Source of the DNA: Verrucomicrobia bacterium LW23
GTDB taxonomy: Bacteria; Verrucomicrobiota; Verrucomicrobiia; Methylacidiphilales; UBA1321
Assembly (NCBI GenBank): GCA_003054695.1
Contig: QAZA01000011.1
Location: forward strand, 372,001-436,000
Length of the DNA: 64,000 nt
Direction of reading: 5' to 3'
Of this stretch, positions 1 through 64,000 are shown piece by piece. The translations under genes were made by a program, and so were the position numbers. The notes beneath the pieces are model-generated. The model saw only the letters and a program-made list of their open reading frames with translations. It was not told where the DNA came from and did not search any database. How positions within the stretch are numbered: the first letter of the stretch is position 1; each line of letters begins with the position of its first letter.

Positions 1-1359
1 GTTGGCGTTTTGCCGCTGAAAATACCACGGCTGACCCTGCACGTTGCCGCAAAAGGCGATGAGCTGATCGAACGCGCTGCGGTGCGTGCCGGCGGCCGGG
101 TTGGTGTGGATGGGCCAGCATGCGATCTTGGGGTGATCGAACGGGTTCGTCTCCGGCGCGCGACTGGTGGCGGTGAGGAAGAATTTGGTCTGCTCCAGCA
201 GATCGTGCGTCAGCCCTGTGTTCACGCTGCGCTCGCCGCTGGTGATGGCGGGGCCGAAAAGCAGTTCCGGCTCGCTGGCGTAGAGGCGGTCTTGATCCAG
301 CGAGAGGCTGGTTTTGTCGATGAGATGGATGGGCACCGTGGCGCCTTTGGTGCCGATGTTGCGCAGGCGCGGCAGCATGGCAAACAGGCGCTCGCGCACG
401 GCGCCGGTTGTCTCCGGCGGCGTAGGCGTGGTGGGGAAAAGCGCGGGAAAGACGGCGCTGATGCTGGTGGTGGCCGGGTGGCCGGGGTAGATCTGGAATT
501 CGTTTTTGGTGGGCTGATACCGGCCGAGATCGCGCTCCTGCGTGGTATCGGCGCGCGGGATGTCCCAGTAGGTGCCCTCTCCCGCCGTGTTTACGTTGAC
601 CTTGCACGACTCGTCGTCCGTCCAGAACGCGATGCGGCCGACGATGGGATTGGAGGCGGCAGCGCCGTTTACCGTGGCCACATTGCCACTGCCGTCCGCC
701 GCCACAAGTTGGCCATCCTTAAGCACATACAACCAGCGCACCGGCATCGGCGCGGGGTTGATGTAGCCCTGCGAGGTGCCGCGCGGCGCGGTGGTGAGGA
801 TATCGAAGCCCTGCGGCGCGGCGGGGGTGCCGAGCGACGAGCTGTCCAGGATGGGCCAGGTGTCCGGCGTGCCGTCAAAGTTGGAGTCCACCGGCACGTT
901 AAGGTCCGTAAACACGGCCGGGCTGGAGAACCACGAGGCGAGCGTCAGCGCCTCGTCCTCCGGCACCAGGGCGGAGTTCAGCCGCATTTGCGTGGAGGAG
1001 TAGAGCTTGAACGAGGCGGAGGGCGAGCCCGACTCATCGAAGGTGCGGATCAACCCCGGCTGCGAGGTCCAGAGCGAACGCGTCCCCGCCGGCGGCATCG
1101 TGGCCTGGGAAATCTGCGCCTGCACCACCTGCACCGCCGTGTCGCCGAGCAGCCGCGCCTGCACCGAGTTCGCATACCCATCCGCCGCCGAGCGCTCCGT
1201 GCTGACACGGCCAAGCATGCCCACCACCAGGCCCATCACCAGCACCATGATGGCCAGCACCAGCACCAGCGCCACGCCGGAGGTGCGCCGCCGCCGGGCG
1301 CGGAGCTTAGGAAGATGTGGATGCAAGGAGGACCGGAAACCAAAGGGCGCGGACTTCAT
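1..1359 (-). CDS. Verru_Chthon cassette protein A, paralogue 1 (5' part; runs off the window)
   Basis: Read on the minus strand from an ATG at 1359, the frame stays open for 453 codons to base 1, so the C-terminal part lies outside. Residues about 27-48 form one hydrophobic helix after a basic stretch (RARRRRTSG), a type II signal-anchor arrangement. It matches the full cassette A protein at 31571-35443 in colinear blocks: the helix, RLLGDTAVQVV, WTSQPGLIRTFD, RIAFWTDDESCKVNVNTA, YPGHPATTS, and a block on IACWPIH...FDQLIAFCGNV at the window edge. This family (TIGR02600 type) sits with three pilin-like proteins B, C and D; its function is unknown. Genes B-D, if present, would lie beyond base 1. 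Identity is by similarity to the second copy and recall of the family. Confidence 0.88.
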   Translation of the reverse strand, partial: MKSAPFGFRSSLHPHLPKLRARRRRTSGVALVLVLAIMVLVMGLVVGMLGRVSTERSAADGYANSVQARLLGDTAVQVVQAQISQATMPPAGTRSLWTSQPGLIRTFDESGSPSASFKLYSSTQMRLNSALVPEDEALTLASWFSSPAVFTDLNVPVDSNFDGTPDTWPILDSSSLGTPAAPQGFDILTTAPRGTSQGYINPAPMPVRWLYVLKDGQLVAADGSGNVATVNGAAASNPIVGRIAFWTDDESCKVNVNTAGEGTYWDIPRADTTQERDLGRYQPTKNEFQIYPGHPATTSISAVFPALFPTTPTPPETTGAVRERLFAMLPRLRNIGTKGATVPIHLIDKTSLSLDQDRLYASEPELLFGPAITSGERSVNTGLTHDLLEQTKFFLTATSRAPETNPFDHPKIACWPIHTNPAAGTHRSAFDQLIAFCGNVQGQPWYFQRQNAN

Positions 1360-1626
1360 AGGATAAACGCCGTAAGTTGAGGAAAGAGGAGGAGAAGGAG
1401 GAAGCCAACAACCAGTCAGGCACAAACAAGCCGAACCATCCAACGCCCCCAACTTAGTCCCTCCCCCCTGATGCTTAAAGCGTATTTAGTTGCATCCTCA
1501 TTCTACAAATTGAATGAATCGGCACGCTGGGGCGATGCCATGCTGGTTATACGCAAGACTTTCCTCTATCCGAAACTTGGTGCCTTGGTGGTTAAATCCC
1601 CTTCTCTTAAGCTCCTGCGCCATCGG

Positions 1627-2059
1627 CTAAGGCGTGGACGCTGCGGGGGGCGGAGGCGGGGGTGCGAGCGGAGTGGCTGGGGCTTTTGCCGGCACTGGCA
1701 CGGGCCAGAGCACGTGCAACAGCGAAACGCACGCTTGCCTGTTAGCGTCCAGTCCTCTCCCTACCTTCTCTGGCATAAAATCAAGGGCATATGCGAGTGG
1801 CGTGTAGATGGCGACTGCGGCCGGATGGAGCACGTTATGGGTAAGCTGCGGGCACACATACATCGGGGTAAGAGCATCGCAACAAAATCGCGCTAAGCGG
1901 CCCGCTCGCAAGCACATACAGCACCAAAGCCAGCGCCACAAGCACGGGTGTCCACGCCATCTCCCGCCCGCGCCCCGGCCGGGTGCCGCGGGCGTGGCCC
2001 GGCGCATCGTCGGCGGTGTCGTCGGGGGGCTGGGGTGTGGGAGGGGGCAGCGTGCTCAT
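1627..2059 (-). pseudogene. Proline-rich membrane protein, frameshifted relative of the next gene
   Basis: Two overlapping minus-strand frames together make one protein. The first (ATG at 2059, stop at 1835) gives a short proline/Asp N-terminus and a hydrophobic helix ending VLYVLASGPL. The second (stop at 1627-1629) gives AAVAIYTPLAYAL and a proline-rich tail, PLAPPPPPPAASTP. Joined near 1885-1900 they parallel the intact gene at 2087-2494: helix ending in VLSPGP, then VLVIFYAPLIYA, then a proline-rich tail. The frameshift could be real decay or a sequencing error in a GC-rich stretch. Spacing to the upstream gene is 27 bp, so the pair looks like a tandem duplication in one operon. Function unknown. 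Confidence 0.6.
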
Positions 2060-2086
2060 GGCGAGGAAGGCGGCCGTCGCAGCACG

Positions 2087-2494
2087 TCAGTACGTGCTCG
2101 GCACGGGCGGCGGCGGCGGTGCTGGAGCGGGGCGCCCGGTGGTCGGAAGGGGCGCCACTGGCGGCAGCAGGGATTCCAGCAACTGGCTGCAGCCCTCAAT
2201 ATACTTGTTGTAGAATTTACCTACAAGCTTTACCTCATCACTGGCGTAAATCAACGGCGCGTAAAAGATGACAAGCACCCCCGGCTCCAGCCCAGGCGAG
2301 TAGCGTTTGCGATACATGTCCATCGCCCCCACCACCGGCCCAGGGGAGAGCACGTACACCACCAGCAGCACGGCCACGACAACCGCGGTGTTCGCCGCCG
2401 ACCCGCCGCGGTTGCGGGGCGGCTGCTCGGGCGGGCCCGGATCAGCTTCCGGCGGCAGGGGCGCGGAGGGAACGGGAGTGGACTCGCGCGTCAT
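2087..2494 (-). CDS. Small proline-rich single-helix membrane protein, unknown function
   Basis: The protein has 135 residues: a proline/acid-rich N-terminus (about 1-30), one hydrophobic helix (about 36-55, TAVVVAVLLVVYVLSPGP), a soluble segment with VLVIFYAPLIYASDEV, and a tail of repeated prolines. The layout suggests a membrane-anchored protein with an exported or cytoplasmic globular part. It is the intact partner of the frameshifted copy just downstream. Both precede the first cassette A gene on the same strand, though a 267-bp gap separates them from it. I do not recognise the family. Confidence 0.65.
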   Translation of the reverse strand: MTRESTPVPSAPLPPEADPGPPEQPPRNRGGSAANTAVVVAVLLVVYVLSPGPVVGAMDMYRKRYSPGLEPGVLVIFYAPLIYASDEVKLVGKFYNKYIEGCSQLLESLLPPVAPLPTTGRPAPAPPPPPVPSTY

Positions 2495-2562
2495 CCTGTT
2501 AGCTGGGTGGGTGGGTGGAAAGTGGATCCGCTCAACCGGAGTTTGTAGCGGTAGCTACAGCA

Positions 2563-2792
2563 GAATTCTCCGATGCGCCAACGGCGCAAAACATCTCGTA
2601 GCCCAGGGTAAGGTCTGCCGCAGCCCTGGGTGAGGCAGGAGAAGGACCGCGTCCTGAAGGGACGCCCCACATCCTTACGCTAACCGTTGGGGCGTCCCTT
2701 CAGGACGCGATTCGCGGGCATCGTCACCCAGGGCTGCGGCGGACCTTACCCTGGGCTACGAGATGTTTTGCGCCCTTGGCGCATCGGAATTC
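2563..2792. repeat. Long imperfect palindrome, 'cccaggg' family (family D)
   Basis: Arms starting and ending on GAATTC face each other over 230 bp. The centre is a near-perfect hairpin, roughly 2649-2670 against 2688-2709, built on GCGTCCTGAAGGGACGC. Outside it come CCCAGGG-containing blocks (GTAGCCCAGGGTAAGGTC against GGACCTTACCCTGGGCTAC) and GATGCGCCAA...TTGGCGCATC. A diverged copy with the same block order is at about 16694-16913 and a half-copy near 45585. It fills the gap between an aminotransferase stop and the proline-rich gene start. Similar palindromes are known in planctomycete and verrucomicrobial genomes; role unknown. Confidence 0.85.
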
Positions 2793-2912
2793 GCGGCGCC
2801 TTAATTACAGGCAAGGTGAAACCGCTGCGCTGCCTGCTCCACGCCGCCTGCTCCTCACGTAAACCGCCGCTCCATCGAGCTCCGCGCTCCGCCCCCGCGC
2901 ACTCCGGAGCCC

Positions 2913-3995
2913 TTACGCCCCGGCAACCTTAATCGCGTCGTCCATCCACTCCAGCAGGAGGCGGATGTTTTCCGTTGATTCATCGCCCATGTGGGAGAGA
3001 CGGAAGGTGGTGCCTTTGATTTTGCCGTAGCCGCCGTCGATGACGCAGCTGTAGGTCTTCTTCAGGTGCGCGTTGACCTTGGGGATGTCCACGTTGCGGG
3101 TGTTCTTCACGCACGTCAGGCTTACGGACTCGTAGCCGGCGGCGGGGAAGAGCTCGAAGCCGCGGTCCAGCGCCCAGGCGCGGGCCAGTTTGGCGTTGGC
3201 CAGGTGGCGGGCGTAGCGGTTCTCCAGGCCTTCGGTAAAGAAGTCATCCAGCTTGCTGCGCAGGGCGTAGAAGTGGGAGATGCTGGGCGTCGTGGGCGTC
3301 ATGTCGCTCTCGGCGTTTTTGCGAAACTCCAGGAAGTCCAGGTAATAGCCGCGGTCCTTGATGGTGGCGGCCTTGGCAAACGCCTTCTCAGAGACGGCGA
3401 AGAGGCAGGCGCCGGCGGGCATGGCCAGGGCCTTTTGGGTGCCGGCCAGCAGCACGTCAATGCCCAGCTCGTCGAAGGGGATGTTCATGGCCGAGAACGA
3501 CGAGACGACGTCCACGATAAACTGCACGTCGGGGTACTTGCGCAGCACGGCGGCGATTTCCCACAGCGGGTTCATCGTGCCGGTGCTTGTCTCGTTGTGG
3601 ATAAGGGTGATCGCGTCGAACTCGCCCGTGGCCAGGCGCTTGTCGATCTCCTCGGCCAGGATCGGCTGGCCCCACTCCACCTGGTAAGCTTCGGCCGCCT
3701 TGCCGCACTTTTTGGCGACATCAAACCATTTGTCGGAGAAGGCGCCGCTCATGCAGTTCAGCACTTTTTTGCTGACGAGGTTGCGGATGGCCCCTTCCAT
3801 CACGCCCCAGGCGGACGTTGTGGAGACAAACACGGGCTGCTTCGTCACAAAAAGCTCTTGCAGACGGGGTTTGATCTCAGCGTAAAGCGCCTGAAACTCC
3901 TTGCTGCGGTGGCCGACCATAGGGGTGGCAAACGCGCGCAGAGTTTTCTCGGACACCTCGATGGGGCCGGGGATGAACAGTTTGATGTGGGCCAT
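2913..3995 (-). CDS. Class V aminotransferase (serine/alanine-glyoxylate type)
   Basis: PLP-dependent fold type I enzyme of 360 residues, about the usual length. It opens with FIPGPIEVSEKTL, the typical GPT/GPI start of serine-pyruvate and alanine-glyoxylate aminotransferases. The Asp contacting the PLP ring nitrogen lies in IVDVVSSF (about D162) and the Schiff-base lysine in AGTQKALAMP (about K188). HNETSTGTMNP matches the substrate-loop motif of the family. Start chosen at MAHIKLF (3995): a longer frame to 4238 would overlap the divergent gene at 4084 and adds no conserved sequence. The exact substrate (glyoxylate, serine or phosphonate type) cannot be told from sequence alone. Confidence 0.85.
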   Translation of the reverse strand: MAHIKLFIPGPIEVSEKTLRAFATPMVGHRSKEFQALYAEIKPRLQELFVTKQPVFVSTTSAWGVMEGAIRNLVSKKVLNCMSGAFSDKWFDVAKKCGKAAEAYQVEWGQPILAEEIDKRLATGEFDAITLIHNETSTGTMNPLWEIAAVLRKYPDVQFIVDVVSSFSAMNIPFDELGIDVLLAGTQKALAMPAGACLFAVSEKAFAKAATIKDRGYYLDFLEFRKNAESDMTPTTPSISHFYALRSKLDDFFTEGLENRYARHLANAKLARAWALDRGFELFPAAGYESVSLTCVKNTRNVDIPKVNAHLKKTYSCVIDGGYGKIKGTTFRLSHMGDESTENIRLLLEWMDDAIKVAGA

Positions 3996-4083
3996 AGGAA
4001 GGGAAATGAGTGTAGGCGACCTTCGCCGCTTTGGCAATCGTTCTCGCTCGCCAGTCGCGTCCGCGCCGTGGTACGCATGGGCC

Positions 4084-4893
4084 ATGGCTGATGCTGATGC
4101 ACAAAAAGTCGACGGCGGCAACACGGGTGGCGAGGGCTCGGAGGGCGCGGATGGAGTGGCGCGCCCGGAGGTGCGCACGATCCTGTGCATCCCCGGCGTG
4201 TGGAAGGACCGCACCGCGGCCGTGCAGCAAATCGCCAAACTCTCCGGCGGCTACCTGTTTGCGGGCGACACGCTGACGCATATGGAATCGAAGCAAAGCA
4301 TCGAGATGGAGCTGTGCGAGCCCGACGAGCGCATGGCCCGCGCCTTCGCCGCCGCCGGCCCCCACTGGCGCGACACGCCGGAGATGGAGCGCATCGCCAC
4401 CCACGGCAAGGTGGCCTACCTGGTCGGCCAGGGCGGCTCCGCCGACAGAGCCAAGGCGATGATGCAGGCGGGCGCGGCGCTGCTCTACGCGGGAGGCCTG
4501 GGCGTCAAGGTGGAGAGCTCCGGACTGGCGTTCAGCCCCGCGCAGTGGATCCGCATGACCGACAACTGCTGGCTGGGCGCCCTGCACCAGGCCTACGTGG
4601 TGTATGTGGAGGGCGGCTCGGACGATGCCGACACGTTCTCCTGCGGCATGCACAACCTGGGCATGCCGGACGCTATTGTGGAGTCCCGCCTCTCGGAAAA
4701 CCCGGTGGAGCTGCTGCGCGTCTTCACCGCGTATCTCTGCATCGAGGCCCCCGACCTTCGCCCCAGCCACACCTTCAGCGTGGAGGACGGCGCCCCCCGC
4801 TACCGCGTCAGCCGCGAGGAAGATGTGCCCTATCCCGATCCGGAGGATCTCTTCCACAACCCGTATGGCATGTGGCGGTTAAAGCTGGCGTAG
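4084..4893 (+). CDS. DUF4261-like protein
   Basis: 269 residues, soluble, no signal peptide. An acidic Gly/Asp-rich leader (1-30) is followed by TILCIPGVWKDR and a domain with LLYAGGLGVKVESSGLAFSP, LGALHQAYVVYVEGG and SCGMHNLGMPDAIV. That pattern matches my memory of the DUF4261 family (unknown function, often in small cytoplasmic or immunity-like proteins). It is divergent from the aminotransferase, with about 90 bp for two promoters. The start at 4084 is the last sensible ATG before the conserved domain. Family assignment is from recalled motifs. Confidence 0.6.
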   Translation: MADADAQKVDGGNTGGEGSEGADGVARPEVRTILCIPGVWKDRTAAVQQIAKLSGGYLFAGDTLTHMESKQSIEMELCEPDERMARAFAAAGPHWRDTPEMERIATHGKVAYLVGQGGSADRAKAMMQAGAALLYAGGLGVKVESSGLAFSPAQWIRMTDNCWLGALHQAYVVYVEGGSDDADTFSCGMHNLGMPDAIVESRLSENPVELLRVFTAYLCIEAPDLRPSHTFSVEDGAPRYRVSREEDVPYPDPEDLFHNPYGMWRLKLA

Positions 4894-4966
4894 TGGGGGG
4901 CGGGGCAGGAAACCGGGAGCTCTCCTCAAGAAATGCCGCAAGCTCCCCAAAATCCGCCTCCCCCTC

Positions 4967-5120
4967 TATCCCCACTTAGACCAATTCGCAAAAGGAGCAA
5001 ATAACTTTGCGAATTGGTCTTAGCGGCTTTGTCCCCCTTCGCGCGAAACATTCCCCCTCCGAATCGGATGGCAGAGGGGAGGTTTCGCACGAAGGGGGAC
5101 GAAGCCCCTAAGTGGGGATA
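4967..5120. repeat. Palindrome (family A) carrying an inserted 39-bp hairpin
   Basis: Outer arms TATCCCCACTTAG (4967-4979) and CTAAGTGGGGATA (5108-5120) are exact inverted repeats, continued inward by GCGGCTTTGTCCCCCTT against AAGGGGGACGAAGCCCC. The left arm is interrupted after CTTAG by a separate perfect hairpin (4978-4992 against 5006-5020, 15 bp stem), after which CTTAG is repeated and the arm resumes. Without the 44 bp the arms pair well. The element lies between convergent genes ending at 4893 and 5233. Relatives are at about 11626-11758 and 13884-14010. Confidence 0.85.
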
Positions 5121-5232
5121 ATGAGGAGCGAGTCGCTCTGAGAACCTGAGAACCGCTCCGCGGTTCTCGGAGCAACCTGTGTTGGCTACGTCGTCGCTTA
5201 AGCCCTCATGCAGCCACTCTACCCTCTCGTCA

Positions 5233-5961
5233 CTACGGCTTGAGCTGTTGCAGCTGATGGTGCAGGTCCAGGCGCTGGGCGGCGGCGCGGTCGTTTTGAT
5301 GGGCTTTGCGGGCCAGCTCTTTGAGGTCGTCGGGGGGGATGTCGCGGGCTTCGGCCCACAGGGTGGCAATGCGCTCGTTCTTGCGGTGGATCTCCGCCCA
5401 GTACGGGGCGTCCTCGCCCGCGCCGGGATCGCCGGGCTGCAGGGTGGCGGTGGAGAGGCCGAGGAGGGCGGCGGAGGCTTCCGGGTCGTCGTACTGCAGG
5501 GCGCGGGCGCGCAGGGCCTGGGTTTGCGCGGTAATACCCGCCGGGCGGCGGTACTGGCGGGGCGGCACGGTACGGCTGTAGCGCGGCAGAGTGGAGGCGC
5601 TTACCCCGGCGCGGAGCATACGGTTTTTGGCCAGGATGTCGCGCCAGTCGGCGGCAGCCTCGGCGTCGGAGCGCTGCAGCGTGTACCAGGCGCACAGGTA
5701 AAGCGCGGCGTCGGGGTCATCGCCGGCCAGGGCGGCGGCGCGGTGCGCGGGCAGATCGGCCTCGCTGGTGGTGTACCGGGCCAACTCCAGCTCTCGCACA
5801 GTGTTGGCATCGGCGGAGGGGGAACTGGGGTACAGCGCCATCCACCCCAGCGCCGCCAGCACGGCCGCCGCCAGTAACGCCGCGATAATCAGCGTGCGCC
5901 GCCCCGCGGACGAAGGGCGGGAGGAAGTGCCAGCATCAGCATCCATCATCATCATCATCAT
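5233..5961 (-). CDS. Membrane-anchored protein of unknown function
   Basis: The frame begins with six consecutive ATG codons (5944-5961), so the exact start is ambiguous; taking the first gives 242 residues. One hydrophobic segment near residues 20-40 (TLIIAALLAAAVLAALGW) is followed by a soluble, Ala/Arg-rich domain with helical character and sequences such as ALYLCAWYTLQRSDAEAAADWRD split by short linkers, perhaps TPR- or Sel1-like. No recognised motif. The ATG run is a simple (CAT)n tract on the plus strand and could vary in length. Confidence 0.6.
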   Translation of the reverse strand: MMMMMMDADAGTSSRPSSAGRRTLIIAALLAAAVLAALGWMALYPSSPSADANTVRELELARYTTSEADLPAHRAAALAGDDPDAALYLCAWYTLQRSDAEAAADWRDILAKNRMLRAGVSASTLPRYSRTVPPRQYRRPAGITAQTQALRARALQYDDPEASAALLGLSTATLQPGDPGAGEDAPYWAEIHRKNERIATLWAEARDIPPDDLKELARKAHQNDRAAAQRLDLHHQLQQLKP

Positions 5962-6037
5962 AAACAACGGCCGCACGCGGCCCACCCATGATAGAGCCCC
6001 CGCCCCGCCCTGCCAGAACAATCCGCGCGGGGATTGT

Positions 6038-6704
6038 GGGGATTGTTAAACCACGAAACACACGAATATTGCAGAGGGGACGAAAGGGGGAATCATACAC
6101 CACGACTGACACGAATCGTTCTGACTAGAGCGGGTTAAGTACAGATGTAAACAGGCTAATCATGGGATCTCTCGGAAGCTGGCAGTTGGATAATGAGCCT
6201 TCCAGGCAAACCTTCCCCCCGTTGCGACCGTTGCGTGAAAATCCCTAACGGACTTCGCCCAGTTTTTGAGTGTAGCGATCCGTGGAGGGGACTTTCACGC
6301 AACGGTCGCAACGGGCAGAGACAGATACGCAACGTACGCAACGGGGGAAGAAGATAGACTCAGGAAGGCTCAATCGCAACTTTCAGACCCCCTTACTGGT
6401 CCTGAATGCTCCGGTACCTAAACCGCTCCAGAGCCTGTCGACATTCGAACTCGAACTGTACGAGAGGATCTCTACTTCCCCTCCGTGCAATCCGTGTTAT
6501 CCGTGGTTAATAACTCCCCATTGAACTGAGTTTTATCCTCGGATTACACGGATTACACGGATTACACGGAGGGGAATCTTCTCCACGATAGTCGAATGTC
6601 GACAGCCTCTGGAGTGCGATATGGTGCTTGTTCACTCTAAGAGTGCCAGAATCCCCTTTCGTCCCCTCTGCAATATTCGTGTGTTTCGTGGTTAAACAAT
6701 CCCC
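6038..6704. repeat. Nested palindromic island with three repeat families
   Basis: Outer arms of about 52 bp (6038-6089 and 6653-6704) are nearly perfect inverted repeats containing CCACGAAACACACGAATATT and GCAGAGGGGACGAAAGGGG. Inside are a family B element (about 6127-6350) and a further inverted repeat whose arms include AGAGCCTGTCGACATTCGA (about 6426-6448) and its partner at 6592-6614, with CCGTGTAATCCGTG units between. The whole occupies the gap between divergent genes starting at 5961 and 6832. No convincing coding sequence is present. Confidence 0.85.
6127..6350. repeat. Family B palindrome copy 1 (cgttgcgtgaaaatc type)
   Basis: CGTTGCGACCGTTGCGTGAAA (6220-6240) pairs with TTTCACGCAACGGTCGCAACG (about 6294-6314). 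The loop contains GGACTT, CCCAG and GTAGCGATCCGTGG, words shared in the same order with the copy at 19819-20036. The left flank also shares GAGCGG.TTAAGT and a C-run before the arm with that copy, so the repeat unit is longer than the stem. Confidence 0.8.
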
Positions 6705-6831
6705 CTCCCCCACCATTTTGCGAGGAGTTGCCTTTTTTATGCTTTTTGGCTAGACTAACCTATTGCTTGTGTTTTGCCTTGCCGGGAGTAACGCAACCTC
6801 CCCGTCCAACCGTTCCCCTCACCCTTCGCCT

Positions 6832-8004
6832 ATGCCGCCCGCCGCCCCCGATGCCGACTTTGCCCGCCTGGCCCTGCTGGGCTGGAACGAGCATTTTGCG
6901 CGGCACGCCGCGGCCGTGCTGGAGGCATCCGCAACGGCCACCGCAACGGCGACGCCGGAGCCGGGGGAGAGCGGCTCCGCAACCGGCCCGTTGCGCTTTG
7001 CGCGCGTGGTGGAGGAGCTGCGCGGCTACTACACGCTGCACGATGGCGAGACGGAAACGCTCGCGCAAATCGCCGGCAAGCTGCGTTACGATGCCGAATC
7101 GCGCCTGGATTTTCCCGCTGTGGGGGATTGGGTAAGCTTTACGCAGCGCGCGGGCGAGAAGCGCGCCACTGTGCGCGGCGTGCTTCCACGCATCAGCAAG
7201 TTCTCCCGCCAGGCGGCCGGCGATGAGACGGAGGAGCAGTTGCTGGCGGCCAACCTGGATACGGTGTTTGTCGTCACCTCTCTCAATCGCGACCTGAACG
7301 CGCGGCGGCTGGAACGCTATCTTACCCTGGTGGCGCAAAGCGGCGCGGAGGCGGTCGTCATCCTTAACAAGGTGGATATCTGCGACGAGGCGAGCTACCT
7401 GGCCAAACAGGTGCGCAAAACGGCGGGCGAGGTGCCGGTGCTGCCCATCAGCGCGCTTAACGGCAAGGGCGTGTCCAGGCTTAAGCCGTGGCTTAAGGCC
7501 GGGCGCACGGTGGCGCTGCTCGGGTCCTCCGGCGCCGGCAAATCCACACTGGTTAACCGGCTGCTGGGCGAGGAGCGCCAGGCGGTTAACGAGATCCGCG
7601 GAACGGACGACCGCGGGCGTCACACCACCACCTCGCGCCACCTGTTTGTACTGCCCGGCGGCGGCATGGTGATTGACACGCCCGGCCTGCGCGAGCTGCA
7701 TATGTGGGAGGGCGAAGAGGGTATCGCCCAGGCCTTTACGGATGTGGAGGAGATTGCGCTGCGCTGCAAGTTTACCAACTGCCGCCACATTCAGGAGCCC
7801 AACTGCGCCGTGCTCTCCGCCCTGGCCGCCGGCAAGCTGACGCAAGGCCGCTACGACGGCTACCAGAAGCTGCAGCGGGAGATCGAAACGCAACGCCTGC
7901 GCGAGGAACGCAGCGCCCAGTCCGCCCAGCGCGTGCGCTGGAAACGCATTCACGAAGACCTGAAAGCCGGCTACGCGGCGGACAAGATGAAGCGGGAGGA
8001 TTAG
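6832..8004 (+). CDS. rsgA: Ribosome small-subunit-dependent GTPase A (RsgA/YjeQ/EngC)
   Basis: Late-stage 30S assembly GTPase, 390 residues from MPPAAPDADF. The GTPase is circularly permuted: G4 NKVD (179-182) precedes G1 GSSGAGKS (231-238) and G3 DTPG (282-285), with a GRHTTT switch region between. An N-terminal OB-fold region with VGDWV (about 97-101) and a C-terminal zinc site C312-C317-H319-C325 complete the family layout. An upstream ATG at 6763 gives an unlikely leader, so 6832 was chosen. The stop codon lies inside a repeat word, TAGAGGCTGTCG, also found after the gene ending at 11603. Confidence 0.95.
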   Translation: MPPAAPDADFARLALLGWNEHFARHAAAVLEASATATATATPEPGESGSATGPLRFARVVEELRGYYTLHDGETETLAQIAGKLRYDAESRLDFPAVGDWVSFTQRAGEKRATVRGVLPRISKFSRQAAGDETEEQLLAANLDTVFVVTSLNRDLNARRLERYLTLVAQSGAEAVVILNKVDICDEASYLAKQVRKTAGEVPVLPISALNGKGVSRLKPWLKAGRTVALLGSSGAGKSTLVNRLLGEERQAVNEIRGTDDRGRHTTTSRHLFVLPGGGMVIDTPGLRELHMWEGEEGIAQAFTDVEEIALRCKFTNCRHIQEPNCAVLSALAAGKLTQGRYDGYQKLQREIETQRLREERSAQSAQRVRWKRIHEDLKAGYAADKMKRED

Positions 8005-8094
8005 AGGCTGTCGCCATTCCTATCCCTCGTCATCTGTGGTCATTGAGTAAACGCCCTCACCGGCCTTTTCCGTATCTCGTCCCCCCCGAAGCGC

Positions 8095-8186
8095 CCGTTG
8101 CGTGAGAATCTGCTCCACACATCGCCTCGCCTGTTCGCGCGGCAATACGATGACGGATTTTCACGCAACGGTCGCAACGGCAGGCT
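8095..8186. repeat. Family B palindrome copy 2 (short)
   Basis: CCGTTGCGTGAGAATC (from 8095) pairs with GATTTTCACGCAACGG (to about 8180). Its loop differs from the loop shared by the copies at 6.2, 15.4 and 19.9 kb. It lies between rsgA and the secreted protein gene at 8270. Confidence 0.7.
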
Positions 8187-8269
8187 TTTGGAGACGGCAA
8201 ATCGGCTGTCGGTTTGTCTCGCCAGCGGGTGGCAAATGTGCTTGATAAGGGGAAACTCATTTTTTCCTT

Positions 8270-8752
8270 ATGCAACTTGCTCCCGGACACCATCATCTGT
8301 ATCGTCTCGTCGCTGCCGCAGGTATCCTTGTCCTTGCCTTGCTGCTGGTTGCGGCGCCGTTGCCGGCCGCGCGGGCGGCGGTGGGGGATACGAAGGAGAA
8401 GATCCAGAGCATTTACGGGGGCGCGGGGCGTAACGTAAAGCCGGGGATGGTGTATGGCATCGACGACGACAAATACAGCGTCACCATCTACTACCTGCTC
8501 AACCGCTCCGCCATGGAGGTTTTCAGCAAAGCGCGCGCTCAGGACGGCTCGATCGACCCGCTGAGCCACGACGAGATTGTACGCTTCCTCAAAACCAACA
8601 GCCGCGGCAAGGGATGGGTGCGCTGGCATATGCGCAAAACGCGCCCCGGCATGTACTACTGGTTTCGCGCTGACAAAAAGCTGATGGCCGGCTACAACCT
8701 GAAGGAAGGCGTGCTGACCATCCGCCCGATGACCGACTCGGACACCTTCTGA
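8270..8752 (+). CDS. Small secreted protein, unknown function
   Basis: 160 residues with a Sec signal peptide: a hydrophobic core around LVAAAGILVLALLLVAAPL and a likely cleavage after ARA (about 36). The mature part (about 124 residues) holds IYGGAGRNVKPGMVYGIDDDKYSVTIYYL in two short segments and ends RPMTDSDTF. It has no cysteines in the mature region and does not carry the signature of the paralogue family that follows at 9795-12757. It may be periplasmic. I do not recognise a family. Confidence 0.65.
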   Translation: MQLAPGHHHLYRLVAAAGILVLALLLVAAPLPAARAAVGDTKEKIQSIYGGAGRNVKPGMVYGIDDDKYSVTIYYLLNRSAMEVFSKARAQDGSIDPLSHDEIVRFLKTNSRGKGWVRWHMRKTRPGMYYWFRADKKLMAGYNLKEGVLTIRPMTDSDTF

Positions 8753-8904
8753 CCCCCCATGCCAGGCTGAGTTCCGCATCCGCCCTCCCCCTTGCTCTCT
8801 GCTCGTGCCAGCTGTGCGATCCTTGCGATTCGTGCGGCTCTTGCGATTCCTGCCAGTCGTAGCCACCAATCCCTCTTCTTTCACCATCCCTCTCCCCCCT
8901 CCCC

Positions 8905-9702
8905 ATGCCTGGCTCCGAATTCGTACTCTTCGGCCCCGCCCACATTATGGCGCTGGTGTTTACCGTGCTGGCGCCGGTGGTGATGGCCTGGACGGTGCGC
9001 TCGCGCTGGCTGGGCGCCAATACCCGCACCATCATTGCCTGGGCGTTTGCCGTTGTCATGCTGCTAAACGAGGTATGCCTGCGCACGTGGATGGTGACCG
9101 TGGAGGGCAAGCAGTGGTTTCAGATTCTGCCGCTGCACCTGTGCGACATGCTGGTCTACATCACCGTCGCAGCCGTCTTCACCCGCTCGCTGGCCCTGTA
9201 CGAGCTGGCCTACCTGTGGGGCCTGGCCGGCACGCTGAACGCACTGCTGACGCCGGAACTGCCCGGCATGAAGGGTTTTCCCTCCCCCTGGTTTATTATG
9301 TTTTTCGTCCAGCACGGCGGCATTCTTGTCGGCGCGCTGTACATGACGTGGGGGCTGAATATGCGGCCGGATACGCGGTCGATCCTGAAGGTATTTGGGT
9401 GGTGCCAGGTGTATCTGGTGGTGGTGTTTACGCTCAACTACCTGCTGGGCACCAATTACGGCTTCATCATGGCCAAGCCCGACACGCCCTCGGTGCTGGA
9501 TCTGCTGGGCCCGTGGCCGCTGTACCTGCTGGCGATGCAAGTCCTTGGCATGGCGCAATTTATCTTTTGGTACCTGCCCTTCGCGTACTCGGACTGGGTG
9601 GGCGTGCAGCCCATCTTTGGCGCCAACGCCCGCCCACTGCCCGGCCGCCCGCTGGACGCGCAGGAAAATATCTGGAACGAGATAGAGAGCGGGCGGGCTT
9701 AG
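8905..9702 (+). CDS. TIGR02206-type integral membrane protein (YwaF-like)
   Basis: 265 residues with about seven hydrophobic helices across the length. Blocks FGPAHIMALVF near the N-terminus, LPLHLCDMLVYITV (about 75-88), WGLAGTLNALLTPEL and NYLLGTNYGFIMAKP match the TIGR02206/YwaF family, whose function is unknown. The start at 8905 (MPGSEFVLFGP) places the first conserved motif at the N-terminus, as usual for the family. It is followed by 92 bp and then the first secreted cysteine-signature protein. Confidence 0.82.
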   Translation: MPGSEFVLFGPAHIMALVFTVLAPVVMAWTVRSRWLGANTRTIIAWAFAVVMLLNEVCLRTWMVTVEGKQWFQILPLHLCDMLVYITVAAVFTRSLALYELAYLWGLAGTLNALLTPELPGMKGFPSPWFIMFFVQHGGILVGALYMTWGLNMRPDTRSILKVFGWCQVYLVVVFTLNYLLGTNYGFIMAKPDTPSVLDLLGPWPLYLLAMQVLGMAQFIFWYLPFAYSDWVGVQPIFGANARPLPGRPLDAQENIWNEIESGRA

Positions 9703-9794
9703 GCCGGAACGATACAGGCGGGAATGCCTCATTCACCATCTCAATCGTTCCGGCTTTGGCCGTGGCCAGGGCATCGCCCTCCTACCTTACGCAC

Positions 9795-10307
9795 ATGACC
9801 AAGCGCACCATTCTGCTACTGCTGGCCGCATTTATTGCGATGGACGTGCTTGCCGTGGCTACGTTCGTTCTCTTCTCCCGCAGCGACCGGGATACCCCGG
9901 ACTACGTGCAGGCCCTGCGCAATCCGGACACCGGGAGCGTGAAACTGCTGGCCCTGGTGTCCAGCGAGGCCATGCAGGCGCAGGGCGAAGCCAAACCCTG
10001 GGCCGTCCGCGGCACGGCCTCGCTTACCCACAAATCCGCGCTGCAAGCGTGCGAGGAGGTCTCCCGGCTGATCCACACCGGCGGCGACGAAGCCAAGTGC
10101 TTTAACCCGCGACACGCCCTCTTCCTCACCTCCGGCGGCACGCGTTACGAGTATGTGATCTGCTTTGAGTGCGAGCAAATGCGCGTGTACCGCAGCGAAT
10201 CCCGACTGGAAACGGTGCCCATCCCCAACGCCCCCGACACGCTGGACGCCCTGCTGAAGGCCGCCGGCGTCGAGCCCACACCCGGCCCGCGCAAGGGGAA
10301 GAGCTGA
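9795..10307 (+). CDS. Secreted or anchored CFxPRHAL-CxxC family protein, paralogue 1
   Basis: 170 residues. An N-terminal hydrophobic segment (about 5-27) acts as signal peptide or anchor. The family signature is KCFNPRHAL (C102) followed 21 residues later by CFEC (C123, C126), with GTRYEYVI before it. Upstream is the GSVKLLAL strand equivalent to VTLYSL in the other copies. Its stop overlaps the ATG of paralogue 2 (TGATG at 10305-10309), implying translational coupling. The start at 9795 excludes a long upstream extension of the same frame that lies inside the membrane protein gene. Function unknown; the invariant cysteines could bind metal or form a disulfide. Confidence 0.8.
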   Translation: MTKRTILLLLAAFIAMDVLAVATFVLFSRSDRDTPDYVQALRNPDTGSVKLLALVSSEAMQAQGEAKPWAVRGTASLTHKSALQACEEVSRLIHTGGDEAKCFNPRHALFLTSGGTRYEYVICFECEQMRVYRSESRLETVPIPNAPDTLDALLKAAGVEPTPGPRKGKS

Positions 10308-10957
10308 TGGCGCCGGCCTGGCAGACGGGCGCGGTGGGGAGGCCGGCGCGGACGAGGAGGATGCTGAGCATCGCAGCTACCCTGCTTGTCGCGGCCGCCG
10401 CAACCGCCCTCAGCCTCGTGGCCCTGCCGGCGCCTTCCGCAGCGAGCGCCAGCGCCGCGCCGGTCGCAGCCGATCCCGACGCTGACGCGCGCGGGGAGGT
10501 CATCCGCGCGCTTGCCGCCCCCGAGGCGGGGAGCGTCACCCTCTACTCCCTTACCGGCAAGCTGAGCAAACCATTGCGGCTGGAGGGCGACGACGTGCTG
10601 CAGGGCTTTGTTGTGCTGGGCAAAGCCGCGCTTTCCGACAAGGCGGGCGCCGCCACTTCCCCCTCTTCCCTCTCCCCCGCCGCCCGCGCATGCAACGCCT
10701 TTGGAGAACTGCTTGCCCCCACCCGTGTCCTCGCGGCGGAATGCTTCATCCCCCGCCACGCGCTGACTCTCCGCCACGGCGGGCACCGGTACGACATCCT
10801 CATCTGCTTCGAGTGCTCCCGCTACTCCGTCTTTCGCGACAACAAGGAATTCCTGGCCGACGCCACCGCCGGCACCCCCGCCGCCCTTGATTCCCTCAAC
10901 GCCCTGCTCCGCGCCGCCGGAGTCCGGCTCCCTCCCCAGCCGCCCAAGGCGGAGTAA
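10307..10957 (+). CDS. Secreted CFxPRHAL-CxxC family protein, paralogue 2
   Basis: 216 residues. The N-terminus has a basic stretch, then a hydrophobic Ala-rich core (about 20-40), then a low-complexity Ala/Ser linker to about residue 60. The core domain shows GSVTLYSL, FVVLGKAALS, ECFIPRHAL (C146) and ICFEC (C167, C170). This is the longest of the four copies because of the linker and an Ala/Ser insertion after VLGK. It overlaps the preceding gene by one base. Function unknown. Confidence 0.8.
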   Translation: MAPAWQTGAVGRPARTRRMLSIAATLLVAAAATALSLVALPAPSAASASAAPVAADPDADARGEVIRALAAPEAGSVTLYSLTGKLSKPLRLEGDDVLQGFVVLGKAALSDKAGAATSPSSLSPAARACNAFGELLAPTRVLAAECFIPRHALTLRHGGHRYDILICFECSRYSVFRDNKEFLADATAGTPAALDSLNALLRAAGVRLPPQPPKAE

Positions 10958-11060
10958 ATGGTCTAAGCGCCAGCCTATTCCCAAGCCTCCGCGCGTATGA
11001 TAGTGTGGAGGGACTAGCCGGATCGCTCCTCCCCCTCCTCTTTTACGCTATGCTAACGTT

Positions 11061-11603
11061 ATGCCGATGCTCGACCTGATTCGCTTCACTCGCTTAGCTG
11101 CCTTTGCCGCAGTGCTGATCCTTCTGCCGGCGGCGCTGGCCGTGGCGCAGCAGGCCAAAAATACGGTGCAAAAGCCCTGGCCGGCGGACTTTGAGGCCGC
11201 GTTGTCGAAGCCGGGCAAGGTTACGCTCTACTCGCTTAACCCCTACAAGCTCAACAGCCTGGAGCTTCGGGACAATCCGGAGAACCTGTACAAGTACAAG
11301 GTGCTGGGCAAAACCGATCTCTCCGCGGAGCAGGCCGTGGAGGCGATTGCGGAGTTTCGCCTGGCGGTGACGCAGTTTAATGGCGACTGGGCCAAATGCT
11401 TCAGCCCCCGCCACGCGCTACGCATCGAGATGAAGCCGGGCGACGTGTACGACCTCCTGCTGTGCTACGAGTGCAGCCGTATGCTGACATGGCACAATGG
11501 CCAATATATGTTCCACTACGGCGTAGGCGGCAAGTCGGACAAGCTCAACGCAATGATTACCGCCGCCGGGTTGCAACTGGCCAAGCCTCCGGGCCAGGAC
11601 TAG
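11061..11603 (+). CDS. Secreted CFxPRHAL-CxxC family protein, paralogue 3
   Basis: 180 residues with a clear signal peptide (hydrophobic 11-28, likely cleavage after ALAVAQQ). Mature domain: WPADFEAAL, GKVTLYSLNP, YKVLGKTDLS, KCFSPRHAL (C113), then YDLLLCYEC (C135, C138), closing with LNAMITAAGL. The cysteine spacing (22) is one residue longer than in the others. It sits 103 bp after paralogue 2. The TAG stop overlaps a repeat word (TAGAGGCTGTCGACATT) also seen at the end of rsgA. Confidence 0.82.
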   Translation: MPMLDLIRFTRLAAFAAVLILLPAALAVAQQAKNTVQKPWPADFEAALSKPGKVTLYSLNPYKLNSLELRDNPENLYKYKVLGKTDLSAEQAVEAIAEFRLAVTQFNGDWAKCFSPRHALRIEMKPGDVYDLLLCYECSRMLTWHNGQYMFHYGVGGKSDKLNAMITAAGLQLAKPPGQD

Positions 11604-11625
11604 AGGCTGTCGACATTTTGCCTCC

Positions 11626-11758
11626 TCCCCCATTATCCCCTGCTTAGAGGCTTGTATCCCCCTTAGAGCGAGACATCTGTGAAGCCGTACTGCAGTTACG
11701 GAGGAGAATGTCTCGCGCTAAGGGGGACGTAAGCCTCCAAGCAGGGGATAAAGGGGGA
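11626..11758. repeat. Family A palindrome copy 2
   Basis: The left arm has TTATCCCCTGCTTAGAGGCTT and CCCCCTTAGAGCGAGACAT; the right arm has ATGTCTCGCGCTAAGGGGG and AAGCCTCCAAGCAGGGGATAA. It resembles the elements at 4967-5120 and 13884-14010 in having CTTAG, GGCTT and CCCCCTTAG in the same order. It lies after paralogue 3 and before paralogue 4. Confidence 0.8.
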
Positions 11759-11791
11759 GCGCAAGGAAGGTTGAACATCGTGGAAGCAGCT

Positions 11792-11881
11792 CTTGGCGAA
11801 ACTTTCCGCCCTTGGCGATGTTATCTGAAGGTCCGTAGATCCAAGGCAGATAGTATTGCCAAGGACGGAAAGTTTCGCCAA
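11792..11881. repeat. Second palindrome after paralogue 3
   Basis: CTTGGCGAAACTTTCCGCCC at about 11792 pairs with a near-exact complement, GACGGAAAGTTTCGCCAAG, at about 11862-11880, with a loop of about 45 bp. The rest of the gap to 12178 shows no further gene or clear repeat. Confidence 0.7.
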
Positions 11882-12178
11882 GGGGATGCCGCAACTCGCA
11901 AGCCTCATGAGGGAGCTACCGGCTGTCGCGCGGGGACTATATAGCCCTTCGCCGCTTCGTGCACTTTGCGGCAGAATGTGGGGAGGTGCGCCAAATTGCC
12001 TCGCGTTTTTGGGGTGGCTGTGATGTAATGGGGTCCTTTATCAGCCCAAAAGATTCGATCGCAATAAAAAGTGAATATCGAGGGGTGGCACGGCTCGGCA
12101 AACAGGCGTAGATTAATTTGACTAATAGTCTGCACACTCCATCTCATCCGATCCATTCTATCTATCCATCCCCATCCT

Positions 12179-12757
12179 ATGAAAACAATGCGAGCGATCC
12201 TCAGTCTCACTCTGCTTTTCTGTGTCGCCTTCACGGCCGTGGCATCCGCGGCCGATAAACCGGCTGCAACCAAGGCTGTTGTCAAGGACGAGCCCCGCAA
12301 AGCCGGCACCAGCAACGCCCGCTACCCCCAGCAGCGCTGGCCTGCCGATTTCGAGAAGATCCTCAACAATCCCCCGCCCGACATGCTCCTCTACTCCCTG
12401 GAGCCCCTGGAGGGCAACCACCCCAAGGAGGAAGGGCTGCACGGCTTTAAGGTGCTGGGCAAGATGACCATGTACCCCGAGCAGGCGCGCGCTGCCGTCG
12501 ATGCCTTTCAGGACGCCATTGACAATTGGGACAGCAAAATGGCCAAGTGCTTCAAGCCGCGCCAGGCCCTGGTCGTCAACAGCGGCGGCAACCGCTACGA
12601 GCTTCTCTTGTGCTACTCGTGCCACGTGCTCAAGTGCTACCGCAACGGCGAGCTTGTCCGCAACTACGGGGTGAATGGCAGCCCCGCCGTACTCAAAAAC
12701 ATCCTTCGCCGCGGCAATCAGGAGCTCTCGACGACCGACCCGTCCAAGGGCACTTAG
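12179..12757 (+). CDS. Secreted CFxPRQAL-CxxC family protein, paralogue 4
   Basis: 192 residues. Signal peptide with core ILSLTLLFCVAFTAVA and likely cleavage after ASA (about 24). A charged linker leads to WPADFEKIL, DMLLYSLEP, FKVLGKMTM, KCFKPRQAL (C124) and LLCYSC (C145, C148). Here the signature His is Gln and the Glu between the paired cysteines is Ser, so the three cysteines, Pro and Arg are the invariant part. It is separated from paralogue 3 by 575 bp holding two palindromes, so probably has its own promoter. Function unknown. Confidence 0.82.
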   Translation: MKTMRAILSLTLLFCVAFTAVASAADKPAATKAVVKDEPRKAGTSNARYPQQRWPADFEKILNNPPPDMLLYSLEPLEGNHPKEEGLHGFKVLGKMTMYPEQARAAVDAFQDAIDNWDSKMAKCFKPRQALVVNSGGNRYELLLCYSCHVLKCYRNGELVRNYGVNGSPAVLKNILRRGNQELSTTDPSKGT

Positions 12758-12785
12758 AAGTGTTTACACTGCGATCTGTCAACGT

Positions 12786-12809
12786 CGAAGAGGTTGTATA
12801 ACCTCTTCG
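12786..12809 (+). terminator. Perfect 10-bp hairpin after paralogue 4
   Basis: CGAAGAGGTT (12786-12795), loop GTAT, AACCTCTTCG (12800-12809), 29 bp after the paralogue 4 stop. No T-run follows, so it is either a weak terminator or a regulatory hairpin ahead of hisA. Confidence 0.5.
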
Positions 12810-13005
12810 AGGTTCTCGGACCTCCTCGTTACACCTGTACTTTAGCTGCTCCGGTCCCCGCGCCGGCCGCGTGCGCGGCGTCTTGGCAAGTTTTCCCTTT
12901 TCCGGGGGGCGATTCGTTAGTATACAGTACAAAGGGGGTTTATGCCTGGGCGATTTGTTTCACAAGCGCTGGTCATGCATTCGCCCCATAACCGCATTGT
13001 CTCTC

Positions 13006-13716
13006 ATGATTATCCTTCCAGCTATTGATCTCCGTGGCGGCCAGGTGGTGCGCCTGCAGCAGGGGCGCGCTGACGCGCAGACCGAGTACAGCAACGACCC
13101 CGTGGCGGTAGCCAAAGACTGGGAGGCGCAGGGCGCGGTGGAGCTGCATGTCGTCGACCTGGACGGCGCTTTTGACGGCTACCCGAAAAACCTGGACTGG
13201 GTGCGGCGCATTGCGGTGGCCGTCAAAATGCGGGTGGAGCTGGGCGGCGGCCTGCGCGACATCCCCAGCCTGGAAGCCGCGTTTAACGCCGGTGTGGCCC
13301 GCGCCGTGCTGGGCACCCGAGCCGCGGACAGCCTGGAGTTTGTGGAGCAGGTGGTGAAACTCTTTGGTGGTGAACACGTTGCGGTAGGTATCGACGCCAA
13401 GAACGGCTATGTCGCCACCAAGGGCTGGACGGAAACCACCGGCTGGAAGGCCGTCGACCTGGCCAAACGCGCGCAGGACGCCGGCGCCGGCACCATCATT
13501 TACACCGACATCGCCACCGACGGTATGTTTACGGGCCCTAACTTCCCCGCCCTGCAGGAGATCGTCGACGCCGTCCCCGGCGCCCAGGTCATCGCCAGCG
13601 GCGGCGTCGCCACGGCCGAGCACGTGCACAGCCTGCGCAAAATCCCCAACCTCTACGGCGCCATCGTCGGCAAAGCCCTCTACGACAAACGCGTCACCCT
13701 CGCGGAAATCCTGTAG
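13006..13716 (+). CDS. hisA: Phosphoribosylformimino-AICAR ribotide isomerase, HisA
   Basis: Fourth step of histidine biosynthesis: Amadori rearrangement of ProFAR to PRFAR in the cytoplasm. 236 residues, the normal length for this beta/alpha barrel. PAIDLRGGQVVRL carries the N-terminal catalytic Asp (D8); the second acid lies in YTDIATDG (168 or 172). ELGGGLRD (79-85) and IASGGVAT are the two phosphate-binding repeats. Start taken at MIILPAIDL (13006); a longer frame from 12871 adds unconserved sequence. No other his gene is in the window, so it is not part of a his operon here. Confidence 0.95.
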   Translation: MIILPAIDLRGGQVVRLQQGRADAQTEYSNDPVAVAKDWEAQGAVELHVVDLDGAFDGYPKNLDWVRRIAVAVKMRVELGGGLRDIPSLEAAFNAGVARAVLGTRAADSLEFVEQVVKLFGGEHVAVGIDAKNGYVATKGWTETTGWKAVDLAKRAQDAGAGTIIYTDIATDGMFTGPNFPALQEIVDAVPGAQVIASGGVATAEHVHSLRKIPNLYGAIVGKALYDKRVTLAEIL

Positions 13717-13724
13717 GGGAGTGT

Positions 13725-14166
13725 TTAACCACGAATAACACGAATGACACGATTAGTGCAGAGGGGAGAATAGGAGAATAGGGGAAGGGGGATGGGGAGT
13801 TTTTTAAACCACGGAGCACACGAAGCACACGGAATTTACGGAGGGGACGAATGGGGACAGGTATAAAATAAAGCCCATTTTCCATCTGCCCTTAGCGGCT
13901 TTGTCCCCCTTAGCGTGATAAGTCTGCCTCTGTAGAAGCCTCGGCAAGTCGGGTGAATCCAGAAAGCAGATTTTATCACGCTAAGGGGGACAAAGCCGCT
14001 AAGGGCAGATTGCGATCCAAATTAAGGATAAGCTGCTCGCCCGTGTGCTCCAACCTCCCCCCATTCGTCCCCTTCGCAGATTCCGTGTGCTCCGTGGTTA
14101 AAAAAACTCCCCTTCCCCTATTCTCCCCTCTGCACTATTCGTGTCATTCGTGATATTCGTGGTTAA
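13725..14166. repeat. Triple-nested palindrome between convergent genes hisA and lgt
   Basis: Three inverted repeats sit one inside the other. Outer arms (from 13725, to 14166) carry TTAACCACGAAT and GCAGAGGGGAGAATAGG. Middle arms carry GGAGTTTTTTAAACCACGG and GGGGACGAATGGGG with their complements. Inner arms are exact over 38 bp, 13884-13921 against 13973-14010, and contain CTTAGCGGCTTTGTCCCCC. The inner arm is of the same family as 4967-5120 and 11626-11758. It fills the 455 bp between two convergent stop codons, so it may end transcription from both sides. Confidence 0.9.
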
Positions 14167-14171
14167 TTAAC

Positions 14172-15098
14172 TCAGCTTCTCACCGGTTTCTCACCCTGCG
14201 GCGGCGCCGGTACGCTTGGGGGCGGTGTTTTCACCCGGCCGAATTGCAGCCATACCAGCACGCCGGCGGCAGCCAGCATGCCGGCGCTGAGGAGCTGGCC
14301 CTGGGTGATGAAGCCGAAGTAGTAGTTGATATCCGCATCGGGCTGGCGGAAGCACTCGCCGATGATGCGCATGATGGGGTAGCCCACCATAAAGCTAAGC
14401 GCCACAACGCCTTGCCTTGTGGTGCGGGCGCGTATGGCCCACAGGATCGCAAAGAGCAGAAAACCCTCCAGCACCGCCTGGTACAACTGCGAGGGATGGC
14501 GCGGCGCCCGCAGGGCATCGCCGGGAAAGATAACCGCCCAGGGCACTGTGGTGATCCGCCCCCAGAGCTCCCCGTTAATGAAGTTGGCAATGCGGCCGAA
14601 ACCGAGCGCCAGCGGCGTCACCAGCGCGGCGGCGTCGGCCAGCGCGTAAAAGGGAATGCGGTGCCGCCACGCAAACAGGACAATGGCCAGGATGGCGCCG
14701 ACAATGCCGCCGTGGCTGGCCATGCCGGCAATCTGCCACGGCTTGCCGGGCATGTAGCCGATAATGCTGAGCGGATGGGCCACCGTGGTGTTGAACGAGT
14801 AGAGCAGGCAATACCCCAGCCGCCCGCCCACCAGCACGCCCACCGCCATCCACGTCACAAAGTCGATAATCTCGTCCGTCGTCCGCAACGGGCTCCAGCC
14901 CTTTTTGCTCTGGTACTGCAAGCCGAGAAAGAGCAGCACAAAGCCAAACACATAAGCCAGCCCATACCAGTGCGGCCCCACCCCGGGCGAGATCTCAAAG
15001 ATGATGGGGTTGATGTTATGCTGCCAGTACGCCAGCAGCGGCGCCGGCTGCGCAGCGGGCGCGATACCAAAAGGAAATGTAAGCAAGGGCAAGGCCAT
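14172..15098 (-). CDS. lgt: Prolipoprotein diacylglyceryl transferase, Lgt
   Basis: Inner-membrane enzyme that moves diacylglycerol from phosphatidylglycerol to the lipobox cysteine of prolipoproteins. 308 residues with about seven membrane helices. HWYGLAYV near residue 43, GGRLGYCLLY, MASHGGIVGA and the family signature GRIANFINGELWGR are present, followed by RHPSQLYQAVLEG. Start set at MALPLLTF (15098); an in-frame TTG at 15146 preceded by GGGAGG is an alternative. The C-terminus extends in a proline-rich tail. It is convergent with hisA across the nested palindrome. Confidence 0.93.
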   Translation of the reverse strand: MALPLLTFPFGIAPAAQPAPLLAYWQHNINPIIFEISPGVGPHWYGLAYVFGFVLLFLGLQYQSKKGWSPLRTTDEIIDFVTWMAVGVLVGGRLGYCLLYSFNTTVAHPLSIIGYMPGKPWQIAGMASHGGIVGAILAIVLFAWRHRIPFYALADAAALVTPLALGFGRIANFINGELWGRITTVPWAVIFPGDALRAPRHPSQLYQAVLEGFLLFAILWAIRARTTRQGVVALSFMVGYPIMRIIGECFRQPDADINYYFGFITQGQLLSAGMLAAAGVLVWLQFGRVKTPPPSVPAPPQGEKPVRS

Positions 15099-15308
15099 GA
15101 AGAAGGGGTGTGCCGGGCCTGACGACCGGTCGCCCCATACAAGCAAACCCGCCCCTCCCAGCGCAAAGCGGAAATTGCGTCAATTGTGTGCGCGGGCTCC
15201 GCCCCCGGGCGCAGCGCGGTTCCCGTTCAGGTGGAGGCAGTCGAGCCGAGGACCAGGATTAGAGGCCAAACCTTGCGAATAAGCCTACCCGGGCATGTCT
15301 CCTTCTCC

Positions 15309-15450
15309 CGTTGCGTACGTTGCGTTTCCGCCCGTTGCGCCCGTTGCGTGAAAATCTGCTCCACGGGTAGCCAAACCTTGTGACAGGGCAAAGTCCCTGA
15401 CAGATTCTCACGCAACGGTCGCAACGGGCGGAAACGCAACGTACGCAAGG
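15309..15450. repeat. Family B palindrome copy 3, reverse orientation
   Basis: Arms TTGCGTACGTTGCGTTTCCG and CCCGTTGCGTGAAAATCTG face CAGATTCTCACGCAACGG and GCGGAAACGCAACGTACGCAA over about 142 bp. Read on the opposite strand, the loop shows GGACTTTGCCC and GGCTACCCGTGGAG, matching the loops of the 6.2 and 19.9 kb copies. A loose inverted repeat (15571-15586 against 15654-15668, CCTTTGTGCC type) follows in the same gap, which has no gene between 15099 and 15788. Confidence 0.8.
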
Positions 15451-15788
15451 GGGGAAAGCTTGAGCAGGCCCTTGCTCTAACTCATGGATTCTTTTTGAAA
15501 GGCGGTGGAACTGCTGGCGCGGTGGAAGTAACGATGTATCCAACGCCTGGGGAATGATTCCCACTCGGTTTCCGAACCTTTGTGCCAAATAATCCCCCCG
15601 GTCTGTTCCGATTGCCGGGAACTCGGGAACTGTTCCCCACAATGATATATGAAGGCACAAAGGTCGGAAGCAGAGGGCGATTGCGCCTGGACTTAATCCG
15701 TCATGGACCGTGCCAGACGGCATTGCCCGGGCGGTTCCCGCAACTTCGCGCTTTACGCCGCGCGGGTTTGGGCGGATAAACTCCCCGC

Positions 15789-16505
15789 ATGGAGTGGATG
15801 ACCTTTCCGGCCCTGGCGCTGCCGGGGCTGCGGCATGGATTCAGCCTGCGCGCGCCGGGGATCCCGCGCGAAGAACTGGACGCGCACCTGCGCCCCGCGC
15901 TCGCCGCGCAGGGCTACCCCGTCAATACCGTGGTGGAGGCCGAACAGACGCACAGCGCGCTGGTGGCCTTCGTGCGTGAAGTACGCCCCGCCCCACCCGG
16001 CGCACCGCCGTCGGACTCCATCCACGGCGCGCCCGCCCCCACCCTTTTCCTGGCGCGCAGCGAGGCACCCGCGGAGCTTACCCCCGCCGGCCGGGTACCG
16101 GTGGTGGACGCGCTCGTGACCATGCAGCCCGGCGTCCCCCTCATTGTCCGCGTGGCGGACTGCGGGCCGGTGCTGCTGTACGATCCCGTACGCCGTGCCA
16201 TTGCCGTGGCGCACTCGGGCCGCAAGGGCACGGAGGGCCGCATAACGGAGGTCACCATCCGCGCCATGCGGGAGTATTGCGGTACCGATCCGCGCGACCT
16301 GATTGTGCAGCTGGGCCCGTGCATCCGCCCGCCGCACTACGAGGTGGCGTTTGCCGAGGAGATCGGCCGCCAGGCCCGCGCCGCCGGCGTCGTCCACTAC
16401 CACGACTGCGAGCTGTGCACCGGCTGCGATCTCGAGCGCTTCTACTCCTACCGCCTGGAGCTGGGCAAAACCGGCCGCATGTGGGGCGCGCTGATGCTGG
16501 AATGA
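15789..16505 (+). CDS. pgeF: Laccase-domain protein (PgeF/YlmD/YfiH family)
   Basis: 238 residues. Members are zinc/copper-site enzymes with purine nucleoside phosphorylase or peptidoglycan-editing (polyphenol oxidase-like) activity. The three metal ligands are visible: H55 in AEQTHSA, C125 in RVADCGPVLLYDP and H142 in VAHSGRKGT. The usual HAGWRGT motif is changed to HSGRKGT. It ends with a cysteine-containing segment, CELCTGCDLERFYSYR, typical of the family. It is a stand-alone gene with no ftsZ or rluD neighbour. Confidence 0.87.
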   Translation: MEWMTFPALALPGLRHGFSLRAPGIPREELDAHLRPALAAQGYPVNTVVEAEQTHSALVAFVREVRPAPPGAPPSDSIHGAPAPTLFLARSEAPAELTPAGRVPVVDALVTMQPGVPLIVRVADCGPVLLYDPVRRAIAVAHSGRKGTEGRITEVTIRAMREYCGTDPRDLIVQLGPCIRPPHYEVAFAEEIGRQARAAGVVHYHDCELCTGCDLERFYSYRLELGKTGRMWGALMLE

Positions 16506-16507
16506 GA

Positions 16508-16666
16508 CCAGTCCGCGCAGTTATTTGGCCCTTTGGCGGGCCGCTTTTGGGCGCATGCTGCGTTGGTCTTTCGGTCATGTATGTTTCACATGCATCCCCT
16601 CAAGCCCGCCTTGCCTGCATCCCAGACTCGGCTCCACCAAAAGGCCAAGATAACTGTGCGAGCTGG
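16508..16666. repeat. Long hairpin related to the 39-bp inserted hairpin (family F)
   Basis: GACCAGTCCGCGCAGTTATTTGGCC (split as GACCAGTCCGCG and CAGTTATTTGGCC, from 16508) pairs with GGCCAAGATAACTG and TGCGAGCTGGTC (to 16666). The sequence AGACCAnnnCGCnnAGTTATTT also describes the hairpin at 4978-5020. It begins a few bases after the pgeF stop. Confidence 0.7.
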
Positions 16667-16693
16667 TCTGAGTAGTTTCAACGCGAGTATAAG

Positions 16694-16913
16694 CATCTCC
16701 TCTGAAGCGCCACAGGCGCGAAAGCCTACAGCCCAGGGCGTGAGCCCTGGGTGAGAGAGAAAAAAGAATCGCGTCCTGTAGGGACGCAACAGCCCTTGCC
16801 TGGCGACGTTGCGTTCCTGCAGAACGCTGAGGATTTTCGCCCTAACCAGGGCTCTCATCCAGGGCTCACGCCCCGGGCTATAGGCTTTCGCGCCTGTGGC
16901 GCTTCAGAGGATG
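16694..16913. repeat. Family D palindrome copy 2
   Basis: Left-arm words CCTCTGAAGCGCCACAGGCG, GCCTACAGCCCAGGGCG and GCGTCCTGTAGGGACGC are mirrored by GGCTCACGCCCCGGGCTATA and CGCCTGTGGCGCTTCAGAGG. The block order equals that of 2563-2792. It sits between the convergent stops of pgeF (16505) and the HlyD gene (17012). Confidence 0.8.
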
Positions 16914-17011
16914 TTTCAGAGGATGTCGTGTCTTCGCTCGTATTGAGACCGCTCCAGGCGCAGCGCAATGCGGGATGACTTGCCCCTGGCACACTATCGC
17001 CCCCTGGCACG

Positions 17012-18526
17012 CTACCGCAGCCGGCTCAGCGACGGCAGGATGAGGGTGATGGGCGGCGTTTTGTGCACGATGATCTGGGCGGTGCAGATCGTGCCGCTGG
17101 GGATCTCCAGGGAGCTGGCGCCGCGGCCGGTCCACTCGTAGGCCTGCTTGTCCGTGGGTTTGCGGCGCAGGGTTACGTAGACTTCCTTGAGCAGTTTGTC
17201 GCGCAGCCACATGTTGACAAGCTCCTCGTGGCCGATGACCCGGGTGATCTGCTTTTTGTTGCTGGGGAAGGAGGCGATGCGCGTGACCTCCCCTACCAGG
17301 GCGCCGGCTTCGTTGTGCATGCCGGGCGGGCGAATCTCCGCCACCATGCCCAGCTTCACCATCGTGCTGGCATCGGCGGCGTCCACGTAAATAATGCCGA
17401 AGAGATCGCCGCCGTCGGCGCCGGTAAGCTCCAGCTGCACCAGGGATGTGTTCATCTCCACGTCCAGCCCTTCGGTTACGCTTAGCTCCACCACGTAGCC
17501 GGCGATAGGGGAGCGGAGGGCCGGGTAGTCGTCGGCCTGCTTATCCAGCTTGCGCAGGCGCAGCACCAGTTCCAGGGTCAGCTTTTCCACTTGCTCCAGC
17601 GCCGCCAGACCGCCTTCCGTCGTTGGCCCGCTTATGGTGTCGGCGCGGCTTACGGGGCGTTCGTCCGTGGCGGGCGTGCTGTCGGTTTGGGGGTTGGCCT
17701 CCATCGCTTTGGCCTCCGCGCGCAGGGTGGGAAGATCGGGCAGAGGGGGTGGCGTTTGCGTATCCGAAAACATGGCCAGGAAGGCGATATACTTGGCCGC
17801 ATGCGAGATCACGGGGTGAGCCGGCGGGGCCGGGACGGCAGAGTTGGTCGGGCTTGCCGGGCTGGCCGGCGGGCGCTGAGGGTGCTGCGGATGTTGCGTG
17901 GCGGGCTGGTTGGCCTTCAGCCGAAGCAGGTGCGCCTGGTTGCGCAGCCGGTCAATCTCGGCCTCCACGTTCTGGATCTCGCGCGAGAGGTTGACCGGGA
18001 GAATGCGCGCGATGGGCTGGCCCACCTGCACGTTGTCGCCCAGCTTGACCAGCACGTTGCGCACCATGCCCGCGTGCTCCGGGTAAATATCCCGCACGCC
18101 GCCGGGGCGCAGGAGGATGCCGTTTGCGTTGACCAGCGTCTCCACCTCGCCAAATACCGCCCACACGCCAAACAGCACGCAGATAATCAGCGCGCCCGCC
18201 ACCGCATACCAGGCGCGGCGGGGCAGCACCTGAATCACCTCCTCCAGATCGTCCGGAGAGAGAGGCGCGACGCCCTGGGGCTTGCGCTCCACGCCGCCCT
18301 GCGTTGCCCGGGGCGCAGCGCCTTTCGGCAGCTGGGCTTGGCGCGTCACTACGGCGCCAAAGGCCCCCGTGGGGGACGACCCGCCAGAGACGGACGTGGT
18401 CGTGTCCCCGGTCAACGGGCCGCTGGTTGCATGGGCGGAGGCGGCCGGCGGGCCCTGGGGCAAGGCAACGGCCTTCTCCGGGCGCGGCGCTGCTTCACCG
18501 GCGGATGGCCTGGGGGTATCGGACAT
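17012..18526 (-). CDS. HlyD-family secretion adaptor, NHLM bacteriocin-system type
   Basis: 504 residues. A Pro/Ala/Thr-rich cytoplasmic leader (about 1-105) precedes one membrane helix (about 107-127, WYAVAGALIICVLFGVWAVF). Next come NGILLRPGGVRDIYPEHAG and a lipoyl-like half motif VLVKLGDNVQVGQPIARI, a helical and proline-rich insert (about 185-325), then the second half RSPIAGYVVELSVTEGLDV. The C-terminal half (LELTG, LGMVAEIRPPG, GEVTRIASFPSNKKQ, IPSGTICTAQIIV) matches the NHLM secretion protein family (TIGR03794 type) as I recall it. Normally such adaptors sit with a peptidase-ABC transporter; none is nearby. Confidence 0.75.
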   Translation of the reverse strand: MSDTPRPSAGEAAPRPEKAVALPQGPPAASAHATSGPLTGDTTTSVSGGSSPTGAFGAVVTRQAQLPKGAAPRATQGGVERKPQGVAPLSPDDLEEVIQVLPRRAWYAVAGALIICVLFGVWAVFGEVETLVNANGILLRPGGVRDIYPEHAGMVRNVLVKLGDNVQVGQPIARILPVNLSREIQNVEAEIDRLRNQAHLLRLKANQPATQHPQHPQRPPASPASPTNSAVPAPPAHPVISHAAKYIAFLAMFSDTQTPPPLPDLPTLRAEAKAMEANPQTDSTPATDERPVSRADTISGPTTEGGLAALEQVEKLTLELVLRLRKLDKQADDYPALRSPIAGYVVELSVTEGLDVEMNTSLVQLELTGADGGDLFGIIYVDAADASTMVKLGMVAEIRPPGMHNEAGALVGEVTRIASFPSNKKQITRVIGHEELVNMWLRDKLLKEVYVTLRRKPTDKQAYEWTGRGASSLEIPSGTICTAQIIVHKTPPITLILPSLSRLR

Positions 18527-18687
18527 GGGCAGGATGAAAAGGGGTGGTGGAAGCGGAACGCGGTGAACGCCTACAGGAACAACCGATCGCGAGTAGCCCT
18601 CGCTTTCGCCTCCTGCCCAACATCATGCAGGATTTGAGGCGCCGCGCAAGCCACGCGTTTGCCGGCCCGGCGGGCTTCTCCGCGCGG

Positions 18688-19743
18688 CTACAGCACCACC
18701 GGCAGGCCGGTTTGGGCGCTGCTGTAGACTGCGTCCGTAAGCTGGCTGATGATGAGGGCCTGCTCCAGGGTCGTCTTGGGCGGGCGGTTGTCCAGGATGG
18801 CGTTGGCAAAGTCGATCACCGGGCCACTGTGGATGTCCTCCATGGAGCCCCCATCCTTGACGAGCACCTGGGTGCGGCGGGAGCCGTCGGCCAGAATCTC
18901 CTCAAGCAGCAGGTCCGGGTTGTGGCTGCCGGGGTTCATCTCCATGCGCAGGCTGGCCATTTCGCCGGCAATCTCCCACGTGGAGATTTTGCCGCTGCTG
19001 TTCATCTCCGCGCGCTCCAGCGTCATGCTAATCCCCTCCTGAAAGGTGATAAAGGCGGCCACGTGCGTCTCGGCATCGCTGCCCTTGGGCAGGCGCTTGA
19101 TGAACGGGGCGGGCGGGCCGTAGGTGGCGGCCAGCACGGCCTTGGGTTTCAGCTTCCACGCGTTGATGCCCAGCATAAAGTCGAGGTCGCAGCAGCCCCA
19201 GTTGGCCATAATGCCGCCGCCGTTCAGCTTTTTGCTCAGGCGCCATACGGGCTCTTTCTCCAGTGTGGGCCGCGTGGCCGGCCAGATGCAGGTAACGCGC
19301 ATGCGGCGCAAATGCCCGAGTTTGCCGGAGGCAAGGATCTCCGCCGCCACGGTGGCCTGGCGCAGAAAGCGGTTGCGACTGGTGCAACTGGCGCCGACAA
19401 GGCGGCCGCGGGCGGCGATCATCTTTTGCACCTCGGCGGCGTTCATGCCCACGGGCTTCTCGGTAAGCACGTGTTTGCCGGCGCCAAAGGCCTTGAGGGC
19501 AGGGGCCGCGCGCAGGTGCGTGGGCACGGCCAGCACCACGGCCTGCACTTCGGGGTCATCCAGCAACTCGTCGTCGTTGTGGTAGACTTTGGGCACCTTG
19601 TAAGTGTTGGCCATCTGCCGCGCCGGGTCCGTCTTTACATCCGACACCGCCACCAGGTTAATGCGCGGCGAGCGCGCCGCCGCCCGGGCATGAAACTGCG
19701 CTGTCGCCCCGCACCCGATGATCCCGACATTCACTTTAGGCAT
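18688..19743 (-). CDS. Gfo/Idh/MocA family oxidoreductase
   Basis: 351 residues. N-terminal Rossmann fold with VGIIGCGATAQFHARAA (5-21), then AVSDV, a YHNDDELLDD segment, and the family motif EKPVGMNAAEVQKM with its catalytic-region Lys near residue 95. The C-terminal alpha/beta domain contains GGGIMANWGCCDLDFMLG, where the usual GGxxxDxGxH has Cys residues (CCDLD). Substrate is probably a sugar or inositol derivative using NAD(P); it cannot be narrowed. It ends 161 bp upstream of the HlyD gene on the same strand. Confidence 0.87.
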   Translation of the reverse strand: MPKVNVGIIGCGATAQFHARAAARSPRINLVAVSDVKTDPARQMANTYKVPKVYHNDDELLDDPEVQAVVLAVPTHLRAAPALKAFGAGKHVLTEKPVGMNAAEVQKMIAARGRLVGASCTSRNRFLRQATVAAEILASGKLGHLRRMRVTCIWPATRPTLEKEPVWRLSKKLNGGGIMANWGCCDLDFMLGINAWKLKPKAVLAATYGPPAPFIKRLPKGSDAETHVAAFITFQEGISMTLERAEMNSSGKISTWEIAGEMASLRMEMNPGSHNPDLLLEEILADGSRRTQVLVKDGGSMEDIHSGPVIDFANAILDNRPPKTTLEQALIISQLTDAVYSSAQTGLPVVL

Positions 19744-19818
19744 GAGCCAATGTGCTTACCCTCTCAGCGCCGAGAGAGCAAGCCGCAAGCCTGCGTATGG
19801 GCGCCGTGGTTGTAAATT

Positions 19819-20036
19819 CTGGAGCGGTTTAAGTGGAACGGTAACCATGCCGTACTCTGAAACAGTCGAGAAGGTGGCCCATGGACAAAGAGCCGTCTCG
19901 GTAAACTTTCCCCCCGTTGCGACCGTTGCGTGAAAATCCGTTAAGGACTTTACCCAGCTACGGCGTGTAGCCATCCGTGAGGCGGATTTTCACGCAACGG
20001 TCGCAACGGGCAGATTCAGAAGGAACGCAACGGGGA
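19819..20036. repeat. Family B palindrome copy 4 with long conserved flank
   Basis: CGTTGCGACCGTTGCGTG then AAAATCCG (to 19940) pairs with CGGATTTTCACGCAACGG then TCGCAACGGG (19983-20010). The loop carries AAGGACTTTACCCAG and GTGTAGCCATCCGTGAG. Upstream, GGAGCGGTTTAAGT and AGCCGTCTCGGTAAACTTT mirror the flank of the copy at 6127-6350. Confidence 0.8.
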
Positions 20037-20447
20037 GTTCAACCGATAGCGTCGCGTCCGGCGAGCCGCACCCGGCGACAACTACTGGGCGCTCTCGCTG
20101 AAAGACGGCATTGTCCTTCCAAGGAGCGAAGACTTGTAATGAATGGGCACGGACCGGGGTGCTTACAGAGGATTGCGACATAACCAGTCATTCGCTCGAT
20201 CGGAGGTAGCGATCATCTCTATCCCGTGCTGTTTCAACTATTAATCAAGCTTTTCACAATCATAAGCATTATCGACACTGGGAGTCGGACCCATGTCCTA
20301 CCTCCTCCTGAAGAGATCCCTGGTCTTCGTTAGATCCCGGCATCGCAGCCAGTACAGTGGGTATTCGAGGCGGCCAGCTGGTTCAATGAGAATCAAGTGG
20401 AGGTACAGACTTAGGAAGAGGAGAATGTAGAAATGATAGTGAATCAG
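20037..20447. other. Intergenic stretch with no recognised gene
   Basis: About 410 bp, visibly more AT-rich than the sequence to its left, marking the entry into the polysaccharide island. No ORF with plausible coding character, RNA gene or clear repeat was found. Confidence 0.5.
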
Positions 20448-20753
20448 TTATCCACGGCTTAGAATACTATAGGGCACCGTAACGGACGGCACGAAGACGG
20501 CGTTTTGATTTGCGAACCCATCCCAGCCAATACACTCCCAGGGTGCTCCGAATTCCGAACCGCGCTGGAAGGACTCTCGGCGGAGGTGGGCTATGAATTC
20601 ATTAAAGACCCGGGTTGCCAAATCGGGTGCAAAATCAGCGAGGACAGCGATCAGCCAACCGGTCGGCATGTGCCAGTAGGCGCCATTCTGGTAACGATTG
20701 TACAAGGTAGATGATCGTTCCCAGGCCGGACATTTTGCAGGAGTGGACATCAT
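20448..20753 (-). pseudogene. C-terminal remnant of a glycoside hydrolase
   Basis: An open stretch of 101 codons. From about residue 17 it reads like the closing part of an (alpha/alpha)6-barrel glycosidase: YQNGAYWHMPTGWLIAVLA, then FIAHLRRESFQRGSEFGAPWEC, ending PSVTVPYSILSRG and a stop. The first 15 residues and everything upstream do not continue the homology, so the catalytic part is missing. The natural-looking C-terminus indicates a 5'-truncated gene. The exact GH family cannot be named. Confidence 0.55.
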
Positions 20754-20775
20754 AGAAAGAAAAGGTCAAAGGAAG

Positions 20776-20790
20776 TATTGTAACGTGTCG
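20776..20790 (+). repeat. 15-bp inverted repeat, left copy
   Basis: TATTGTAACGTGTCG, exact inverse complement of 21900-21914. The pair encloses exactly one gene, the glycosidase at 20875-21897. It lies about 85 bp upstream of that start, where an operator would also be expected. Confidence 0.75.
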
Positions 20791-20874
20791 CATTTTGTGT
20801 AACTAATTTCTTTGGATCGTTAGATCATCTTCACCCGCAGGTTAATGCAGTGTACTCGGACCCCATTTTTCCTT

Positions 20875-21897
20875 ATGAAGAACATCGTCATCGGCCAACC
20901 TTCCAGAGATTCAGGATTCGCCATGGAGGGATACTGGATTTGGGATCCTTCTGTTGTGCGGGGCGAGGATGGACGTTACCATATGTTTGCATCCCGATGG
21001 CCCGACTGGCTGCCGATGCATCCAGGCTGGCTCCTTAAGTCCGAGGTCATTCGTGCCGTTTCCGATACACCTGCTGGCCCTTACATTTTCCAGGAAGTGG
21101 TTTTGCCGGCGCGCGGAGCGAAGTACTGGGATGGCAGGGCAACCCATAATCCCCGCGTTATCAAGCACGGAGATACGTATCTGCTTTTCCACATCGGCAT
21201 GACTCACTCCTTCCTCGAGATTCAAAACGGGGAGTCGCTGAAATGGGAGGATCCCAGGAGCCGTGCCGCTCACGCAAGCAAGCGTATAGGCCTGGCTACT
21301 TCCAAAAGCGTATTTGGCCCGTGGGAGCGCAGTGATTCTCCTATTCTGGATACGAAACCCGGCACGCTCTACAGTTACCTCACCAGTAATCCGGCGCCTT
21401 GCGTGCATAAAGATGGGGCGGTAACCATGATTTTTAAGGCACGTGCCCATAATGGGCTAACGCATGGTCCCATGACGCTGGCGTTGGCGCGCGCCCCTCA
21501 TTATTCAGGGCCTTACACGGTCATCTCTCAGGAGCCGATTTTTTCTCCCACGCGCCTGGGGGAAGTTGAGGATCCGTTTCTCTGGCATGGAGAAAAGGGA
21601 TTCGAGCTTATTGCCAAGGATATGTGGGGCACACTTTGCGGTGAGCACCATGGTGGTTTGCACGCTCTCTCCACAGACGGCGAGAATTGGCAATTGGCGG
21701 ACAAGCCACTGTTTTATTCACGCTCCATAACGTGGGATGACGGTGAGTCCCAAACGTTGGGCAGCTTCGAGCGAGCGTTTCTGTTTTTTGAAGACGGCGT
21801 GCCAACGTATTTGTTTGGAGCAACCGCGGATGGCCCGGGCGGTTTTACGCATGCCCGGAAAACCTGGAACATGGGCATACCTGTATCCTTAGAATAA
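20875..21897 (+). CDS. Five-bladed beta-propeller glycoside hydrolase (GH43/GH117-like)
   Basis: 340 residues from MKNIVIGQPS. No signal peptide, so a cytoplasmic enzyme acting on imported oligosaccharides is likely. EGYWIWDPSVVRGEDGRYHMFASRW gives the first-blade motif (quoted in part; the key Asp is in WDPSV). HNPRVIKHGDTYLLFHIG, TSNPAPCVHKDG and LGEVEDPFLWHGEKGF follow as blades with the DP-x-(L/I)-W type signature. An upstream in-frame ATG at 20845 with AGG close to it is possible, but its leader is unconserved. It is convergent with the LacI gene at 21999. Family placement beyond the propeller fold is tentative. Confidence 0.7.
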   Translation: MKNIVIGQPSRDSGFAMEGYWIWDPSVVRGEDGRYHMFASRWPDWLPMHPGWLLKSEVIRAVSDTPAGPYIFQEVVLPARGAKYWDGRATHNPRVIKHGDTYLLFHIGMTHSFLEIQNGESLKWEDPRSRAAHASKRIGLATSKSVFGPWERSDSPILDTKPGTLYSYLTSNPAPCVHKDGAVTMIFKARAHNGLTHGPMTLALARAPHYSGPYTVISQEPIFSPTRLGEVEDPFLWHGEKGFELIAKDMWGTLCGEHHGGLHALSTDGENWQLADKPLFYSRSITWDDGESQTLGSFERAFLFFEDGVPTYLFGATADGPGGFTHARKTWNMGIPVSLE

Positions 21898-21899
21898 TA

Positions 21900-21914
21900 C
21901 GACACGTTACAATA
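21900..21914 (-). repeat. 15-bp inverted repeat, right copy
   Basis: CGACACGTTACAATA, directly after the glycosidase stop at 21897; exact inverse complement of 20776-20790. No target duplication is apparent outside the pair. Confidence 0.75.
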
Positions 21915-21998
21915 TATGGAGATGTCGCTTGGCGTCTCGTGGGGCGGAGAGCTGCAATGTGATTTCTCGTCCTCGTGCAGCCACCTGCCAAGGTCCAT

Positions 21999-23102
21999 TT
22001 ATGCTTTAGCCCCACGTTTGCGTTGGGTAACAAAGGCCTTGGCGGGAGGTGGCCCCACGGAGTATCCCGCGGCGCAGAGTTTGCATGGGATGATCGCCAC
22101 CGGGTCTTTTTGCTTCTCGTTCTGCTGGATCTTTTTGATGAGTAACTCCGCTGCGGTCGCGCCGAGCAGGCGGTGCGGAACCAACACATAATCAACGGCG
22201 TAACCTCCCCCAACCGTGCGCTCGCCGTCCTGAAAGCACATGACGGAGATATCCTGTGGAATCCGCCGCCCCTGGTAGGCCATCTGCATTAGTGCGGGCA
22301 TAAGGCCTCCTTCACTGGAAAAGAGTAAAGCAGTGGGCTGCCTCGGACCTTCCAGCCAGTCGAAGGGGCCCGCTTTGGATTCCGATGGAGACAGCCTGGG
22401 ATTACGCGAGAACAGTCGCGGGCGCTGACCCGCTCCGCGCATTGCTGCCTCATAGCCCTTCCACCTGTCTCTTACACTGTAGTGAAATGAGGTGTCGCGA
22501 CTCAGGATTTCTTCTTCGGTGCGGAAGACATCAACAAACGCAATATCCTGGTGTCCCAGCTTCAGCAAATGACTTGTGGCCAGCGCTCCGCCCTGGAAGT
22601 CATCCGGTCGTACACAGTCATATGGCTGCTTCACATTAAGCCAGATAGTGGGAAGAGGGCTGTTCTCTACTTGTTGCACCAGCTCTGGGGGCACCCGATG
22701 TGTATAGTTAACGATTAACCCGTCCACCATCAGCTCGCGTAACATTTTGGGGATGAATACGCGGCTTACCAGAAACTCATCCGAGTATCTGGCGCTCACA
22801 AGGTGAAAGTCATGGACTTGCAGTACTTCATGAATACCAAAGATTTTTTCGGATGTGACAGTACCGCTGTCCAGCCCTGCACTGGATACAAGGCCGATTC
22901 CATTGAACTTGCCTGACCGCAGCGCTTTGGCCACCGCATTGGGCCGATAGCCGAGATCCTCGGCGGCCTCGATTACCAGCCTTCGGGTTTCCGGGCGAAA
23001 AAGATGTCCCTTTTCATTGAGTATGTAGCTCACGGTCTGTCGAGACAATCCGACACGAGTCGCAATATCGCCTACAGTTATGGTGGATGACTTGCGTTTC
23101 AT
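21999..23102 (-). CDS. LacI-family transcriptional regulator 1
   Basis: 367 residues. The N-terminal helix-turn-helix reads TVGDIATRVGLSRQTVSYILNEKGHL with the hinge helix region PNAVAKALRSGK near residue 55; a periplasmic-binding-protein-like sensor domain follows, with DGLIVNYTHRVP and GHQDIAFVDVF. PEDISVMCFQDGE-like text (PQDISVMCFQDGE) is the typical C-subdomain strand. It lies between two glycosidase genes and is probably induced by a breakdown product. A TTAACATGATCA site is 176 bp upstream. The recognition helix residues differ from LacI regulator 2, so the two may bind different operators. Confidence 0.9.
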   Translation of the reverse strand: MKRKSSTITVGDIATRVGLSRQTVSYILNEKGHLFRPETRRLVIEAAEDLGYRPNAVAKALRSGKFNGIGLVSSAGLDSGTVTSEKIFGIHEVLQVHDFHLVSARYSDEFLVSRVFIPKMLRELMVDGLIVNYTHRVPPELVQQVENSPLPTIWLNVKQPYDCVRPDDFQGGALATSHLLKLGHQDIAFVDVFRTEEEILSRDTSFHYSVRDRWKGYEAAMRGAGQRPRLFSRNPRLSPSESKAGPFDWLEGPRQPTALLFSSEGGLMPALMQMAYQGRRIPQDISVMCFQDGERTVGGGYAVDYVLVPHRLLGATAAELLIKKIQQNEKQKDPVAIIPCKLCAAGYSVGPPPAKAFVTQRKRGAKA

Positions 23103-23277
23103 ATAGCAGAGGCTCGATCTGCGTCCGACAGGAGGCTACCTCTCGGCCGTGAGACAAGTTAATGCTAGGGCTCCTGTTGCCTCGAATCAATTCGATACTC
23201 GTCTGCTTCTGTGGCTTCTCAATGGAAGGCGGTGCTGAAGTTGAAATTTCTGCTTCTGACCCACCATGCTTCGATAA

Positions 23278-23289
23278 TTAACATGATCA
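23278..23289 (+). promoter_or_regulatory. Operator-like site TTAACATGATCA, copy 1
   Basis: Exact match to 26299-26310 and to the complement of 43501-43512. It lies in the 335-bp gap upstream of LacI regulator 1. Confidence 0.6.
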
Positions 23290-23437
23290 GCTCCATATAT
23301 ATTGAGGCGAATGTGGTTTTGCTGAATGATCGTACGGGTTCGAAGAGTAGCAACTTTCTTTAACCTTGAATTGAACTTTTCTCTCCTATCCCTGGATACC
23401 GCCCTGCCGGGAGGCTCGTTTCAACCAGATGATGCGC

Positions 23438-23794
23438 TCATTGCCAGCCGTATCGAACATATCTGCAGCGGTAACGACAAAGCAGGGTGCGCATCGCGGC
23501 GCAGGAGTATGGGCCGCCGCGGTCGCTGTGGAACATGAGCTGCGGCTGCGGGGAACCGTTGGCGATGGCGGTGCGGTGCCTGCGGCGTCGGGTGCCGGTG
23601 CCGGCCCTGGCGGGCGCGGCGGCGGGGTGGTTTCGGGGCAGGGAGCCGAGGGCTTGTTGCATGGCGTCGACAACGAGGTCGGCGCGCATGTGGTCGGCCA
23701 GGCTCCAGCCGACGACTTTGCGGGTGCACCGGTCGAGCACGACGGCGAGGTAGAGCTGGGTTAGCTCCTGGTCCAAAGTTTTAGCGCATCTCAC
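23438..23794 (-). pseudogene. IS3-family transposase (OrfB) fragment
   Basis: About 118 codons reading LYLAVVLDRCTRKVVGWSLA, MRADLVVDAMQQAL, then a disturbed Arg-rich stretch and LMFHSDRGGPYSCAAM. These are the rve-domain blocks of IS3 OrfB including the second Asp of the DDE triad (FHSDRG). The first Asp region and the C-terminal Glu region are missing, and no inverted ends were seen. It abuts the stop codon of the GH39-like gene (23796), so it may have altered that gene's 3' end. Confidence 0.72.
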
Positions 23795-23795
23795 A

Positions 23796-26210
23796 TTACC
23801 ACTGCGTGCCGCTGATCCCTACAAGAATGGGCGTCGTACCGGTGCCTGCGGAGACGAAGTCCAGGCTGATGACGGGCACATCCGGCTTGGGATTGGGCCA
23901 CTCCCACACGCGGGGGTAGCGCCAGCCAGGTGTGCTATTCTGGCGATTGGTGACTCGGACAGGCCATGGCTTGGATTCTTCTTTCTTGCCCTTTGGGCTC
24001 CACCAGTCCCCCGTGTTCTGGTCAATGATTATGGGGATTTCAACCGTACTGCCATCGGCATAGTGGGCGACGTAATGCCCTATGTTATTGCCGCGCGTAG
24101 CAGCGGCGGAGTGGAGAAAGAACAGCGAGCGCACTTTGCCTCCCGGCAAGGGAATTCCCTTCACCGCCACGGGCAGAGTGGGTGTGGTGGTTAGGCCACG
24201 CAGGCTGATCACTGATGTACCATTGTTATTATCTGGCACGATGACATCGAAGGGCACACCGTAAATAGTCTGCCTGCCGGTAGGGAACTCGCGAAAATCA
24301 TTGAACTCGCCTTCGTCCGCCCAGCCGCCTTTGCCGTCCCCGGCCGGGCCATCGGCAAACCCCATATTGGTGAACGACCGCAGATCGACGGTAAAAAGCT
24401 TTGCGGGTTTCTCCACTGCAGCAGCAAAATCCCCCTGTGGCGGAACGCGCGAATCGGCACCATCCGCAACTTCCTTTGGCAGGGGCTTTGCTTCCGTCAG
24501 CACTTTGAAGGGAGCCGCCTTCAGTGCCTTTGCCAGATCCGGTGCGGGTATGGATGAGAGGATATACTGCGGGACGTCGCCCAGCTGGATCGTCCTGCCG
24601 GTTGCTGTTGCGGTGGATGTGCCTGAGGCGTTGCTGGTGGAGGAGAAGGACTCATTTCCCATAAAGTCGCGCCCGGTGACGTTCGTGCCGAAAACTTCGG
24701 CGGGCAATTCGACGCGGGCGTTTTCTCCGGTCCAGGCAACGGTGATGCTTCCGCCGCCGGGGGCCTTGTACAGTGCAGCCCAGGTTCGGCCTCCGTCATG
24801 CTGAACCAGCTCATGAAACGTGGCGCGATCCACCACATGCGCCAAAACCGCGCGGGCTATCATCATGGGCCGCGGAGAGCCTCCGCGATCCAGATTGGTA
24901 AGCTCTGTTACCTTGTTTGTGCCGCCAGTGAGGTACTGGAAAGAATGGACCAGGCCCTGGCTTTGCATCAGCACATCGGCCTGTACCTGGCTGACGGCGG
25001 CCTGTCGCCACGTCAGCGGCTCTTTGTCCTGAGGACCGCGCAACCAACTGGTGCTGGCGGCTCCGCCTTCCGTTTGCCACAGAGGCAGCTCGCCGCGTCC
25101 GGAGTGTTGGGCGGAGAGCTTGCGCCAGAAGTCGGCGGACTGGGTTATCTTTGCCAGCAGCGCCTCCGGCGTGTCGGTGGGCTTGTAGTAGAGATGAAAG
25201 GAGATGGCATCACAATAGCGCAGAGCACCGTGTTCCGCGGCTCTCTCGCTCCATCGCCACGCGTCGGTGTATCCACCGGCCATGATGACAGCGTGAGGAT
25301 CTTCGGCTTTTGCGGCTTCATAGGCCACTTTTGTCAGTTCCGCAAACTGCTCCGGCGATCCCGACCAGAACTGGGGCACAGCGGGCTCGTTCCAGATTTC
25401 CCAGTGGTGGATGCGGTCCTTGTAGCGCTTCACAGTCTGCGTCACGTAGTTGCGAAATTTCTCCGGATCCGGCCTCGCTCCGTACGGATACGGGGAATCG
25501 CCCGGATGCACACTTTGCGCCGGCAGGGGGCCGGAGGCGGCGGCCCAGTAAGGCGTGCCAAAGAACTGTCCCAGCACCTGGATATTGTTGGAGACGTTCA
25601 GTTCAAGAGAGGGATCGTGGAGCCACTTGAACTCGCCAGGTAGCGGCTGTACGCGGGGCCACCAGGTGGTTTGCAGCATGTTGTGGTTGCGGTTCCATCG
25701 AAAGCCGAGCCTTCGCGCCTGCTGTACAAGGCTTCTGTCCCAGGAGTTGACATGGATGCCAAAGAAGGATGAGTCCGCAAGTGGTGGAGCGCTAGCAGGC
25801 CAGACAGCAAACGACGCCACGTCAACCGGTGGCGCATTTTTGCCGGCCATTACGGCTACTTTAAAGATTCCTTGCCTGGTTGTGGAGAATGATTCGGTCA
25901 GAACCACCCTGCCATGCGCAGGGATGGCAAGGTGCTTCGTTACCACGTTAAGCTCGCTTTCCCAGAAATCCAGCAGCTTAAGGCTGACCTCGCCCTCCCA
26001 TGGTGCTGCAGCCTTGTTCTCCAGAGGGATAGTGACCCGGTACGCCTCGTGTGGAGCCACAATACTGGTGGCGGCAGTACCGGGGTGATTACCAACCTCG
26101 ATGAATCCTGCTGCCTCATCTGCCATGGAAACAGAAGCGTGGAGGGAGACAATGCATGCGGCCATGAAAGCGAAGTGGAGGAAGGCGGAGTTCACAAGTT
26201 CGAGTCTCAT
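23796..26210 (-). CDS. Secreted clan GH-A (GH39-like) glycosidase with C-terminal accessory domain
   Basis: 804 residues from MRLELVNSAF with a signal peptide (hydrophobic 9-27, cleavage near ASVSMA). An Ig-like N-terminal domain (about 35-140) precedes a TIM barrel. The acid/base Glu is in HHWEIWNEP (E275) and the likely nucleophile in LPLWQTEGGA (E381); FHLYYKPTDTPEALL lies between. From about residue 605 a domain begins FTVDLRSFTNMGF, FREFPTGRQTIYGVPFDVI, LFFLHSAA, which recurs near the C-terminus of the giant GH2-like protein (35502-40943). Two operator-like sites lie 34 and 89 bp upstream in the divergent promoter region. Confidence 0.82.
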   Translation of the reverse strand: MRLELVNSAFLHFAFMAACIVSLHASVSMADEAAGFIEVGNHPGTAATSIVAPHEAYRVTIPLENKAAAPWEGEVSLKLLDFWESELNVVTKHLAIPAHGRVVLTESFSTTRQGIFKVAVMAGKNAPPVDVASFAVWPASAPPLADSSFFGIHVNSWDRSLVQQARRLGFRWNRNHNMLQTTWWPRVQPLPGEFKWLHDPSLELNVSNNIQVLGQFFGTPYWAAASGPLPAQSVHPGDSPYPYGARPDPEKFRNYVTQTVKRYKDRIHHWEIWNEPAVPQFWSGSPEQFAELTKVAYEAAKAEDPHAVIMAGGYTDAWRWSERAAEHGALRYCDAISFHLYYKPTDTPEALLAKITQSADFWRKLSAQHSGRGELPLWQTEGGAASTSWLRGPQDKEPLTWRQAAVSQVQADVLMQSQGLVHSFQYLTGGTNKVTELTNLDRGGSPRPMMIARAVLAHVVDRATFHELVQHDGGRTWAALYKAPGGGSITVAWTGENARVELPAEVFGTNVTGRDFMGNESFSSTSNASGTSTATATGRTIQLGDVPQYILSSIPAPDLAKALKAAPFKVLTEAKPLPKEVADGADSRVPPQGDFAAAVEKPAKLFTVDLRSFTNMGFADGPAGDGKGGWADEGEFNDFREFPTGRQTIYGVPFDVIVPDNNNGTSVISLRGLTTTPTLPVAVKGIPLPGGKVRSLFFLHSAAATRGNNIGHYVAHYADGSTVEIPIIIDQNTGDWWSPKGKKEESKPWPVRVTNRQNSTPGWRYPRVWEWPNPKPDVPVISLDFVSAGTGTTPILVGISGTQW

Positions 26211-26243
26211 CGTATGACCCAAAACTAGCAATGGCGTCTGTAC

Positions 26244-26255
26244 TTAACATGTTAA
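26244..26255 (+). promoter_or_regulatory. Perfect palindromic operator-like site TTAACATGTTAA
   Basis: A 12-bp perfect palindrome in the divergent region between the GH39-like gene (start 26210) and the GH63-like gene (start 26422). It shares the half-site TTAACATG with the other four sites. Confidence 0.65.
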
Positions 26256-26298
26256 TTAAAGTATCTGCACCCGAATGACGGCATGCTCCAAGATGGAG

Positions 26299-26310
26299 TT
26301 AACATGATCA
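26299..26310 (+). promoter_or_regulatory. Operator-like site TTAACATGATCA, copy 2
   Basis: Exact copy of 23278-23289, 55 bp from the palindrome at 26244. Two sites this close could bind a looped or cooperative LacI-type dimer pair controlling both divergent genes. Confidence 0.65.
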
Positions 26311-26421
26311 GTATACACACGATTTACTTCCCTGGTGCGTCGTTCTTAGGTGGTAGCTGTACGTGCGTGCCTTCCTTAGCCGTAGCCACTTCTTCTCACT
26401 GCCACATCATCCTTCCCACTT

Positions 26422-28143
26422 ATGGATAAATCCCGCCTCCAGGGTCTGCACCAGATTCCCTTTAGCTGCAAAGGGTCGTGGTTCTCCTTCTTCCGCAAGA
26501 ATCCCGACCACGCCGGAGGGAAAAAAGACGCGCCTCTCAGCATACGTGTCATCGCTGGAACACTCTGGGAGAATGCCGAAGTGCTGGATCTCGATTTGAT
26601 GCGTGATGGAGAATCCGTCGTCTGGGCGGAGCATGTCGCGCCACATGAGCTGACACTGCCTGCGGAGGGTGGCGGCGCCGTTTACGTGGCCTTTCAGGAT
26701 CCATCCACCGTGCGCCTGCGGGCAAAGAACCTTACGCTGCGTTTAACGTTGCGGCAGGGCGAGGCCACTCGTTTGGGAAGCGGGTGGCGCGTACGGGCGG
26801 GGTCCATGAGCTGGATCCTGCTCAAACCAGTTACCGGCTCGCTTGCCATCGAAAATGAACCGCAGGGCAAGCGTTGTATCTTCACCCTTCATGGCGAAAT
26901 CGAACCGGCCGAGCTGGTGCTGAGGCGGGTAACCAGTGGCGGGCTTGAACCCGAAGCCACAGGCAGCTTTCAGGATTGCGTAAAGCAGCGGGAAACCGAG
27001 TTGAAGCAGTGGCGCAAAAGCTTCCCATCGGCGCCTCGCGGCTTCTGTATCTTGAGAGAGCGGGAGCTGAACACATTATGGAATCTGATTGTCCAGCCTT
27101 TGGGCAACATACGCCGTGAGTGCACGCTCGTTTCCAAAGGATCGCTTATTGGCATGTGGTCCTGGGATCATTGCTGGCACATGCTTGGCAATGCAGGCGG
27201 AAGTCCCTCCATTGCATGGAATAACCTGCTGGCTGTCTTCGATCACCAGGACAGCACGGGCGCGCTTCCGGACGTGTTTTGCGCAAACTCGGTGCACTGG
27301 GGTCACGTCAAGCCGCCCGTCCACGGCTGGATGCTGGGGCTGCTTGAGGACCGCCACGCCTGGTTTAGCGACGAGCATCGCCTCGAAATCTACGAGCCCC
27401 TGGCCCAACTCACCCGCTTCTGGCTTCGGGAGCGCGATGAGGATGGAGACGGCGTACCGCATTACCTGGACGGCTGCGACAGCGGCTGGGATAACGCCAC
27501 GCTTTTTGATCACGGGGTGCCCCTCGAGGCTCCTGATCTCTCGACGTGGCTGATCCTTCAGCAAGAGTGGCTTTCGCGTACTGCCATACGGCTGGGGAAA
27601 GCGAAAGAAGGAAAGGAGTGGGCCGCCGGAGCTCGCGGCTTGCTGCGCAAGATGCTGGAGCACTTCTGGACAGGGGAACGCTTTGTCGCGCGGCTCAGCG
27701 GCTCGCACAGGGAGGTACGTTCCGAGTCGCTGCTGCTGAAGTGGCCTCTGCTGCTCGGCAAACGCATACCCACGAAGGCGCGGCAATGGTGCCTGGACGG
27801 ATTAATGCCGGCCGGCCGCTACCGCACCCCGTTCGGTGTACTTAGCGAACCGCGCGACAGCCCGCTTTTCAGCCCGGACGGCTACTGGCGCGGCGCTGTG
27901 TGGCCTGTAGCCGTGTTTATTGTGTGCAAGGCTTTTCGCATCAATGGCCTGCACATCAACGCCGATCAGCTGACCATGGAATTTCTGCGTCACGTTAGCC
28001 GAGCAGGCAATTATGAAAACTACCGCGGCGACAACGGCGAAGGCGTACGCGACGCAAGCATTGCCTGGACCGCTACCTGCGCGCTGACGCTCATGGAGGA
28101 CCTGGCTTATTTTGTAAAAGCAAGGCAGGGGCTGTCGTCGTAA
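26422..28143 (+). CDS. GH63/MGH1-like (alpha/alpha)6-barrel glycosidase
   Basis: 573 residues, no signal peptide, so probably cytoplasmic. An N-terminal beta-rich region (1-190) is followed by the helical barrel with the family blocks SLIGMWSWDHCWHM (247-253 core), GALPDVFC, DGCDSGWDNATLF (catalytic Asp region 353-358), and YWRGAVWPVAVFIV near the C-terminus. These patterns are seen in GH63 glucosidases, mannosylglycerate hydrolase-like (MGH1) and GH37 enzymes; the glycan substrate is not evident. It is divergent from the secreted GH39-like enzyme across two operator-like sites and convergent with LacI regulator 2. Confidence 0.8.
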   Translation: MDKSRLQGLHQIPFSCKGSWFSFFRKNPDHAGGKKDAPLSIRVIAGTLWENAEVLDLDLMRDGESVVWAEHVAPHELTLPAEGGGAVYVAFQDPSTVRLRAKNLTLRLTLRQGEATRLGSGWRVRAGSMSWILLKPVTGSLAIENEPQGKRCIFTLHGEIEPAELVLRRVTSGGLEPEATGSFQDCVKQRETELKQWRKSFPSAPRGFCILRERELNTLWNLIVQPLGNIRRECTLVSKGSLIGMWSWDHCWHMLGNAGGSPSIAWNNLLAVFDHQDSTGALPDVFCANSVHWGHVKPPVHGWMLGLLEDRHAWFSDEHRLEIYEPLAQLTRFWLRERDEDGDGVPHYLDGCDSGWDNATLFDHGVPLEAPDLSTWLILQQEWLSRTAIRLGKAKEGKEWAAGARGLLRKMLEHFWTGERFVARLSGSHREVRSESLLLKWPLLLGKRIPTKARQWCLDGLMPAGRYRTPFGVLSEPRDSPLFSPDGYWRGAVWPVAVFIVCKAFRINGLHINADQLTMEFLRHVSRAGNYENYRGDNGEGVRDASIAWTATCALTLMEDLAYFVKARQGLSS

Positions 28144-28153
28144 GGCGTCGGCC

Positions 28154-29224
28154 TTAACCGTCAGCCTCCGCGCCGTCCCTTGCGAGAATGCCGGGGGCAG
28201 AATCTCCGTCATGCCAGTCGGACTGAATGTGCACGATTTTGGGCCAGGGCGTCGCGCCTCTCTCTCCGCGATTCATCTGTCCTACCACAATATCCACCGC
28301 GGCGGCGCCAACCTGTTGATTCGGCTGCAGGACGCCCGCTCCAACGTCGTGCGAGTCGATATCCAGCACCGCGTAACCTATGTCCGTGGGGATGCGGAGT
28401 TTGCATTGCTGAAGCCATTCGCGCGCGAAGTGGCAGGCGCTCAAGACAACGTCCACCCTGTTCTTCTTCACCCATAGGGCAAAGTTGGCAGGCATCTCCA
28501 TCGACTTTGCGCATGACGGTACTTCCGTGAGGAAGGCGGGAATCTCCGGCTGGGCGGTCTGCTCGTGGCTATCCAGGTAGTACGCCGCAAGATATTTGCC
28601 ATCGGTGGTGGTATTGATCAGCCGGGAAAGGATAAGGCCAATTCGCTGGTAGCCCAGGCTCCTGAGCCGCTGTAACGCCAGCCGCATGATCTGATAATGG
28701 TCCGCGCTTGCGTACGAAAGTTGCGGATGGATGGTATGGCGACCGACACTTCCGCAGGCGAAATTGTCCAGCGGCAAATCGCGAAAAGCTTCAAGGTTGT
28801 GGATATCGTGAAAGATGATGGCGCATGTGTTGTTGGCGCGGAGCGTCGTTCGCAAACGCACAATGTTCCCCTTATATTCCGGCCAGCTGCATTCGTTAAA
28901 GCCGAATCCGAGAAACTCGGAATGCGCCTTCACACCACTTAAAAAGCGGGCGGGATTCTGATGCTCCGCAAAGCCTGGAGGCAGGCCCGAAAGGAAGGTT
29001 ATCGACACCTTCCCACGCGACGATTGCCCGGCGCGTCGTCGACTCATGAGTAAACCTGTAACCGGGTCCCTGCGATAGCCCATTTTGGTGGCAATCGCCG
29101 CTATCCTGTCGCGTGTAAACTTGCTGACCGAGGGGAGATTGCGAAGCGCCATGCTTACCGTGGCAGGACTGCATTGTGCCGCGGCCGCTATATCCCGAAT
29201 GTTAGGATTGCTTTTGCCTGTCAA
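28154..29224 (-). CDS. LacI-family transcriptional regulator 2
   Basis: 356 residues. The helix-turn-helix reads NIRDIAAAAQCSPATVSMALRN, followed by TRDRIAAIATKMGYR and a sensor domain with LSGVKAHSEFLGFGFNECSW and CAIIFHDIHNLE. This subtype (short hinge, MGYRRDPVTGLLMSRRR) is common in Verrucomicrobiota glycan loci. It is the last gene of the putative operon GH2-like, cassette A, B, C, D, LacI, 62 bp after D. An ATAAC-ATC-GTTAT palindrome sits in that 62-bp gap, possibly for autoregulation or an internal promoter. Confidence 0.9.
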   Translation of the reverse strand: MTGKSNPNIRDIAAAAQCSPATVSMALRNLPSVSKFTRDRIAAIATKMGYRRDPVTGLLMSRRRAGQSSRGKVSITFLSGLPPGFAEHQNPARFLSGVKAHSEFLGFGFNECSWPEYKGNIVRLRTTLRANNTCAIIFHDIHNLEAFRDLPLDNFACGSVGRHTIHPQLSYASADHYQIMRLALQRLRSLGYQRIGLILSRLINTTTDGKYLAAYYLDSHEQTAQPEIPAFLTEVPSCAKSMEMPANFALWVKKNRVDVVLSACHFAREWLQQCKLRIPTDIGYAVLDIDSHDVGAGVLQPNQQVGAAAVDIVVGQMNRGERGATPWPKIVHIQSDWHDGDSAPGILARDGAEADG

Positions 29225-29251
29225 TGTATTTTCCGATGAACTAAGTAATGA

Positions 29252-29264
29252 ATAACATCGTTAT
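29252..29264. promoter_or_regulatory. Palindrome ATAAC-N3-GTTAT upstream of LacI regulator 2
   Basis: Perfect 5-bp arms with a 3-bp centre, 28 bp upstream of the LacI start. It resembles TTAACATGTTAA with one base added at the centre. Possible autoregulatory operator. Confidence 0.4.
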
Positions 29265-29286
29265 ATCCTACATGTTGCAGGACGCG

Positions 29287-29928
29287 CTATGGCCTATAAG
29301 TTATGCATCGTCCTGTGATGGGATCAACTTGAAGGGTTGCGAAATTTTTCGCGGGCCGATTGCCCGAAGGTGACGAGCCTGCAGGTATTACCGTGAGGGT
29401 CCATGCACCGGCTCCGCCGGGGCCGTTGGGGTCCAGCTCTGTGGAGCCATCGGGGCCGAATCGAACGGATTTGAACGGGCAGCTTGCGATATTGAAAACA
29501 GTAGCGTTGCCGCCATACGGGTTTTTTGTGCCCACAATGCTGGAGTACTTGTCGTCGCCAGTGATGTTAGCGCCTGCAGGCAGCCTGTGGAGCTTTCCCA
29601 GGGCCTCGCCGCTGTCCACACGGTAAAGCTGCACGGCGTTCCACTCGGATCCACCGCCGGATGCTGATGGCAGGGACCAAATGCGGAACTCGGTACGCAG
29701 ATTCTCGGCCACCGCCGTCTGGCGGGCCAGCTCCATTTGCCCGGCCAGGAGGTCGGAAGCCGCGGTCACATTGTGCCCCCTCATGATGCTCAAAGAAGGA
29801 GTGATGAGAGCAGCAAGGACGAGGATAACACCGATAACAACAATCAGCTCCACAAGGGAATAGCCGCTGTTCCGGGAGTTCCTTCGGACGCTTTTGCTTT
29901 TTGTCCCAGCGATAATGAGAGAATTCAT
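29287..29928 (-). CDS. Verru_Chthon cassette protein D (pilin-like)
   Basis: 213 residues. The N-terminus has a type IV prepilin cleavage/methylation motif, NSGYSLVELIVVIGVILVLAAL (here split as SGYSLVELI and VVIGVILVLAAL), with Glu at position +5 after the Gly. Such a leader is cut by a PilD-like peptidase and the helix packs into pilus-like fibres or pseudopili. The remainder is a beta-rich soluble domain with GDDKYSSIVGTKNPYGG and a C-terminal FATLQVDPITGRCITYRP. It follows C by 6 bp. Family function is unknown. Confidence 0.87.
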   Translation of the reverse strand: MNSLIIAGTKSKSVRRNSRNSGYSLVELIVVIGVILVLAALITPSLSIMRGHNVTAASDLLAGQMELARQTAVAENLRTEFRIWSLPSASGGGSEWNAVQLYRVDSGEALGKLHRLPAGANITGDDKYSSIVGTKNPYGGNATVFNIASCPFKSVRFGPDGSTELDPNGPGGAGAWTLTVIPAGSSPSGNRPAKNFATLQVDPITGRCITYRP

Positions 29929-29934
29929 AACGGC

Positions 29935-31044
29935 TCAATCAGCGCTAAATTTGGACTGGCGAATCTGAATACTTGTGGTAAAGACCCGAAAATTCAGACT
30001 CTCGGCCGTCAAAAAGTCGGTAAGTTTCTTCAGGTCATCGCTGAGGGGGGAGGACCCGCCGCCGCCGGGATCTGGCGCGGTTGCAAAGAGGGCGCCGGGC
30101 TGAAGGAGTGGGGCGGTGCCGGCGTACTTGGCTTCCAGCCGCATAGCTGAGGGCTCGTCTATGGCGACAAGCAGAACCTCGACAACCGGCGGCAACTGAT
30201 TGCGGCTTACCGCGTTGCCTCCGCTGAGATAGCTCTTGGTGTCATACGTGTAATTTGCAGTCAGGGGTGCTTTGCCATCGCTGTCCTCTTTCGCGCGCCT
30301 GGCCCAGAATACGGCGGCGACAATATTCTCCGCAACAGGCCGTGCCTGCGAGGGGGTGGCTTCCAGGGGTTTCGTAAACCATTCAAAGCGGTTGCCGGCG
30401 GTGAGCGCCTGGGAGTAGATCCTCAGCGTCTCGGTATTTTGAACCATTTGCATCAAACGGTAGCGATTTCGGGCCGGCGTGATGCCGTCCAGAAAGCCGG
30501 GGCGGAAGTCTGCATCACTGCCGTACTCAACAAAATAACCTACCGCATTCAGCAGGTTGCTGAGCTGGGCGTCTCCACTGCACGGCAACGAAGAGAAGCC
30601 GAGCATTGCCTGAAAGAAAATGGCGTGGCTGGGCCGGATTTTTCCCGCGGCGGCAGGAATAAGGGTGTTGGCCTGGCCGGTAACAAAGTGCAGCTCCGAC
30701 TGCCGCACATACTTATCCGGCACAAATACACCGCCGCTGTCCTCCACTTCCTTGCGGGATTTTCCGCTGCTGTCCACGTAGTCATAGTACGTGTTAAGCG
30801 TCGACTGGCTGACGCGCCGGGTCAGCGAGTCGAACGCCGCGCGGGATTCCTTGAATGCAGAGATTTTGCCGGATGTATTCCGAACGAGTTTGGTGGTCAT
30901 ATTCACCATGGAAAGAGTCACCGCCATCAGGATGGCGAGGATGCCCATGGAAACAAGCACTTCAGCAAGGGTAAATCCCTGCGCGTTTATGCAGCGTGCA
31001 CGTGCTGATTCAGCTTTCCGCGTCAATGTATGCTGTCTTTTCAT
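29935..31044 (-). CDS. Verru_Chthon cassette protein C (pilin-like)
   Basis: 369 residues. Prepilin motif AQGFTLAEVLVSMGILAILMA after a basic leader, with the conserved Glu in LAEV. The soluble part includes FKESRAAFDSLTRRVSQSTLNTYYDYVD, cut here into AAFDSLTRRVSQ and LNTYYDYVD, and LPPVVEVLLVAID. The length is typical of GspJ-like minor pseudopilins, which suggests a tip position, but that is inference. It starts 9 bp after B. Confidence 0.88.
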   Translation of the reverse strand: MKRQHTLTRKAESARARCINAQGFTLAEVLVSMGILAILMAVTLSMVNMTTKLVRNTSGKISAFKESRAAFDSLTRRVSQSTLNTYYDYVDSSGKSRKEVEDSGGVFVPDKYVRQSELHFVTGQANTLIPAAAGKIRPSHAIFFQAMLGFSSLPCSGDAQLSNLLNAVGYFVEYGSDADFRPGFLDGITPARNRYRLMQMVQNTETLRIYSQALTAGNRFEWFTKPLEATPSQARPVAENIVAAVFWARRAKEDSDGKAPLTANYTYDTKSYLSGGNAVSRNQLPPVVEVLLVAIDEPSAMRLEAKYAGTAPLLQPGALFATAPDPGGGGSSPLSDDLKKLTDFLTAESLNFRVFTTSIQIRQSKFSAD

Positions 31045-31053
31045 CGCAGCGCC

Positions 31054-31539
31054 TTAAAGTCGTACATCGGCTATGGCGTAGGTGTATTGAGCCAGCGGCT
31101 TGTCATCCGCGCCAAGGCTGTCCACCCTCTTGTTCCTGGCAATCCGAATCCGGATAAGTCGGGTACGGTCCAGCGATATACCTACGCCGGAGTAATTATC
31201 GACACTCACCGCGCTTTCAATCGGCACGATCTGTGCGGTGTATACAAAGTCCGGGCTCGAGCTGCTCAGTTCTTCTCCTTCCACATCGTAGTATCGCAAA
31301 ACATCGTAGAGTTGGGAGAGATCCTCAAACGGGGTCTGCTGTGCCTCGGCAAGCAGCTTTTGAGCGATCAGGATGGCCTGAGTCTTGTCCGTAGCATCTC
31401 GAAATGCCTGCAAGCCCACCGGCAACATGCCCAGCACGGCCGTAAACGCAAAGGCCATGATACCGAGGGCCAGTGTTACTTCCACAAGGCTGAAGCCTCG
31501 GCGCGAAGTTGCCTTGTTTCTTTGTGATAGAATGTTCAT
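31054..31539 (-). CDS. Verru_Chthon cassette protein B (pilin-like)
   Basis: 161 residues from MNILSQRN, chosen because the prepilin motif RRGFSLVEVTLALGIMAF then begins at residue 13; a longer frame to 31725 would overlap gene A. The body contains AILIAQKLLAEAQQTPF and LYDVLRYYDVEGEELS, the conserved core of this GspI-like family. Gaps are 31 bp from A and 9 bp to C, so the four genes form one operon. Confidence 0.88.
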   Translation of the reverse strand: MNILSQRNKATSRRGFSLVEVTLALGIMAFAFTAVLGMLPVGLQAFRDATDKTQAILIAQKLLAEAQQTPFEDLSQLYDVLRYYDVEGEELSSSSPDFVYTAQIVPIESAVSVDNYSGVGISLDRTRLIRIRIARNKRVDSLGADDKPLAQYTYAIADVRL

Positions 31540-31570
31540 GTGAGGATTTCTGTTAATCGCAAGCCGCCGG

Positions 31571-34500
31571 TTACTGGGAGATTTGCTTGCTGCTGATGAT
31601 GCGGAATTTGTACGGCCCAAGTACGGCAGAAGGGTCGGTATCGTCGCTGACGGGGGTGAAATTGCCTGAGCCGGTGTCCTTGACCAGCGAGTCGCTGTTG
31701 GGATCCAGATAGCGTTCGATAACAAACGAACCGCGGAACTCGCCGGCTACTCTGTCACGGGTGGAGTCGAATTTGCCCGCCTCCGCACTGGCCGGCGTCG
31801 TGGCAAGTTGCTGCACGCGAACGTGCACCGTGTAGGTATTGGACTTTGTTGTAAGGCGCGGATAGAGGTGCGCGTACGGCCGCTCGAGGGAGTTATCGCC
31901 CGTGAGCTTGTGCTCGCTCCAGAATGTGTTGAGCTTGCCTTCTAAGGTAGAAACATCGTCAGCACTTGTTGCAAATGTAGTTCCATTGTCGTTTCTGTCG
32001 GGAACCAGAGGAATGTCGCAAATCTCGCTTGCGGAGATGAACGGGCGCCGCTGGGAAGGGTTGCTGTTGTTGAAGCGATCCTCAAAGAATTTAAGTGTTG
32101 CCGCAGCATTGATACCAAAGCGGACAGATACCCCGGGCATGCCGGAATCCCCTTTGCTTGCGCTTCCATTGCCATTACCCATCTTGTAGCGATTTACCAG
32201 AAGGCGTGTTGGATCATCCACAGAAGGAAGGGAGGGATTGAGCGCTGTAATGACTGTGCCGGAGAATACGGCGCGCAGGCCCGTATCGCGGGTAATGTAG
32301 TTGAACGGGGCAATTTGGTAATTCATGTTGATTTTACCAGCTGTGGAGAAAGGCTCGCTGATGGCATACGGCTCCACAACGGGCATCCAGAACAAATCCA
32401 GCAAAAGGTGATCAGAAGGCCCCGTTGCGGAGGAGCCGGGATGATTGACACCACCGGGCAGGTAGGATCGCGCGGGACGGAAGAGCAGGGTTTGCCAGGG
32501 CCGAACGCGTTTTACCCCTGTTGGCAGCGATCCAAACATGACAGGCGAAGGCATCTGCCTGTTGGGCGAGAAAATCGTGGGAGAGATGGTAGCCACCTCC
32601 TGCGATGTGTAGCCGTGGCCCACATAAGGGATGGTGGAGGCCGAGGTCGTACCCTCGTCGGCTTTGTTGAGGTACGGGCCGTCCGATTGAATGCCGGGGC
32701 CGTTATCCCAGTCGCCTGGCTGCTTCAGGTAATTTTCCACGCCCACAATGTCCGGAGTCAGGTCCGGCATGATGCTCCACGACCAATCATGGGCGGGCGT
32801 GTCGTAATTCGTAATGCCGCTGACCAGCTTTCCCGACCCGGAGTGGCCGTTAATCGGGCCGGAGTAGTTAGGGCGCAAATTGTGGAACGTGCGAGCGCTG
32901 CCCTTGGTAGCCGTTGCCAGAGGATGCGCGCTGAAGAATTGACCGGGGTTATCTTTGGACGAAGCCGCGGCAATCAGGCGAAGATCACCCTGAATATTCC
33001 TGCCTGCCGCAAGGTTATTGGCGGGGACAAGGCTTACAACTGAATCCGTTGTAGACACGGCGGGTACACTGTTGTCGTTACCCTTCCATACGGCCTGATA
33101 ATAGTTGTAAGTCGATCCATACGATACACGAGTACCGAGACTGGTGGACGAAAAGGTGTAGGGAATCGGCAATACGATATCGCGATCAAACTCCATCTCA
33201 AATTTCTGAACGATCTCCGGTGCTCCCGTGTAAGGAGCCTCCATCCGGAAACGTATCTTGCTCCCCTTATTGATGGTGATATATCCAGCGGTTGCAGGGT
33301 CCGTGCCGTAGAGCCCTGGAACCTCAAAATCAGTACATATGGGCGGATAGATGGTGAAATTGCTGTTGGGATTGGCGGGGTTGGGTGCGTATATAAATGG
33401 CGCAATACCCATATAACCTCCAACGCGAGACTGGCCGAGATAATCGCCCTTTTTGACGATAGTGTCATGATACATAACAACTTCATCGTTAGGGAAAGGA
33501 AGCAGAGCGCCGTTTACCCTCAGTCCATCGCTTGCCTTTAAGCCGGTAAACGTAAGCTTCTGGTTCACCGCCATGGCGGAGAATCCAACCATAGGACAGA
33601 AGACTTCCGGGTAGAGCATCACGCGAATCTTGGTGGTCTTTTTCACCAGATCCCTTGCACCGGCCACAACAACCACGCCAACCTCCGATATCGTGGCGAT
33701 GCGTCCAAATCCTTTGGTGCCTGCACCCGCCCCGCTTTGGGGTTCGATGGGCAGCACCATACCGCGAAGCTTGTCGTCCGTGCCTGTGTAAGAGTTTGCT
33801 ACAGATACATCCTGCAGGTTAAGGCATCGGATGTAATCGAAGATTTCGGTAAGCACCTGATCGCGATCGATACCCAGCTTGCTTTTGAAGGTTCCACCAA
33901 AGCCGGGGATGGGCAGATCGGTAATACTTTGGAGGTAGCGATAGATCTCCTGATTGCGCGTGCTCCAGTCCGCCGTTTTGCTCAGCGGATTCTGGCGTGT
34001 GAAGTAATAGGGTTTTCTGGAGTTGCCCACGGTTCCACAAAAGGCAATCAGTCTGTCGTAGGCGGAGCGGTACTGGGGACTGTCGGTCACATGCACGGGC
34101 CAGGCCACAATGCGGGGCTTGTTGTGCAGGTTGACCTCCGGCGCTTTGCTGGTGGCGGTGGCGAAAAACTTCGCGCGCTCAATGATCTGGCGGCGGGCGG
34201 TATCCGAGACTTCAAACGGACTTGAAATCCGCGAATCGGCCGAAAGTGCAGGAGCAAACAGGAGCTCGTCGACCGAAGCGTAGAGGCGCTCGGCCCCTGG
34301 CTTCAGCGGCGGGCGGTTGTTGTCCAAGACAGATTGAGTGCCGGAGAGCGACGAATTGCTCCCACCATCGTAGCGCGGCGCAATGTTGTACAGGACCTCC
34401 AGAATCTGCGCGCGTGTGGGCGATCCACCCAGCTTCCTTGCAATCGCCTTTGACAAGATGGGCTCCAGGGAAGTTGTGGCGGGGTGTCCCGGGTAGCGCT

Positions 34501-35443
34501 GGTACTCGTTAAGCGCTGGTTGAAACTGGGCGTAATCCGCCTCAAAAATCTGGTTGGGCCAGCTCGCCGGCCGTGTTTTGAGGTTGGAGATAAGGAGGCT
34601 GGCTTTATTGGGATAGGTATTGCAAACCGGCGTATCCCATGGGGTGCCCGCCGCAGCGGTATTGATGTTGACTTTGCACGTCTCGTCATCCGTCCAAAAT
34701 GCAATGCGTGCGACGGCGGGGTTTGCCTTTGTCTGATTGGCAATTTCAACGCCTCCGCCCGATGCGCTGACGCCGGGCGATATCGTGCCGTCTTTGAGCA
34801 GGTAAAGCCACTTTACCGGCATGGCAAGCCTGGGGCTACCGCCTGCAGAGGCATCGTTACCCCAGGCCGGGTTGAACGAGAAGCCATCCACTTCACCCTG
34901 CGCGCGGGGATCGATAATCGGAAAAAGCCAGTGATCGGAGGGATCTCCCGCAGCGTCCAGCAGCGTGGTTTTGATGGGCGCGTTTATGTCCACATACTCG
35001 TCGGGCTTTGCTGTTATGTCGGATAGAGGAGGCAGATCGGTGCCGGCAGCCGGATCGAATGCTCCGTCCACCCGCATCTGGTCATTGGAGTAGAGCTTGT
35101 AGGCGGAGACGGGATTGCCTGATGTATCGAAGGTGCGTATGAGCCCCGGCTGAGAAGTCCAGGCCTCGCCGGGACGCTGTGTAGCCTCCTGCAATTGGCC
35201 GATGACTACATTAAGCGCCGTATCCGCCAGCAGACGCGTGGACGTGCTTTTCTCGTAGGTAGCCGATGAGGAGAGATCCGTCCGAACCCCCTGGAGAAAC
35301 GCGATGATGATAACGGAGACAAGAGCCAGCATCCCCAACACAAGGACGAGTGCTATGCCTCGCGTCTTGGAAGCGAAGCAGCGGTTAAAACGAGAGAGCC
35401 GTAAAGGGCGCGAAGCAGCTTGGGAAACAGTTGGATTGGACAT
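31571..35443 (-). CDS. Verru_Chthon cassette protein A, complete copy
   Basis: 1290 residues. A basic N-terminus and one helix (about 30-52, GIALVLVLGMLALVSVIIIAF) make a signal anchor or GspK-like helix; the rest is exported. RLLADTALNVVIGQL, WTSQPGLIRTFD and ARIAFWTDDETCKVNINTA match the partial copy at 1-1359. The protein is about four times the size of GspK but shares its place beside three pilin-like proteins, so it may be a large minor-pseudopilin relative. It follows the giant glycosidase gene by 58 bp. No catalytic motif was seen. Confidence 0.9.
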   Translation of the reverse strand: MSNPTVSQAASRPLRLSRFNRCFASKTRGIALVLVLGMLALVSVIIIAFLQGVRTDLSSSATYEKSTSTRLLADTALNVVIGQLQEATQRPGEAWTSQPGLIRTFDTSGNPVSAYKLYSNDQMRVDGAFDPAAGTDLPPLSDITAKPDEYVDINAPIKTTLLDAAGDPSDHWLFPIIDPRAQGEVDGFSFNPAWGNDASAGGSPRLAMPVKWLYLLKDGTISPGVSASGGGVEIANQTKANPAVARIAFWTDDETCKVNINTAAAGTPWDTPVCNTYPNKASLLISNLKTRPASWPNQIFEADYAQFQPALNEYQRYPGHPATTSLEPILSKAIARKLGGSPTRAQILEVLYNIAPRYDGGSNSSLSGTQSVLDNNRPPLKPGAERLYASVDELLFAPALSADSRISSPFEVSDTARRQIIERAKFFATATSKAPEVNLHNKPRIVAWPVHVTDSPQYRSAYDRLIAFCGTVGNSRKPYYFTRQNPLSKTADWSTRNQEIYRYLQSITDLPIPGFGGTFKSKLGIDRDQVLTEIFDYIRCLNLQDVSVANSYTGTDDKLRGMVLPIEPQSGAGAGTKGFGRIATISEVGVVVVAGARDLVKKTTKIRVMLYPEVFCPMVGFSAMAVNQKLTFTGLKASDGLRVNGALLPFPNDEVVMYHDTIVKKGDYLGQSRVGGYMGIAPFIYAPNPANPNSNFTIYPPICTDFEVPGLYGTDPATAGYITINKGSKIRFRMEAPYTGAPEIVQKFEMEFDRDIVLPIPYTFSSTSLGTRVSYGSTYNYYQAVWKGNDNSVPAVSTTDSVVSLVPANNLAAGRNIQGDLRLIAAASSKDNPGQFFSAHPLATATKGSARTFHNLRPNYSGPINGHSGSGKLVSGITNYDTPAHDWSWSIMPDLTPDIVGVENYLKQPGDWDNGPGIQSDGPYLNKADEGTTSASTIPYVGHGYTSQEVATISPTIFSPNRQMPSPVMFGSLPTGVKRVRPWQTLLFRPARSYLPGGVNHPGSSATGPSDHLLLDLFWMPVVEPYAISEPFSTAGKINMNYQIAPFNYITRDTGLRAVFSGTVITALNPSLPSVDDPTRLLVNRYKMGNGNGSASKGDSGMPGVSVRFGINAAATLKFFEDRFNNSNPSQRRPFISASEICDIPLVPDRNDNGTTFATSADDVSTLEGKLNTFWSEHKLTGDNSLERPYAHLYPRLTTKSNTYTVHVRVQQLATTPASAEAGKFDSTRDRVAGEFRGSFVIERYLDPNSDSLVKDTGSGNFTPVSDDTDPSAVLGPYKFRIISSKQISQ

Positions 35444-35501
35444 AACGTTGTGCCGGTTAATTGGAGTCAGGCAAACATGGGCTGTCGACAGGCGAAATCT
35501 G

Positions 35502-38500
35502 CTACGGAGGCGTCAGTTCCCACCACAGTGTTTCTTCCTTTTTGGGAGTCCAGGGCGCGCCGTTTTTGGGGGGTGCGAAGATGGAAACGAAGCGCGGGTA
35601 AAGATGATAGGAGAAAACCCATGTTGTGTAGCGACGATCGAAGGCGAAGATTGCCTCTCCGGAGGCTGTTTTGATGGCAAAGGGATTCTCATTCACCTTC
35701 ACCTTGGCCTCGGCGCCATTGATGAAGTTCAGGCCGGTTGTCAGTCTGGCAGTGTAGCCTTGCTTAAGGTCGGCCAATGGAGTGTAGCGCAGCTCGTAGC
35801 GCAACCGGCCCGGTGTGGCGATTATCGTCACTTTCCAGTCAATCTCCTCATTGCATGTAAATTCCCACACGCGTCTGTTTCCGCCGCCACCGGAGGTGCT
35901 CACGACGTTGCCTTGCGTCTGGCTGCCGAGAGTTTCTGTTACTTTTTCCCCTCCTTCTTCGCCCCTGGCAACGGCTTGCCATGGGGTGCTGCGGGCAAAT
36001 GCCTTTCCCTGCTGGTCGTATATGCTGGAGATGCTACCATCCCGCATCAGCACAAACCCGTAGTTGGGAAATTGCACTTGCTCCTGAACATCCCCTTCGT
36101 TGGTGCCTTCCGGCAAAACATCGCTTAGGCTGGGCATCGGCAGAGACTCGGCTTTTGCAGGATTTTCGTCCCGGGTTGCCGCGGTAATGGCGAAGACAAA
36201 TGCGTTGCCACTGCCAGCCAACCCGGGGCTGATGATATCAATGCTCTCGATCTCCTTCTCCGGATGGGGATTGTCCCATGTCATCTGAAAGACTCCGAGG
36301 TCTTTGTCGCCGGTGGGAGAACTCCCACGGGTGCGGGCATTACCGCCCAGCCAGGCTACCGTGGCACCTGGCAGAAACTTCTGACTGCGCTCCACACTGC
36401 CGCCATGAACCCACTCCGTAATGTTCTCGTTTGGCTTCACCACAACGTCGACAAACGGATCTGGCTTGCCCGGTATCCATACTTTGCGGTCCTCTGTGTA
36501 GTAGACGCGGTAAGTGAAGCCGGGCACCCCCCAGGCGGCGGAGTGCAGAAAGAAAAGCCGGTCTGCTTTCGCACGGACTTGTATGCCTTTTACTTCCGTA
36601 AGGCCACCCAGCTTGGCGCTTTTGCCGGCAATAAGGATCACCGAGTGGTTCTTCTGCGTTCCGGCGGGCGTAATGAAGTATTCCACGCCGCGCAGCGTTT
36701 GCTTGCCTGTGGAGAAGTCGCGCAGATCGTCGTCCGAACCGCTTGCATTCCACCCGCGCGGCTGGGTCGAATCATTCGTGTCTACCAGAGAGTGATTAAC
36801 GAACGGCGTCAGATCCAGCGTCATGAACTTCCAGGCAGTGGCTGCCTGCCCGGCCCCATCGGGGTCCAGTTTGGCGCCCGCATTGGTGAGCAGGGTGGAC
36901 AATACGCGCATCTGCGACGGCACGGGGGTCTCCAGCGATCGCACAAGATTAATGACGATGCGACCCTGGCCCACGGGGATCTCCGCAACATAGGCCGGTC
37001 TTGTCAGCGCCTGGACCCTGGGGCCGCTTACGACGGTATTCCCCGTATTTCCATTCTCGCCCTCCCTGGGCTTATGGATGTTAAAGCCGCGGCCCAGGCC
37101 GCTGAGCCAGAAATCCGCATGGCCCAGCCCCGAGGTAAGCGGCGATACCCGGGTAAGAAACGCATGGGTGTGAGGAAAAGCCCGCACCTCAACCGGAGAA
37201 CCGATAAGCTTGCTCAGCCATGCTGCGCCTGCATCGTCCAGCCCGTAGAGGAAGAGTGTTCCCCCTCGCTCCAGCCCGGAGAGCAGTCGGGGACGTATCG
37301 ACTCCAGAGCGGCCAGTGTCTCCTCTGACGTGCCGGAAGCGATGATGAGGTTGGCATCGGCGTTTGCCAGCACAGGCGCCACAACCCCCATTCGGTTCTG
37401 CAGGCCGGAGGTAAGTTTGGGATCGCCGGGGATGATGGCCGTTGTCTGGCCCTGGAACGGAGAAGGTGCGCCGGTCCACTTCAATATATTGCCCAGGATG
37501 CGTGTTGCCACGGGCTCGATACCCAGCGCATCCTTCATGTTCAGTTGAACGAAAAGCACGCGCCCGAGCCCCTGGCCCACTTCCAGCACCGGCGCCTTGC
37601 CCACGGTGGTTACATGAACGCGAAACATACCGCCTGATGGTACTTCCAGAGAATTCCACGCCGTTACCTGATCTTTTTCCTTCGTCGTCCACGCGCGGAG
37701 ATCCTCCGTTACGATTCCCTCGGTGAGGACAGAGGGGCCGTCGAGGCGTGCCACGTAACATGCGGCCTCCTTGCTCTGCACCAGCGGCCGGGGCAAAAAT
37801 TGGGGTAGTGAGAAGTGATCCAGCACGATGATCCGCCCGCCCGCTTCAATCTTGGGTACAAGCGAGGCAAGATCCTGAGGAGCAACACCAGCCAGCCCTT
37901 CGCTGCCAACAAGAAGCACGGTTTCCTGCTTCCAGTCGGATATCTTCTGCAAGTTCTGGAACGAAACGCGGGCCGCCTCCAGAGTGGGACTTACCGACTT
38001 TGCCGGATCAAAAACCGCAAGGACGGTGCTTGCCGGCAGCTGAAGGCGCGCAGGCGCAAGCACGGTAATGGCCACGTCATCCCGGAAACCGCCGGTGCCC
38101 GCCCTGGGCCACACACGCACTTCCATGCGGAGTTCCTTATCCGAAGCCACGGGCGGCAACGCGAAGTCGAGGTCCACAAACTGGATTTCACCGGGCTTCA
38201 TGTTGAGATCAACGGACTTCTCCCCGAGGACCGCCGTGCCATCCAGCAGCCGGTAAGTCGCCGTGACCGCCGCGCCCTCGCTCAGGTCATAATGAACGCC
38301 AAAGCGGGTCTGCATCCGGCTGCCCGAATTGAAACGGTACTTGCGATCCCATGAGAATGAGGCAAGCGGTAACAGGTAGCGTCCGGTGCCGCCGCTGACG
38401 TGAATCATAAAGGACGAAGAACCTGCCTGGCGAACATTCTGGATGCCGAGACGCCGGTTGCCCAGCATGTTGAGTGCCTCCCAGCAAGGTCGGGTCGCAT

Positions 38501-40943
38501 CGTCCTTCCTGCCCTCCTCCATGGGCAGATTCAGCAACGCATTGTGACCGAAGAGCGGGTAAGTATCTACCCCCTCCATGTACATTCCCTCCGCAAACAG
38601 CACGGGGCGGCCGTCAATGTGGCGAAGCTCCCTGGTGTTGCCGGGATAGAGCAGCAGAGGACCGCTGTTGGTTTTGAGATCCGCTACCCAGTTTGTCGCG
38701 GGCTCCGCACTGGGGCGGTGCTGGAAGTAGCCCGCATCCCGCAGGTATCTGGGCCGCTCTTCGGGCCTCCAGAAGTAATAGTCGGAGCGGTCCGCCCATC
38801 TGCCCCAGCCATGGTAATTCACCACTTCGGAGCCTGTTACGAGAGGGTAAGATCCTCCAATGGTAACCAGACGGGTAGGATCAAAGGTACGGATACGGCG
38901 GAATAACTCTCCCATTTTATAGGCCTCGCCAGGTCCCTTGAACGAGATCTCGTTGCCCGCATCCCACATAATGACCGAGGGGTGATTGATGTAAGCTTTT
39001 GCAACCGCGATCATTGTTGTCTCCAGACGCGACCACATCATCGGGTTTTGCCAATCATAATTATCGGCACCATGGGCATTGATTCCACCCGTATCCGCCT
39101 TAAGCAGATAGCCCAGCTCATCGGCAGCATCCATCGAGACAACGCCCTGAGACATCCCCGCTCCCGTGGGCCCCGCCTTGCGTGCACCGTGCCGGAGAAT
39201 GCGGTACGGGCTGGGACGGGCCGGCCACAGCAGGGCGGTGCTGTACTCGTGGCTGCCGCCGTGCAATTTCAGAATCTCCCCGTTGAGCGTAAAGTAGCTG
39301 CCCTTGATTCCAAATTCCCGAAATCCAAACCGGTCCCGGCGCGTATCGATGACCTTGCCCTCAGCGTCCAGCAGCTCCGTCCGTAACTCATAAAGCCTGG
39401 GGCGCTCCAGGGACCAGGTTTGCGCCTCGGGCCAGGCCTTCTGCATGGCGACGGATTGCGGCTGGCCTGGCTTGATGCTAATCGTCTTTTCGCCGATATC
39501 AAAAACCATCTTGCCGGCATCGTAAACGCGCATGCGCACTTTGAGATCCGACCGGGGCGTTTCGCTCTCAACGCTGGCTAGCACCTCCAGAACTTTGCCT
39601 CCCACGACTTTCGGGCGTATGACGATCGATGCAGAACGAGTCTGAGGTATGGACATGAGCTCGGGCACGCAGCTTACGCCAATGCGTACCGGATCCGTAG
39701 ATGAACTGGTATATATCCAGGCCCTGTTGGCACCCTGATAGGGGCCGGGAGGAGGAAGAGGAATCCCGGGACGTAGTCCCACAATATAGTCCGTAATACC
39801 CAGCTCCAGCGTGTGGCGGGAGCCCGGAGCCAGAGTCGATGGCAGCACAAAGCGCTTGGGGAGCTCCCAGTTGGCCGCCTCTCCGATGGTGGCGCCATCC
39901 AGCCGCACAACGGCGTGCGAATCAATGCCGTTGGGCAGCAGCAGCTCAATGGACTGACCGGCGGGCCAGTCGGAAGGCACCGTAAATGTCTGGCGCGCCC
40001 ACATGTAGTGGCTCGTCATGTCTTTGTCTTCCAGCCTGGTGGATCCAGGAATCCAGCCGCTGGTGGGGGGCGGATTCTTGTCGGGCGGGCCGGGGACGAA
40101 GGCTTTCTCCCAGTTATCGGTAAGGCGCACGGCATCAGGCCGCTCCCGGCTGATAAGGAATCTGTTCTCCGTGAGATGATACTCGTAGGTCTTGAGCGAG
40201 CCATTCTCCGCCCAGAGGCGCGTCTTGTATAGTCCCTTATCCGGAGTGTGCGCAGACAGATCGACGGACTGTCTCTCTCCCGCAGCCAGATTGAAAGACA
40301 TCGATTGATCGTTAAGCGGCACCCCAAAATAATCCTCCATTAGCACGCGCACCTCCAGTGCAAGAGGTATTGTGCCGGTGTTGACGATGCTGATCTGCTT
40401 CTGATCATGGCTCCGATCGAAGCGCACCAGCTCGTTGAGCGTAGCAGGGCGCAGCCGCAGCCGTCCGAAGCTGTTGGGATAGGCCAGCGGAATGTCCAAC
40501 GACTCTAACTTAAGCGTGCATGCTGGCTGTTCCGATGAAAGAGGTACGACAGCAGAGCCCTCCCCGCTGTGCCACAGGTTGCCAGTATCGCGGCTATTCC
40601 ACTTCAAATTGGATCCGTCGCACTCAAGCTTTGTAATGACCCGCGATTCATCCGCTTCCAGCACCACGGGCCACTGAGCGTCCGCATTGGCCGGCAAAGA
40701 AAGAGGAAGCGTCCAGTTGAACGCGCCGCCATGCACGCGACTGGAACGCGACTCCCGGCTTATAACGCTTCCGTAAGGCTCACCGGTCGCAAGCGTCAGC
40801 TTGTCGGTAACGTCAAGCTCCCAGGCGGGACGTGGACTCAGGCGATTATCGGCGGGGATATAGGCGGACGATGCGCTCTCCCCCGCCGCGGCCATAGACG
40901 TAAGGAAACACAACCCTAACAGGCAGTAAGACAATATTTTCAT
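35502..40943 (-). CDS. Giant secreted GH2-like glycosidase with accessory domains
   Basis: 1813 residues from MKILSYCLLG (signal peptide 1-21). A long N-terminal region (about 25-520) includes a GH2-type sugar-binding jelly roll (VVRLDGATIGEAANWELP). RFGFREFGIKGSYFTLNGE leads into a TIM barrel with acid/base Glu in MWDAGNEISF (E665) and likely nucleophile in VLFAEGMY (E785). Residues about 1000-1350 form a Rossmann/ThuA-like region (LLVGSEGLAG, FLYGLDDAGAAWL). A domain at about 1373-1590 recurs in the GH39-like enzyme. A further beta domain ends the protein. Length is far above the roughly 600-1100 of usual GH2. An alternative start at 41069 lacks a signal peptide. Confidence 0.85.
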   Translation of the reverse strand: MKILSYCLLGLCFLTSMAAAGESASSAYIPADNRLSPRPAWELDVTDKLTLATGEPYGSVISRESRSSRVHGGAFNWTLPLSLPANADAQWPVVLEADESRVITKLECDGSNLKWNSRDTGNLWHSGEGSAVVPLSSEQPACTLKLESLDIPLAYPNSFGRLRLRPATLNELVRFDRSHDQKQISIVNTGTIPLALEVRVLMEDYFGVPLNDQSMSFNLAAGERQSVDLSAHTPDKGLYKTRLWAENGSLKTYEYHLTENRFLISRERPDAVRLTDNWEKAFVPGPPDKNPPPTSGWIPGSTRLEDKDMTSHYMWARQTFTVPSDWPAGQSIELLLPNGIDSHAVVRLDGATIGEAANWELPKRFVLPSTLAPGSRHTLELGITDYIVGLRPGIPLPPPGPYQGANRAWIYTSSSTDPVRIGVSCVPELMSIPQTRSASIVIRPKVVGGKVLEVLASVESETPRSDLKVRMRVYDAGKMVFDIGEKTISIKPGQPQSVAMQKAWPEAQTWSLERPRLYELRTELLDAEGKVIDTRRDRFGFREFGIKGSYFTLNGEILKLHGGSHEYSTALLWPARPSPYRILRHGARKAGPTGAGMSQGVVSMDAADELGYLLKADTGGINAHGADNYDWQNPMMWSRLETTMIAVAKAYINHPSVIMWDAGNEISFKGPGEAYKMGELFRRIRTFDPTRLVTIGGSYPLVTGSEVVNYHGWGRWADRSDYYFWRPEERPRYLRDAGYFQHRPSAEPATNWVADLKTNSGPLLLYPGNTRELRHIDGRPVLFAEGMYMEGVDTYPLFGHNALLNLPMEEGRKDDATRPCWEALNMLGNRRLGIQNVRQAGSSSFMIHVSGGTGRYLLPLASFSWDRKYRFNSGSRMQTRFGVHYDLSEGAAVTATYRLLDGTAVLGEKSVDLNMKPGEIQFVDLDFALPPVASDKELRMEVRVWPRAGTGGFRDDVAITVLAPARLQLPASTVLAVFDPAKSVSPTLEAARVSFQNLQKISDWKQETVLLVGSEGLAGVAPQDLASLVPKIEAGGRIIVLDHFSLPQFLPRPLVQSKEAACYVARLDGPSVLTEGIVTEDLRAWTTKEKDQVTAWNSLEVPSGGMFRVHVTTVGKAPVLEVGQGLGRVLFVQLNMKDALGIEPVATRILGNILKWTGAPSPFQGQTTAIIPGDPKLTSGLQNRMGVVAPVLANADANLIIASGTSEETLAALESIRPRLLSGLERGGTLFLYGLDDAGAAWLSKLIGSPVEVRAFPHTHAFLTRVSPLTSGLGHADFWLSGLGRGFNIHKPREGENGNTGNTVVSGPRVQALTRPAYVAEIPVGQGRIVINLVRSLETPVPSQMRVLSTLLTNAGAKLDPDGAGQAATAWKFMTLDLTPFVNHSLVDTNDSTQPRGWNASGSDDDLRDFSTGKQTLRGVEYFITPAGTQKNHSVILIAGKSAKLGGLTEVKGIQVRAKADRLFFLHSAAWGVPGFTYRVYYTEDRKVWIPGKPDPFVDVVVKPNENITEWVHGGSVERSQKFLPGATVAWLGGNARTRGSSPTGDKDLGVFQMTWDNPHPEKEIESIDIISPGLAGSGNAFVFAITAATRDENPAKAESLPMPSLSDVLPEGTNEGDVQEQVQFPNYGFVLMRDGSISSIYDQQGKAFARSTPWQAVARGEEGGEKVTETLGSQTQGNVVSTSGGGGNRRVWEFTCNEEIDWKVTIIATPGRLRYELRYTPLADLKQGYTARLTTGLNFINGAEAKVKVNENPFAIKTASGEAIFAFDRRYTTWVFSYHLYPRFVSIFAPPKNGAPWTPKKEETLWWELTPP

Positions 40944-41131
40944 GAATATAAAAAGGGAAGTCTGTCCAGGCAACCTTTCGGGATTTCGGGATCTCGGAGG
41001 AGCGTAGACTTCAACGCGGTCTTGAACTCGTTTCTTCTTAACGCTGGAAGCCAAACAAGGACTCACCAACGTGGTCGCTGTCTAAGTGGAAATGTAGTCA
41101 ATCCCAACGTTTGGCGCAAAAGGCGACTTAT

Positions 41132-41143
41132 TGATCTTGTTAA
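41132..41143 (-). promoter_or_regulatory. Variant operator-like site TGATCTTGTTAA
   Basis: One mismatch to TGATCATGTTAA. It is 189 bp upstream of the giant glycosidase start, and the only such site ahead of the putative glycosidase-cassette operon. Confidence 0.45.
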
Positions 41144-41169
41144 GTAAAGCAACCCCTACACAAAAAATG

Positions 41170-41200
41170 CAGGGCCGCCGCATTAACCGCGGCGGCCCTG
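41170..41200 (-). terminator. Rho-independent terminator of the GH31 gene
   Basis: Stem CAGGGCCGCCGC (41170-41181) with GCGGCGGCCCTG (41189-41200), loop of 7. On the minus strand it is followed by GCATTTTTTGTG, a T-rich run, 12 bp beyond the GH31 stop. It separates GH31 transcription from the giant glycosidase operon downstream. Confidence 0.88.
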
Positions 41201-41211
41201 CCCTGAGTCCA

Positions 41212-43452
41212 CTACTGCTCCTTCGGCTGGTAAAGACCTTGCATAAGCACCTCGCCGGCAATAATATACCGCTGGCTGTGCGCCTCGCCATGACGCTGCA
41301 CCTTCAGCCCGTCTTTCGCGCTCCAGGTGAGGTCAATGGTGGAGAAATCTCCTTTTTTGAAGTCGAATGTTTTGCCGTCATCGCTGTAAAGTCGGCCTTT
41401 GGCTTCGATCGCGCCATCCCCATACACCGTGGGGCGAATCGTGAAAATAGTCTCACTCGTCAGCCTGCTCTCTACATCCGCCAGGGGCAATACTGCCCCG
41501 TCCCGAACGTAGAGGGGAATATGATCCAGTGGAGGATTGTTGAGTACAAGCGTACGGCCACCTTCGTGCGGGACCCCTGTGGCAAACTCCCGCCACTTGC
41601 CGATCGGAAGATAGATACTGTGGGAGGATTTGCCTGCTGCGACAGGAGCCGCCAGCAGATCGCGACCGATCATGAATTGCTGATCGCACTTCCACGTCTC
41701 CCGGTCCTCGGGGAAGTCCAGCGGCAGACCGCGAAACGGAGGGAGACCTGTCTGCGCGTACTCGGCAAACGCGTTGTAGATGTAGGGGAGCAAGCGCATG
41801 CGCAGATGCAGCGCCTGTCTCACCAGCGCTGTTGCCAGGTCGCGGTCGTCCATCATTTCGCCGTTTATGTTCTTCTTGCGATTGATCTGCATCCACGGCG
41901 GCATGGGGATGTACCAGCCGTCAATCATGGAGAGTGACGAGAGCACGACAGCCTGCACTCGCCGTATAAACTCGTTGACCGTCGCCGCGTCCCGTACCTC
42001 TGGCGTCCAGAGCATGCCGCAGTAGCCTGCATTCACAACACCGCGCAGAAAGTCTTCATGTTCATACAAGTCGCTGTACAACGCGAAAGGAAGCGATGAA
42101 GCAAGCGGCCCGGAGGAGCGGACCAGCCCGTAATGGCGCTGATTACGAGCGACAAAAATATCGTCCAGAGTGTGCTGGTAGTGCACTCCGTAGAGCGTAT
42201 GCATCTGCTCGCCGTCCGCGCCGCTGGGAAACTGAGTGTGCTCGGGAAAGGACCAGGCAAAGGGGAGGAAATCGCCATTGTCGCACTCATCCAGCTTAAA
42301 GCCATCTGCCCCGTGCTCCACCAGGGCTGTACGGTGGTGCTCGGCAAAGATGTGGCAGGCTTCTGTGGTGAGAAAATCGGGCGCAAGACCATCTGTGGAC
42401 AGCTCGTCCCCACACCACGGGGCAATCGTCTTGGCAAAGGGAGCTTCGGGATGCACAAAGGCGTTCTCCCATAGGTTTAGCCGGTAGCCGCGCGCCTTGA
42501 GGTCACGGGCAAATGTGGCGGGATCTGGGAATTTATCGCTCCAGGTAAAAGAGTTAGGGTAGAATTTAGACTGCCACGCTGGTTCAAGTCCAATTACACT
42601 GAAAGGCAGAACGTCCGCGGCAAACCCATCGAGAAGCTTGTGTACTTCCTCCTCGTTGTGATGGGAAAACGCCCTGTACCAATTGCCCAGCTCCGCAAGC
42701 GGAGGAAGGCAGCCGCCGCCGGAGAAGAGCACATAGCGCTGCAGCGCAGTACGCATTGTGGGCCCGCCAAAGAAGTACAGTGTGATGCCCCGGGCCGCCG
42801 GAATGTCGATGATATTCCGGTGGCCAAAAGCCTGTTGTTTATAGATCTCCGCCGGAGACAAAGGCGCAGATGACCATTTCTGCGCCACGCGTTGCTCGAT
42901 CTCGCTGACCTTGGCATGAGTGCCCACGTTGAAGGAGCAATAGCGCGCCGTATCCGCCAGCACAGCGTATCCATGGGTGGAAACAAAAAACGGCGCCGGC
43001 GCATGCGAATCTCCCGTATCTACAACCGGATCCGCGTTAACGCGGAGATGTCGCTTTTTACCCGAGTGCAAGTGCCCCTTAAGCTGAAGTCCAAAGCCAA
43101 AGATGCCCTCGTCCGGGTTGAACGGCAACTCGCAGGTTACGCCTCTCGCATGAACGCGAAAGCGTATGTCTTCTATCCGAAATGGGGGCTGCGCAGGGGG
43201 GGCACCGAGCCTCGCGTACTCCGCTTCACACGGCGTGGTGCGTCGCACAGAGACTGGGGTAATGTCTTCGGGCACTCCCAGCGTAAGACGCCACACACCG
43301 TGCCCGCAAAGCTCGATTTTACCTCCCCCTGCCTCATGGCCTTTCAGTGTGTCTGGCGTCAGGTTTTCCCCGCCTTGACGGGCTGACGTACCGTTTCTCG
43401 AATCAGTGCGGAAAGTATCGACCTTCAGAAGGGTCGCAGGAAAATTGGTCAT
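41212..43452 (-). CDS. GH31 family glycosidase
   Basis: 746 residues, no signal peptide; a cytoplasmic alpha-glucosidase, alpha-xylosidase or sulfoquinovosidase-type enzyme is possible. N-terminal beta-sandwich with FGFGLQLKG, then the barrel: LGNWYRAFSHHNEEEV, LPFSVIGLEPAWQ, and nucleophile Asp in GADGFKLDECDN (D388). RSSGPLASSLPF and the proximal C-terminal domain follow (FMIGRDLLAAPV, PLYVRDGAVLPL). The usual WxxDMN nucleophile motif is replaced by KLDECDN, as in some GH31 subfamilies. An exact TGATCATGTTAA lies 49 bp upstream. Confidence 0.88.
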   Translation of the reverse strand: MTNFPATLLKVDTFRTDSRNGTSARQGGENLTPDTLKGHEAGGGKIELCGHGVWRLTLGVPEDITPVSVRRTTPCEAEYARLGAPPAQPPFRIEDIRFRVHARGVTCELPFNPDEGIFGFGLQLKGHLHSGKKRHLRVNADPVVDTGDSHAPAPFFVSTHGYAVLADTARYCSFNVGTHAKVSEIEQRVAQKWSSAPLSPAEIYKQQAFGHRNIIDIPAARGITLYFFGGPTMRTALQRYVLFSGGGCLPPLAELGNWYRAFSHHNEEEVHKLLDGFAADVLPFSVIGLEPAWQSKFYPNSFTWSDKFPDPATFARDLKARGYRLNLWENAFVHPEAPFAKTIAPWCGDELSTDGLAPDFLTTEACHIFAEHHRTALVEHGADGFKLDECDNGDFLPFAWSFPEHTQFPSGADGEQMHTLYGVHYQHTLDDIFVARNQRHYGLVRSSGPLASSLPFALYSDLYEHEDFLRGVVNAGYCGMLWTPEVRDAATVNEFIRRVQAVVLSSLSMIDGWYIPMPPWMQINRKKNINGEMMDDRDLATALVRQALHLRMRLLPYIYNAFAEYAQTGLPPFRGLPLDFPEDRETWKCDQQFMIGRDLLAAPVAAGKSSHSIYLPIGKWREFATGVPHEGGRTLVLNNPPLDHIPLYVRDGAVLPLADVESRLTSETIFTIRPTVYGDGAIEAKGRLYSDDGKTFDFKKGDFSTIDLTWSAKDGLKVQRHGEAHSQRYIIAGEVLMQGLYQPKEQ

Positions 43453-43495
43453 CCTATCTTAGTCGCTCCTTACCTATGTCCGCCGCAACCTTCGC

Positions 43496-44319
43496 TTAAG
43501 TGATCATGTTAAGTGGATGGACTGCGAACGATGCGCCAACGGCGACGGCCTTATCCTTCGCCTGCGCATCGTACTTCCACCAGGAGCTCGCACAGTGACT
43601 CTTAACATCTTCCGAAATGGCGCCATCGAAAGCTTCCCGTTTCTCCAGGTCCAGCCGGAACGACGATGTGCTGTCCTCCTCACGCAGCCCCCAGGCGTCG
43701 GCCAGCCCTCCGCCAGGAACCACAGTGCTGTGGCGGCCTGTCGTCCCATTGTATGCGCCCAGGTGGGCCTCACTCCACAATATTCCGCCGGCGTCCACCC
43801 ATGCGCGCAGTGTATCCATCTCCCGCTGAGTAAGATAGTACGGTGACGGGAGAATCAGTAGACGGATTCCATCAAGAAGCCCCGCTTCCAGTTGAATGTC
43901 ATCCACGACGCGGTATGGAATATTCAAAGCATATAGCGCCTCAATATAAGCGTTTACACTTTCCCTGAGCGAGTTCAGGTTGAGCTGGATGGCGAAGGGG
44001 AATATCTCGTTGCGTCGGCTTTTCCAGATAGCAACCTCACTGGTCGGCGGCGGACACGCTGCCAATGAGTTGGCGTGCGGAGCAAGCTTCTGCCAGAATT
44101 GCTCAATAGCCCTCGTGACCGCGCGATCCGAACCATCTGTCCTGACAACGCCCCAGCCAGGCGCCTCAAATCCCAGCACCTCCGCGCGGAATTGCCAAAA
44201 CTGAAAGCCGCGCACTCCAGCGCCAATCTGCGGCAGGAACTCGCCTAGGAGTTTGCGCAAATCGACCCGTCCGGGATGCATGTGAGGCAGCACGTTCTGG
44301 AAATCTCTCAAAGAACTCG
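43496..44319 (-). pseudogene. GH42 beta-galactosidase fragment, truncated at both ends
   Basis: About 275 codons of GH42 sequence: HPGRVDLRKLL, GVRGFQFWQFRAEVLGFEAPGW (shown in part; the fingerprint is FWQFRAEVLG), then the trimerisation domain LYALNIPYRVVDDIQ, LLILPSPYYLTQREMD and GGILWSEAHLGAYNG. The barrel's first part with the acid/base Glu is absent and the C-terminus stops short in HPLNMIT at the GH31 promoter. The open frame to 44413 begins with unrelated residues, probably from the element remnant next to it. It likely represents a gene cut by insertion and deletion. Confidence 0.75.
43501..43512 (-). promoter_or_regulatory. Operator-like site TGATCATGTTAA, copy 3
   Basis: Exact inverse complement of the sites at 23278 and 26299, 49 bp upstream of the GH31 start. 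It sits on the last codons of the decayed GH42 frame. Confidence 0.65.
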
Positions 44320-44380
44320 AAGCCGCCAGTCGCGACGCAGGCCGACGCGTCGTAGTCATTTCCGACAACTTACCGCAGCT

Positions 44381-44493
44381 CAACCCAACATTTCGCCACC
44401 CTCGATGCCGCACTTGCCGCTATCGAACCCCAACTCGACGCCTGGGCCAAACCCACCGAAACTCTCCGCAAACTATGCGCCTTCTTTGGCTGA
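44381..44493 (+). pseudogene. Possible transposase C-terminal remnant
   Basis: A short frame ending in TGA at 44493 reads QHFATLDAALAAIEPQLDAW then AKPTETLRKLCAFFG, a pattern I associate with the tail of IS630-like transposases. It abuts the 5' break of the GH42 fragment. Too short for certainty. Confidence 0.3.
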
Positions 44494-44575
44494 GCATGCG
44501 CAATTATTTATGACGCTCCGTTTAGTTATACCGCAAAAATTGATGAATACAAAATATGCAGTATCAGTAGGAAGC

Positions 44576-45418
44576 ATGACGACTCAAGCGAACAAGATTT
44601 GGTTTATCACCGGTTGCTCTGGCGGTCTGGGGCGTGCTTTGGCGGAAGTTGTACTGGCCGGAGGCGGTTTCGTGGCAGCTACCAGCCGTTCACCTGACAA
44701 GCTGGCGTCTCTGCACAAGGAATATCCCGAATCCTTTTTACCTGTCTCCCTCGATATTACCAACGCAACACAGGTAAAAGTCGCCATCGAAAGCGTTGTG
44801 GCCCAAAAGCAGCGCCTTGATGTTGTCGTAAACAATGCCGGTTACGGACTTATCGGCTCTCTGGAAGAATGCACTGAGGAACAGATACGGCAGAACTTTG
44901 ACGTCAATGTTCATGGCGCCCTTAACGTCATACGGGCCGCACTGCCCGTATTGCGTGCGCAGCGCAGCGGACACATCTTCAACGTCTCCGCTGCGGCCGC
45001 TATATCGAACTACGCGGGATTCTCCATCTACGGTGGAGCCAAGTACGCCCTGGAGGGAATTTCGGAAGGTCTGGCTGCAGAACTGAAGCCGCTCGGTATC
45101 AAAGTGAGCCTTATTCAGCCTGGCCCATTTCGCACAGATTTTGTCTCAGGCTCTATGGTAAGAGCCGATGCTTCATTGCCCGACTATACGGGCACCGTCG
45201 GCAAGTTTGATGCTTATCTCCAGAAAATGGATGGTCGACAACCTGGCGACCCCAGAAAAGCAGCTGAAGCTATTGTAGAGATTGCCACAATCGCAAACCC
45301 ACCTTTCCGTATAGCGTTGGGAAAATACGCTCTCACTAAAGCTGAGCGAGTGCTCAATGCGAGGTTGCGTGAACTGGAGTTGGTTAAATCACTTAAGCAA
45401 GAGACAGACTTTACATAA
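44576..45418 (+). CDS. Short-chain dehydrogenase/reductase (classical SDR)
   Basis: 280 residues. NAD(P) motif TGCSGGLGRAL (12-22, the TGxxxGxG type), NNAG (about 86-89), and active-site S-Y-K with Ser in FNVSAAAA and Tyr-Lys in YGGAKYAL; the Tyr is in SIYGGAKY, where YxxxK is satisfied by Y-GGA-K. The start at 44576 has AGGA five bases upstream, better than the ATG at 44543. Substrate unknown; such SDRs often act on sugars or short ketones. It closes the polysaccharide island. Confidence 0.87.
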   Translation: MTTQANKIWFITGCSGGLGRALAEVVLAGGGFVAATSRSPDKLASLHKEYPESFLPVSLDITNATQVKVAIESVVAQKQRLDVVVNNAGYGLIGSLEECTEEQIRQNFDVNVHGALNVIRAALPVLRAQRSGHIFNVSAAAAISNYAGFSIYGGAKYALEGISEGLAAELKPLGIKVSLIQPGPFRTDFVSGSMVRADASLPDYTGTVGKFDAYLQKMDGRQPGDPRKAAEAIVEIATIANPPFRIALGKYALTKAERVLNARLRELELVKSLKQETDFT

Positions 45419-45584
45419 GCTGCTTTGCCATCGTCCACAACATGCTGGAATTCTTTATTCAAATCGTTATACCAGACGACCGTGTCGTTGGCAGGGCGCC
45501 AGCACCATCGGCTGGCAGTCGCTTAGTCTGACCGGACAAACGGACTGGGCTCTATAGCGGTTGACTCAATTCCGAAAGTGTTGT

Positions 45585-45638
45585 GGCGCTTCAGAGAATG
45601 CCGTGGCTGCACTCGCATTTAAACCGCCTTACCCAGCG
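45585..45638. repeat. Half-copy of a family D palindrome
   Basis: TGTGGCGCTTCAGAGAATG at about 45584-45602 and GCACTCGCATTTAAACCGC match the right arm and flank of the element at 16694-16913; the partner arm is missing. The rest of the gap 45419-45584 shows nothing recognisable. Confidence 0.5.
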
Positions 45639-46217
45639 TCACGCTCCCAGCAGCTCCCGCAGCTTTGCCTCCTGCGCCCTGGCCTCGAACCAGAAGGCGC
45701 AGAGGAAGCCGGTGAAGACGATGGCGATGGCTGTGCCGGCCACGCAGCCAAAGAGCAGATCGCCGGTCGCGCGCGTCGGGTCGGTGAGCCAGAGGGTTAG
45801 CATGGTGGCGGCGCCTGCACCTGCCAGGGCCAGCCACAAGGCGCAAAAGATGAGGACGGCGAAGTGCGGCGCCATCGCCACGTGAACGACCGAGCGCCGC
45901 GGGTCTGCCGGGGCGGCCTCCACGGTGCCGTTGACGCATGGCAAGAAGCTGTTGCGGTAGTGGATGATGCGCTGGAACTGGAACGCGTTGCCCCGGATGG
46001 TGCCGCGGAAGTAGCGGTGATCCCTGCTGCGCCACAGGCCGACGAGCGGGGCGCCGTTCTCCTGCGAGTTGTCGCGCAGCACCTGCAACGCCTCCTCGGG
46101 CGCAAGTGGCGTCTCCACACAAAAAGCGTGGGCAAGCGCCAGGCGCCGAAGCAGGCTGGAAGGCGCGGCGGGCGCGGGTGGGTCGGCGGGGAGAATCCGG
46201 GCGGCGTGCAGGGACAT
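45639..46217 (-). CDS. Membrane protein with two C-terminal helices, unknown function
   Basis: 192 residues. A soluble N-terminal domain contains GLWRSRDHRYFRGTIRGNAF, split by FQFQRIIHYRNSFLPCVNGTV, a pattern seen in uncharacterised bacterial membrane proteins. Two helices follow (about 115-137 and 152-172) and a short basic tail. It may be an integral protein with the soluble part facing the cytoplasm. The gene ends the block of minus-strand genes 45.6-47.5 kb; the GYF-domain gene is 101 bp upstream. Confidence 0.65.
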   Translation of the reverse strand: MSLHAARILPADPPAPAAPSSLLRRLALAHAFCVETPLAPEEALQVLRDNSQENGAPLVGLWRSRDHRYFRGTIRGNAFQFQRIIHYRNSFLPCVNGTVEAAPADPRRSVVHVAMAPHFAVLIFCALWLALAGAGAATMLTLWLTDPTRATGDLLFGCVAGTAIAIVFTGFLCAFWFEARAQEAKLRELLGA

Positions 46218-46318
46218 AGGGGCAGCGTGTGAGGATTGGCGGGCCCGATCGATCCTTTACGGGCTAAACAAGTAACGCACCAACGCGCCAATCTTGCGAC
46301 GGAAGCCGCTCCCGCCCG

Positions 46319-47527
46319 CTACATCCGCCGCCAGCGCGCAGCGGAGAGCTGCATGACCAGAGCGCCCACGGCAATCAGCACAACGCCGACGACCAGCAGG
46401 ATGAGGCCGTAGTGCAGTTGCGGCAGCGGCGACATGGACTCCACATACTTGACGCGAAGCAGGCGTAGCGGGTGGGTATTCTCGCTTAGCGTGGCGCGCA
46501 GCGTTTGCTGGTGGGCGTACAGCGCCTGCACCAGCCAGCCCAGCCCGGCGGCGGCGCCTGCCCAGCCGGCCCAGACCCAGCGGCCGCTGTTGTTCAGCGC
46601 GGCAAGCAGCGCCACCAGGCCGGCGGAGGCAAACAGCCCTACGTGCGGCTGGCTAAACTCCCAGAGCGTTACGACGTGGTTGGCGTTGATGGGGCCCAGC
46701 GCGTGGGGGTTGCCGACGGTGCGCATCAAAGGCAGCCACATGGCGCCAGCCAGCAGCGCCGCCCCCACCAGCACCAGCACTTTGCCGGACCACGCGAGGG
46801 TGCGGATGGCGCGCCGGCCCTGCGTGGCCTCGTGCTCCACCTGGCCGGGCGGGGACATTTTGAGGACGTGCCAGAGCGGCTCCCAGTCACGTGTGCCGTC
46901 GCGGCGTGTCGGCGTATCTTTCTCCAGCGCACCGGTTTCCACCCAGCGGCGGAGGAAGGCCTCCTCGTACGGGCCGGATTCCAGGCCGTCGCGCATAATG
47001 CGGTAGGCGATTTGCGGTTTGATCAGGTCCGACGGGCGCACATAGCTGTCGGTGGGCTCGATGCGCTGCGTGCGGTGCTGCTGTTTGGGCTTGCGGGTGG
47101 GCGACTTGCCGCTGCCGCCGCTGCCGGCGTCAGCATCCCTGGCGCGGTCCGCTTCGCCGGCTTTATCCCGCAGGTGCAGCGGTGCCAGCCGGTCGTGCGA
47201 GGCGTCGGCCGGGGGCATGACGATGCGGCCGGAGGGGCTCATGGTAGGGCCGGCCTTGATGGTGGTGGCTTCCTCGCGTACGCCGGGTGCGGCGCCTGCG
47301 GCGGGCAAGACGGCTCCCACGCCGCTCTCCGGCACACCGCCCACAAAGCCACGGCGCTGCGTCGGCGCAAACAGGTGGCCCATGGGGTACCAGGTCTCGC
47401 CGGCGTCGGTGGTGTACTGCAGGTTGGCTTCGATAAGCTTGCCTTCGCGGTACATCTTCTCCAGCTCCTCGCGGGTAAACGGCCCCTGCTGGCCGCCGTG
47501 CGTCCACAAGTAATACTCCAACTCCAT
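46319..47527 (-). CDS. GYF_2 (DUF4339) domain membrane protein
   Basis: 402 residues with two GYF_2-type modules: YYLWTHGGQQGPFTREELEKM (split at GGQQGPFT) at the N-terminus and YRIMRDGLESGPYEEAFLRRW at about 175-220, each ending in a WYPMGHLF/WEPLWHVL tail. A disordered basic linker lies between. Four membrane helices fill the C-terminal half (about 235-400). GYF_2 modules bind proline-rich segments, so this could be a membrane scaffold; partners are unknown. Proline-rich proteins occur elsewhere in the window (2.1 and 62 kb). Confidence 0.8.
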   Translation of the reverse strand: MELEYYLWTHGGQQGPFTREELEKMYREGKLIEANLQYTTDAGETWYPMGHLFAPTQRRGFVGGVPESGVGAVLPAAGAAPGVREEATTIKAGPTMSPSGRIVMPPADASHDRLAPLHLRDKAGEADRARDADAGSGGSGKSPTRKPKQQHRTQRIEPTDSYVRPSDLIKPQIAYRIMRDGLESGPYEEAFLRRWVETGALEKDTPTRRDGTRDWEPLWHVLKMSPPGQVEHEATQGRRAIRTLAWSGKVLVLVGAALLAGAMWLPLMRTVGNPHALGPINANHVVTLWEFSQPHVGLFASAGLVALLAALNNSGRWVWAGWAGAAAGLGWLVQALYAHQQTLRATLSENTHPLRLLRVKYVESMSPLPQLHYGLILLVVGVVLIAVGALVMQLSAARWRRM

Positions 47528-47688
47528 GCTGGCATTCCAAACCGACTTGCCGAGAAGTCAAGGCGGTAAATCTGTTAACCTGCAGATTGGTTGCGACTAT
47601 GATTGGTTTTGGCGGCAACGGCCGGCGCGCCTAATACCTGTAAAAAAGGCGTGAATTACACGGTAAGGTGCGTTATCACAACCATTCT

Positions 47689-48657
47689 ATGGCTGAATCC
47701 GTCGACGCCCTGAAAGAAAGGCTTGCTTACCTGGAACAAACGATCGAGTCGCTCAAGAAATGGGAGCGCCGTTCCTGGTTCAAGCGTACCTTTAACCGAT
47801 GGATTCCGCCGCGCAAGCCGGTTAGCACCCACTACGCACCGATTCGGCAGATAGAAACGAAAGTGGAGGATAAGGATAAGGCGGTGCCCTTTGCCTACGC
47901 CACACCACGGATGGTAACGGATCTGACGCAGTGCTGCTTCTATCACACGGTGGACTTACCGACGGTGGGAACCGTGAAGGGACACTGGGACCTTCGCGGC
48001 CGTATCGGCGAGTACCTGGGGCGGATCGACGTGGCCGGCCGCCGCGTGCTGGATTTGGGAACCGCGAGCGGCTTCCTGACGTTTGAGATGGAAAAGCAGG
48101 GCGCCCACGTTGTCTCCTTCGATGCGGATTCGTCGGAGCGCTTTGCCTTCCTGCCCATGCATAGCCACGACAGCGTGACCAAGCGCGAGGAGTGGTACGC
48201 CCTCCACGAGGGTGTGCTAAACACGACAAAGAACTCGTACTGGCTGTCGCACCGCCTTCACAACTCCTCCGCCCAGGCGTACTACGGCAATGTCTACAAC
48301 CTGCCCGGCGAGCTGGGGATGTTTGACGTCGTGGTTGTTGCGCAGATTCTGATCCACCTGCGCGACCCGATTATGGCGCTCACCCAGGCGGCCAACCGCT
48401 CCGCCCGCCACCTGGTGATTGCGGAAGGCATGATCGACTCGCCCGAAGCCGACATGCGCCTGTGTGGCAGCATGAAAAACGGCATTCCCTACGCATGGTT
48501 CAAGCTCTCCACCACCCTGTACAGGGAGGTGCTCGAGATGCTGGGCTTCCGCATTATCCGCCAAACCACGGCGTCCTATTCGTGCAGCGACTCCCAGCAC
48601 GACAACCAGATTCCGATCACCACGATTATCGCCGAGCGCGTGCAGACCACGGCGTAA
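47689..48657 (+). CDS. Class I SAM-dependent methyltransferase (CmoB-like)
   Basis: 322 residues. An N-terminal coiled-coil-like helix (1-30) precedes FYHTVDLPTVGTVKGHWDLRG and the SAM motif VLDLGTASGFLTFEME (about 124-139, motif I DLGTASG) with acidic motif II VVSFDAD. The layout with YHTVDL before the fold resembles tRNA carboxymethyl-uridine methyltransferase CmoB relatives and glycan O-methyltransferases. Start at 47689 (MAESVDAL). It is convergent with cysA with 49 bp between. Confidence 0.75.
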   Translation: MAESVDALKERLAYLEQTIESLKKWERRSWFKRTFNRWIPPRKPVSTHYAPIRQIETKVEDKDKAVPFAYATPRMVTDLTQCCFYHTVDLPTVGTVKGHWDLRGRIGEYLGRIDVAGRRVLDLGTASGFLTFEMEKQGAHVVSFDADSSERFAFLPMHSHDSVTKREEWYALHEGVLNTTKNSYWLSHRLHNSSAQAYYGNVYNLPGELGMFDVVVVAQILIHLRDPIMALTQAANRSARHLVIAEGMIDSPEADMRLCGSMKNGIPYAWFKLSTTLYREVLEMLGFRIIRQTTASYSCSDSQHDNQIPITTIIAERVQTTA

Positions 48658-48706
48658 TCAACCACGCGCGGCCCGGCGCCCGGCGGGCTCCCCCCCGTCC
48701 TCACAC

Positions 48707-49504
48707 TCACACCGCGTCCAGCTCGCGCGCACGCGAGCCTTCATGGAGGGGGGAGGGGATGAGTAGCTCAGATTCGTCGTCCAGGCCAAGGAACTTGCGG
48801 ACGAAATCGTTGGCGGGATTCGCTCGCACCTCGGCCGGGCTGCCGATTTGCTGGATGCGGCCTTCGCCGAGGATGACGACGCGGTCGCTCACCTCAAACG
48901 CCTCTTCCTGGTCGTGCGTCACAAACAGGGTCGTCAGGCGCGTTTGCTCGTGAAAAGCGCGCAGCCAGCGGCGCAGCTCCTTGCGCACCTTGGCGTCCAG
49001 CGCGCCAAACGGCTCGTCCAGCAGCAGCACACGGGGCTCGATCGCCAGGGCGCGGGCCAGTGCCACGCGTTGCCGCTGGCCGCCGGAGAGCGTGTTGGGA
49101 AAGCGCTTGGCAAACTGCGTCAGCTGTACGCGGCCCAGGAGATCGTTCACCCGCGCGTTTATCTCCGCCTCGCTGGGGCGCGTGGCGCGCGACCGTACGC
49201 GAAGGCCAAACGCGATGTTCTCAAATACCGTCATGTGCTGAAACAGCGCGTAGCTTTGGAAGACGAACCCGGCGCGCCGCTCGTACGCATCCCGCTCCGT
49301 CACGTCCGTGCCGTGGAAAAAGATGTTCCCCGGGCCGTCGTCGGGAAATTCCAGACCGGCAATAATGCGCAGCAGTGTCGTCTTGCCGGAGCCGCTGGGG
49401 CCGAGCAACGCGACGAGTTCGCCCGTCTCCACCTTCAGATCAATCCCCTCAAGGGCATTAAAACGGCCAAAGGTTTTGTGAATAGATTCGATGACAACGC
49501 TCAT
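48707..49504 (-). CDS. cysA: Sulfate/thiosulfate ABC transporter ATP-binding protein, CysA
   Basis: 265 residues. Walker [12 protein letters not shown] (35-45), Q-loop [11 protein letters not shown], signature [15 protein letters not shown], Walker [13 protein letters not shown] and the switch His in [10 protein letters not shown]. It is shorter than typical CysA (about 350) because the C-terminal TOBE regulatory domain is missing; the tail after residue 235 is only a short acidic end. Last gene of the operon sbp-cysT-cysW-cysA. Confidence 0.9.
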
Positions 49505-49656
49505 AGTAAAGCAAGGTTGCGTTCGCGCGTGGCGGACAGATGATGAGGTGGAGGGGAAGGAGAATGTTATTAGATGAATCGGTAAGGATAATCCTGGAAC
49601 TTATGGTAGTAGAGGGGGAAGCGTGGTGTTTTCGGCCCCCTCCCTACGTTACAGGA

Positions 49657-50577
49657 TCACGGGGTACTTTCCAGCGCTTCTTTGGCCTGGCGTTCGGCCT
49701 GCCATCCAAAGAACGATTTGAGCACCAGTGTCAGAAGCGCCAGCATGGAGAGGATCGAAGCCAGGGCAAAGGCAGCCTCCATTTGGGAGGAGTTGTACAT
49801 CAGCTCGATATGCAGCGGGATCGTGTTGGTAAGGCCCTGAATGTGGCCCGATACCGCCGACACCGCGCCGAACTCCCCAATGGCGCGTGCATTACAGAGA
49901 ATGATGCCATAGAAGAGGCCCCATTTGATCTTGGGCAGCGTGATGTAAACGAACGTCTGCCAGCCGCGCGCACCAAGAGTCAGCGCCGCCTCCTCCTCCG
50001 CGCTGCCCTGCGCCTGCATCAGCGGGATGAGAATGCGCGCGACAAAGGGGAAGGTGACGAAAAGCGTGGCAATAACAATGCCCGCCGGCTCAAACAGAAT
50101 CGGAAACACCTGCTTGCCGCCGGACCAGAACAAGCTGTTGAGCAATCCCTGGCGGCCAAACAGAATCACAAACATCAGGCCCGCGACGATAGGGGAGACC
50201 CACAGCGGCAGGTCAATCAGCGTTACCAGAGCGCGTTTGCCGGGAAAGCTGAAGCGCGAGATGGCCCACGCCGCCGCCACGCCAAAGAGCGTGTTGAGCG
50301 GCACAACGATGGCGGCTGTCAGCAGCGTAAGCTTGATGGCTGAAACCGCATGGGGGTTTTCCAGCGCGTCGTAGTACACGCGGATGCCCTTCAGCAGCGA
50401 CTCCTTGAAGATGATAAACAGCGGCATCAGCAAGAAGCCGGCGATAAAGCCCACCGCAATGGTGATAAGCAGCAGGCGAACCCATAGCGGCTCGGTCGTC
50501 GCCTTACGGGGAATGCGCCGGCGCCGCGGCGCCTCCTGCGGGGGCGCGGGCTCAAGAGTGGTAGCCGAAGTAGCCAT
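49657..50577 (-). CDS. cysW: Sulfate ABC transporter permease, CysW
   Basis: 306 residues, about six helices. An Arg/Pro-rich cytoplasmic leader (1-30) precedes the first helix. The permease EAA loop reads EEEAALTLGARGWQTFVYITLPKIKWGL in two parts, EEEAALTLGARGW and TFVYITLPKIKWGL. FGAVSAVSGHIQGLTNTIPLHIE is the CysW-type periplasmic block. 152 bp separate it from cysA. Confidence 0.92.
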   Translation of the reverse strand: MATSATTLEPAPPQEAPRRRRIPRKATTEPLWVRLLLITIAVGFIAGFLLMPLFIIFKESLLKGIRVYYDALENPHAVSAIKLTLLTAAIVVPLNTLFGVAAAWAISRFSFPGKRALVTLIDLPLWVSPIVAGLMFVILFGRQGLLNSLFWSGGKQVFPILFEPAGIVIATLFVTFPFVARILIPLMQAQGSAEEEAALTLGARGWQTFVYITLPKIKWGLFYGIILCNARAIGEFGAVSAVSGHIQGLTNTIPLHIELMYNSSQMEAAFALASILSMLALLTLVLKSFFGWQAERQAKEALESTP

Positions 50578-50633
50578 AATTTAGGGAAGGAAAAAGGGGG
50601 GAGAGGAGAGAAAGAAGGTTTACTGCCGCGGGA

Positions 50634-51527
50634 TTACACCGACGCGCTGCCAGTTACGCGGCCGTTCCATGCCTGCAACAGGCTTACCACCACCAGGATA
50701 AGGAAGGAGAACACCAGCATTACCGCGCCCAGCGCAGCCGCCTGGGAGTACAGGCCCTCCTCCAGCGTGGTATAGATGACCAGCGGGGTAATCTCGCCCC
50801 GGCCAATAACGCCGCTGGCAATAAAGATGACCGAGCCGAACTCGCCCACCGCGCGCCCAAAGGCCAGGGTCATTCCCGTAAGCCACGCGGGCAAAATGGC
50901 CGGCACAATAATGCGCCAGAACGTTTGCCAGCGCGTGGCGCCCAGGCACGCGGCGGCTTCCTCGATATCCGTGGAGAGATCCTCCAGCACCGGTTGCAGC
51001 GTGCGCACCACAAAAGGCAGGCCGATAAACGTGAGGGCAATGGTAACACCAATGTTGGAGTTAGCCGTAGCCCACCCCGCGCGCCATGCCTCCGGCCCCA
51101 CCGCCCAGTGCACCCACTCTCCAAACGTGCCGTTTTTGCCGTACAGCACCGCCAGGGAAATTCCGGCCACCGCCGTGGGCAGCGCAAAGGGCAGATCCAC
51201 CACGGCGTCCGCAAAGCGCCGGCCAGGGAACTCGTACCGCACCAGCACCCAGGCGATGATAAAGCCGAACACGCCGTTAATCAGCGCCGCAATGCCGGAG
51301 GCGCCGAAGCTGAGCATGTAGCTGGCGATGGCCCGATCGCTGGTGATCTTGGCCCACGTCGCCGCAAACGGCTCCGTAAACACCTTGGCTACCAGAAAGG
51401 CCATGGGAATAAGCACCAGAAGGCTGACGTAAATCAGCGTGTACCCGAGCGACAGATGGAAGCCGGGCAGAATGGTGCGGTTCCCGAAACGGCGGTAAGG
51501 GATGGAGGAAGATACAGCGTCAGACAT
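50634..51527 (-). CDS. cysT: Sulfate ABC transporter permease, CysT (CysU)
   Basis: 297 residues with six helices. SLGYTLIYVSLLVLIPMAFL opens it, typical for CysT. The EAA loop is EEAAACLGATRWQTFWRIIVP and the VGEFGSVIFIASG block after it is the family hallmark. Gap to cysW is 56 bp. Confidence 0.92.
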   Translation of the reverse strand: MSDAVSSSIPYRRFGNRTILPGFHLSLGYTLIYVSLLVLIPMAFLVAKVFTEPFAATWAKITSDRAIASYMLSFGASGIAALINGVFGFIIAWVLVRYEFPGRRFADAVVDLPFALPTAVAGISLAVLYGKNGTFGEWVHWAVGPEAWRAGWATANSNIGVTIALTFIGLPFVVRTLQPVLEDLSTDIEEAAACLGATRWQTFWRIIVPAILPAWLTGMTLAFGRAVGEFGSVIFIASGVIGRGEITPLVIYTTLEEGLYSQAAALGAVMLVFSFLILVVVSLLQAWNGRVTGSASV

Positions 51528-51703
51528 GGCCGGGGTGGTTAAAGTTGCAAAAGTCTATTGATCTAGTCAGAATAAGGCAAGGGAAAAGCGCATTCGAATA
51601 CGGCAGCTTTCTCGGGCCGATGGGCCCGGGGGGAGTGAGGGCGTGTGATGCGAATGCGCTTGTAGGGAAAGGGGAGCGGAGTGCGGGTGCAAGGGCCCGG
51701 GGC

Positions 51704-52753
51704 TTACTTCTTCTTGTACACCTGATCGAAAAGCCCGCCATCGCCAAAGTGCGTTTTAAAAGCCTTGGGCCAGCCGCCAAACACGTCATCTACGGAGACG
51801 AGCGGGATGGAGGCAAAGAGCTCCTTGTTTTCCTCCGCAATCTCCTTGTTGCGCGGGCGGTAGTAGTGACTGGCCGCGATGCGCTGGCCTTCGGGCGACC
51901 ACAGGTACTCCACATAAGCCGTTGCCAGCTTGCGACTTCCGCGTGCGTCCACCACCGTGTCCACAACAGAGACGGGCAGCTCGGCCAGGATGCTGACGGA
52001 CGGGTAGACGATCTCGTATTGGCCGGGATTCGTCTTTTTGGTGATAAGCAGGAGCTCGTTTTCAAACGAAAGGAGGGCGTCGCCCTGGCCTTTGGTGATG
52101 AACGAGGTCGTCGCGCCGCGGCCGCCGATATCCAGCACCACCACGTTGTTAAACAGCGTGGTGACAAAGGCTTGCGCCTTCGCTTCGTCGCCGCCGGGGC
52201 TGCGCAGCGTGTAGGCCCACGCGGCCAGGTAGGTGTAGCGGCCGTTGCCCGAGGTTTTGGGGTTGGGGATGACAAGCTCCACGCCCGGCTTCACCAGGTC
52301 GGCCCAATCCTTGATGCCCTTGGGGTTGCCCTTGCGCACCAGGATGGCGATGGTGGAGGTCATCGGCGCGGCGTTGTCCGGCAGGCGCGTGCGCCAGTTT
52401 TTGGCGACGTAATCCTTGTCGGCCAGCGTGGCAATATCGGTCTCCTGGTTCATCGTGGCCACATCGGCCTGCATGCCCTCCAGAATGGACTTGGCCTGCT
52501 TGCTGGAGCCGCCGAACGAGAGATTCACCTTCACGTCCTTGCCGGCGGTGGCTTTGTAGTGCTTGGAGAAAGCGGTGCTGAAATCGCCATACAACTCGCG
52601 CGCCACGTCAAACGAGGCGTTGAGGATCTGGTCCGGCTCTTCGGCTGCGCACGCGGGGGTGACGACGGAAGCGGAGCTGACGGCGATCAGGCCCGCGGCG
52701 ATAACTGCCACGGCGCGGCGAAGGGGGGACAGGGACAAGGCGCGGAATTTCAT
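51704..52753 (-). CDS. sbp: Periplasmic sulfate-binding protein, Sbp
   Basis: 349 residues. Signal peptide (MKFRALSLSP, core AVAVIAAGLIAVSSA, cleavage near ACAAEE). ILNASFDVARELY, NLSFGGSSKQAKSILEGMQADV (split at SSKQAK) and TKGQGDALLSFENEL are the conserved anion-site blocks of the Sbp/CysP family. A second ATG at 52765 (MPLSMKF) is possible. It is the first operon gene, and 176 bp to cysT may contain a processing or attenuation site. A CysB-type or SAM-type control element was not found upstream. Confidence 0.92.
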   Translation of the reverse strand: MKFRALSLSPLRRAVAVIAAGLIAVSSASVVTPACAAEEPDQILNASFDVARELYGDFSTAFSKHYKATAGKDVKVNLSFGGSSKQAKSILEGMQADVATMNQETDIATLADKDYVAKNWRTRLPDNAAPMTSTIAILVRKGNPKGIKDWADLVKPGVELVIPNPKTSGNGRYTYLAAWAYTLRSPGGDEAKAQAFVTTLFNNVVVLDIGGRGATTSFITKGQGDALLSFENELLLITKKTNPGQYEIVYPSVSILAELPVSVVDTVVDARGSRKLATAYVEYLWSPEGQRIAASHYYRPRNKEIAEENKELFASIPLVSVDDVFGGWPKAFKTHFGDGGLFDQVYKKK

Positions 52754-52941
52754 GGATAGGGGCATAGTAAAAAGGAAACTCCATAATGTCAATCGACAAT
52801 TGTGAACGGGAGTTGGTGTTATTATGTAAGTATCGGATGGAGAATTAGTTAGGGAAGCTAAAAAAGCGCTTCAACTTCGCGAAACTGGATGCTGGGGCGG
52901 AGAAAAGGCTCTGATCAGGTCGACTTTTCTCAGCAACAAAA

Positions 52942-52968
52942 AAGGCGAGCTGCAGGACAGCTCGCCTT
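52942..52968 (-). terminator. Rho-independent terminator of the cytochrome oxidase operon
   Basis: AAGGCGAGCTG (52942-52952), loop CAGGA, CAGCTCGCCTT (52958-52968). On the minus strand it is followed by TTTTTTGTTG. It lies 51 bp beyond the coxB stop, so coxB is the end of the operon. Confidence 0.9.
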
Positions 52969-53018
52969 GGGGCGCAAGCGACGGGGAAGGGCCCGGCGCT
53001 TTGCTTATGAAATGGCAT

Positions 53019-53792
53019 TTACTGCTTTGCGATCGCCTTGGGCTCGGCCGCGGTGTTGGCCGTCTTCAAGTCGGCCTGCCACGTCTTGAAGTCTTCGGCG
53101 CTGAGCACCTTGACAACGCTCTTCATGCTCGCGTGGCCCTTGCCGCACAGCTGGCCGCAGATAACGGTGTACTCACCCTCGCGGGTGCCAACGAACCAGA
53201 TCGGGATGCGGGTGCCGGGGATGGCGTCCTTGGCGGTGCGGAACTCCGGCACGGCAAAGTTGTGGATCACGTCCTTGGAGGTGATGTTGAGCACCACGGC
53301 CTGGCCAATCGGCACGGCCATCTCGCCCTGGCTGATGATGTCGTCCTTGGCGTGCGGGTCGGAGGAATCGAGGCCGATGGGGTTGGTCTGGCTGACGAGG
53401 TTCATGCTCTTCTTGCCAAACACGCCGTCGGCGCCGGGGTAATGGTAGTTCCACCCAAACGCCTGGGCGACGAGATGCACCTGAAGGGCGGACTTTTCGT
53501 CCGGGAAACCGGAGGTGCGCTGGAACCAGAGCGGCAGCGCAAAGCCCAGCAGCAGAACGGCTTCCACCAGCACGACGGTAAACTCCAGGTGCTTGAACAC
53601 CGTGCCCTCGGCGCCGTAGTAGCTGGCCTTGGGATTTTTGGACGCGCGGAAACGCCAGAGGAGGTAGCAGTAGAACGCAAACCAGCCGACAAACAGAATG
53701 AGCATGAACCAGTGGCAAAACTCGATCATCTGGTCGATCTGGAACGCGTGCTGCGAGGCGGCGGGCGGCATGCCCATCAGGGTGTTAATCAT
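53019..53792 (-). CDS. coxB: Cytochrome c oxidase subunit II, CoxB
   Basis: 257 residues. Two membrane helices (about 25-47 and 72-92), then a cupredoxin domain. The CuA site is C212GQLCGKGHASM with C212, C216, H220, M223 and the upstream His in DVIHNFAVPEF. No C-terminal cytochrome c domain. In most operons this gene comes first; here it is last, before a strong terminator. The N-terminus lacks a lipobox. Confidence 0.93.
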   Translation of the reverse strand: MINTLMGMPPAASQHAFQIDQMIEFCHWFMLILFVGWFAFYCYLLWRFRASKNPKASYYGAEGTVFKHLEFTVVLVEAVLLLGFALPLWFQRTSGFPDEKSALQVHLVAQAFGWNYHYPGADGVFGKKSMNLVSQTNPIGLDSSDPHAKDDIISQGEMAVPIGQAVVLNITSKDVIHNFAVPEFRTAKDAIPGTRIPIWFVGTREGEYTVICGQLCGKGHASMKSVVKVLSAEDFKTWQADLKTANTAAEPKAIAKQ

Positions 53793-53875
53793 GGGTCAGG
53801 TCAAGTCAGTGTGTGGGGAAAGTAAGGTGTGGGTACGGGAAAGGGGAGGGGCGCAGCGTCGTCGCTCACCACGAG

Positions 53876-54196
53876 TCAGGAGCGATGCGGCGTGGCCTTG
53901 AGCGTGGTGGCATCGGAGCCGGCCGGGACGCTGGCCACGTAGGTGGTGTGCACGGCGCCGGCGCTGGAGAAAGCTTTGGTGCGCAGGTGCCACATAAATG
54001 CGCCCGCGCTGCCCATCATCACCATAATGATGCCGAGCATAAACAGCACCGCCGTATCGATCGCCTCCGTCACCTGCGTGCCGGGTGCGCCGTAGCACAC
54101 GGGGCACGCGCTGGCCGCCCCGGGCAGCGCAAGCACAAGCGCACAGGCCAGGATCATCAGCGGAAGGGCGCGGTGGAGAGGGGAAGTAGTGCGCAT
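53876..54196 (-). CDS. Small membrane protein with CPVC motif, oxidase-operon partner
   Basis: 106 residues. Signal or first helix (about 9-28) ends in ASACPVCYG, a CxxC just outside the membrane, followed by a second helix (about 47-68) and a Ser/Thr-rich tail. The CPVC resembles a thioredoxin-like or metal-handling pair and could help assemble CuA in the neighbouring CoxB. That is inference from position; the family is not named with confidence. Confidence 0.72.
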   Translation of the reverse strand: MRTTSPLHRALPLMILACALVLALPGAASACPVCYGAPGTQVTEAIDTAVLFMLGIIMVMMGSAGAFMWHLRTKAFSSAGAVHTTYVASVPAGSDATTLKATPHRS

Positions 54197-54289
54197 GAAA
54201 GTGGGGCGGTGGGGGGGTGAGGGGAGGTGCGGCAGTGAATGCGGGAAGCGAAGGGAATGGCGGAAGCGATCCGCCCGGGAAGCCCGAGA

Positions 54290-54496
54290 TCAGTTATCCG
54301 AGATCCCCTTTGCTTTCTGGATGAAGTAGACTTCGTAAACCGCCAGGCCAAGCCCGATGATCAGGCAGCAGACGCCAAAAAAGGCGTTGAGGATCGAGCC
54401 CTGCAGTTCTTCGACAAAGAAGAACGCCCAGGCCGTGCCCAAGAAGAGGATAACGGCGGCGGTGATGAAGACGAGATGCATTTCTTTAAGGCCCAT
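54290..54496 (-). CDS. Two-helix small protein of the cytochrome oxidase operon
   Basis: 68 residues from MGLKEMHLVF, a start that places the first helix right at the N-terminus (ITAAVILFLGTAWAFFFV). A second helix is FFGVCCLIIGLGLAVYEVYF, with a short basic tail. Likely a small structural or assembly subunit of the oxidase. A longer frame to 54541 adds an unlikely Arg/Pro leader. Confidence 0.7.
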   Translation of the reverse strand: MGLKEMHLVFITAAVILFLGTAWAFFFVEELQGSILNAFFGVCCLIIGLGLAVYEVYFIQKAKGISDN

Positions 54497-54640
54497 AAGT
54501 GCTCCGTTCCAGGTCGGGGGTGTCGCCCTGGCGCCGCGCATTCACGTTGGAGATGAATCGCGGCGTCGCTTGCCGGCGGCCTGTTTTGAATCAGGTGGTT
54601 GGTGGGAGTTGGTGGCGAGGGAGAGGTTGTATCGGTATGC

Positions 54641-55066
54641 TTAGTGCACGGTGGGATGTCCCGCCGGCACAACGTGGTCGGCCGGGCGCTCCTTGTAGGG
54701 ATCTTTGCCCCAGTGGATCGGGTCGTACCAGGCAAACCACGTCAGGAAGAAGAGGATAAACGCGCAGACAACGGCGCCGATCATCACCTGATAGATCAGC
54801 TTTTTCTCTGTCATCATGTGCATAAACACAGCCACAACAAGGCCGGCCTTAAAGGTGGCAATAATCAGCGCGCAGATGATATGACCCCAGGTGCTGAACG
54901 GCAGGTAAGCCACCAGCACCGTGATGATCGTCAGCACAAAAAGCGAGCCGAAGATAATCCAGTAGAGCTTGATGTGCTGCTCGATGTGCTCGATCTCATG
55001 CGGATCGGGAGCGTGCGGGTCGCTCGACACCGCGTGGTGGTCTTTGTCGTGGGTGTGGGAGGCCAT
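54641..55066 (-). CDS. coxD: Cytochrome c oxidase subunit IV (prokaryotic type), CoxD
   Basis: 141 residues: His/Asp-rich N-terminus, then three helices (about 32-53, 61-83 with FKAGLVVAVFMHM, 92-112). VAVFMHM is the core motif of the small subunit IV of caa3-type oxidases. Third in the operon after subunits I and III. Confidence 0.87.
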   Translation of the reverse strand: MASHTHDKDHHAVSSDPHAPDPHEIEHIEQHIKLYWIIFGSLFVLTIITVLVAYLPFSTWGHIICALIIATFKAGLVVAVFMHMMTEKKLIYQVMIGAVVCAFILFFLTWFAWYDPIHWGKDPYKERPADHVVPAGHPTVH

Positions 55067-55140
55067 GTTGATGAGTAGAGAAAAGGCTGTCTTTCAGTGT
55101 GTCAGAAAGGCGCAATCACAGTGCGTGGTAAAAATCCTCC

Positions 55141-56091
55141 TTACAGCAAATAAAACACGGGGAAGAGGAAAATCCAGACCAGATCGACGAAGTGCCAGAA
55201 AAGGCCGGTCGTCTCGATACGATTGGCCAGCCACTCCGGGTTCTCCTTGTAAATCGCCGCGCTGCCGATGGGCAGGGCGAAGAAGGTCAGCACGCAGATG
55301 CCGCCGATGATGTGCAGCGCGTGCAGGCCGGTGATGACAAAGTAGATGGCAAAGAAGGTGTTGTACTTGGGGTAAAACACTCCGTAGCGCAGGATGTCGG
55401 AGCGCTCAATCTTGATCGCGTTGCCGTGGCCGCCGGCGCCGCCGCCGCCCTTGGCCGGCGCGTGGGCGTCCGCCGCGGGGGGATGAGCCGCGTGGCCGTG
55501 GCCATGGCCGCCGGTGTCCGGATCGGTCACAAACTCGATGTAGCTTTTGTTCGGGTCATCGACGCCGTGGATGTGGCCGGTGATCTCGAACGAGGCCGAC
55601 GAAACCCATTCCTTCACCTTGGCGTGCTCGTGCTCCAGGGCGCCCTTGTACTTGGCAAAGCTGGCATGCTTGATGTGCACACCGTAGTGAGTGAACTTGC
55701 CGTAGTACTCGTAAGTTTTAATGCCCAGAAAGATGAACGCGCAGCCGATGGTGATCCACATCCACATGTAGTACTCCCCCATCTTGCGGCGCTTGACCGC
55801 CGCCCAGGAGAGAACCATAGTGATGGACGAAAAGATCAGCACCGCCGTGTTCACCAGGCCGGGCCAGATCTGCAGCACGTCATGATACGGCCAGTGCTCC
55901 GCGCCCAGGCGCAGAAAGATGTAAGCCGAGAACAGGCCGCCAAAGAGCATGACTTCGGACGCCAGAAACAGCCAGATGCCGAGCTTGCCGTTGTACAGCC
56001 CGGTATCCGGACGGGACTTGACGATATACGGAATCAGCTCGCCGTGAGGGTGTTCCTCAACGTGTCCGTGAGAGGGGGAAGGGGTTGCCAT
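55141..56091 (-). CDS. coxC: Cytochrome c oxidase subunit III, CoxC, with a His/Gly-rich insert
   Basis: 316 residues, against about 200 for usual caa3 subunit III. KLGIWLFLASEVMLFGGLFSAY opens the helical core; the C-terminal helices carry FFAIYFVITGLHALHIIGG and GLFWHFVDLVWIFLFPVFYLL (in parts). Between helices 4 and 5, about residues 130-235 form a soluble insert with a run of His-Gly pairs (GGHGHGHAAHPP) that could bind metal. Similar but usually shorter loops occur in planctomycete enzymes. Confidence 0.9.
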   Translation of the reverse strand: MATPSPSHGHVEEHPHGELIPYIVKSRPDTGLYNGKLGIWLFLASEVMLFGGLFSAYIFLRLGAEHWPYHDVLQIWPGLVNTAVLIFSSITMVLSWAAVKRRKMGEYYMWMWITIGCAFIFLGIKTYEYYGKFTHYGVHIKHASFAKYKGALEHEHAKVKEWVSSASFEITGHIHGVDDPNKSYIEFVTDPDTGGHGHGHAAHPPAADAHAPAKGGGGAGGHGNAIKIERSDILRYGVFYPKYNTFFAIYFVITGLHALHIIGGICVLTFFALPIGSAAIYKENPEWLANRIETTGLFWHFVDLVWIFLFPVFYLL

Positions 56092-56129
56092 GAGAATTCC
56101 TGAATCAGGTCAGCGTTGTGTGCTGCAGC

Positions 56130-58193
56130 TTAGTGTTTGCCCTTGAATTTATCGGCCGGATCGTAGCCGGGTTCCGTCTGCGGGAAGTAGTCGGTAGGAT
56201 GGCCGGGGACGCTGTACTCGTACGGGCCGCGGTAAACCTGAATCGGCTTGGTAAAGTTGCCGTGCGGGGGCGGGGAGGGGGTGTCCCACTCCAGCGTGGT
56301 GCAGTGCCAGGGGTTGGTGCTCACCTTCTCGCCAAACCAGGCGCTGTAAAAGAAGTTGAAGATGAAGGGGATCTGCGCCAGCAGCAGGAAGAAGGCCGAC
56401 ACCGTGATAAACTGGTGCCAGTAAAGAACTCCGCCCAGCAGCTCGCCGTAAGCCGCGCCGCCGTCATAACCGCGGCGGTGCATGCCGGACATACCCTGCA
56501 GGAACATCGGCATAAACACGCAGTTCATCAGCAGGATGGTGGGCCAGAAGTGCACGTGGCCGAGAAAATCGCTCATCTTGCGGCCGGTAGCCTTGGGGTA
56601 CCAGTGATAAATCGCGCCAAACGCACCGGTGATAACACCCGGCGCCACCACGTAGTGGAAGTGGCCGATAACGTAGTAGGTATCGTGCAGGTACAGCACC
56701 GGCGCGCTGAACGCCAGCGGGATGCCCGTCAAACCACCGATACCGAACAGCGGGATAAACGCCGTCGCAAAAAGCATCGGCACGGTAAAGCGGATGGACG
56801 CGCCCCAGAGAGTAATCAGCAGCGCGGTCAGAATCAGCACCGACGGGATGGAGATGATGATCGTCGTCGTCTGGAAAAACGCGGCAACCTTGGTGCCCAT
56901 GCCCGTAAGGTACATGTGGTGCGCCCACACAACAAAGGAGAGGAAGCCTAGCACCCACACGGAGACAACCATCGTGTTCAGGCCCCAGATCGGCTTGCGG
57001 GCGTTGGTGGCGATGATTTCCGTCACGGCGCCGATGGTCGGCAGAATCAGCACGTATACCTCGGGGTGGCCCAGGAACCAGAACAGATGCTGGTAGAGCA
57101 GGGGCGAACCGCCGCCGGAGTAGCCCATGCTCGCGGCTACCGGCACGTTCTCCCATACCAGGCCATCCGGCATAAAGAAGGAGGTGTGCGCCACGCGATC
57201 CATCAGCTGCAGAATGCCCGCGGCCTCCAGCGGAGGGAAGGCGAGGAGCAGCAGGAACGCGGTGACAAGCTGCGCCCACACAAAGAAGGGCATACGCATC
57301 CAGGTCATACCCGGCGCGCGCAGCTGAACGATCGTTGCGATAAAGTTAACGGAGCCCAGCAGCGAGGAGGTGATGAGCAACACCATCGACATCAGCCAGA
57401 ACGACTGGCCGGTGAAGAGATTGAGCAGAATGGTGTTCTTGATCGCCGGGTTGGAGAGAATGGAGAGAGGCGGGTACGAGGTCCAGCCGGATTGTGGTCC
57501 TCCGCCTTCTATAATGCCGCCGTCGCCGGGGATGGCGAAGCTCGCGAGCATCATCACGCCGCCCCAGAAGAAGAGGTGAAAGCTGGCCATGTTGAGCCGG
57601 GGGAAACACATATCGCCCGCGCCTATCTGCAACGGCACCACAAAGTTACCAAAGGCCGCAAAGCCCAGCGGCACCACGGCAAGGAACACCATGATGGTGC
57701 CGTGCATCGCTCCCAGCTGATTATAGAAGCTGGGCTGCATAACGCCGCCCGGCATGTTGTGCTTGGTAAACAAAAACTCCGCAAGCGTGCCCTGCTCCGG
57801 CTTCGGCGGCGGGGTCTCCTTCAGCTTAAAGTCGTGCGGGTAACCAAAGAGGGCTTTGACGTTCTCCCCCAGACGGTGCGCGTAGCCCGCGGGCGCCTCG
57901 GTAATCTTGGAGACGACTGCGGCGGCGGTGAGCGGCTGATTGGGGTAAGCGATGCTCCAGCGCATCAACAGCACCATCAAAAAGCCCAGCAGCAGAAAGG
58001 TGAGCGAGGTGATGAGGTACTGAATACCAATCATCTTATGGTCCGTCGAGAAGACGTATGTGCCCCAGAAACCGGGTTCATGATGATGCGCATCATGATG
58101 ACCATGAGCGTGTTCTGCATGCTTGGCCGGGGAATGTGTAGGGGCGGAAGAAGGTGCAACTTCCGCGTGGGAGGATTCGGAGGCGTCGTCCAT
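56130..58193 (-). CDS. coxA: Cytochrome c oxidase subunit I, CoxA (A1-type)
   Basis: 687 residues, twelve or more helices. A His-rich N-terminus (HAEHAHGHHDAHHHEP) precedes the first helix. Heme a ligands: MHGTIMVF and GHFHYVVAPG; CuB/active site: WFLGHPEVYVLILP (His, cross-linked Tyr, and the D-channel Glu that marks A1-type), and VVWAHHMY. It is the first operon gene, with a 603-bp promoter region upstream. The electron donor complex is not in the window. Confidence 0.95.
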   Translation of the reverse strand: MDDASESSHAEVAPSSAPTHSPAKHAEHAHGHHDAHHHEPGFWGTYVFSTDHKMIGIQYLITSLTFLLLGFLMVLLMRWSIAYPNQPLTAAAVVSKITEAPAGYAHRLGENVKALFGYPHDFKLKETPPPKPEQGTLAEFLFTKHNMPGGVMQPSFYNQLGAMHGTIMVFLAVVPLGFAAFGNFVVPLQIGAGDMCFPRLNMASFHLFFWGGVMMLASFAIPGDGGIIEGGGPQSGWTSYPPLSILSNPAIKNTILLNLFTGQSFWLMSMVLLITSSLLGSVNFIATIVQLRAPGMTWMRMPFFVWAQLVTAFLLLLAFPPLEAAGILQLMDRVAHTSFFMPDGLVWENVPVAASMGYSGGGSPLLYQHLFWFLGHPEVYVLILPTIGAVTEIIATNARKPIWGLNTMVVSVWVLGFLSFVVWAHHMYLTGMGTKVAAFFQTTTIIISIPSVLILTALLITLWGASIRFTVPMLFATAFIPLFGIGGLTGIPLAFSAPVLYLHDTYYVIGHFHYVVAPGVITGAFGAIYHWYPKATGRKMSDFLGHVHFWPTILLMNCVFMPMFLQGMSGMHRRGYDGGAAYGELLGGVLYWHQFITVSAFFLLLAQIPFIFNFFYSAWFGEKVSTNPWHCTTLEWDTPSPPPHGNFTKPIQVYRGPYEYSVPGHPTDYFPQTEPGYDPADKFKGKH

Positions 58194-58796
58194 AAGGCGT
58201 AAACGGGGATCGGATTGGCCACGATCCTACATGCGCCAATCCTCAAAGAAAGGAGAAATTTTGGGGGAAACGGCACTTCTGGCGCAAAATAAACGGGGTC
58301 ATTCGTTGCGATGCCGCCGCACGCCGTAATGCGCTTGCGCCGACGCATCGCCCGCGGTGGAAACAGCGGAGAGATAAGTGCATGACAGGCAATATCTTGC
58401 GATGGCGTGAGACTCGATCTCAGTGCCACGGAAATCGAACGCCCGGTTGCGCCTATTAGCGGCGCCAATTCCGCCATTTCGCGTTGCTTATACTTGACGT
58501 TAAGCAATTCAGATTGAGGCGGTTGAGTCTTCGGATGCGTTTCGGGCGATTGATTGCGGCGCATTTTTACTAAAAGTGCGTATAAGGCTGTAATAGACGC
58601 ATCAAAGGATTCATTTGTAGGCGTCTAGGGTGTTTTCTACAGGTTTTTGTAGTTACATAGGGGGTTTTTATTCTTTTTCTGATACAAAGGGAGAAATGGA
58701 TGTCTGGCAGGGCTTAGTCGTTTGTATCCATTAAGATAGAACGAGAAATATTTTTGTTAAATAGCTTGGCAACCGCCCTTCGGTTCGGCTCAATAC
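58194..58796. other. Divergent promoter region of coxA and a YbjN-like gene
   Basis: 603 bp with no convincing gene; ORFs here are shadows. The right half is AT-rich (TTTTTATTCTTTTTC near 58665 and AAATATTTTTGTTAAA near 58745). No operator or riboswitch pattern was identified. Confidence 0.5.
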
Positions 58797-59309
58797 ATGG
58801 CTTTAGATCCATACGCAATTACACGCTTGATGAACTCCGCCTTTGACGTCATTTGCCATACTATCGCGAAGTTCGACTTTAAACACAAAGTCGAGGAAAA
58901 CCGTCAGTCGGTCGTCCTCGACTTCGGCGAACCCTCCGGCGTGTGTCTCGTCTCCGTGGAGGGCGACCGCCTTTCCATTTACGCTCCGCTCGATTTCGAA
59001 GTGCCCGATTTTCAGGCTCCGCAGGTCATGGAGGCCGTCCTGCGCATGAACTCCCTGCTCGAGCTCGGCCGCGTTGATTTCGACGTCGATACCAACGAGC
59101 TGCAGTGCGTCCTCACCAGCCACCTCCCCAACGGTTACCTCGACGAACACTCCGCCGGCCACCTCATCGCCCACTTCCTGCTGATGATGGTATGGTGCGA
59201 GAAGGTGCTCAGCGCCGTCATCGACGACAACGCCTCCCCCGCCGACGCCGTTCGCCAGGTCCGCACCCGCCTCCACTCCCCGGTGGATGAGGATATTCTG
59301 CCCAGCTAG
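58797..59309 (+). CDS. YbjN-like domain protein
   Basis: 170 residues, soluble. The fold suggested by alternating strands (VVLDFGEPSGVCLVSVEGDRL, then LSIYAPLDFEVPDFQ) and helices resembles YbjN/type III secretion chaperone-like proteins. HSAGHLIAHFLLMMVWCEKV is a C-terminal helix typical for that group. Role unknown; such proteins act as stress or sensory regulators. Assignment is tentative. Confidence 0.55.
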   Translation: MALDPYAITRLMNSAFDVICHTIAKFDFKHKVEENRQSVVLDFGEPSGVCLVSVEGDRLSIYAPLDFEVPDFQAPQVMEAVLRMNSLLELGRVDFDVDTNELQCVLTSHLPNGYLDEHSAGHLIAHFLLMMVWCEKVLSAVIDDNASPADAVRQVRTRLHSPVDEDILPS

Positions 59310-59430
59310 TGCGGTTTCAATTGGGTTATAAACTCCATTGGCGCTCAGGAGCACTTCCCTTTGTCTACATCCGTATTGAATGCGCTCTAGCGTGCTGAGT
59401 CAGAAGCACGCGTAGTCAGGTTTCTTCCAT

Positions 59431-59530
59431 TGCGTCCCCCCTTTGTGTCTTCGTGCCTTGGTGGTGAAAGATCCAGAAGTGGGGATTTTTCACCACCAAG
59501 GCACGAAGACACAAAGAGGTGAGGGACGCA
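59431..59530. repeat. Perfect 29-bp palindrome between convergent genes
   Basis: CTTTGTGTCTTCGTGCC then TTGGTGGTGAAA (59441-59469) is mirrored exactly at 59488-59516, extended by GTCCC/GGGAC outside. A half-copy, CCCTTTGTGTCTTCGTGTC, is at about 61473. It sits between stops at 59309 and 59541 and may terminate both. Confidence 0.85.
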
Positions 59531-59540
59531 GTATGCTGCC

Positions 59541-61397
59541 CTAACTTCCCAGCAGCTCCACGCTCAGCTCGTAGCGGAGGAAGGGCGTGATGACATAGAC
59601 GCCGTTATAGTGCTCCAGAATCGCGGCTTTAATCTCCCGGGCCAGCTCCAGGCCAATGGCGGCGCCCGCCTTTTCGTCTACGGCGCGGAGGCGTTCGCGG
59701 ATGGGCTCGGGAATCTTGATGCCGGGCACTTCGTTGTGCAGAAACTCGGCGTTGCGGCTGTGCAGCACGGGCATGACGCCGATGAAGACCGGGATGCCGA
59801 GCGGCTTGAGCACGCGCGCCGTCTCGTGCACCAGGGCGGGATCGAACACCGGCTGGGTCAGCACGTATTGCGCGCCGGCGGCCATCTTCATCTCCAGCTT
59901 TTTTACCTGCGACTCCAGGTTGCGCGCGTTGGGGTTAAAGGCGCAGCCAATATGGAACTCCGTGTTGCCGTTGAGTTTACGCCCGGCGGCGCTCATGCCG
60001 CCATTCAGCCCCCTTATGAGCTTGATGAGCGAGACCGAGTTGAGATCGTACACACTGGTGGCGCCGGGGTGATCGCCCTGTTTGGACGGATCGCCCGTAA
60101 GCGCAAGCACGTGCTGAAAGCCGAGCAAGTGCATGCCCATCAGCTCAGACTGCATGCCCAGCAGGTTGCGGTCGCGGCACGCCAGGTGAATCATCGGCGT
60201 GATGCCCACCGAATCGCGCAGCATTACCGCCGCCGCAAAATTGCTGACGCGCAGAATGGCCAGGCTGTTGTCCGCCAGGGTGATGGCGGCGGCTCCGGCC
60301 TCCTTGAGCGCACGCGCGCCTTCCAGGAATTTGCCCATCGCGAGCGTCTTGGGCGAGTCGAGCTCCACAATCTGCACGGGCTTGTCGCCCTTCATCGCTT
60401 CGATGAGATTCGGCTCTTTCGGGTAGTCGACGATCTCCCGCGCGCCAGGGGTGAGGGCGCTGGGGGCGGGGTTTGCCGTGACGCGTATGTCCTTGCTGCG
60501 CAACACTTTTTTGGACTTGACCGGCTTCAGTTCGCGGATGACCGGGGCCATGGCGGCGATGTGCACGGGCGTCGTCCCGTAATCGCCGCCGATAAGCCGC
60601 GCGCCCTGGGCAACGAGGTCCGGCACGCTGCGGGCAAAGTAGTCCGCGCTGGCGTTGTAGTTAAAGCGGCCCTCGTAAAACTCCGGCCGGCCGGCGTTGG
60701 GGTAGACGGCGATGTAGTCGTCGGGCGTCACGTCCAGGTCGGAGAGAACGCCGCGCGTGGCCTGGATGCCGAGGGTGCCGTTGAGCGAGATGATGTCCGC
60801 CCCGGCTGCGCGCAGTTTTTGCCAGGCGGTTGCGAGGTCCTCGCCGCTGCCCAGACGGCCTTCTTCGGTAACCGCAAGTGACGTAACGACAGGCACATTG
60901 CTCAGATTCTGGAAGGCGTCGAGCGCCAGCATCAGCTCGGCGAGATCGCTGAACGTCTCCAGAAAAATCATGTCGCACCCGCCGTCGAGGAGGGCGCCAA
61001 TCTGCTCGCGAAAGACGGCGCGGATGTCGTCCTGCGTCAGCACGGGGTCCGTAGGGCGCAGGGAGAGGGGCCCGACGGAGCCGCCGACAAACACGTCGCC
61101 GTGTGCCTTGAAGGCGTCGCGGGCAATGCGCGCGGCCAGCCAGTTGATCTCGTTGACGCGATCCTCCAGCCCGTAGCGCGCCAGCCGAATGCGATTGGCG
61201 CCGAAGCTGTTGGTCTCCACAATGTTAGCGCCGGCCTGGGCGTAGTCCGAGTACACGCGCGCCACCAGGTCGCGGTTGGTGAGGTTCGTCTCCTCCAGGC
61301 ATTGCGTGGCCGGCACGCCGAGGGAAAAGAGGTAGGTTCCGGTAGCGCCGTCGCCGAGAAGGACGCGGTCGTCAAGCAGATCGAGTACGTTGGCCAT
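59541..61397 (-). CDS. Homocysteine methyltransferase-like/MTHFR fusion, zinc cysteines lost
   Basis: 618 residues, two domains as in B. subtilis YitJ. The N-terminal half (1-300) is a homocysteine S-methyltransferase barrel (LLGDGATGTYLFSLGV, ETNSFGANR). The C-terminal half (about 340-618) is MetF-like 5,10-methylenetetrahydrofolate reductase (MIHLACRDRN, HVLALTGDP, QYVLTQPVFD). The three zinc cysteines of the first domain are absent: the first is Gly in SLNGTLG (207), and the GGCC pair is GGDY (272-273). The MTHFR part looks intact. The first domain is therefore unlikely to activate homocysteine in the usual way. Confidence 0.9.
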   Translation of the reverse strand: MANVLDLLDDRVLLGDGATGTYLFSLGVPATQCLEETNLTNRDLVARVYSDYAQAGANIVETNSFGANRIRLARYGLEDRVNEINWLAARIARDAFKAHGDVFVGGSVGPLSLRPTDPVLTQDDIRAVFREQIGALLDGGCDMIFLETFSDLAELMLALDAFQNLSNVPVVTSLAVTEEGRLGSGEDLATAWQKLRAAGADIISLNGTLGIQATRGVLSDLDVTPDDYIAVYPNAGRPEFYEGRFNYNASADYFARSVPDLVAQGARLIGGDYGTTPVHIAAMAPVIRELKPVKSKKVLRSKDIRVTANPAPSALTPGAREIVDYPKEPNLIEAMKGDKPVQIVELDSPKTLAMGKFLEGARALKEAGAAAITLADNSLAILRVSNFAAAVMLRDSVGITPMIHLACRDRNLLGMQSELMGMHLLGFQHVLALTGDPSKQGDHPGATSVYDLNSVSLIKLIRGLNGGMSAAGRKLNGNTEFHIGCAFNPNARNLESQVKKLEMKMAAGAQYVLTQPVFDPALVHETARVLKPLGIPVFIGVMPVLHSRNAEFLHNEVPGIKIPEPIRERLRAVDEKAGAAIGLELAREIKAAILEHYNGVYVITPFLRYELSVELLGS

Positions 61398-61581
61398 GAA
61401 CCAGCAAGCCTGCCATGTTGCCCGGCGGGACGCAATAGCGCTTTCTCGGTGGCCGATCGTCGACGGATCCCGTCCCTTTGTGTCTTCGTGTCTTTGTGGT
61501 TAAACAATCCTCTGTCCCCATTCAGCAGAGTGGCGGAGGGGAGTTTGGTATGTTTTCGATGTCCATTTTTGATTCAGGACC

Positions 61582-61935
61582 TTACCGCTCCCCCACACTC
61601 ACCAGCACAAGCCCGGCAGTTATCAGCAACACGCCGGCGATGAACGTGACGGAGAGGGCCGGCCGGAAGAGGGCGAAGGACACCAGTTGCAGTGCGAGAA
61701 AGCCGCCGCCGTGGCACAGCGCATACACCACGCTGGGATTCTGGCCGCGCAGGGCAAACGGCATGCACGTTGCGGCAAGGAAGCCGACAACGTTGGCCGC
61801 GGCAAAGATAAGCAGCGCGCGGAAATCGCCGGAGGTATCGCGGGCGATATCCGTGTATTTAAACAGCAGGTTGGAGCCGGCGAACGCGACGATATAGCCG
61901 ACGATGAAGAGCAGCGTGAGGGTGCGATCGGCCAT
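61582..61935 (-). CDS. Small four-helix membrane transporter-like protein (SMR/EamA type)
   Basis: 117 residues with four hydrophobic helices across the whole length, the size of EmrE. VVYALCHGGGFLALQLVSFALF and FIAGVLLITAGLVLVSVG are typical helix ends of this superfamily. The conserved membrane Glu of EmrE is not evident in helix 1, so substrate may differ from drugs. No partner subunit adjacent. Confidence 0.65.
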   Translation of the reverse strand: MADRTLTLLFIVGYIVAFAGSNLLFKYTDIARDTSGDFRALLIFAAANVVGFLAATCMPFALRGQNPSVVYALCHGGGFLALQLVSFALFRPALSVTFIAGVLLITAGLVLVSVGER

Positions 61936-61957
61936 GGCGGGCAGGGGGAGCGCGGGC

Positions 61958-62863
61958 TCAGCGGTCTACCGTGCGTTTGCCGGTAAAGAACTGTTCCATA
62001 TCGCCGCCGATGTTCAGGAACGTCTCCTTCACCTCGTTGGCAAACTGCCTGGTCTTAGCCTGAGAGACGACGTCCGACGACTCGTAGCGGACGACCGAGG
62101 CGGTGCGGGGGCTGACGTACACGTAGCCCATCGTTTTGCGCGCCTGCAAAAGCTCCACGCGCCAGATGAGCGAGTCGCCATCCGTGCTGCGGCGCAGGAG
62201 GAGGCGTGTGTTGTCGTAGTACACGCCCTTGCGGCGGGCGATTTGCGCGGCGCTGCGCAGGATGGTGCTGGGCTCGCGCTGCACCACGTTCTCGGGCGAA
62301 AAGGCCATGTCGCGCGGGTACTGGTTGCGGCTGTCGACGGGCTGCACGCGATCGACGCGGGTGCCGGTCATCACCACAGCGCGGCCGTGCGAGGGCGTGG
62401 AGGGGTCGTAGTAGACAAACATCCAGCGATTGACCGTGCGCGTGTCGCCGTAGCCCATCACGGTCAGCACATCGTTACGGTAAGGCGGGGCAATCACCAC
62501 GCGCGCCGCTTCGTGAGAGTCGAGAAGCGAGCTGCCGCCCGAGTACGAGCCAGAAGGAGCGGAAGGCGAGCCGTACCCCGCGTTGCCCTGCCCCTGCTGA
62601 GTCGACGACTGATAGTAGGGAGGCGGCGGCGGCTGCGAGGGATTGGAAGGATTCGGCCGCGTCGTCTGATAATAGGAGGGCGGCGGCGGCTTTTGCGACG
62701 ACTGGTTGCGCGAGCCCTGCCCCTGCTGGGCGTACGCGGGAGAGGGGAGTGCAAGTGCCATGGCAAGGCCGCATCCCACCGCCGCAAGCACGCAAGCCGC
62801 GCGCAAGGCCTGGCGAGTGGTGACAACAGGGACAGCGAGGACAAAGCTCTTCACGCTATGCAT
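61958..62863 (-). CDS. Secreted protein with Pro/Tyr-rich repeats, unknown function
   Basis: 301 residues. Signal peptide to about residue 45 (PSPAYAQQ). Two imperfect repeats (PPPPSYYQTT and PPPPYYQSS, 55-100) are followed by a Gly/Ser linker and a mixed alpha/beta domain (about 115-301) with WMFVYYDPSTPSHGRAVVM. The Pro-rich part could bind GYF-type modules. 22 bp upstream of the SMR-like gene on the same strand. Confidence 0.65.
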   Translation of the reverse strand: MHSVKSFVLAVPVVTTRQALRAACVLAAVGCGLAMALALPSPAYAQQGQGSRNQSSQKPPPPSYYQTTRPNPSNPSQPPPPPYYQSSTQQGQGNAGYGSPSAPSGSYSGGSSLLDSHEAARVVIAPPYRNDVLTVMGYGDTRTVNRWMFVYYDPSTPSHGRAVVMTGTRVDRVQPVDSRNQYPRDMAFSPENVVQREPSTILRSAAQIARRKGVYYDNTRLLLRRSTDGDSLIWRVELLQARKTMGYVYVSPRTASVVRYESSDVVSQAKTRQFANEVKETFLNIGGDMEQFFTGKRTVDR

Positions 62864-63003
62864 ATGAATAAACTAAAGCCAAACCCCGCCTGTTGACAAC
62901 CATTTTTGTTGTCATGCAGTGAAATACATGCATAAGCCGTTGACTGTAAGTATTATGCAAGAGATGTGGATGATCGGCTGCGCAGCTTCCCCGCTCCCGC
63001 CGG

Positions 63004-64000
63004 CTACATCCTTCCGTGGAACATTATCGCCAGCAGAAGCCTAAAGCCCATGACGCCCGCCAGGCAGAAGCCGATGAGGCCGATGATGGGGATATCCCAC
63101 ACTTTGGGCGGGGTGCCGCTGAGCACGATAATGCTGGATCCAATAATCAGCGAGGCCAGCACCAGGGCGAAGGCGATGCGGTTGGTGATGCGATCCAGCG
63201 TTTGCTCCATCGGGCTAAGTCCCTCGTGCTTAAAGACAAACTGAGTCTCGCCGGTCTTCAGCTGCGACATGATTTTGCGTACCTCGCTGGGCATTTGCCG
63301 GGCCAGATCCACAAAGTCGTAGCCGAACTCCACCATGCCCTGGGCTAACCTGTTGGGGTTGTAGCGGTTAAGGCGCACCTGGGCGATAAACGGGGCGGCC
63401 TGCATAATCAGGTCGTGCTTGGGGCTCAGCTCGCGCACCAGGGCTTCCATCATGCCCATTGCCTTCAGCAGGATAAAGAGATCCGGCGCCATGCGCAGGC
63501 CGTGGTGGCTGGTAATTTGCAGGAGCTGGGTGATGAGCTTGCCAAACTCGATCTCCTCCACCGGCCGGTAAAAGTGGCGGTGGATAAACTCGCCGACGTC
63601 GAACTCCAGCGTCAGCCGGCTTGGCTCGTTTTCGCACTGGCTCAGCTTCAGCAGCGCGCCGCTGACGCCGACCTGGTCGCGCTCCACAATGCCCCAGACG
63701 AGGTCCGCAAAGCTTTGCCGCCCACGCTCGTCCAGGTGGCCCATCATGCCGAAGTCGAAGAAGCCGACGACGCCGTCGGGCAGTACATACACGTTGCCCG
63801 GGTGGGGGTCGGCGTGAAAGAAGCCGTGGACGAAGATCTGCTTCATCAGCACGTCCGTAAGGCGGGTGGCCAGCGCGGGCAGGTCCATGCCGGCGGCGCG
63901 CAGCGCTTCCACGTCGGATATCTTGACGCCGCTGAGGTACTCCATGGTCAGCACGCGTTCGGTGCTGGCCTCGCGGTACACGGTGGGCACGCGGGCGGAG
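63004..64000 (-). CDS. ABC1/UbiB (AarF) family atypical kinase, C-terminal part
   Basis: The frame is open to the right edge, so the N-terminal region with the KxGQ motif is outside. Visible are VLTMEYLSGVKISD, the catalytic HGFFHADPHPGNVYV, the metal-binding FFDFGMMG, and two C-terminal helices (FALVLASLIIGSSIIVL and IIGLIGFCLAGVMGFRLLL). Members support ubiquinone biosynthesis or lipid/quinone handling at the membrane. Stop at 63004. Confidence 0.9.
   Translation of the reverse strand, partial: SARVPTVYREASTERVLTMEYLSGVKISDVEALRAAGMDLPALATRLTDVLMKQIFVHGFFHADPHPGNVYVLPDGVVGFFDFGMMGHLDERGRQSFADLVWGIVERDQVGVSGALLKLSQCENEPSRLTLEFDVGEFIHRHFYRPVEEIEFGKLITQLLQITSHHGLRMAPDLFILLKAMGMMEALVRELSPKHDLIMQAAPFIAQVRLNRYNPNRLAQGMVEFGYDFVDLARQMPSEVRKIMSQLKTGETQFVFKHEGLSPMEQTLDRITNRIAFALVLASLIIGSSIIVLSGTPPKVWDIPIIGLIGFCLAGVMGFRLLLAIMFHGRM

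Follow-up and report, generated by a model that had tools for sequence, protein, structure and literature searches.

Hairpin insert and host palindrome

The window, a stretch of 64,000 nucleotides, contains an intergenic palindromic repeat whose flanking reading frames are apparently convergent (Table 1). We observed that the left arm of this host palindrome is interrupted directly after CTTAG by an insert with the layout AGACCAATTCGCAAA-AGGAGCAAATAAC-TTTGCGAATTGGTCT, behind which TTAG and the rest of the arm follow. CTTAG is present twice (4975-4979 and 5019-5023). The outer parts of the insert, AGACCAATTCGCAAA and TTTGCGAATTGGTCT, are perfect hairpin arms of 15 bp, and the element spans 43 bp (AGACCA...TGGTCT), or 41 bp net of the duplication. 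The original prediction had recognised the perfect hairpin but had set its size at 39 bp. No promoter or terminator was found at the insertion site by consensus.

Removal of 44 bp joined TATCCCCACTTAG to CGGCTTTGTCCCCC, and the rejoined sequence matched the opposite arm (...GGGGGACGAAGCCCCTAAGTGGGGATA), so that excision restores the arm as predicted. The host palindrome belongs to a repeat family of its own (TATCCCCACTTAGCGGCTTTGTCCCCCTTCG...), which occupies 4967-5120, 11625-11759 and 13884-14010 in the window and dozens of places in the genome. As a query against its own genome it gave 85 alignments; since a palindromic repeat aligns in both orientations, many places were matched on both strands in this count. 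CCCCA followed directly by CTTAGCGGC, with minor variants, was unbroken in both arms in ~20 host copies inspected. Since this sequence is continuous in the sister copies, these paralogues display the empty site, and the interruption proposed earlier is borne out.

AGACCA-N(20-50)-TGGTCT occurred once in the window, compared to 0.04 occurrences expected by chance. Both ends of the 43-bp hairpin were identical (0 mismatches) to those of a longer element at 16505-16669, confirming the suspected kinship with a hairpin near 16508-16666. The longer element is flanked by a TGA duplication (16503-16505 and 16669-16671).

Table 1. Positions of the insert, its host palindrome and related elements in the window
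Feature	Position	Strand	Remarks
Shortened hairpin element	4978-5020	.	43 bp; arms 4978-4992 and 5006-5020; covariance model R1, 28 bits
TTA duplication, left copy	4976-4978	.	Its own A is the first hairpin base as drawn; family rule TNA/TNA
TTA duplication, right copy	5020-5022	.	From flank statistics of the family
Host palindrome (own repeat family)	4967-5120	.	Right arm ends at 5120; left arm split by the 43-bp insert
Related palindrome, empty-site comparison	13884-14010	.	CTTAGCGGCTTTGTCCCCC uninterrupted
Full-length family member, GGCC subfamily	16505-16669	.	165 bp; model R1, 148 bits

Copies, sizes and distribution of the family

We searched for the end motif AGACCAnnnCGCnnAGTTAT and observed 93 matches at ≤2 mismatches in the 6.6-Mb genome, compared to 10 for a reversed-pattern control. 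At one mismatch there were 67 matches in the own genome, compared to 0 across 386 further genomes of the phylum. The same motif gave nothing beyond single chance-like matches in 115 relatives, the exact 23-mer of the end sequence had 0 matches in the named genome collection, and the plasmid collection, queried with a full-length copy, had no match. A match to a viral contig (L090) was dismissed as a chance match within a phage reading frame. By its aminotransferase (~80% identity), the host lineage lies in the Verrucomicrobiota near Methylacidiphilales; our search for the homologous locus in relatives returned aminotransferase relatives from named genomes without the neighbouring gene. Judged by these sequence searches, the family with AGACCA...TGGTCT ends is lineage-specific.

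The genome holds about a hundred complete or shortened copies, a count that rests on one draft assembly. The full-length form measures 164±2 bp and has ~60 copies by a covariance model built from 25 full-length copies; this number is approximate, as palindromes match the model on both strands and its calibration was shortened. Two-ended shortened copies fell into classes of 112, 105, 65, 60, 43, 38, 35, 34, 27 and 26 bp. A large subfamily, D, has other arms (AGACCAATTRTCGGAATAAACCGG...), yet agrees with the rest of the family in length, ends, core and TNA flanks, and its shortened forms are of 105 and 34 bp.

Two side-by-side pairs of full-length copies have a common TNA (C1:124750-125078 and C12:68386-68714), as would be expected from successive insertions. 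The paired elements belong to different subfamilies in both cases (L138 and L047, respectively), and a tRNA match (L047:83-165) lies just upstream of the second pair.

Target site duplication

To define the duplication, we compared the flanks of 80 two-ended copies. The N of TNA was equal on both sides in 71/80 (p about 3e-33), T stood at −2 in 72/80 and A at +2 in 76/80, and 61/80 had perfect TNA/TNA flanks. The rule was common to full-length and small classes; in the small class alone, N was equal in 22/26 and TNA/TNA was perfect in 18/26. C preceded TNA in 35/80 copies and G followed it in 43/80, and both were present in 16/80, no more than the product predicts. Because of these flank counts, and because C and G did not co-occur above the product, the duplication is 3 bp (here TTA). 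C and G are merely common neighbours of TNA, and the site is often CTNAG. The 5-bp CTTAG duplication of the original prediction was therefore dismissed: CTTAG consists of TTA with a C and a G added, which are the element's on one side and the target's on the opposite side.

Probable derivation of the 43-bp form

We listed and ranked all deletions of the full-length consensus with a direct repeat of ≥3 bp. For the CAAAG arm variant, deletion across the strongest junction (6 bp, TTTGCG/CGCAAA) leaves 43 bp. The 43-bp form corresponds to the 164-bp CAAAG variant minus ~121 bp between TTTGCG...TTTGCG, the longest direct repeats there, and 3/3 of the 43-bp copies were of CAAAG type. Similarly, the top-ranked junction of subfamily B (7 bp) matches the 65-bp copy, and the 34-bp copies of CAAAG type correspond to a 5-bp junction, TTTGC. 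As the size classes coincide with microhomology junctions, the small forms are best read, from their sequences, as probable deletion products.

Together, these data make it likely that a non-autonomous, MITE-like mobile element of ~164 bp gave rise to the hairpin by shortening. One copy of the family occupies a TTA site within the left arm of the host palindrome, itself a member of a different repeat family. A DDE-type transposase with a TNA target (IS5 family, IS1031-like) would have moved the full-length element in trans. Its middle would then have been deleted by slippage or end-joining over the hairpin, more likely in place after insertion of the full-length form than before transposition.

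Alternatively, the 43-bp hairpin and the other forms of 27-60 bp may transpose as such, with few deletions whose products then spread; they would be among the smallest DNA transposons. We consider this possible, though somewhat doubtful. The small forms carry the family's TNA duplication, but deletion in place would give identical flanks. The loops of the three 43-bp copies differ (TTTTGCG, TTTATGCG and TTTAAGCG): the apparent source arm of the window copy is TTTTGCG, and another copy has TTTATGCG. This suggests separate deletions from different arms, and the 43-bp junction, as the strongest slippage site, is expected to recur. The 27-bp forms, moreover, retain just one near-complete end. On the other side, the five 34-bp copies comprise only two sequence variants. 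The three identical CACAG copies among them have a junction homology of 3 bp, one of ~50 equal candidates, a hint that favours copying of at least that form. Small forms were also unevenly shared among subfamilies, with a small:full ratio of 24:25 in A-C compared to 2:29 in D (p=6e-5). This skew could reflect a greater age of A, whose copies diverge from their consensus by 3.5% compared to 2.3% for D, or spread of the small forms. With respect to the predicted transposition of a tiny palindromic element, the empty paralogous sites and the 80 copies with matching flanks uphold insertion with a target duplication. The hairpin, however, is a deletion derivative of the 164-bp element, and since the full-length form may have inserted first and collapsed later, movement of the 43-bp form in its own right is no more than possible.

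The copies form a ladder that leads from a 164-bp transposable hairpin to remnants of 27-43 bp, all along which the target duplication is kept. They illustrate how a small orphan hairpin in a bacterial genome can be what is left of a larger element, and they make it a testable question how small a mobile DNA unit can be.

Candidate mobilising enzymes

Family elements measure 164 bp or less and have no transposase inside. We assessed the seven PF01609 loci in the genome as a possible source. None had AGACCA ends, and those with readable ends showed a TA duplication, not TNA. Resident PF01609/PF13586 transposases were therefore dismissed, as their ends do not match. No transposase with the family's ends was found in the 95%-complete assembly, and we infer that the mobilising enzyme is either absent from this assembly or diverged. 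IS1031-group elements of the IS5 family prefer a TNA target and make a 3-bp direct repeat (PMC12016507). Our best guess from the TNA target is that the mobiliser would be an IS5/IS1031-type transposase.

A candidate autonomous element, an 1818-bp end pair (C23:69410-71227), was dismissed because its two ends are fragments from different subfamilies that enclose an ordinary gene. At this locus (G000:C23:69410-71227; L031:611-2428), a 476-aa gene lies between the left and right fragments, with TTA on both outer sides. Its placement could be due to chance, or the gene could be carried between the two ends.

We also considered whether a Y1 transposase (IS200/IS605-like, RAYT) moves the hairpin as a single strand in the manner of REP/REPIN sequences, with CTTAG as the cleavage motif. 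The hairpin shape, high copy number and conserved apical core are in keeping with such a mechanism, and Y1 transposase genes are present in the genome (five matches). Nevertheless, none of the Y1 genes is flanked by family elements (model R1 best E 0.05), and the palindrome that flanks the one at C25:144746 is not of this family. The N of TNA is duplicated on both sides, which is a staggered-cut duplication; IS200/IS605-type movement is not known to leave one at the insertion site. Mobilisation by Y1 is therefore very unlikely. Formation of the insert by template switching or palindrome extension within the host arm, with no transposition, is extremely improbable: nested palindromes are prone to events of this sort, but copies of the inserted sequence are spread over dozens of unrelated sites, where TNA flanks them and full-length versions also exist.

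Hairpin structure and conserved core across the order

The 25 full-length copies aligned to one hairpin of 55 pairs, 23 of which were changed on both sides, although these covariation counts rest on few independent subfamilies. Paired cells amounted to 95.6%, and the covariation score was 0.237, compared to 0.087 in shuffles (0/500) and ≤0.074 in slid versions. As the DNA is palindromic and its arms could be kept alike by self-templated correction, covariation alone is no proof of RNA function. The elements had no gathering-level match in Rfam, and miRNA-like matches were those of generic hairpins.

The full model matched 7/12 family genomes, own genome counted. The core reads AAGGCG..GAGGGAGTG-stem-loop-CTCGACCGA..CAACGC, and a core model was positive in 16/62 genomes of the order (the own genome and 15 others), with match counts of 71 (own genome), 46 (G006), 33 (G007), 23 (G009) and fewer elsewhere; as part of the sequences behind this model came from those genomes, some matches are expected, but not their copy numbers. 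The core was observed in G002, G004, G005, G006, G007, G009 and others (L219:1234-1367, L294-L301, L302-L312) at ≤46 copies per genome, with no Rfam match.

In other genomes the arms around the core were unrelated to AGACCA and self-complementary, and differed between copies and genera. A family in G006 with the ends GCCGTA(A/T)CTATTCAAAAC gave >90 end matches; many of these lay at the ends of contigs, where recent repeats of near-identical sequence are expected. Among 34 sampled flanks from G006 and its relative G002, the pattern was CTNA before the element and G after it (C in 33, T in 31, A in 33). Two pairs from G006 read TGA/TGA and TTA/TTA. Families that differ in their arms thus have target and core in common.

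MITEs usually have conserved ends and a free middle, whereas these elements combine, in several genera, a conserved core with arms that are exchangeable but remain complementary. The pattern suggests a structure that is under selection or self-templated. It is conceivable, albeit unlikely, that a ~160-bp hairpin spreads in bursts across this order of Verrucomicrobiota, keeping the core and the (C)TNA(G) target as its arms are replaced together. The fold, not the end sequences, would then be recognised by an enzyme or an RNA/DNA structure, and the 27-43 bp products may move.

Comparison with known systems

The best class for the family is MITE-like elements with a conserved core and changeable arms. 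Its copies have terminal inverted repeats, a TNA duplication and no internal transposase, and occur at many unrelated sites with a known empty site. No autonomous parent with the family's ends was seen at the seven PF01609 loci of the 95%-complete assembly. Shrunken mobile elements of a similar kind are already known. The very small mobile repeats of cyanobacteria termed SDR (Elhai et al. 2008) are comparable in size and reportedly measure 21-27 bp and insert into other repeats; unlike these, the tiny AGACCA forms are traceable as deletion products of a 164-bp element. A literature search returned no description of the AGACCA family or its conserved core.

The QMITE1 MITEs of Coxiella burnetii range from 39 to 400 bp, with internally deleted copies down to 39 bp (PMC10969869). 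Like such size-variable MITEs (QMITE1, and Chunjie of Geobacter), the AGACCA elements are short and non-coding, with inverted ends, flanking duplications, many copies and internal deletions (PMC10969869). In contrast to both, the entire AGACCA element forms a single hairpin whose length hardly varies (164±2 bp), with compensatory changes and no parental IS found, and its core is conserved while the arms vary between subfamilies and genera.

The TNA target and 3-bp TNA direct repeat are shared with the IS1031 group of the IS5 family (PMC12016507), but no IS1031-type transposase gene with AGACCA ends was found; likeness of ends was limited to ~GACCAAT within the own genome and was absent in other genera. 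Intergenic hairpins at high copy are also a feature of REP/REPIN sequences with RAYT (PMC3116915). Whereas REPINs have two conserved ends, the AGACCA family keeps the middle and varies the arms. It has no linkage to a Y1 (RAYT) gene and duplicates TNA, and a place in the REP/REPIN class is not supported.

Other repeats in the window

We observed inverted ends GAGCCTGTCGACATTCGA at 6426-6448 and 6592-6614, ~190 bp apart, similar to those that bound an IS5-type element at G000:C10:283611 (L084:1088-1778); this pair is probably another MITE. Inverted repeats of 60 nt with CAGCCCAGGGCGTGAGCCCTGGG lie at 16698-16911, and a very similar palindrome flanks the Y1 (RAYT-like) gene at G000:C25:144746 (L087). 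These repeats thus resemble a REP/BIME family. The repeated hairpin CCCGTTGCGACCGTTGCGTGAAAATC, with arms of 25-56 nt, makes up yet another family of intergenic palindromes and is present at 6218, 8086, 15303 and 19913.

Follow-up and report, generated by a model that had tools for sequence, protein, structure and literature searches.

The described proteins nearest to the family reported here are found by fold, by location and by local similarity. In predicted fold they are 4r7r, an uncharacterised putative lipoprotein of Clostridium perfringens, and 2mct, a protein of Ruminococcus gnavus whose function is likewise uncharacterised. DsbD and the thioredoxin-type redox proteins share with the family an envelope location and a CxxC motif. 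The HVO_0758 family of zinc-finger mini-proteins (PF23137 / NF041912) shows a weak local similarity to the cysteine region of one of the proteins considered below (P3).

The window, that is, the whole stretch of 64,000 nucleotides from Verrucomicrobia bacterium LW23 that was analysed, contains four related genes for exported proteins in one run (P1-P4, Table 1), as had been proposed in an earlier note on this DNA. Pairwise BLASTP comparisons place their relatedness beyond chance (E 1e-14 to 3e-27), and a profile of 70 relatives, from which this genome was excluded, matched these genes alone among the 901 open reading frames of at least 40 residues in the window, the next one scoring E 0.19. 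P3 is the copy nearest to the family consensus, which reads CFxPRH[GA][IL]R ... [DE]x[VL]ICFEC. All four genes start with ATG and have a coding composition at third codon positions (GC 0.82-0.84). The stop codon of P1 and the start codon of P2 share one base in TGATG, as the note had described, and P2 has an alternative ATG at 10361. The signal peptide or anchor attributed to each protein was also recognised when the N-termini were judged by eye, and the signature C-F-x-P-R-[HQ]-A-L followed by C-[FY]-x-C was found in every copy, with the three cysteines and the proline at aligned positions. Some details of that description have to be amended. The segments corresponding to the VTLYSL strand read VKLLAL in P1 and LLYSL in P4; VLGK is replaced by VRGT in P1; and cysteine, proline and arginine are not the sole invariants, as F, A, L, G and Y columns are also invariant among the four.

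Table 1. Positions of the genes, motifs and neighbouring features in the 64,000-nucleotide window.
Feature	Position	Strand	Description
P1 (paralogue 1)	9795-10307	+	170 aa; N-terminal membrane anchor and three-cysteine domain; external profile E 4.5e-23
P1 motif CFNPRHAL	10098-10121	+	
P1 motif CFEC	10161-10172	+	
P2 (paralogue 2)	10307-10957	+	216 aa; long N-terminal signal/anchor region; external profile E 2.9e-23
P2 motif CFIPRHAL	10742-10765	+	
P2 motif CFEC	10805-10816	+	
P3 (paralogue 3)	11061-11603	+	180 aa; signal peptide; external profile E 9e-29
P3 motif CFSPRHAL	11397-11420	+	
P3 motif CYEC	11463-11474	+	
P4 (paralogue 4)	12179-12757	+	192 aa; signal peptide; external profile E 1.3e-25
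P4 motif CFKPRQAL	12548-12571	+	His replaced by Gln
P4 motif CYSCH	12611-12625	+	His immediately after last Cys
Open reading frame	5233-6021	-	Six-Met run (ATG repeat) near N-terminus; no Pfam match
TMEM164-family membrane protein	8905-9699		PF14808, E 9.5e-52; directly upstream of the cluster
Repeat element	11618-11900		Non-coding, between P3 and P4; two long inverted repeats, arms 52 nt (88%) and 36 nt (89%)

The neighbours of the cluster in the window (rsgA, the TMEM164-family gene, hisA, lgt and a gene for a laccase-domain protein) have no evident link to it. The non-coding element between P3 and P4 has 107 matching pieces across the genome, in about 45 separate places, and its full-length copies are at most 93% identical; on its sequence it is a MITE-like repeat family.

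Two further copies are located on other contigs of the same genome, C5 (E 8.8e-33) and C39 (E 2.1e-14). A 76-member tree joins P3 to P4 (97/85) and P1 to P2 (98/78), and it places the six copies of the genome together with Verrucomicrobium sequences in a group of nine rows (96/82). Since the tree groups all six, the four-gene cluster most likely arose through local duplication within this lineage. Tandem copies have also arisen independently elsewhere, for example, four consecutive genes in an Armatimonadetes genome (L081) and pairs at four other loci (L043, L060, L055 and L071). The family was detected in 52 of the 392 sampled genomes of Planctomycetota, 18 of 387 of Verrucomicrobiota, and 3 of 149 of the phylum to which one Acidobacteriota member belongs; among 349 Pseudomonadota genomes the seed genome was the sole match. 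One relative of the same class as the window has the sequence that also occurs in Verrucomicrobium sp. BvORR034 (L032 and L052). The gene is mostly missing from close relatives of the window's family, and the plasmid and phage collections searched with the consensus protein gave no match.

The domain is undescribed in the libraries searched, namely Pfam, NCBIfam and the sequences of PDB chains, so that no characterised family among these claims it. P1-P4 and the 76 aligned members had no Pfam-A or NCBIfam match at the curated cut-offs (best match in the window, E 0.047), the divergent members had none over the three-cysteine domain, and a sequence-profile search of PDB chain sequences gave nothing significant. 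Membership in the HVO_0758 family was rejected, since E was 0.09-0.15 and the scores of 12-13 bits fall far short of the cut-offs (27 and 70 bits). Likewise, the Fur-like NCBIfam matches of four members (E 0.02) were judged to be chance similarities around the CxxC. The string CFNPRHG occurred in no paper found, and the titles and abstracts returned by a broader literature search contained nothing on a three-cysteine family of this kind.

A cell-envelope location, claimed in the earlier note, is supported across the family. A simple hydrophobicity test found a clear hydrophobic segment ahead of the domain in 85 of the 108 members with enough upstream sequence, and 38 of those 85 carry a lipobox-like motif. 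The remaining 23 have mostly a weaker signal segment under the threshold; a few of them form part of larger proteins as internal domains. It is proposed from these sequences that the members are small exported domains, which would be lipid- or membrane-anchored or else secreted. Several are attached to other domains recognised by Pfam: a caspase domain (L046, E 4.9e-14), HMA (heavy-metal-associated) and MauE domains together (L091), TPR (L163), HEAT with a weak match (L150), and a sulfatase (L156). Two further proteins, L158 and L160, are of sulfatase type by resemblance; all three sulfatase-type proteins are Planctomycetota enzymes with a copy of the domain at the C-terminus from which the cysteine site is absent. 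At L082, a separate sulfatase gene stands immediately upstream of an intact copy of the domain. Other proteins contain two domains (L074, L020 and L164), and L185, an open reading frame of genome G330, contains three copies of a sister form of the domain (CxGFH[PA]DY ... CxGC), one of them site-less. The large apparent fusions of L149, the L150 N-terminus and L043 were not counted, being apparent open read-through in GC-rich DNA.

To describe the site, residues are numbered on the modelled fragment of P3, and two sets are distinguished, a core alignment of 76 members and a wide set of 137 domains that includes the divergent members. The core alignment retains C87 and P90 in 76/76, C109 in 74/76 and C112 in 75/75; H92 is present in 75/76, R91 in 73/76, R95 in 65/76, and D105 in 63/76 with Glu in 11 others. 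In the wide set, C87 (131), P90 (134), C109 (130) and C112 (133) persist in 95-98% of the domains and are the only near-invariant positions, with H92 in 110 (80%) and R91 in 99. According to these counts, the superfamily is marked by the three cysteines and P90, while H92 and R91 characterise its main branch. The histidine had been underrated in the earlier note, as the only core member without H92 is P4.

P4 has Q92 and carries a histidine directly after C112 instead. Of the 21 members that lack H92, 6 have a histidine at that place, compared with 4 of the 105 that retain H92 (Fisher p 0.0015, with members that are not independent and about three origins). The resulting CxxCH, the c-type cytochrome motif, is present in just 10 of the 126 members having all three cysteines, P4 included, and a cytochrome reading was rejected for that reason. 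A sister subfamily with the signature C-x-G-F-H-[PA]-D-[YFW] ... C-x-G-C-[HGQ]-E, in which CFxPRH is replaced by CxGFH[PA]D, is homologous to the main branch (hhalign E 2.7e-10), and its profile also matches P4 (E 1.2e-5); here the histidine stands four residues after the first cysteine, against five in the main branch. A third branch, C-x-x-x-P-G-[VML] (hhalign E 1.7e-18), retains the three cysteines but lacks H92; its residue after C112 is often Asp, otherwise Ser or another one. The cysteine site is lost jointly in the three sulfatase-fused copies and in one domain of L185. From their sequences, these patterns of loss and shift fit one functional site that would require three cysteines and usually a histidine.

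The predicted structures are consistent with such a site. AlphaFold2 gave confident models both for the P3 fragment with 76 aligned sequences (pLDDT 91.9, pTM 0.86) and for the canonical L045 domain (pLDDT 96.0, pTM 0.90), each an alpha+beta arrangement of a helix, two strands, a helix, four antiparallel strands and a helix. C87 and H92 are placed just before or at the start of strand 3, C109 ends strand 4, and C112 lies in the following turn. As strands 3 and 4 pair in a tight hairpin, the four residues are at its open end. The models thus put the cysteines at the base of one beta hairpin, and not far apart, and the order of secondary-structure elements suggests that the side chains of C87, H92, C109 and C112 would be close together. 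Metals are not modelled by AlphaFold.

The reading that we tentatively prefer, at slightly short of an even chance, is that the domain is exported and binds a metal at a Cys3-His site. The three cysteines and the histidine would be gathered by the last part of the loop that precedes strand 3 together with the turn that follows strand 4, and may bind one soft metal ion outside the cytoplasm, most probably zinc; the metal-bound domain could then serve as a stable binding or sensing module, either alone or attached to other exported proteins. The argument for it is that the three cysteines and H92 are conserved as counted above, that three cysteines are usual per domain (exactly three in 89 of 137), an odd number from which disulfides would leave one thiol unpaired, that the histidine shifts where H92 is lost, as in P4 and the CxGFH subfamily, that the whole site disappears together where it is lost, that both models are confident, and that one member is fused to HMA and MauE domains. 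Against it, four or five members retain C87 and C112 but have Tyr, Ser or Gly in place of C109, which fits a C87-C112 disulfide better; the PG[VML] subfamily has the three cysteines without H92; the counts in the Fisher test are phylogenetically non-independent; and the loci show no conserved metal-related neighbour. The latter follows from 102 neighbours of about 48 relatives' loci, where no family occurred in more than three.

The second reading is a thiol-redox domain, to which roughly half the weight of the metal-site reading is given. Here a C87-C112 disulfide (or one within the CxxC) would form, and the remaining cysteine near H92 would be a reactive thiol exchanging with a redox partner in the envelope. 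The isolated loss of C109 speaks for it, as do the C-[FY]-x-C spacing in nearly all members, the fusion of L091 to MauE (which is an integral membrane protein and belongs to the maturation set of methylamine dehydrogenase), and the gene at L075, which directly follows and overlaps a gene with a DsbD N-terminal domain. However, such redox links were seen at two of about 50 loci without enrichment, and the reappearance of a histidine elsewhere after the loss of H92 is left unexplained. In addition, both models place the CxxC in the turn that connects strands 4 and 5 and not at the start of a helix as in thioredoxin folds, on which ground a thioredoxin-fold CxxC protein was rejected.

A purely structural or adaptor role is somewhat less probable again and should be called unlikely. 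The cysteines would merely stabilise the domain through one disulfide, the motif would be a folding constraint, and the surface would bind a protein or glycan partner. This could explain why the fusion partners are so unrelated, from caspase and HEAT-like to TPR, sulfatase and HMA-MauE, why site-less copies persist on sulfatases, and why conserved neighbours are missing. On the other hand, Pro, Arg, His and Asp next to the cysteines are strongly conserved, more than one disulfide would require, and the number of cysteines, three, is odd. On balance the Cys3-His reading is favoured over both alternatives; where the earlier note had left the choice at a metal or redox site, the sequence evidence leans towards metal.

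If a metal is indeed bound, the domain would constitute a new extracytoplasmic metal site in Planctomycetota and Verrucomicrobiota. A more far-reaching proposal, which we regard as rather improbable, is that of an undescribed and widespread exported Cys3-His domain of these two phyla whose histidine has moved among three backbone positions, and which acts, alone, in tandem or as an add-on to caspase-like, sulfatase and HMA-MauE proteins, as a general module for sensing or buffering metals in the envelope. About one in eight sampled Planctomycetota genomes has the domain, and yet neither Pfam nor NCBIfam has a model for it; the alignment, the signature, the sister subfamilies and the two confident models would let annotators name it.

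Among known structures, 4r7r is the nearest. It was the top Foldseek match of the L045 model (E 5.3e-3, probability 1.00, TM 0.52/0.56). VIA-align ranked it first with either model (Z 7.8 and 7.9, rmsd 3.9 and 3.3 A, over 106 residues); the other rows scored well below it apart from 2mct, which aligned with one model over 89 residues (Z 6.2, rmsd 3.0 A). The galectin-like Foldseek matches were discarded (TM about 0.2, rmsd above 11 A), and the viral structure library gave no convincing match. DUF4362, tried as a candidate family for 4r7r, gave no hit in this genome and none above the cut-off in any named control genome, so the idea was dropped; the papers retrieved for 4R7R were unrelated by their titles. 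The family could be a distant homologue of 4r7r and 2mct, with the fold and the putative ligand-binding role of this uncharacterised Firmicute lipoprotein family and with cysteines added later, but this is the least probable of the readings and quite doubtful. Scores of this order (Z below 8) have also been reported for models that are unrelated and do not establish common descent, the identity is 9%, and no sequence-profile link to PDB chains was seen.

The likeness to known systems is partial. With 4r7r the family shares, in its predicted models, the overall alpha+beta arrangement, and also the character of a small exported lipoprotein, and with 2mct a similar arrangement, at 12% identity and with the weaker match. 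With DsbD and the thioredoxin-type proteins it shares the features named at the outset, while differing in the strand-to-strand position of its CxxC, in a third, co-conserved cysteine and in having no match to their families. In sum, P1-P4 belong to a real family, undescribed in the libraries searched, whose members count among small envelope lipoproteins with a fold that may already be known, and which does not represent a new kind of system.

Follow-up and report, generated by a model that had tools for sequence, protein, structure and literature searches.

A Verru_Chthon minor-pseudopilin cassette within a glycosidase locus of Verrucomicrobia bacterium LW23: a candidate LacI-controlled tip set for a shared filament machine

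The locus lies in a stretch of 64,000 nucleotides from Verrucomicrobia bacterium LW23 (hereafter the window), in which glycosidase genes, two LacI-family regulator genes and the four genes of a Verru_Chthon cassette are arranged as follows:

21999..23102, minus strand: LacI1, a canonical LacI regulator with sugar-binding domain (Pfam PF00356, PF13377)
23796..26231, minus strand: secreted GH5/GH39-like glycosidase (Pfam scan)
26422..28143, plus strand: MGH1/GH63-like glycoside hydrolase (PF22422, 7.6e-38)
28154..29224, minus strand: LacI2 regulator, closing the GH2-cassette run (Pfam scan; homologue in genome G012)
29287..29928, minus strand: cassette gene D, GspH-type minor pseudopilin (TIGR02596, 89 bits, over cut-off)
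29935..31044, minus strand: cassette gene C, GspJ-type minor pseudopilin (TIGR02599, 306 bits, over cut-off)
31054..31539, minus strand: cassette gene B, GspI-type minor pseudopilin, ATG at 31539 (TIGR02598, 60 bits, over cut-off)
31571..35443, minus strand: cassette gene A, giant GspK-type minor pseudopilin of 1290 aa (TIGR02600, 907 bits, over cut-off)
35502..41069, minus strand: large GH2-like glycosidase, opening the run (PF00703, PF02836)
41169..41201, minus strand: terminator-like hairpin at the boundary between GH31 and the GH2 run (14 pairs and a T run)
41212..43452, minus strand: GH31 alpha-xylosidase/alpha-glucosidase-like enzyme (PF01055, 2.9e-26; PRK10658)

An earlier reading of the letters and reading frames (the sequence-only reading) had described a single-strand run of GH2, cassette genes A-B-C-D and LacI, which the open reading frames bear out, all being on the minus strand, and the intergenic gaps that it gave (58, 31, 9, 6 and 62 bp) were exact on re-measurement. 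The GH2 protein likely starts at the ATG at 40943, which a signal peptide follows, rather than at the TTG at 41069. In the promoter and terminator scan, hairpin totals were near shuffle level, and the hairpin at 41169..41201 was the best single one. The Pfam scan also placed a weak GH43-like gene among the glycosidase genes, and no SusCD pair was seen in the locus. Signal peptides were found on both the GH2 and the GH5/39 enzymes and none was seen on the MGH1/GH63-like hydrolase. The GH2 and GH5/39 enzymes also have in common a C-terminal module of about 200 aa (28%, E=1e-15), without a Pfam match, which is present in both GH2 homologues of G012 as well. This module was considered as an export tag, an idea dropped upon its absence beside other cassettes in the loci scanned.

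GC content falls to 0.53-0.60 between 20 and 46 kb, whereas most of the flanking DNA is at 0.59-0.67. The remnant of an IS3-type transposase lies between LacI1 and GH5/39 (23447-23791, minus strand; rve region LYLAVVLDRCTRKVVGWSLADHMRADLVVDAMQQAL), and a truncated GH42-like ORF of 305 codons (43496-44413, minus strand) directly precedes GH31. Because of the GC drop, the insertion-sequence remnant and the truncated ORF, window positions 20000-46000, and with them the whole glycosidase locus, probably represent an acquired island.

The prepilin motifs claimed for B, C and D were present (GFSLVE, GFTLAE and GYSLVE, respectively), and the GspK-like place proposed for A agrees with a GspK match at 8e-7, GspK being the best of five T2SS pseudopilins. 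When the cassette proteins were compared by hhalign with the five T2SS pseudopilins of the same genome (G-H-I-J-K, each a single-sequence template), the best matches were one-to-one: A with GspK (E=5e-6, the others at 0.009 or above), B with GspI (5e-7), C with GspJ (1.6e-6) and D with GspH (9e-10), matches that rest mainly on the N-terminal 20-80 residues. More widely, 15 of 17 A proteins matched GspK and no family besides GspK and their own, and 15 of 44 C proteins matched GspJ, the N-terminal part of C also matching competence pilins. Judged by homology, then, the cassette is an additional minor-pilin/pseudopilin tip set of the H, I, J and K types with a giant K. A is well conserved towards both ends and most variable at residues ~580-930. 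A confident structural model of A residues 80-1279 (pLDDT 83, pTM 0.90) gave no significant Foldseek match, a result that leaves a GspK fold of A hypothetical without being evidence against it; VIA-align 2 reached a Z of at most 4.5 (rmsd 4.6, 138 aligned), confined to a beta-sandwich. At E 0.01 the Pfam scan returned nothing in A, neither a carbohydrate-binding family nor PilY1, and PilY1 was also missing among the scanned locus neighbours. Profile searches of the PDB gave nothing of note for A and B, and pilin N-termini only for C and D; an AlphaFold model of C from its single sequence (pLDDT 37) was unusable.

No major pilin or GspG, ATPase GspE, platform GspF or secretin GspD was found among the cassette genes or locus neighbours. 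Having just its four minor pseudopilins and none of the components just named, the cassette would have to use a shared machine. The sequence-only reading had proposed a dedicated pseudopilus or secretion device for large extracellular glycosidases; the association of cassette, glycosidases, LacI and shared operators holds up, but "dedicated" does not suit a cassette without machine genes of its own. The same genome has one T2SS operon elsewhere (G000:C17, GspD-E-F-G-H-I-J-K, with G-H-I-J-K taken from reading frames), as well as PilB/PilT genes. PilT was present in all 17 genomes with A over cut-off, although it occurs in cassette-less genomes too, and GspG above 80 bits was found in 13 of the 17 genomes with a full-length cassette versus 1 of 13 others. 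Three cassette-bearing genomes (G018, 95% complete, G007 and G020), all with PilT, had no GspG above 25 bits and no full-length GspD in their incomplete assemblies; because these three are without a detectable T2SS, an obligatory T2SS is unlikely. The evidence favours T4P as the cassette's machine, with T2SS as the main rival.

Candidate operators at the locus were found at five positions:

23278..23289, plus strand: copy 1, TTAACATGATCA, upstream of LacI1
26244..26255, no strand assigned: copy 2, perfect palindrome TTAACATGTTAA
26299..26310, plus strand: copy 3, TTAACATGATCA, in the divergent GH5/39 / MGH1 promoter region
41132..41143, minus strand: copy 4, TTAACAAGATCA, one mismatch, in the promoter region of the GH2-cassette-LacI2 run
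43501..43512, minus strand: copy 5, TTAACATGATCA, 50 bp before GH31

All three exact copies of the 12-bp word that had been reported (23278, 26299 and 43501) were thus recovered, as were both related sites, 41132 differing from the word by one mismatch and the palindrome at 26244 by two. The view that three exact copies are unlikely by chance was upheld, the whole genome of 6,614,109 bases containing TTAACATGATCA at these three positions only. When up to one mismatch was allowed, 17 sites were found genome-wide, of which this 20 kb holds 4 (binomial P=2e-7). Every exact copy precedes glycosidase or LacI genes: copy 1 is 176 bp upstream of LacI1, and copy 5 falls inside the last codons of the truncated GH42-like ORF. 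Copy 4 is ~190 bp upstream of the revised GH2 start. A LacI regulator, GH genes and a repeated palindrome-like candidate operator at promoters, by which a LacI-controlled carbohydrate locus would be recognised, therefore occur here together, and these sites would presumably be bound by LacI. No TTAACATGATCA-type site stands directly before A or LacI2, and control of the cassette would therefore run through the GH2 promoter. Cotranscription of the cassette with GH2 is suggested by the short intergenic gaps.

Among 62 genomes of the order, only one other, G012, had a GH2 homologue at the threshold used. It belongs to a different family of the order, and its locus groups GH2, GH31, a second GH2, a LacI2 homologue and a D-B-C-A cassette, with 45% for GH2, 57% for GH31 and 30% for LacI2 (5e-48) relative to the window. 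The window word is absent from this GH2 locus. Comparison of promoters gave instead a 16-bp word, AATTAACG[C/T]GTTTAGT, common to the GH2/GH31 and LacI/cassette promoters; at no more than one mismatch it has 4 sites in the whole G012 genome, 3 of which are within this 22 kb, the third preceding a GH1-like gene (named by its N-terminal sequence only). The expectation that shared sites should be present at the orthologous locus is borne out in this form, G012 having a word of its own that has diverged from that of the window. The candidate operator words are TTAACATGATCA and TTAACATGTTAA at the window locus and TTAACGCGTTTAG with the G012 LacI, and the core of the G012 word, TTAAC-NN-GTT, is also the core of the window palindrome.

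The LW23 genome holds ~17 strong and ~15 weak A loci (the positions of the weak loci being approximate), and the cassette order elsewhere in it is mostly B-C-A-D. LacI genes cluster near these loci: 16 of 45 were within 10 kb of an A locus, against 5.1 expected (P=2e-5), and in the complete genome G013 the count was 9 of 13, against 1.05 expected (P=8e-8). Clustering was significant in four of five genomes (LW23, G013, G001 and G020) and below significance in G002. The nearest neighbours of LacI-bearing cassettes (35 cassettes, 70 neighbours) were mostly GH130, CBM9, GH5, acetyl xylan esterase (AXE1), GH2, GH42, alginate lyase and sugar transporters, and cassette neighbours in LW23 include GH5, GH16, GH39, GH42, GH95, a polysaccharide lyase and a polysaccharide deacetylase. 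Neighbours of LacI-less cassettes were generic, with many cassettes beside housekeeping genes, and the random-gene control was also generic, with one fucosidase among the 25 families listed. Of 97 non-redundant cassette loci, 62 had no LacI in the tested range, some of them consisting of A alone. The CAZyme enrichment is partly explained by the fact that LacI genes accompany CAZymes anyway; a tally of CAZymes was accordingly rejected as proof, on its own, of a link between cassettes and glycosidases, shared operators being the stronger test.

In that test (at most one mismatch), a palindrome-like 14-mer was shared between the cassette promoter and another promoter of its locus for 11 of 33 LacI-bearing cassettes, a count that is not fully independent, a few of the 33 being related (L112, L118); the corresponding values were 1.2% for single-base shuffles and 5 of 47 for LacI-less cassettes. 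Examples are GTTATCGYGATAAC before LacI, the cassette and a GH2 (L114); TTATCATATGATAA before cassette/LacI and a gene for beta-agarase with CBM9 (L101); ATCCGAATTTGATT-like words at six places, including before the cassette and before LacI/carbohydrate esterase (L090); and CGTGAACGTTCACG before the cassette and LacI/GH39-like genes (L034). The candidate operator sequences vary from locus to locus, as they should if every LacI recognises a site of its own. A survey for cassettes beside glycosidase genes in other Verrucomicrobiota genomes, suggested by the sequence-only reading, thus found recurrence with unrelated operator sequences.

The four cassette families (TIGR02596, TIGR02598, TIGR02599 and TIGR02600) are multi-copy in Verrucomicrobiota, a cultured relative with cassettes being Chthoniobacter flavus Ellin428, and all four window proteins score over cut-off side by side; no mention of "Verru_Chthon" was found in the literature searched. 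What is added here is the predicted LacI regulation, the CAZyme partners and the H-I-J-K assignment, by which each protein, so far named by bioinformatics only, gains a T2SS/T4P counterpart and a testable regulatory logic. In T2SS, four minor pseudopilins make up a tip complex topped by GspK (PMC6211770). The cassette resembles GspH-I-J-K in its one-to-one best matches and in the lack of Glu5 in A, as in GspK, but differs in an A that is ~4x larger, in having no GspG, E, F or D and in its many copies per genome. Three minor-pilin/PilY1 clusters of Myxococcus xanthus serve one T4P machine, and different tip properties have been proposed for them (PMC7541494); the likeness is that one filament machine is served by several sets of four minor pilins, whereas the cassette has no PilY1 family match and occurs in tens of sets, with links to LacI and CAZymes. 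The Akkermansiaceae MUL2 glycan-attachment pilus locus similarly devotes pilin-like genes to polysaccharide use in the same phylum, but has PilM and the archaeal-type pilin Amuc_1102, and no LacI is described there (PMC13174399). Verruconatronum has 67 PulG-like paralogues, one pseudopilin being over-expressed on alginate (PMC13274419). The window locus shares with LacI-repressed polysaccharide utilisation loci a local regulator, palindromic candidate operators and GH genes, and differs from them in having pilin tip genes and no SusCD. The cassettes stand apart from these precedents in their giant K, their many copies and their putative LacI operators.

Based on these results, we propose, with a probability of roughly 60%, that the Verru_Chthon cassette is an extra tip set on a shared T4P/T2SS machine, wired by LacI to the enzymes for one polysaccharide. 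A LacI-family repressor would hold the cassette and those enzymes in one circuit; once a sugar signal relieves repression at operators of the TTAAC type, the cell would make both the glycosidases and a new tip complex. The four minor pilins would serve to prime a type IV filament and to cap it, with the giant GspK-like A at the very end, assembling on the shared T4P and/or T2SS apparatus with a shared major pilin. The genome would thus encode many interchangeable tips, each adapted to a substrate. That the four proteins assemble as a tip, and what that tip does, are both conjectured from sequence. The broadest form of the proposal, in which each Verrucomicrobiota genome has tens of sugar-programmed exchangeable tips, each with its own LacI, operator and enzymes for one polysaccharide and all fitting a common T4P/T2SS, is tentative, and we would place it somewhat below even odds.

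As to what such a tip would do, capture and pulling-in of polysaccharide is our slight favourite over export of the coregulated enzymes. In the capture reading, which taken by itself is possible though well short of probable, the cassette primes T4P, A binds polysaccharide and retraction carries the polysaccharide to enzymes at the surface or to the periplasm. The conserved ends of A around a variable middle, the constant company of PilT, the glycan attachment served by the Akkermansiaceae type IV-like pilus locus and the alginate response in Verruconatronum are all consistent with it, but A has neither a detected carbohydrate-binding family nor a significant fold match, and PilT is not restricted to cassette-bearing genomes. 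In the export reading, the cassette replaces the housekeeping T2SS H-I-J-K tip, and the large coregulated GH2 and GH5/39 enzymes are recognised and pushed out through GspD. The one-to-one homology to T2SS minor pseudopilins, the T2SS operon in the same genome, the signal peptides and common C-terminal module of the two enzymes and the co-occurrence with GspG argue for export; we nevertheless consider it possible but less likely than not, given the three cassette-bearing genomes without GspG or full-length GspD, the 1290 aa of A, a size well beyond that of ordinary GspK, the lack of an evident exported enzyme beside several LacI-bearing cassettes and a common module that was not found near other surveyed cassettes.

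Two further explanations would dissolve the link between cassette and enzymes altogether. The cassette might be an abundant, spreading paralogue that merely landed in a glycosidase operon, its regulation being incidental, as the number of A loci in the genome, the low-GC island with its IS and GH remnants and the many cassettes adjoining housekeeping genes could suggest. The independent recurrence beside homologous GH2/GH31 genes in G012 with an operator at the promoter, the shared operators at several further loci and the clustering of LacI in four genomes make such hitch-hiking improbable. Alternatively, the 12-mer could be a repeat element or the site of an unrelated factor rather than a LacI operator, and three of its copies do have unequal half-sites; yet all copies precede genes, one is a perfect palindrome, and the G012 word, beside a LacI2 homologue, has the same TTAAC-NN-GTT core, so that we regard this explanation, too, as improbable.

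Verrucomicrobiota are major polysaccharide degraders. The proposal that the cassette is a LacI-wired tip set on a shared machine offers a concrete mechanism by which these bacteria could fit their surface filaments to substrates, and would account for the large numbers of pseudopilin paralogues in the phylum. If it is true, the food polysaccharide would decide what the filaments of a cell grip (or export).

Some minor observations concern cassettes and A genes elsewhere. A second giant A gene lies at the edge of the window (1-1275, L038) without B, C or D nearby, with further orphan A genes at L033, L045 and L046. Giant proteins of 1505-1581 aa, 41% identical to each other, are each encoded beside a Verru_Chthon cassette (L036:2459-7204 and L041:15481-19998), the one at L036 carrying a TPS secretion domain. 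Homologous proteins are found near three cassettes (L035:2280-5288, L044:4706-6829 and L047:1824-4643), with BNR/sortilin-like repeats in both copies scanned, those at L035 and L044. Gene order also differs among lineages: L123, L126, L130, L134, L137, L139, L147, L151 and L156, mostly from Verrucomicrobiales, are mainly A-B-C-D without LacI and other lineages are mainly B-C-A-D or B-C-D-A with LacI, whereas the window combines A-B-C-D with LacI.
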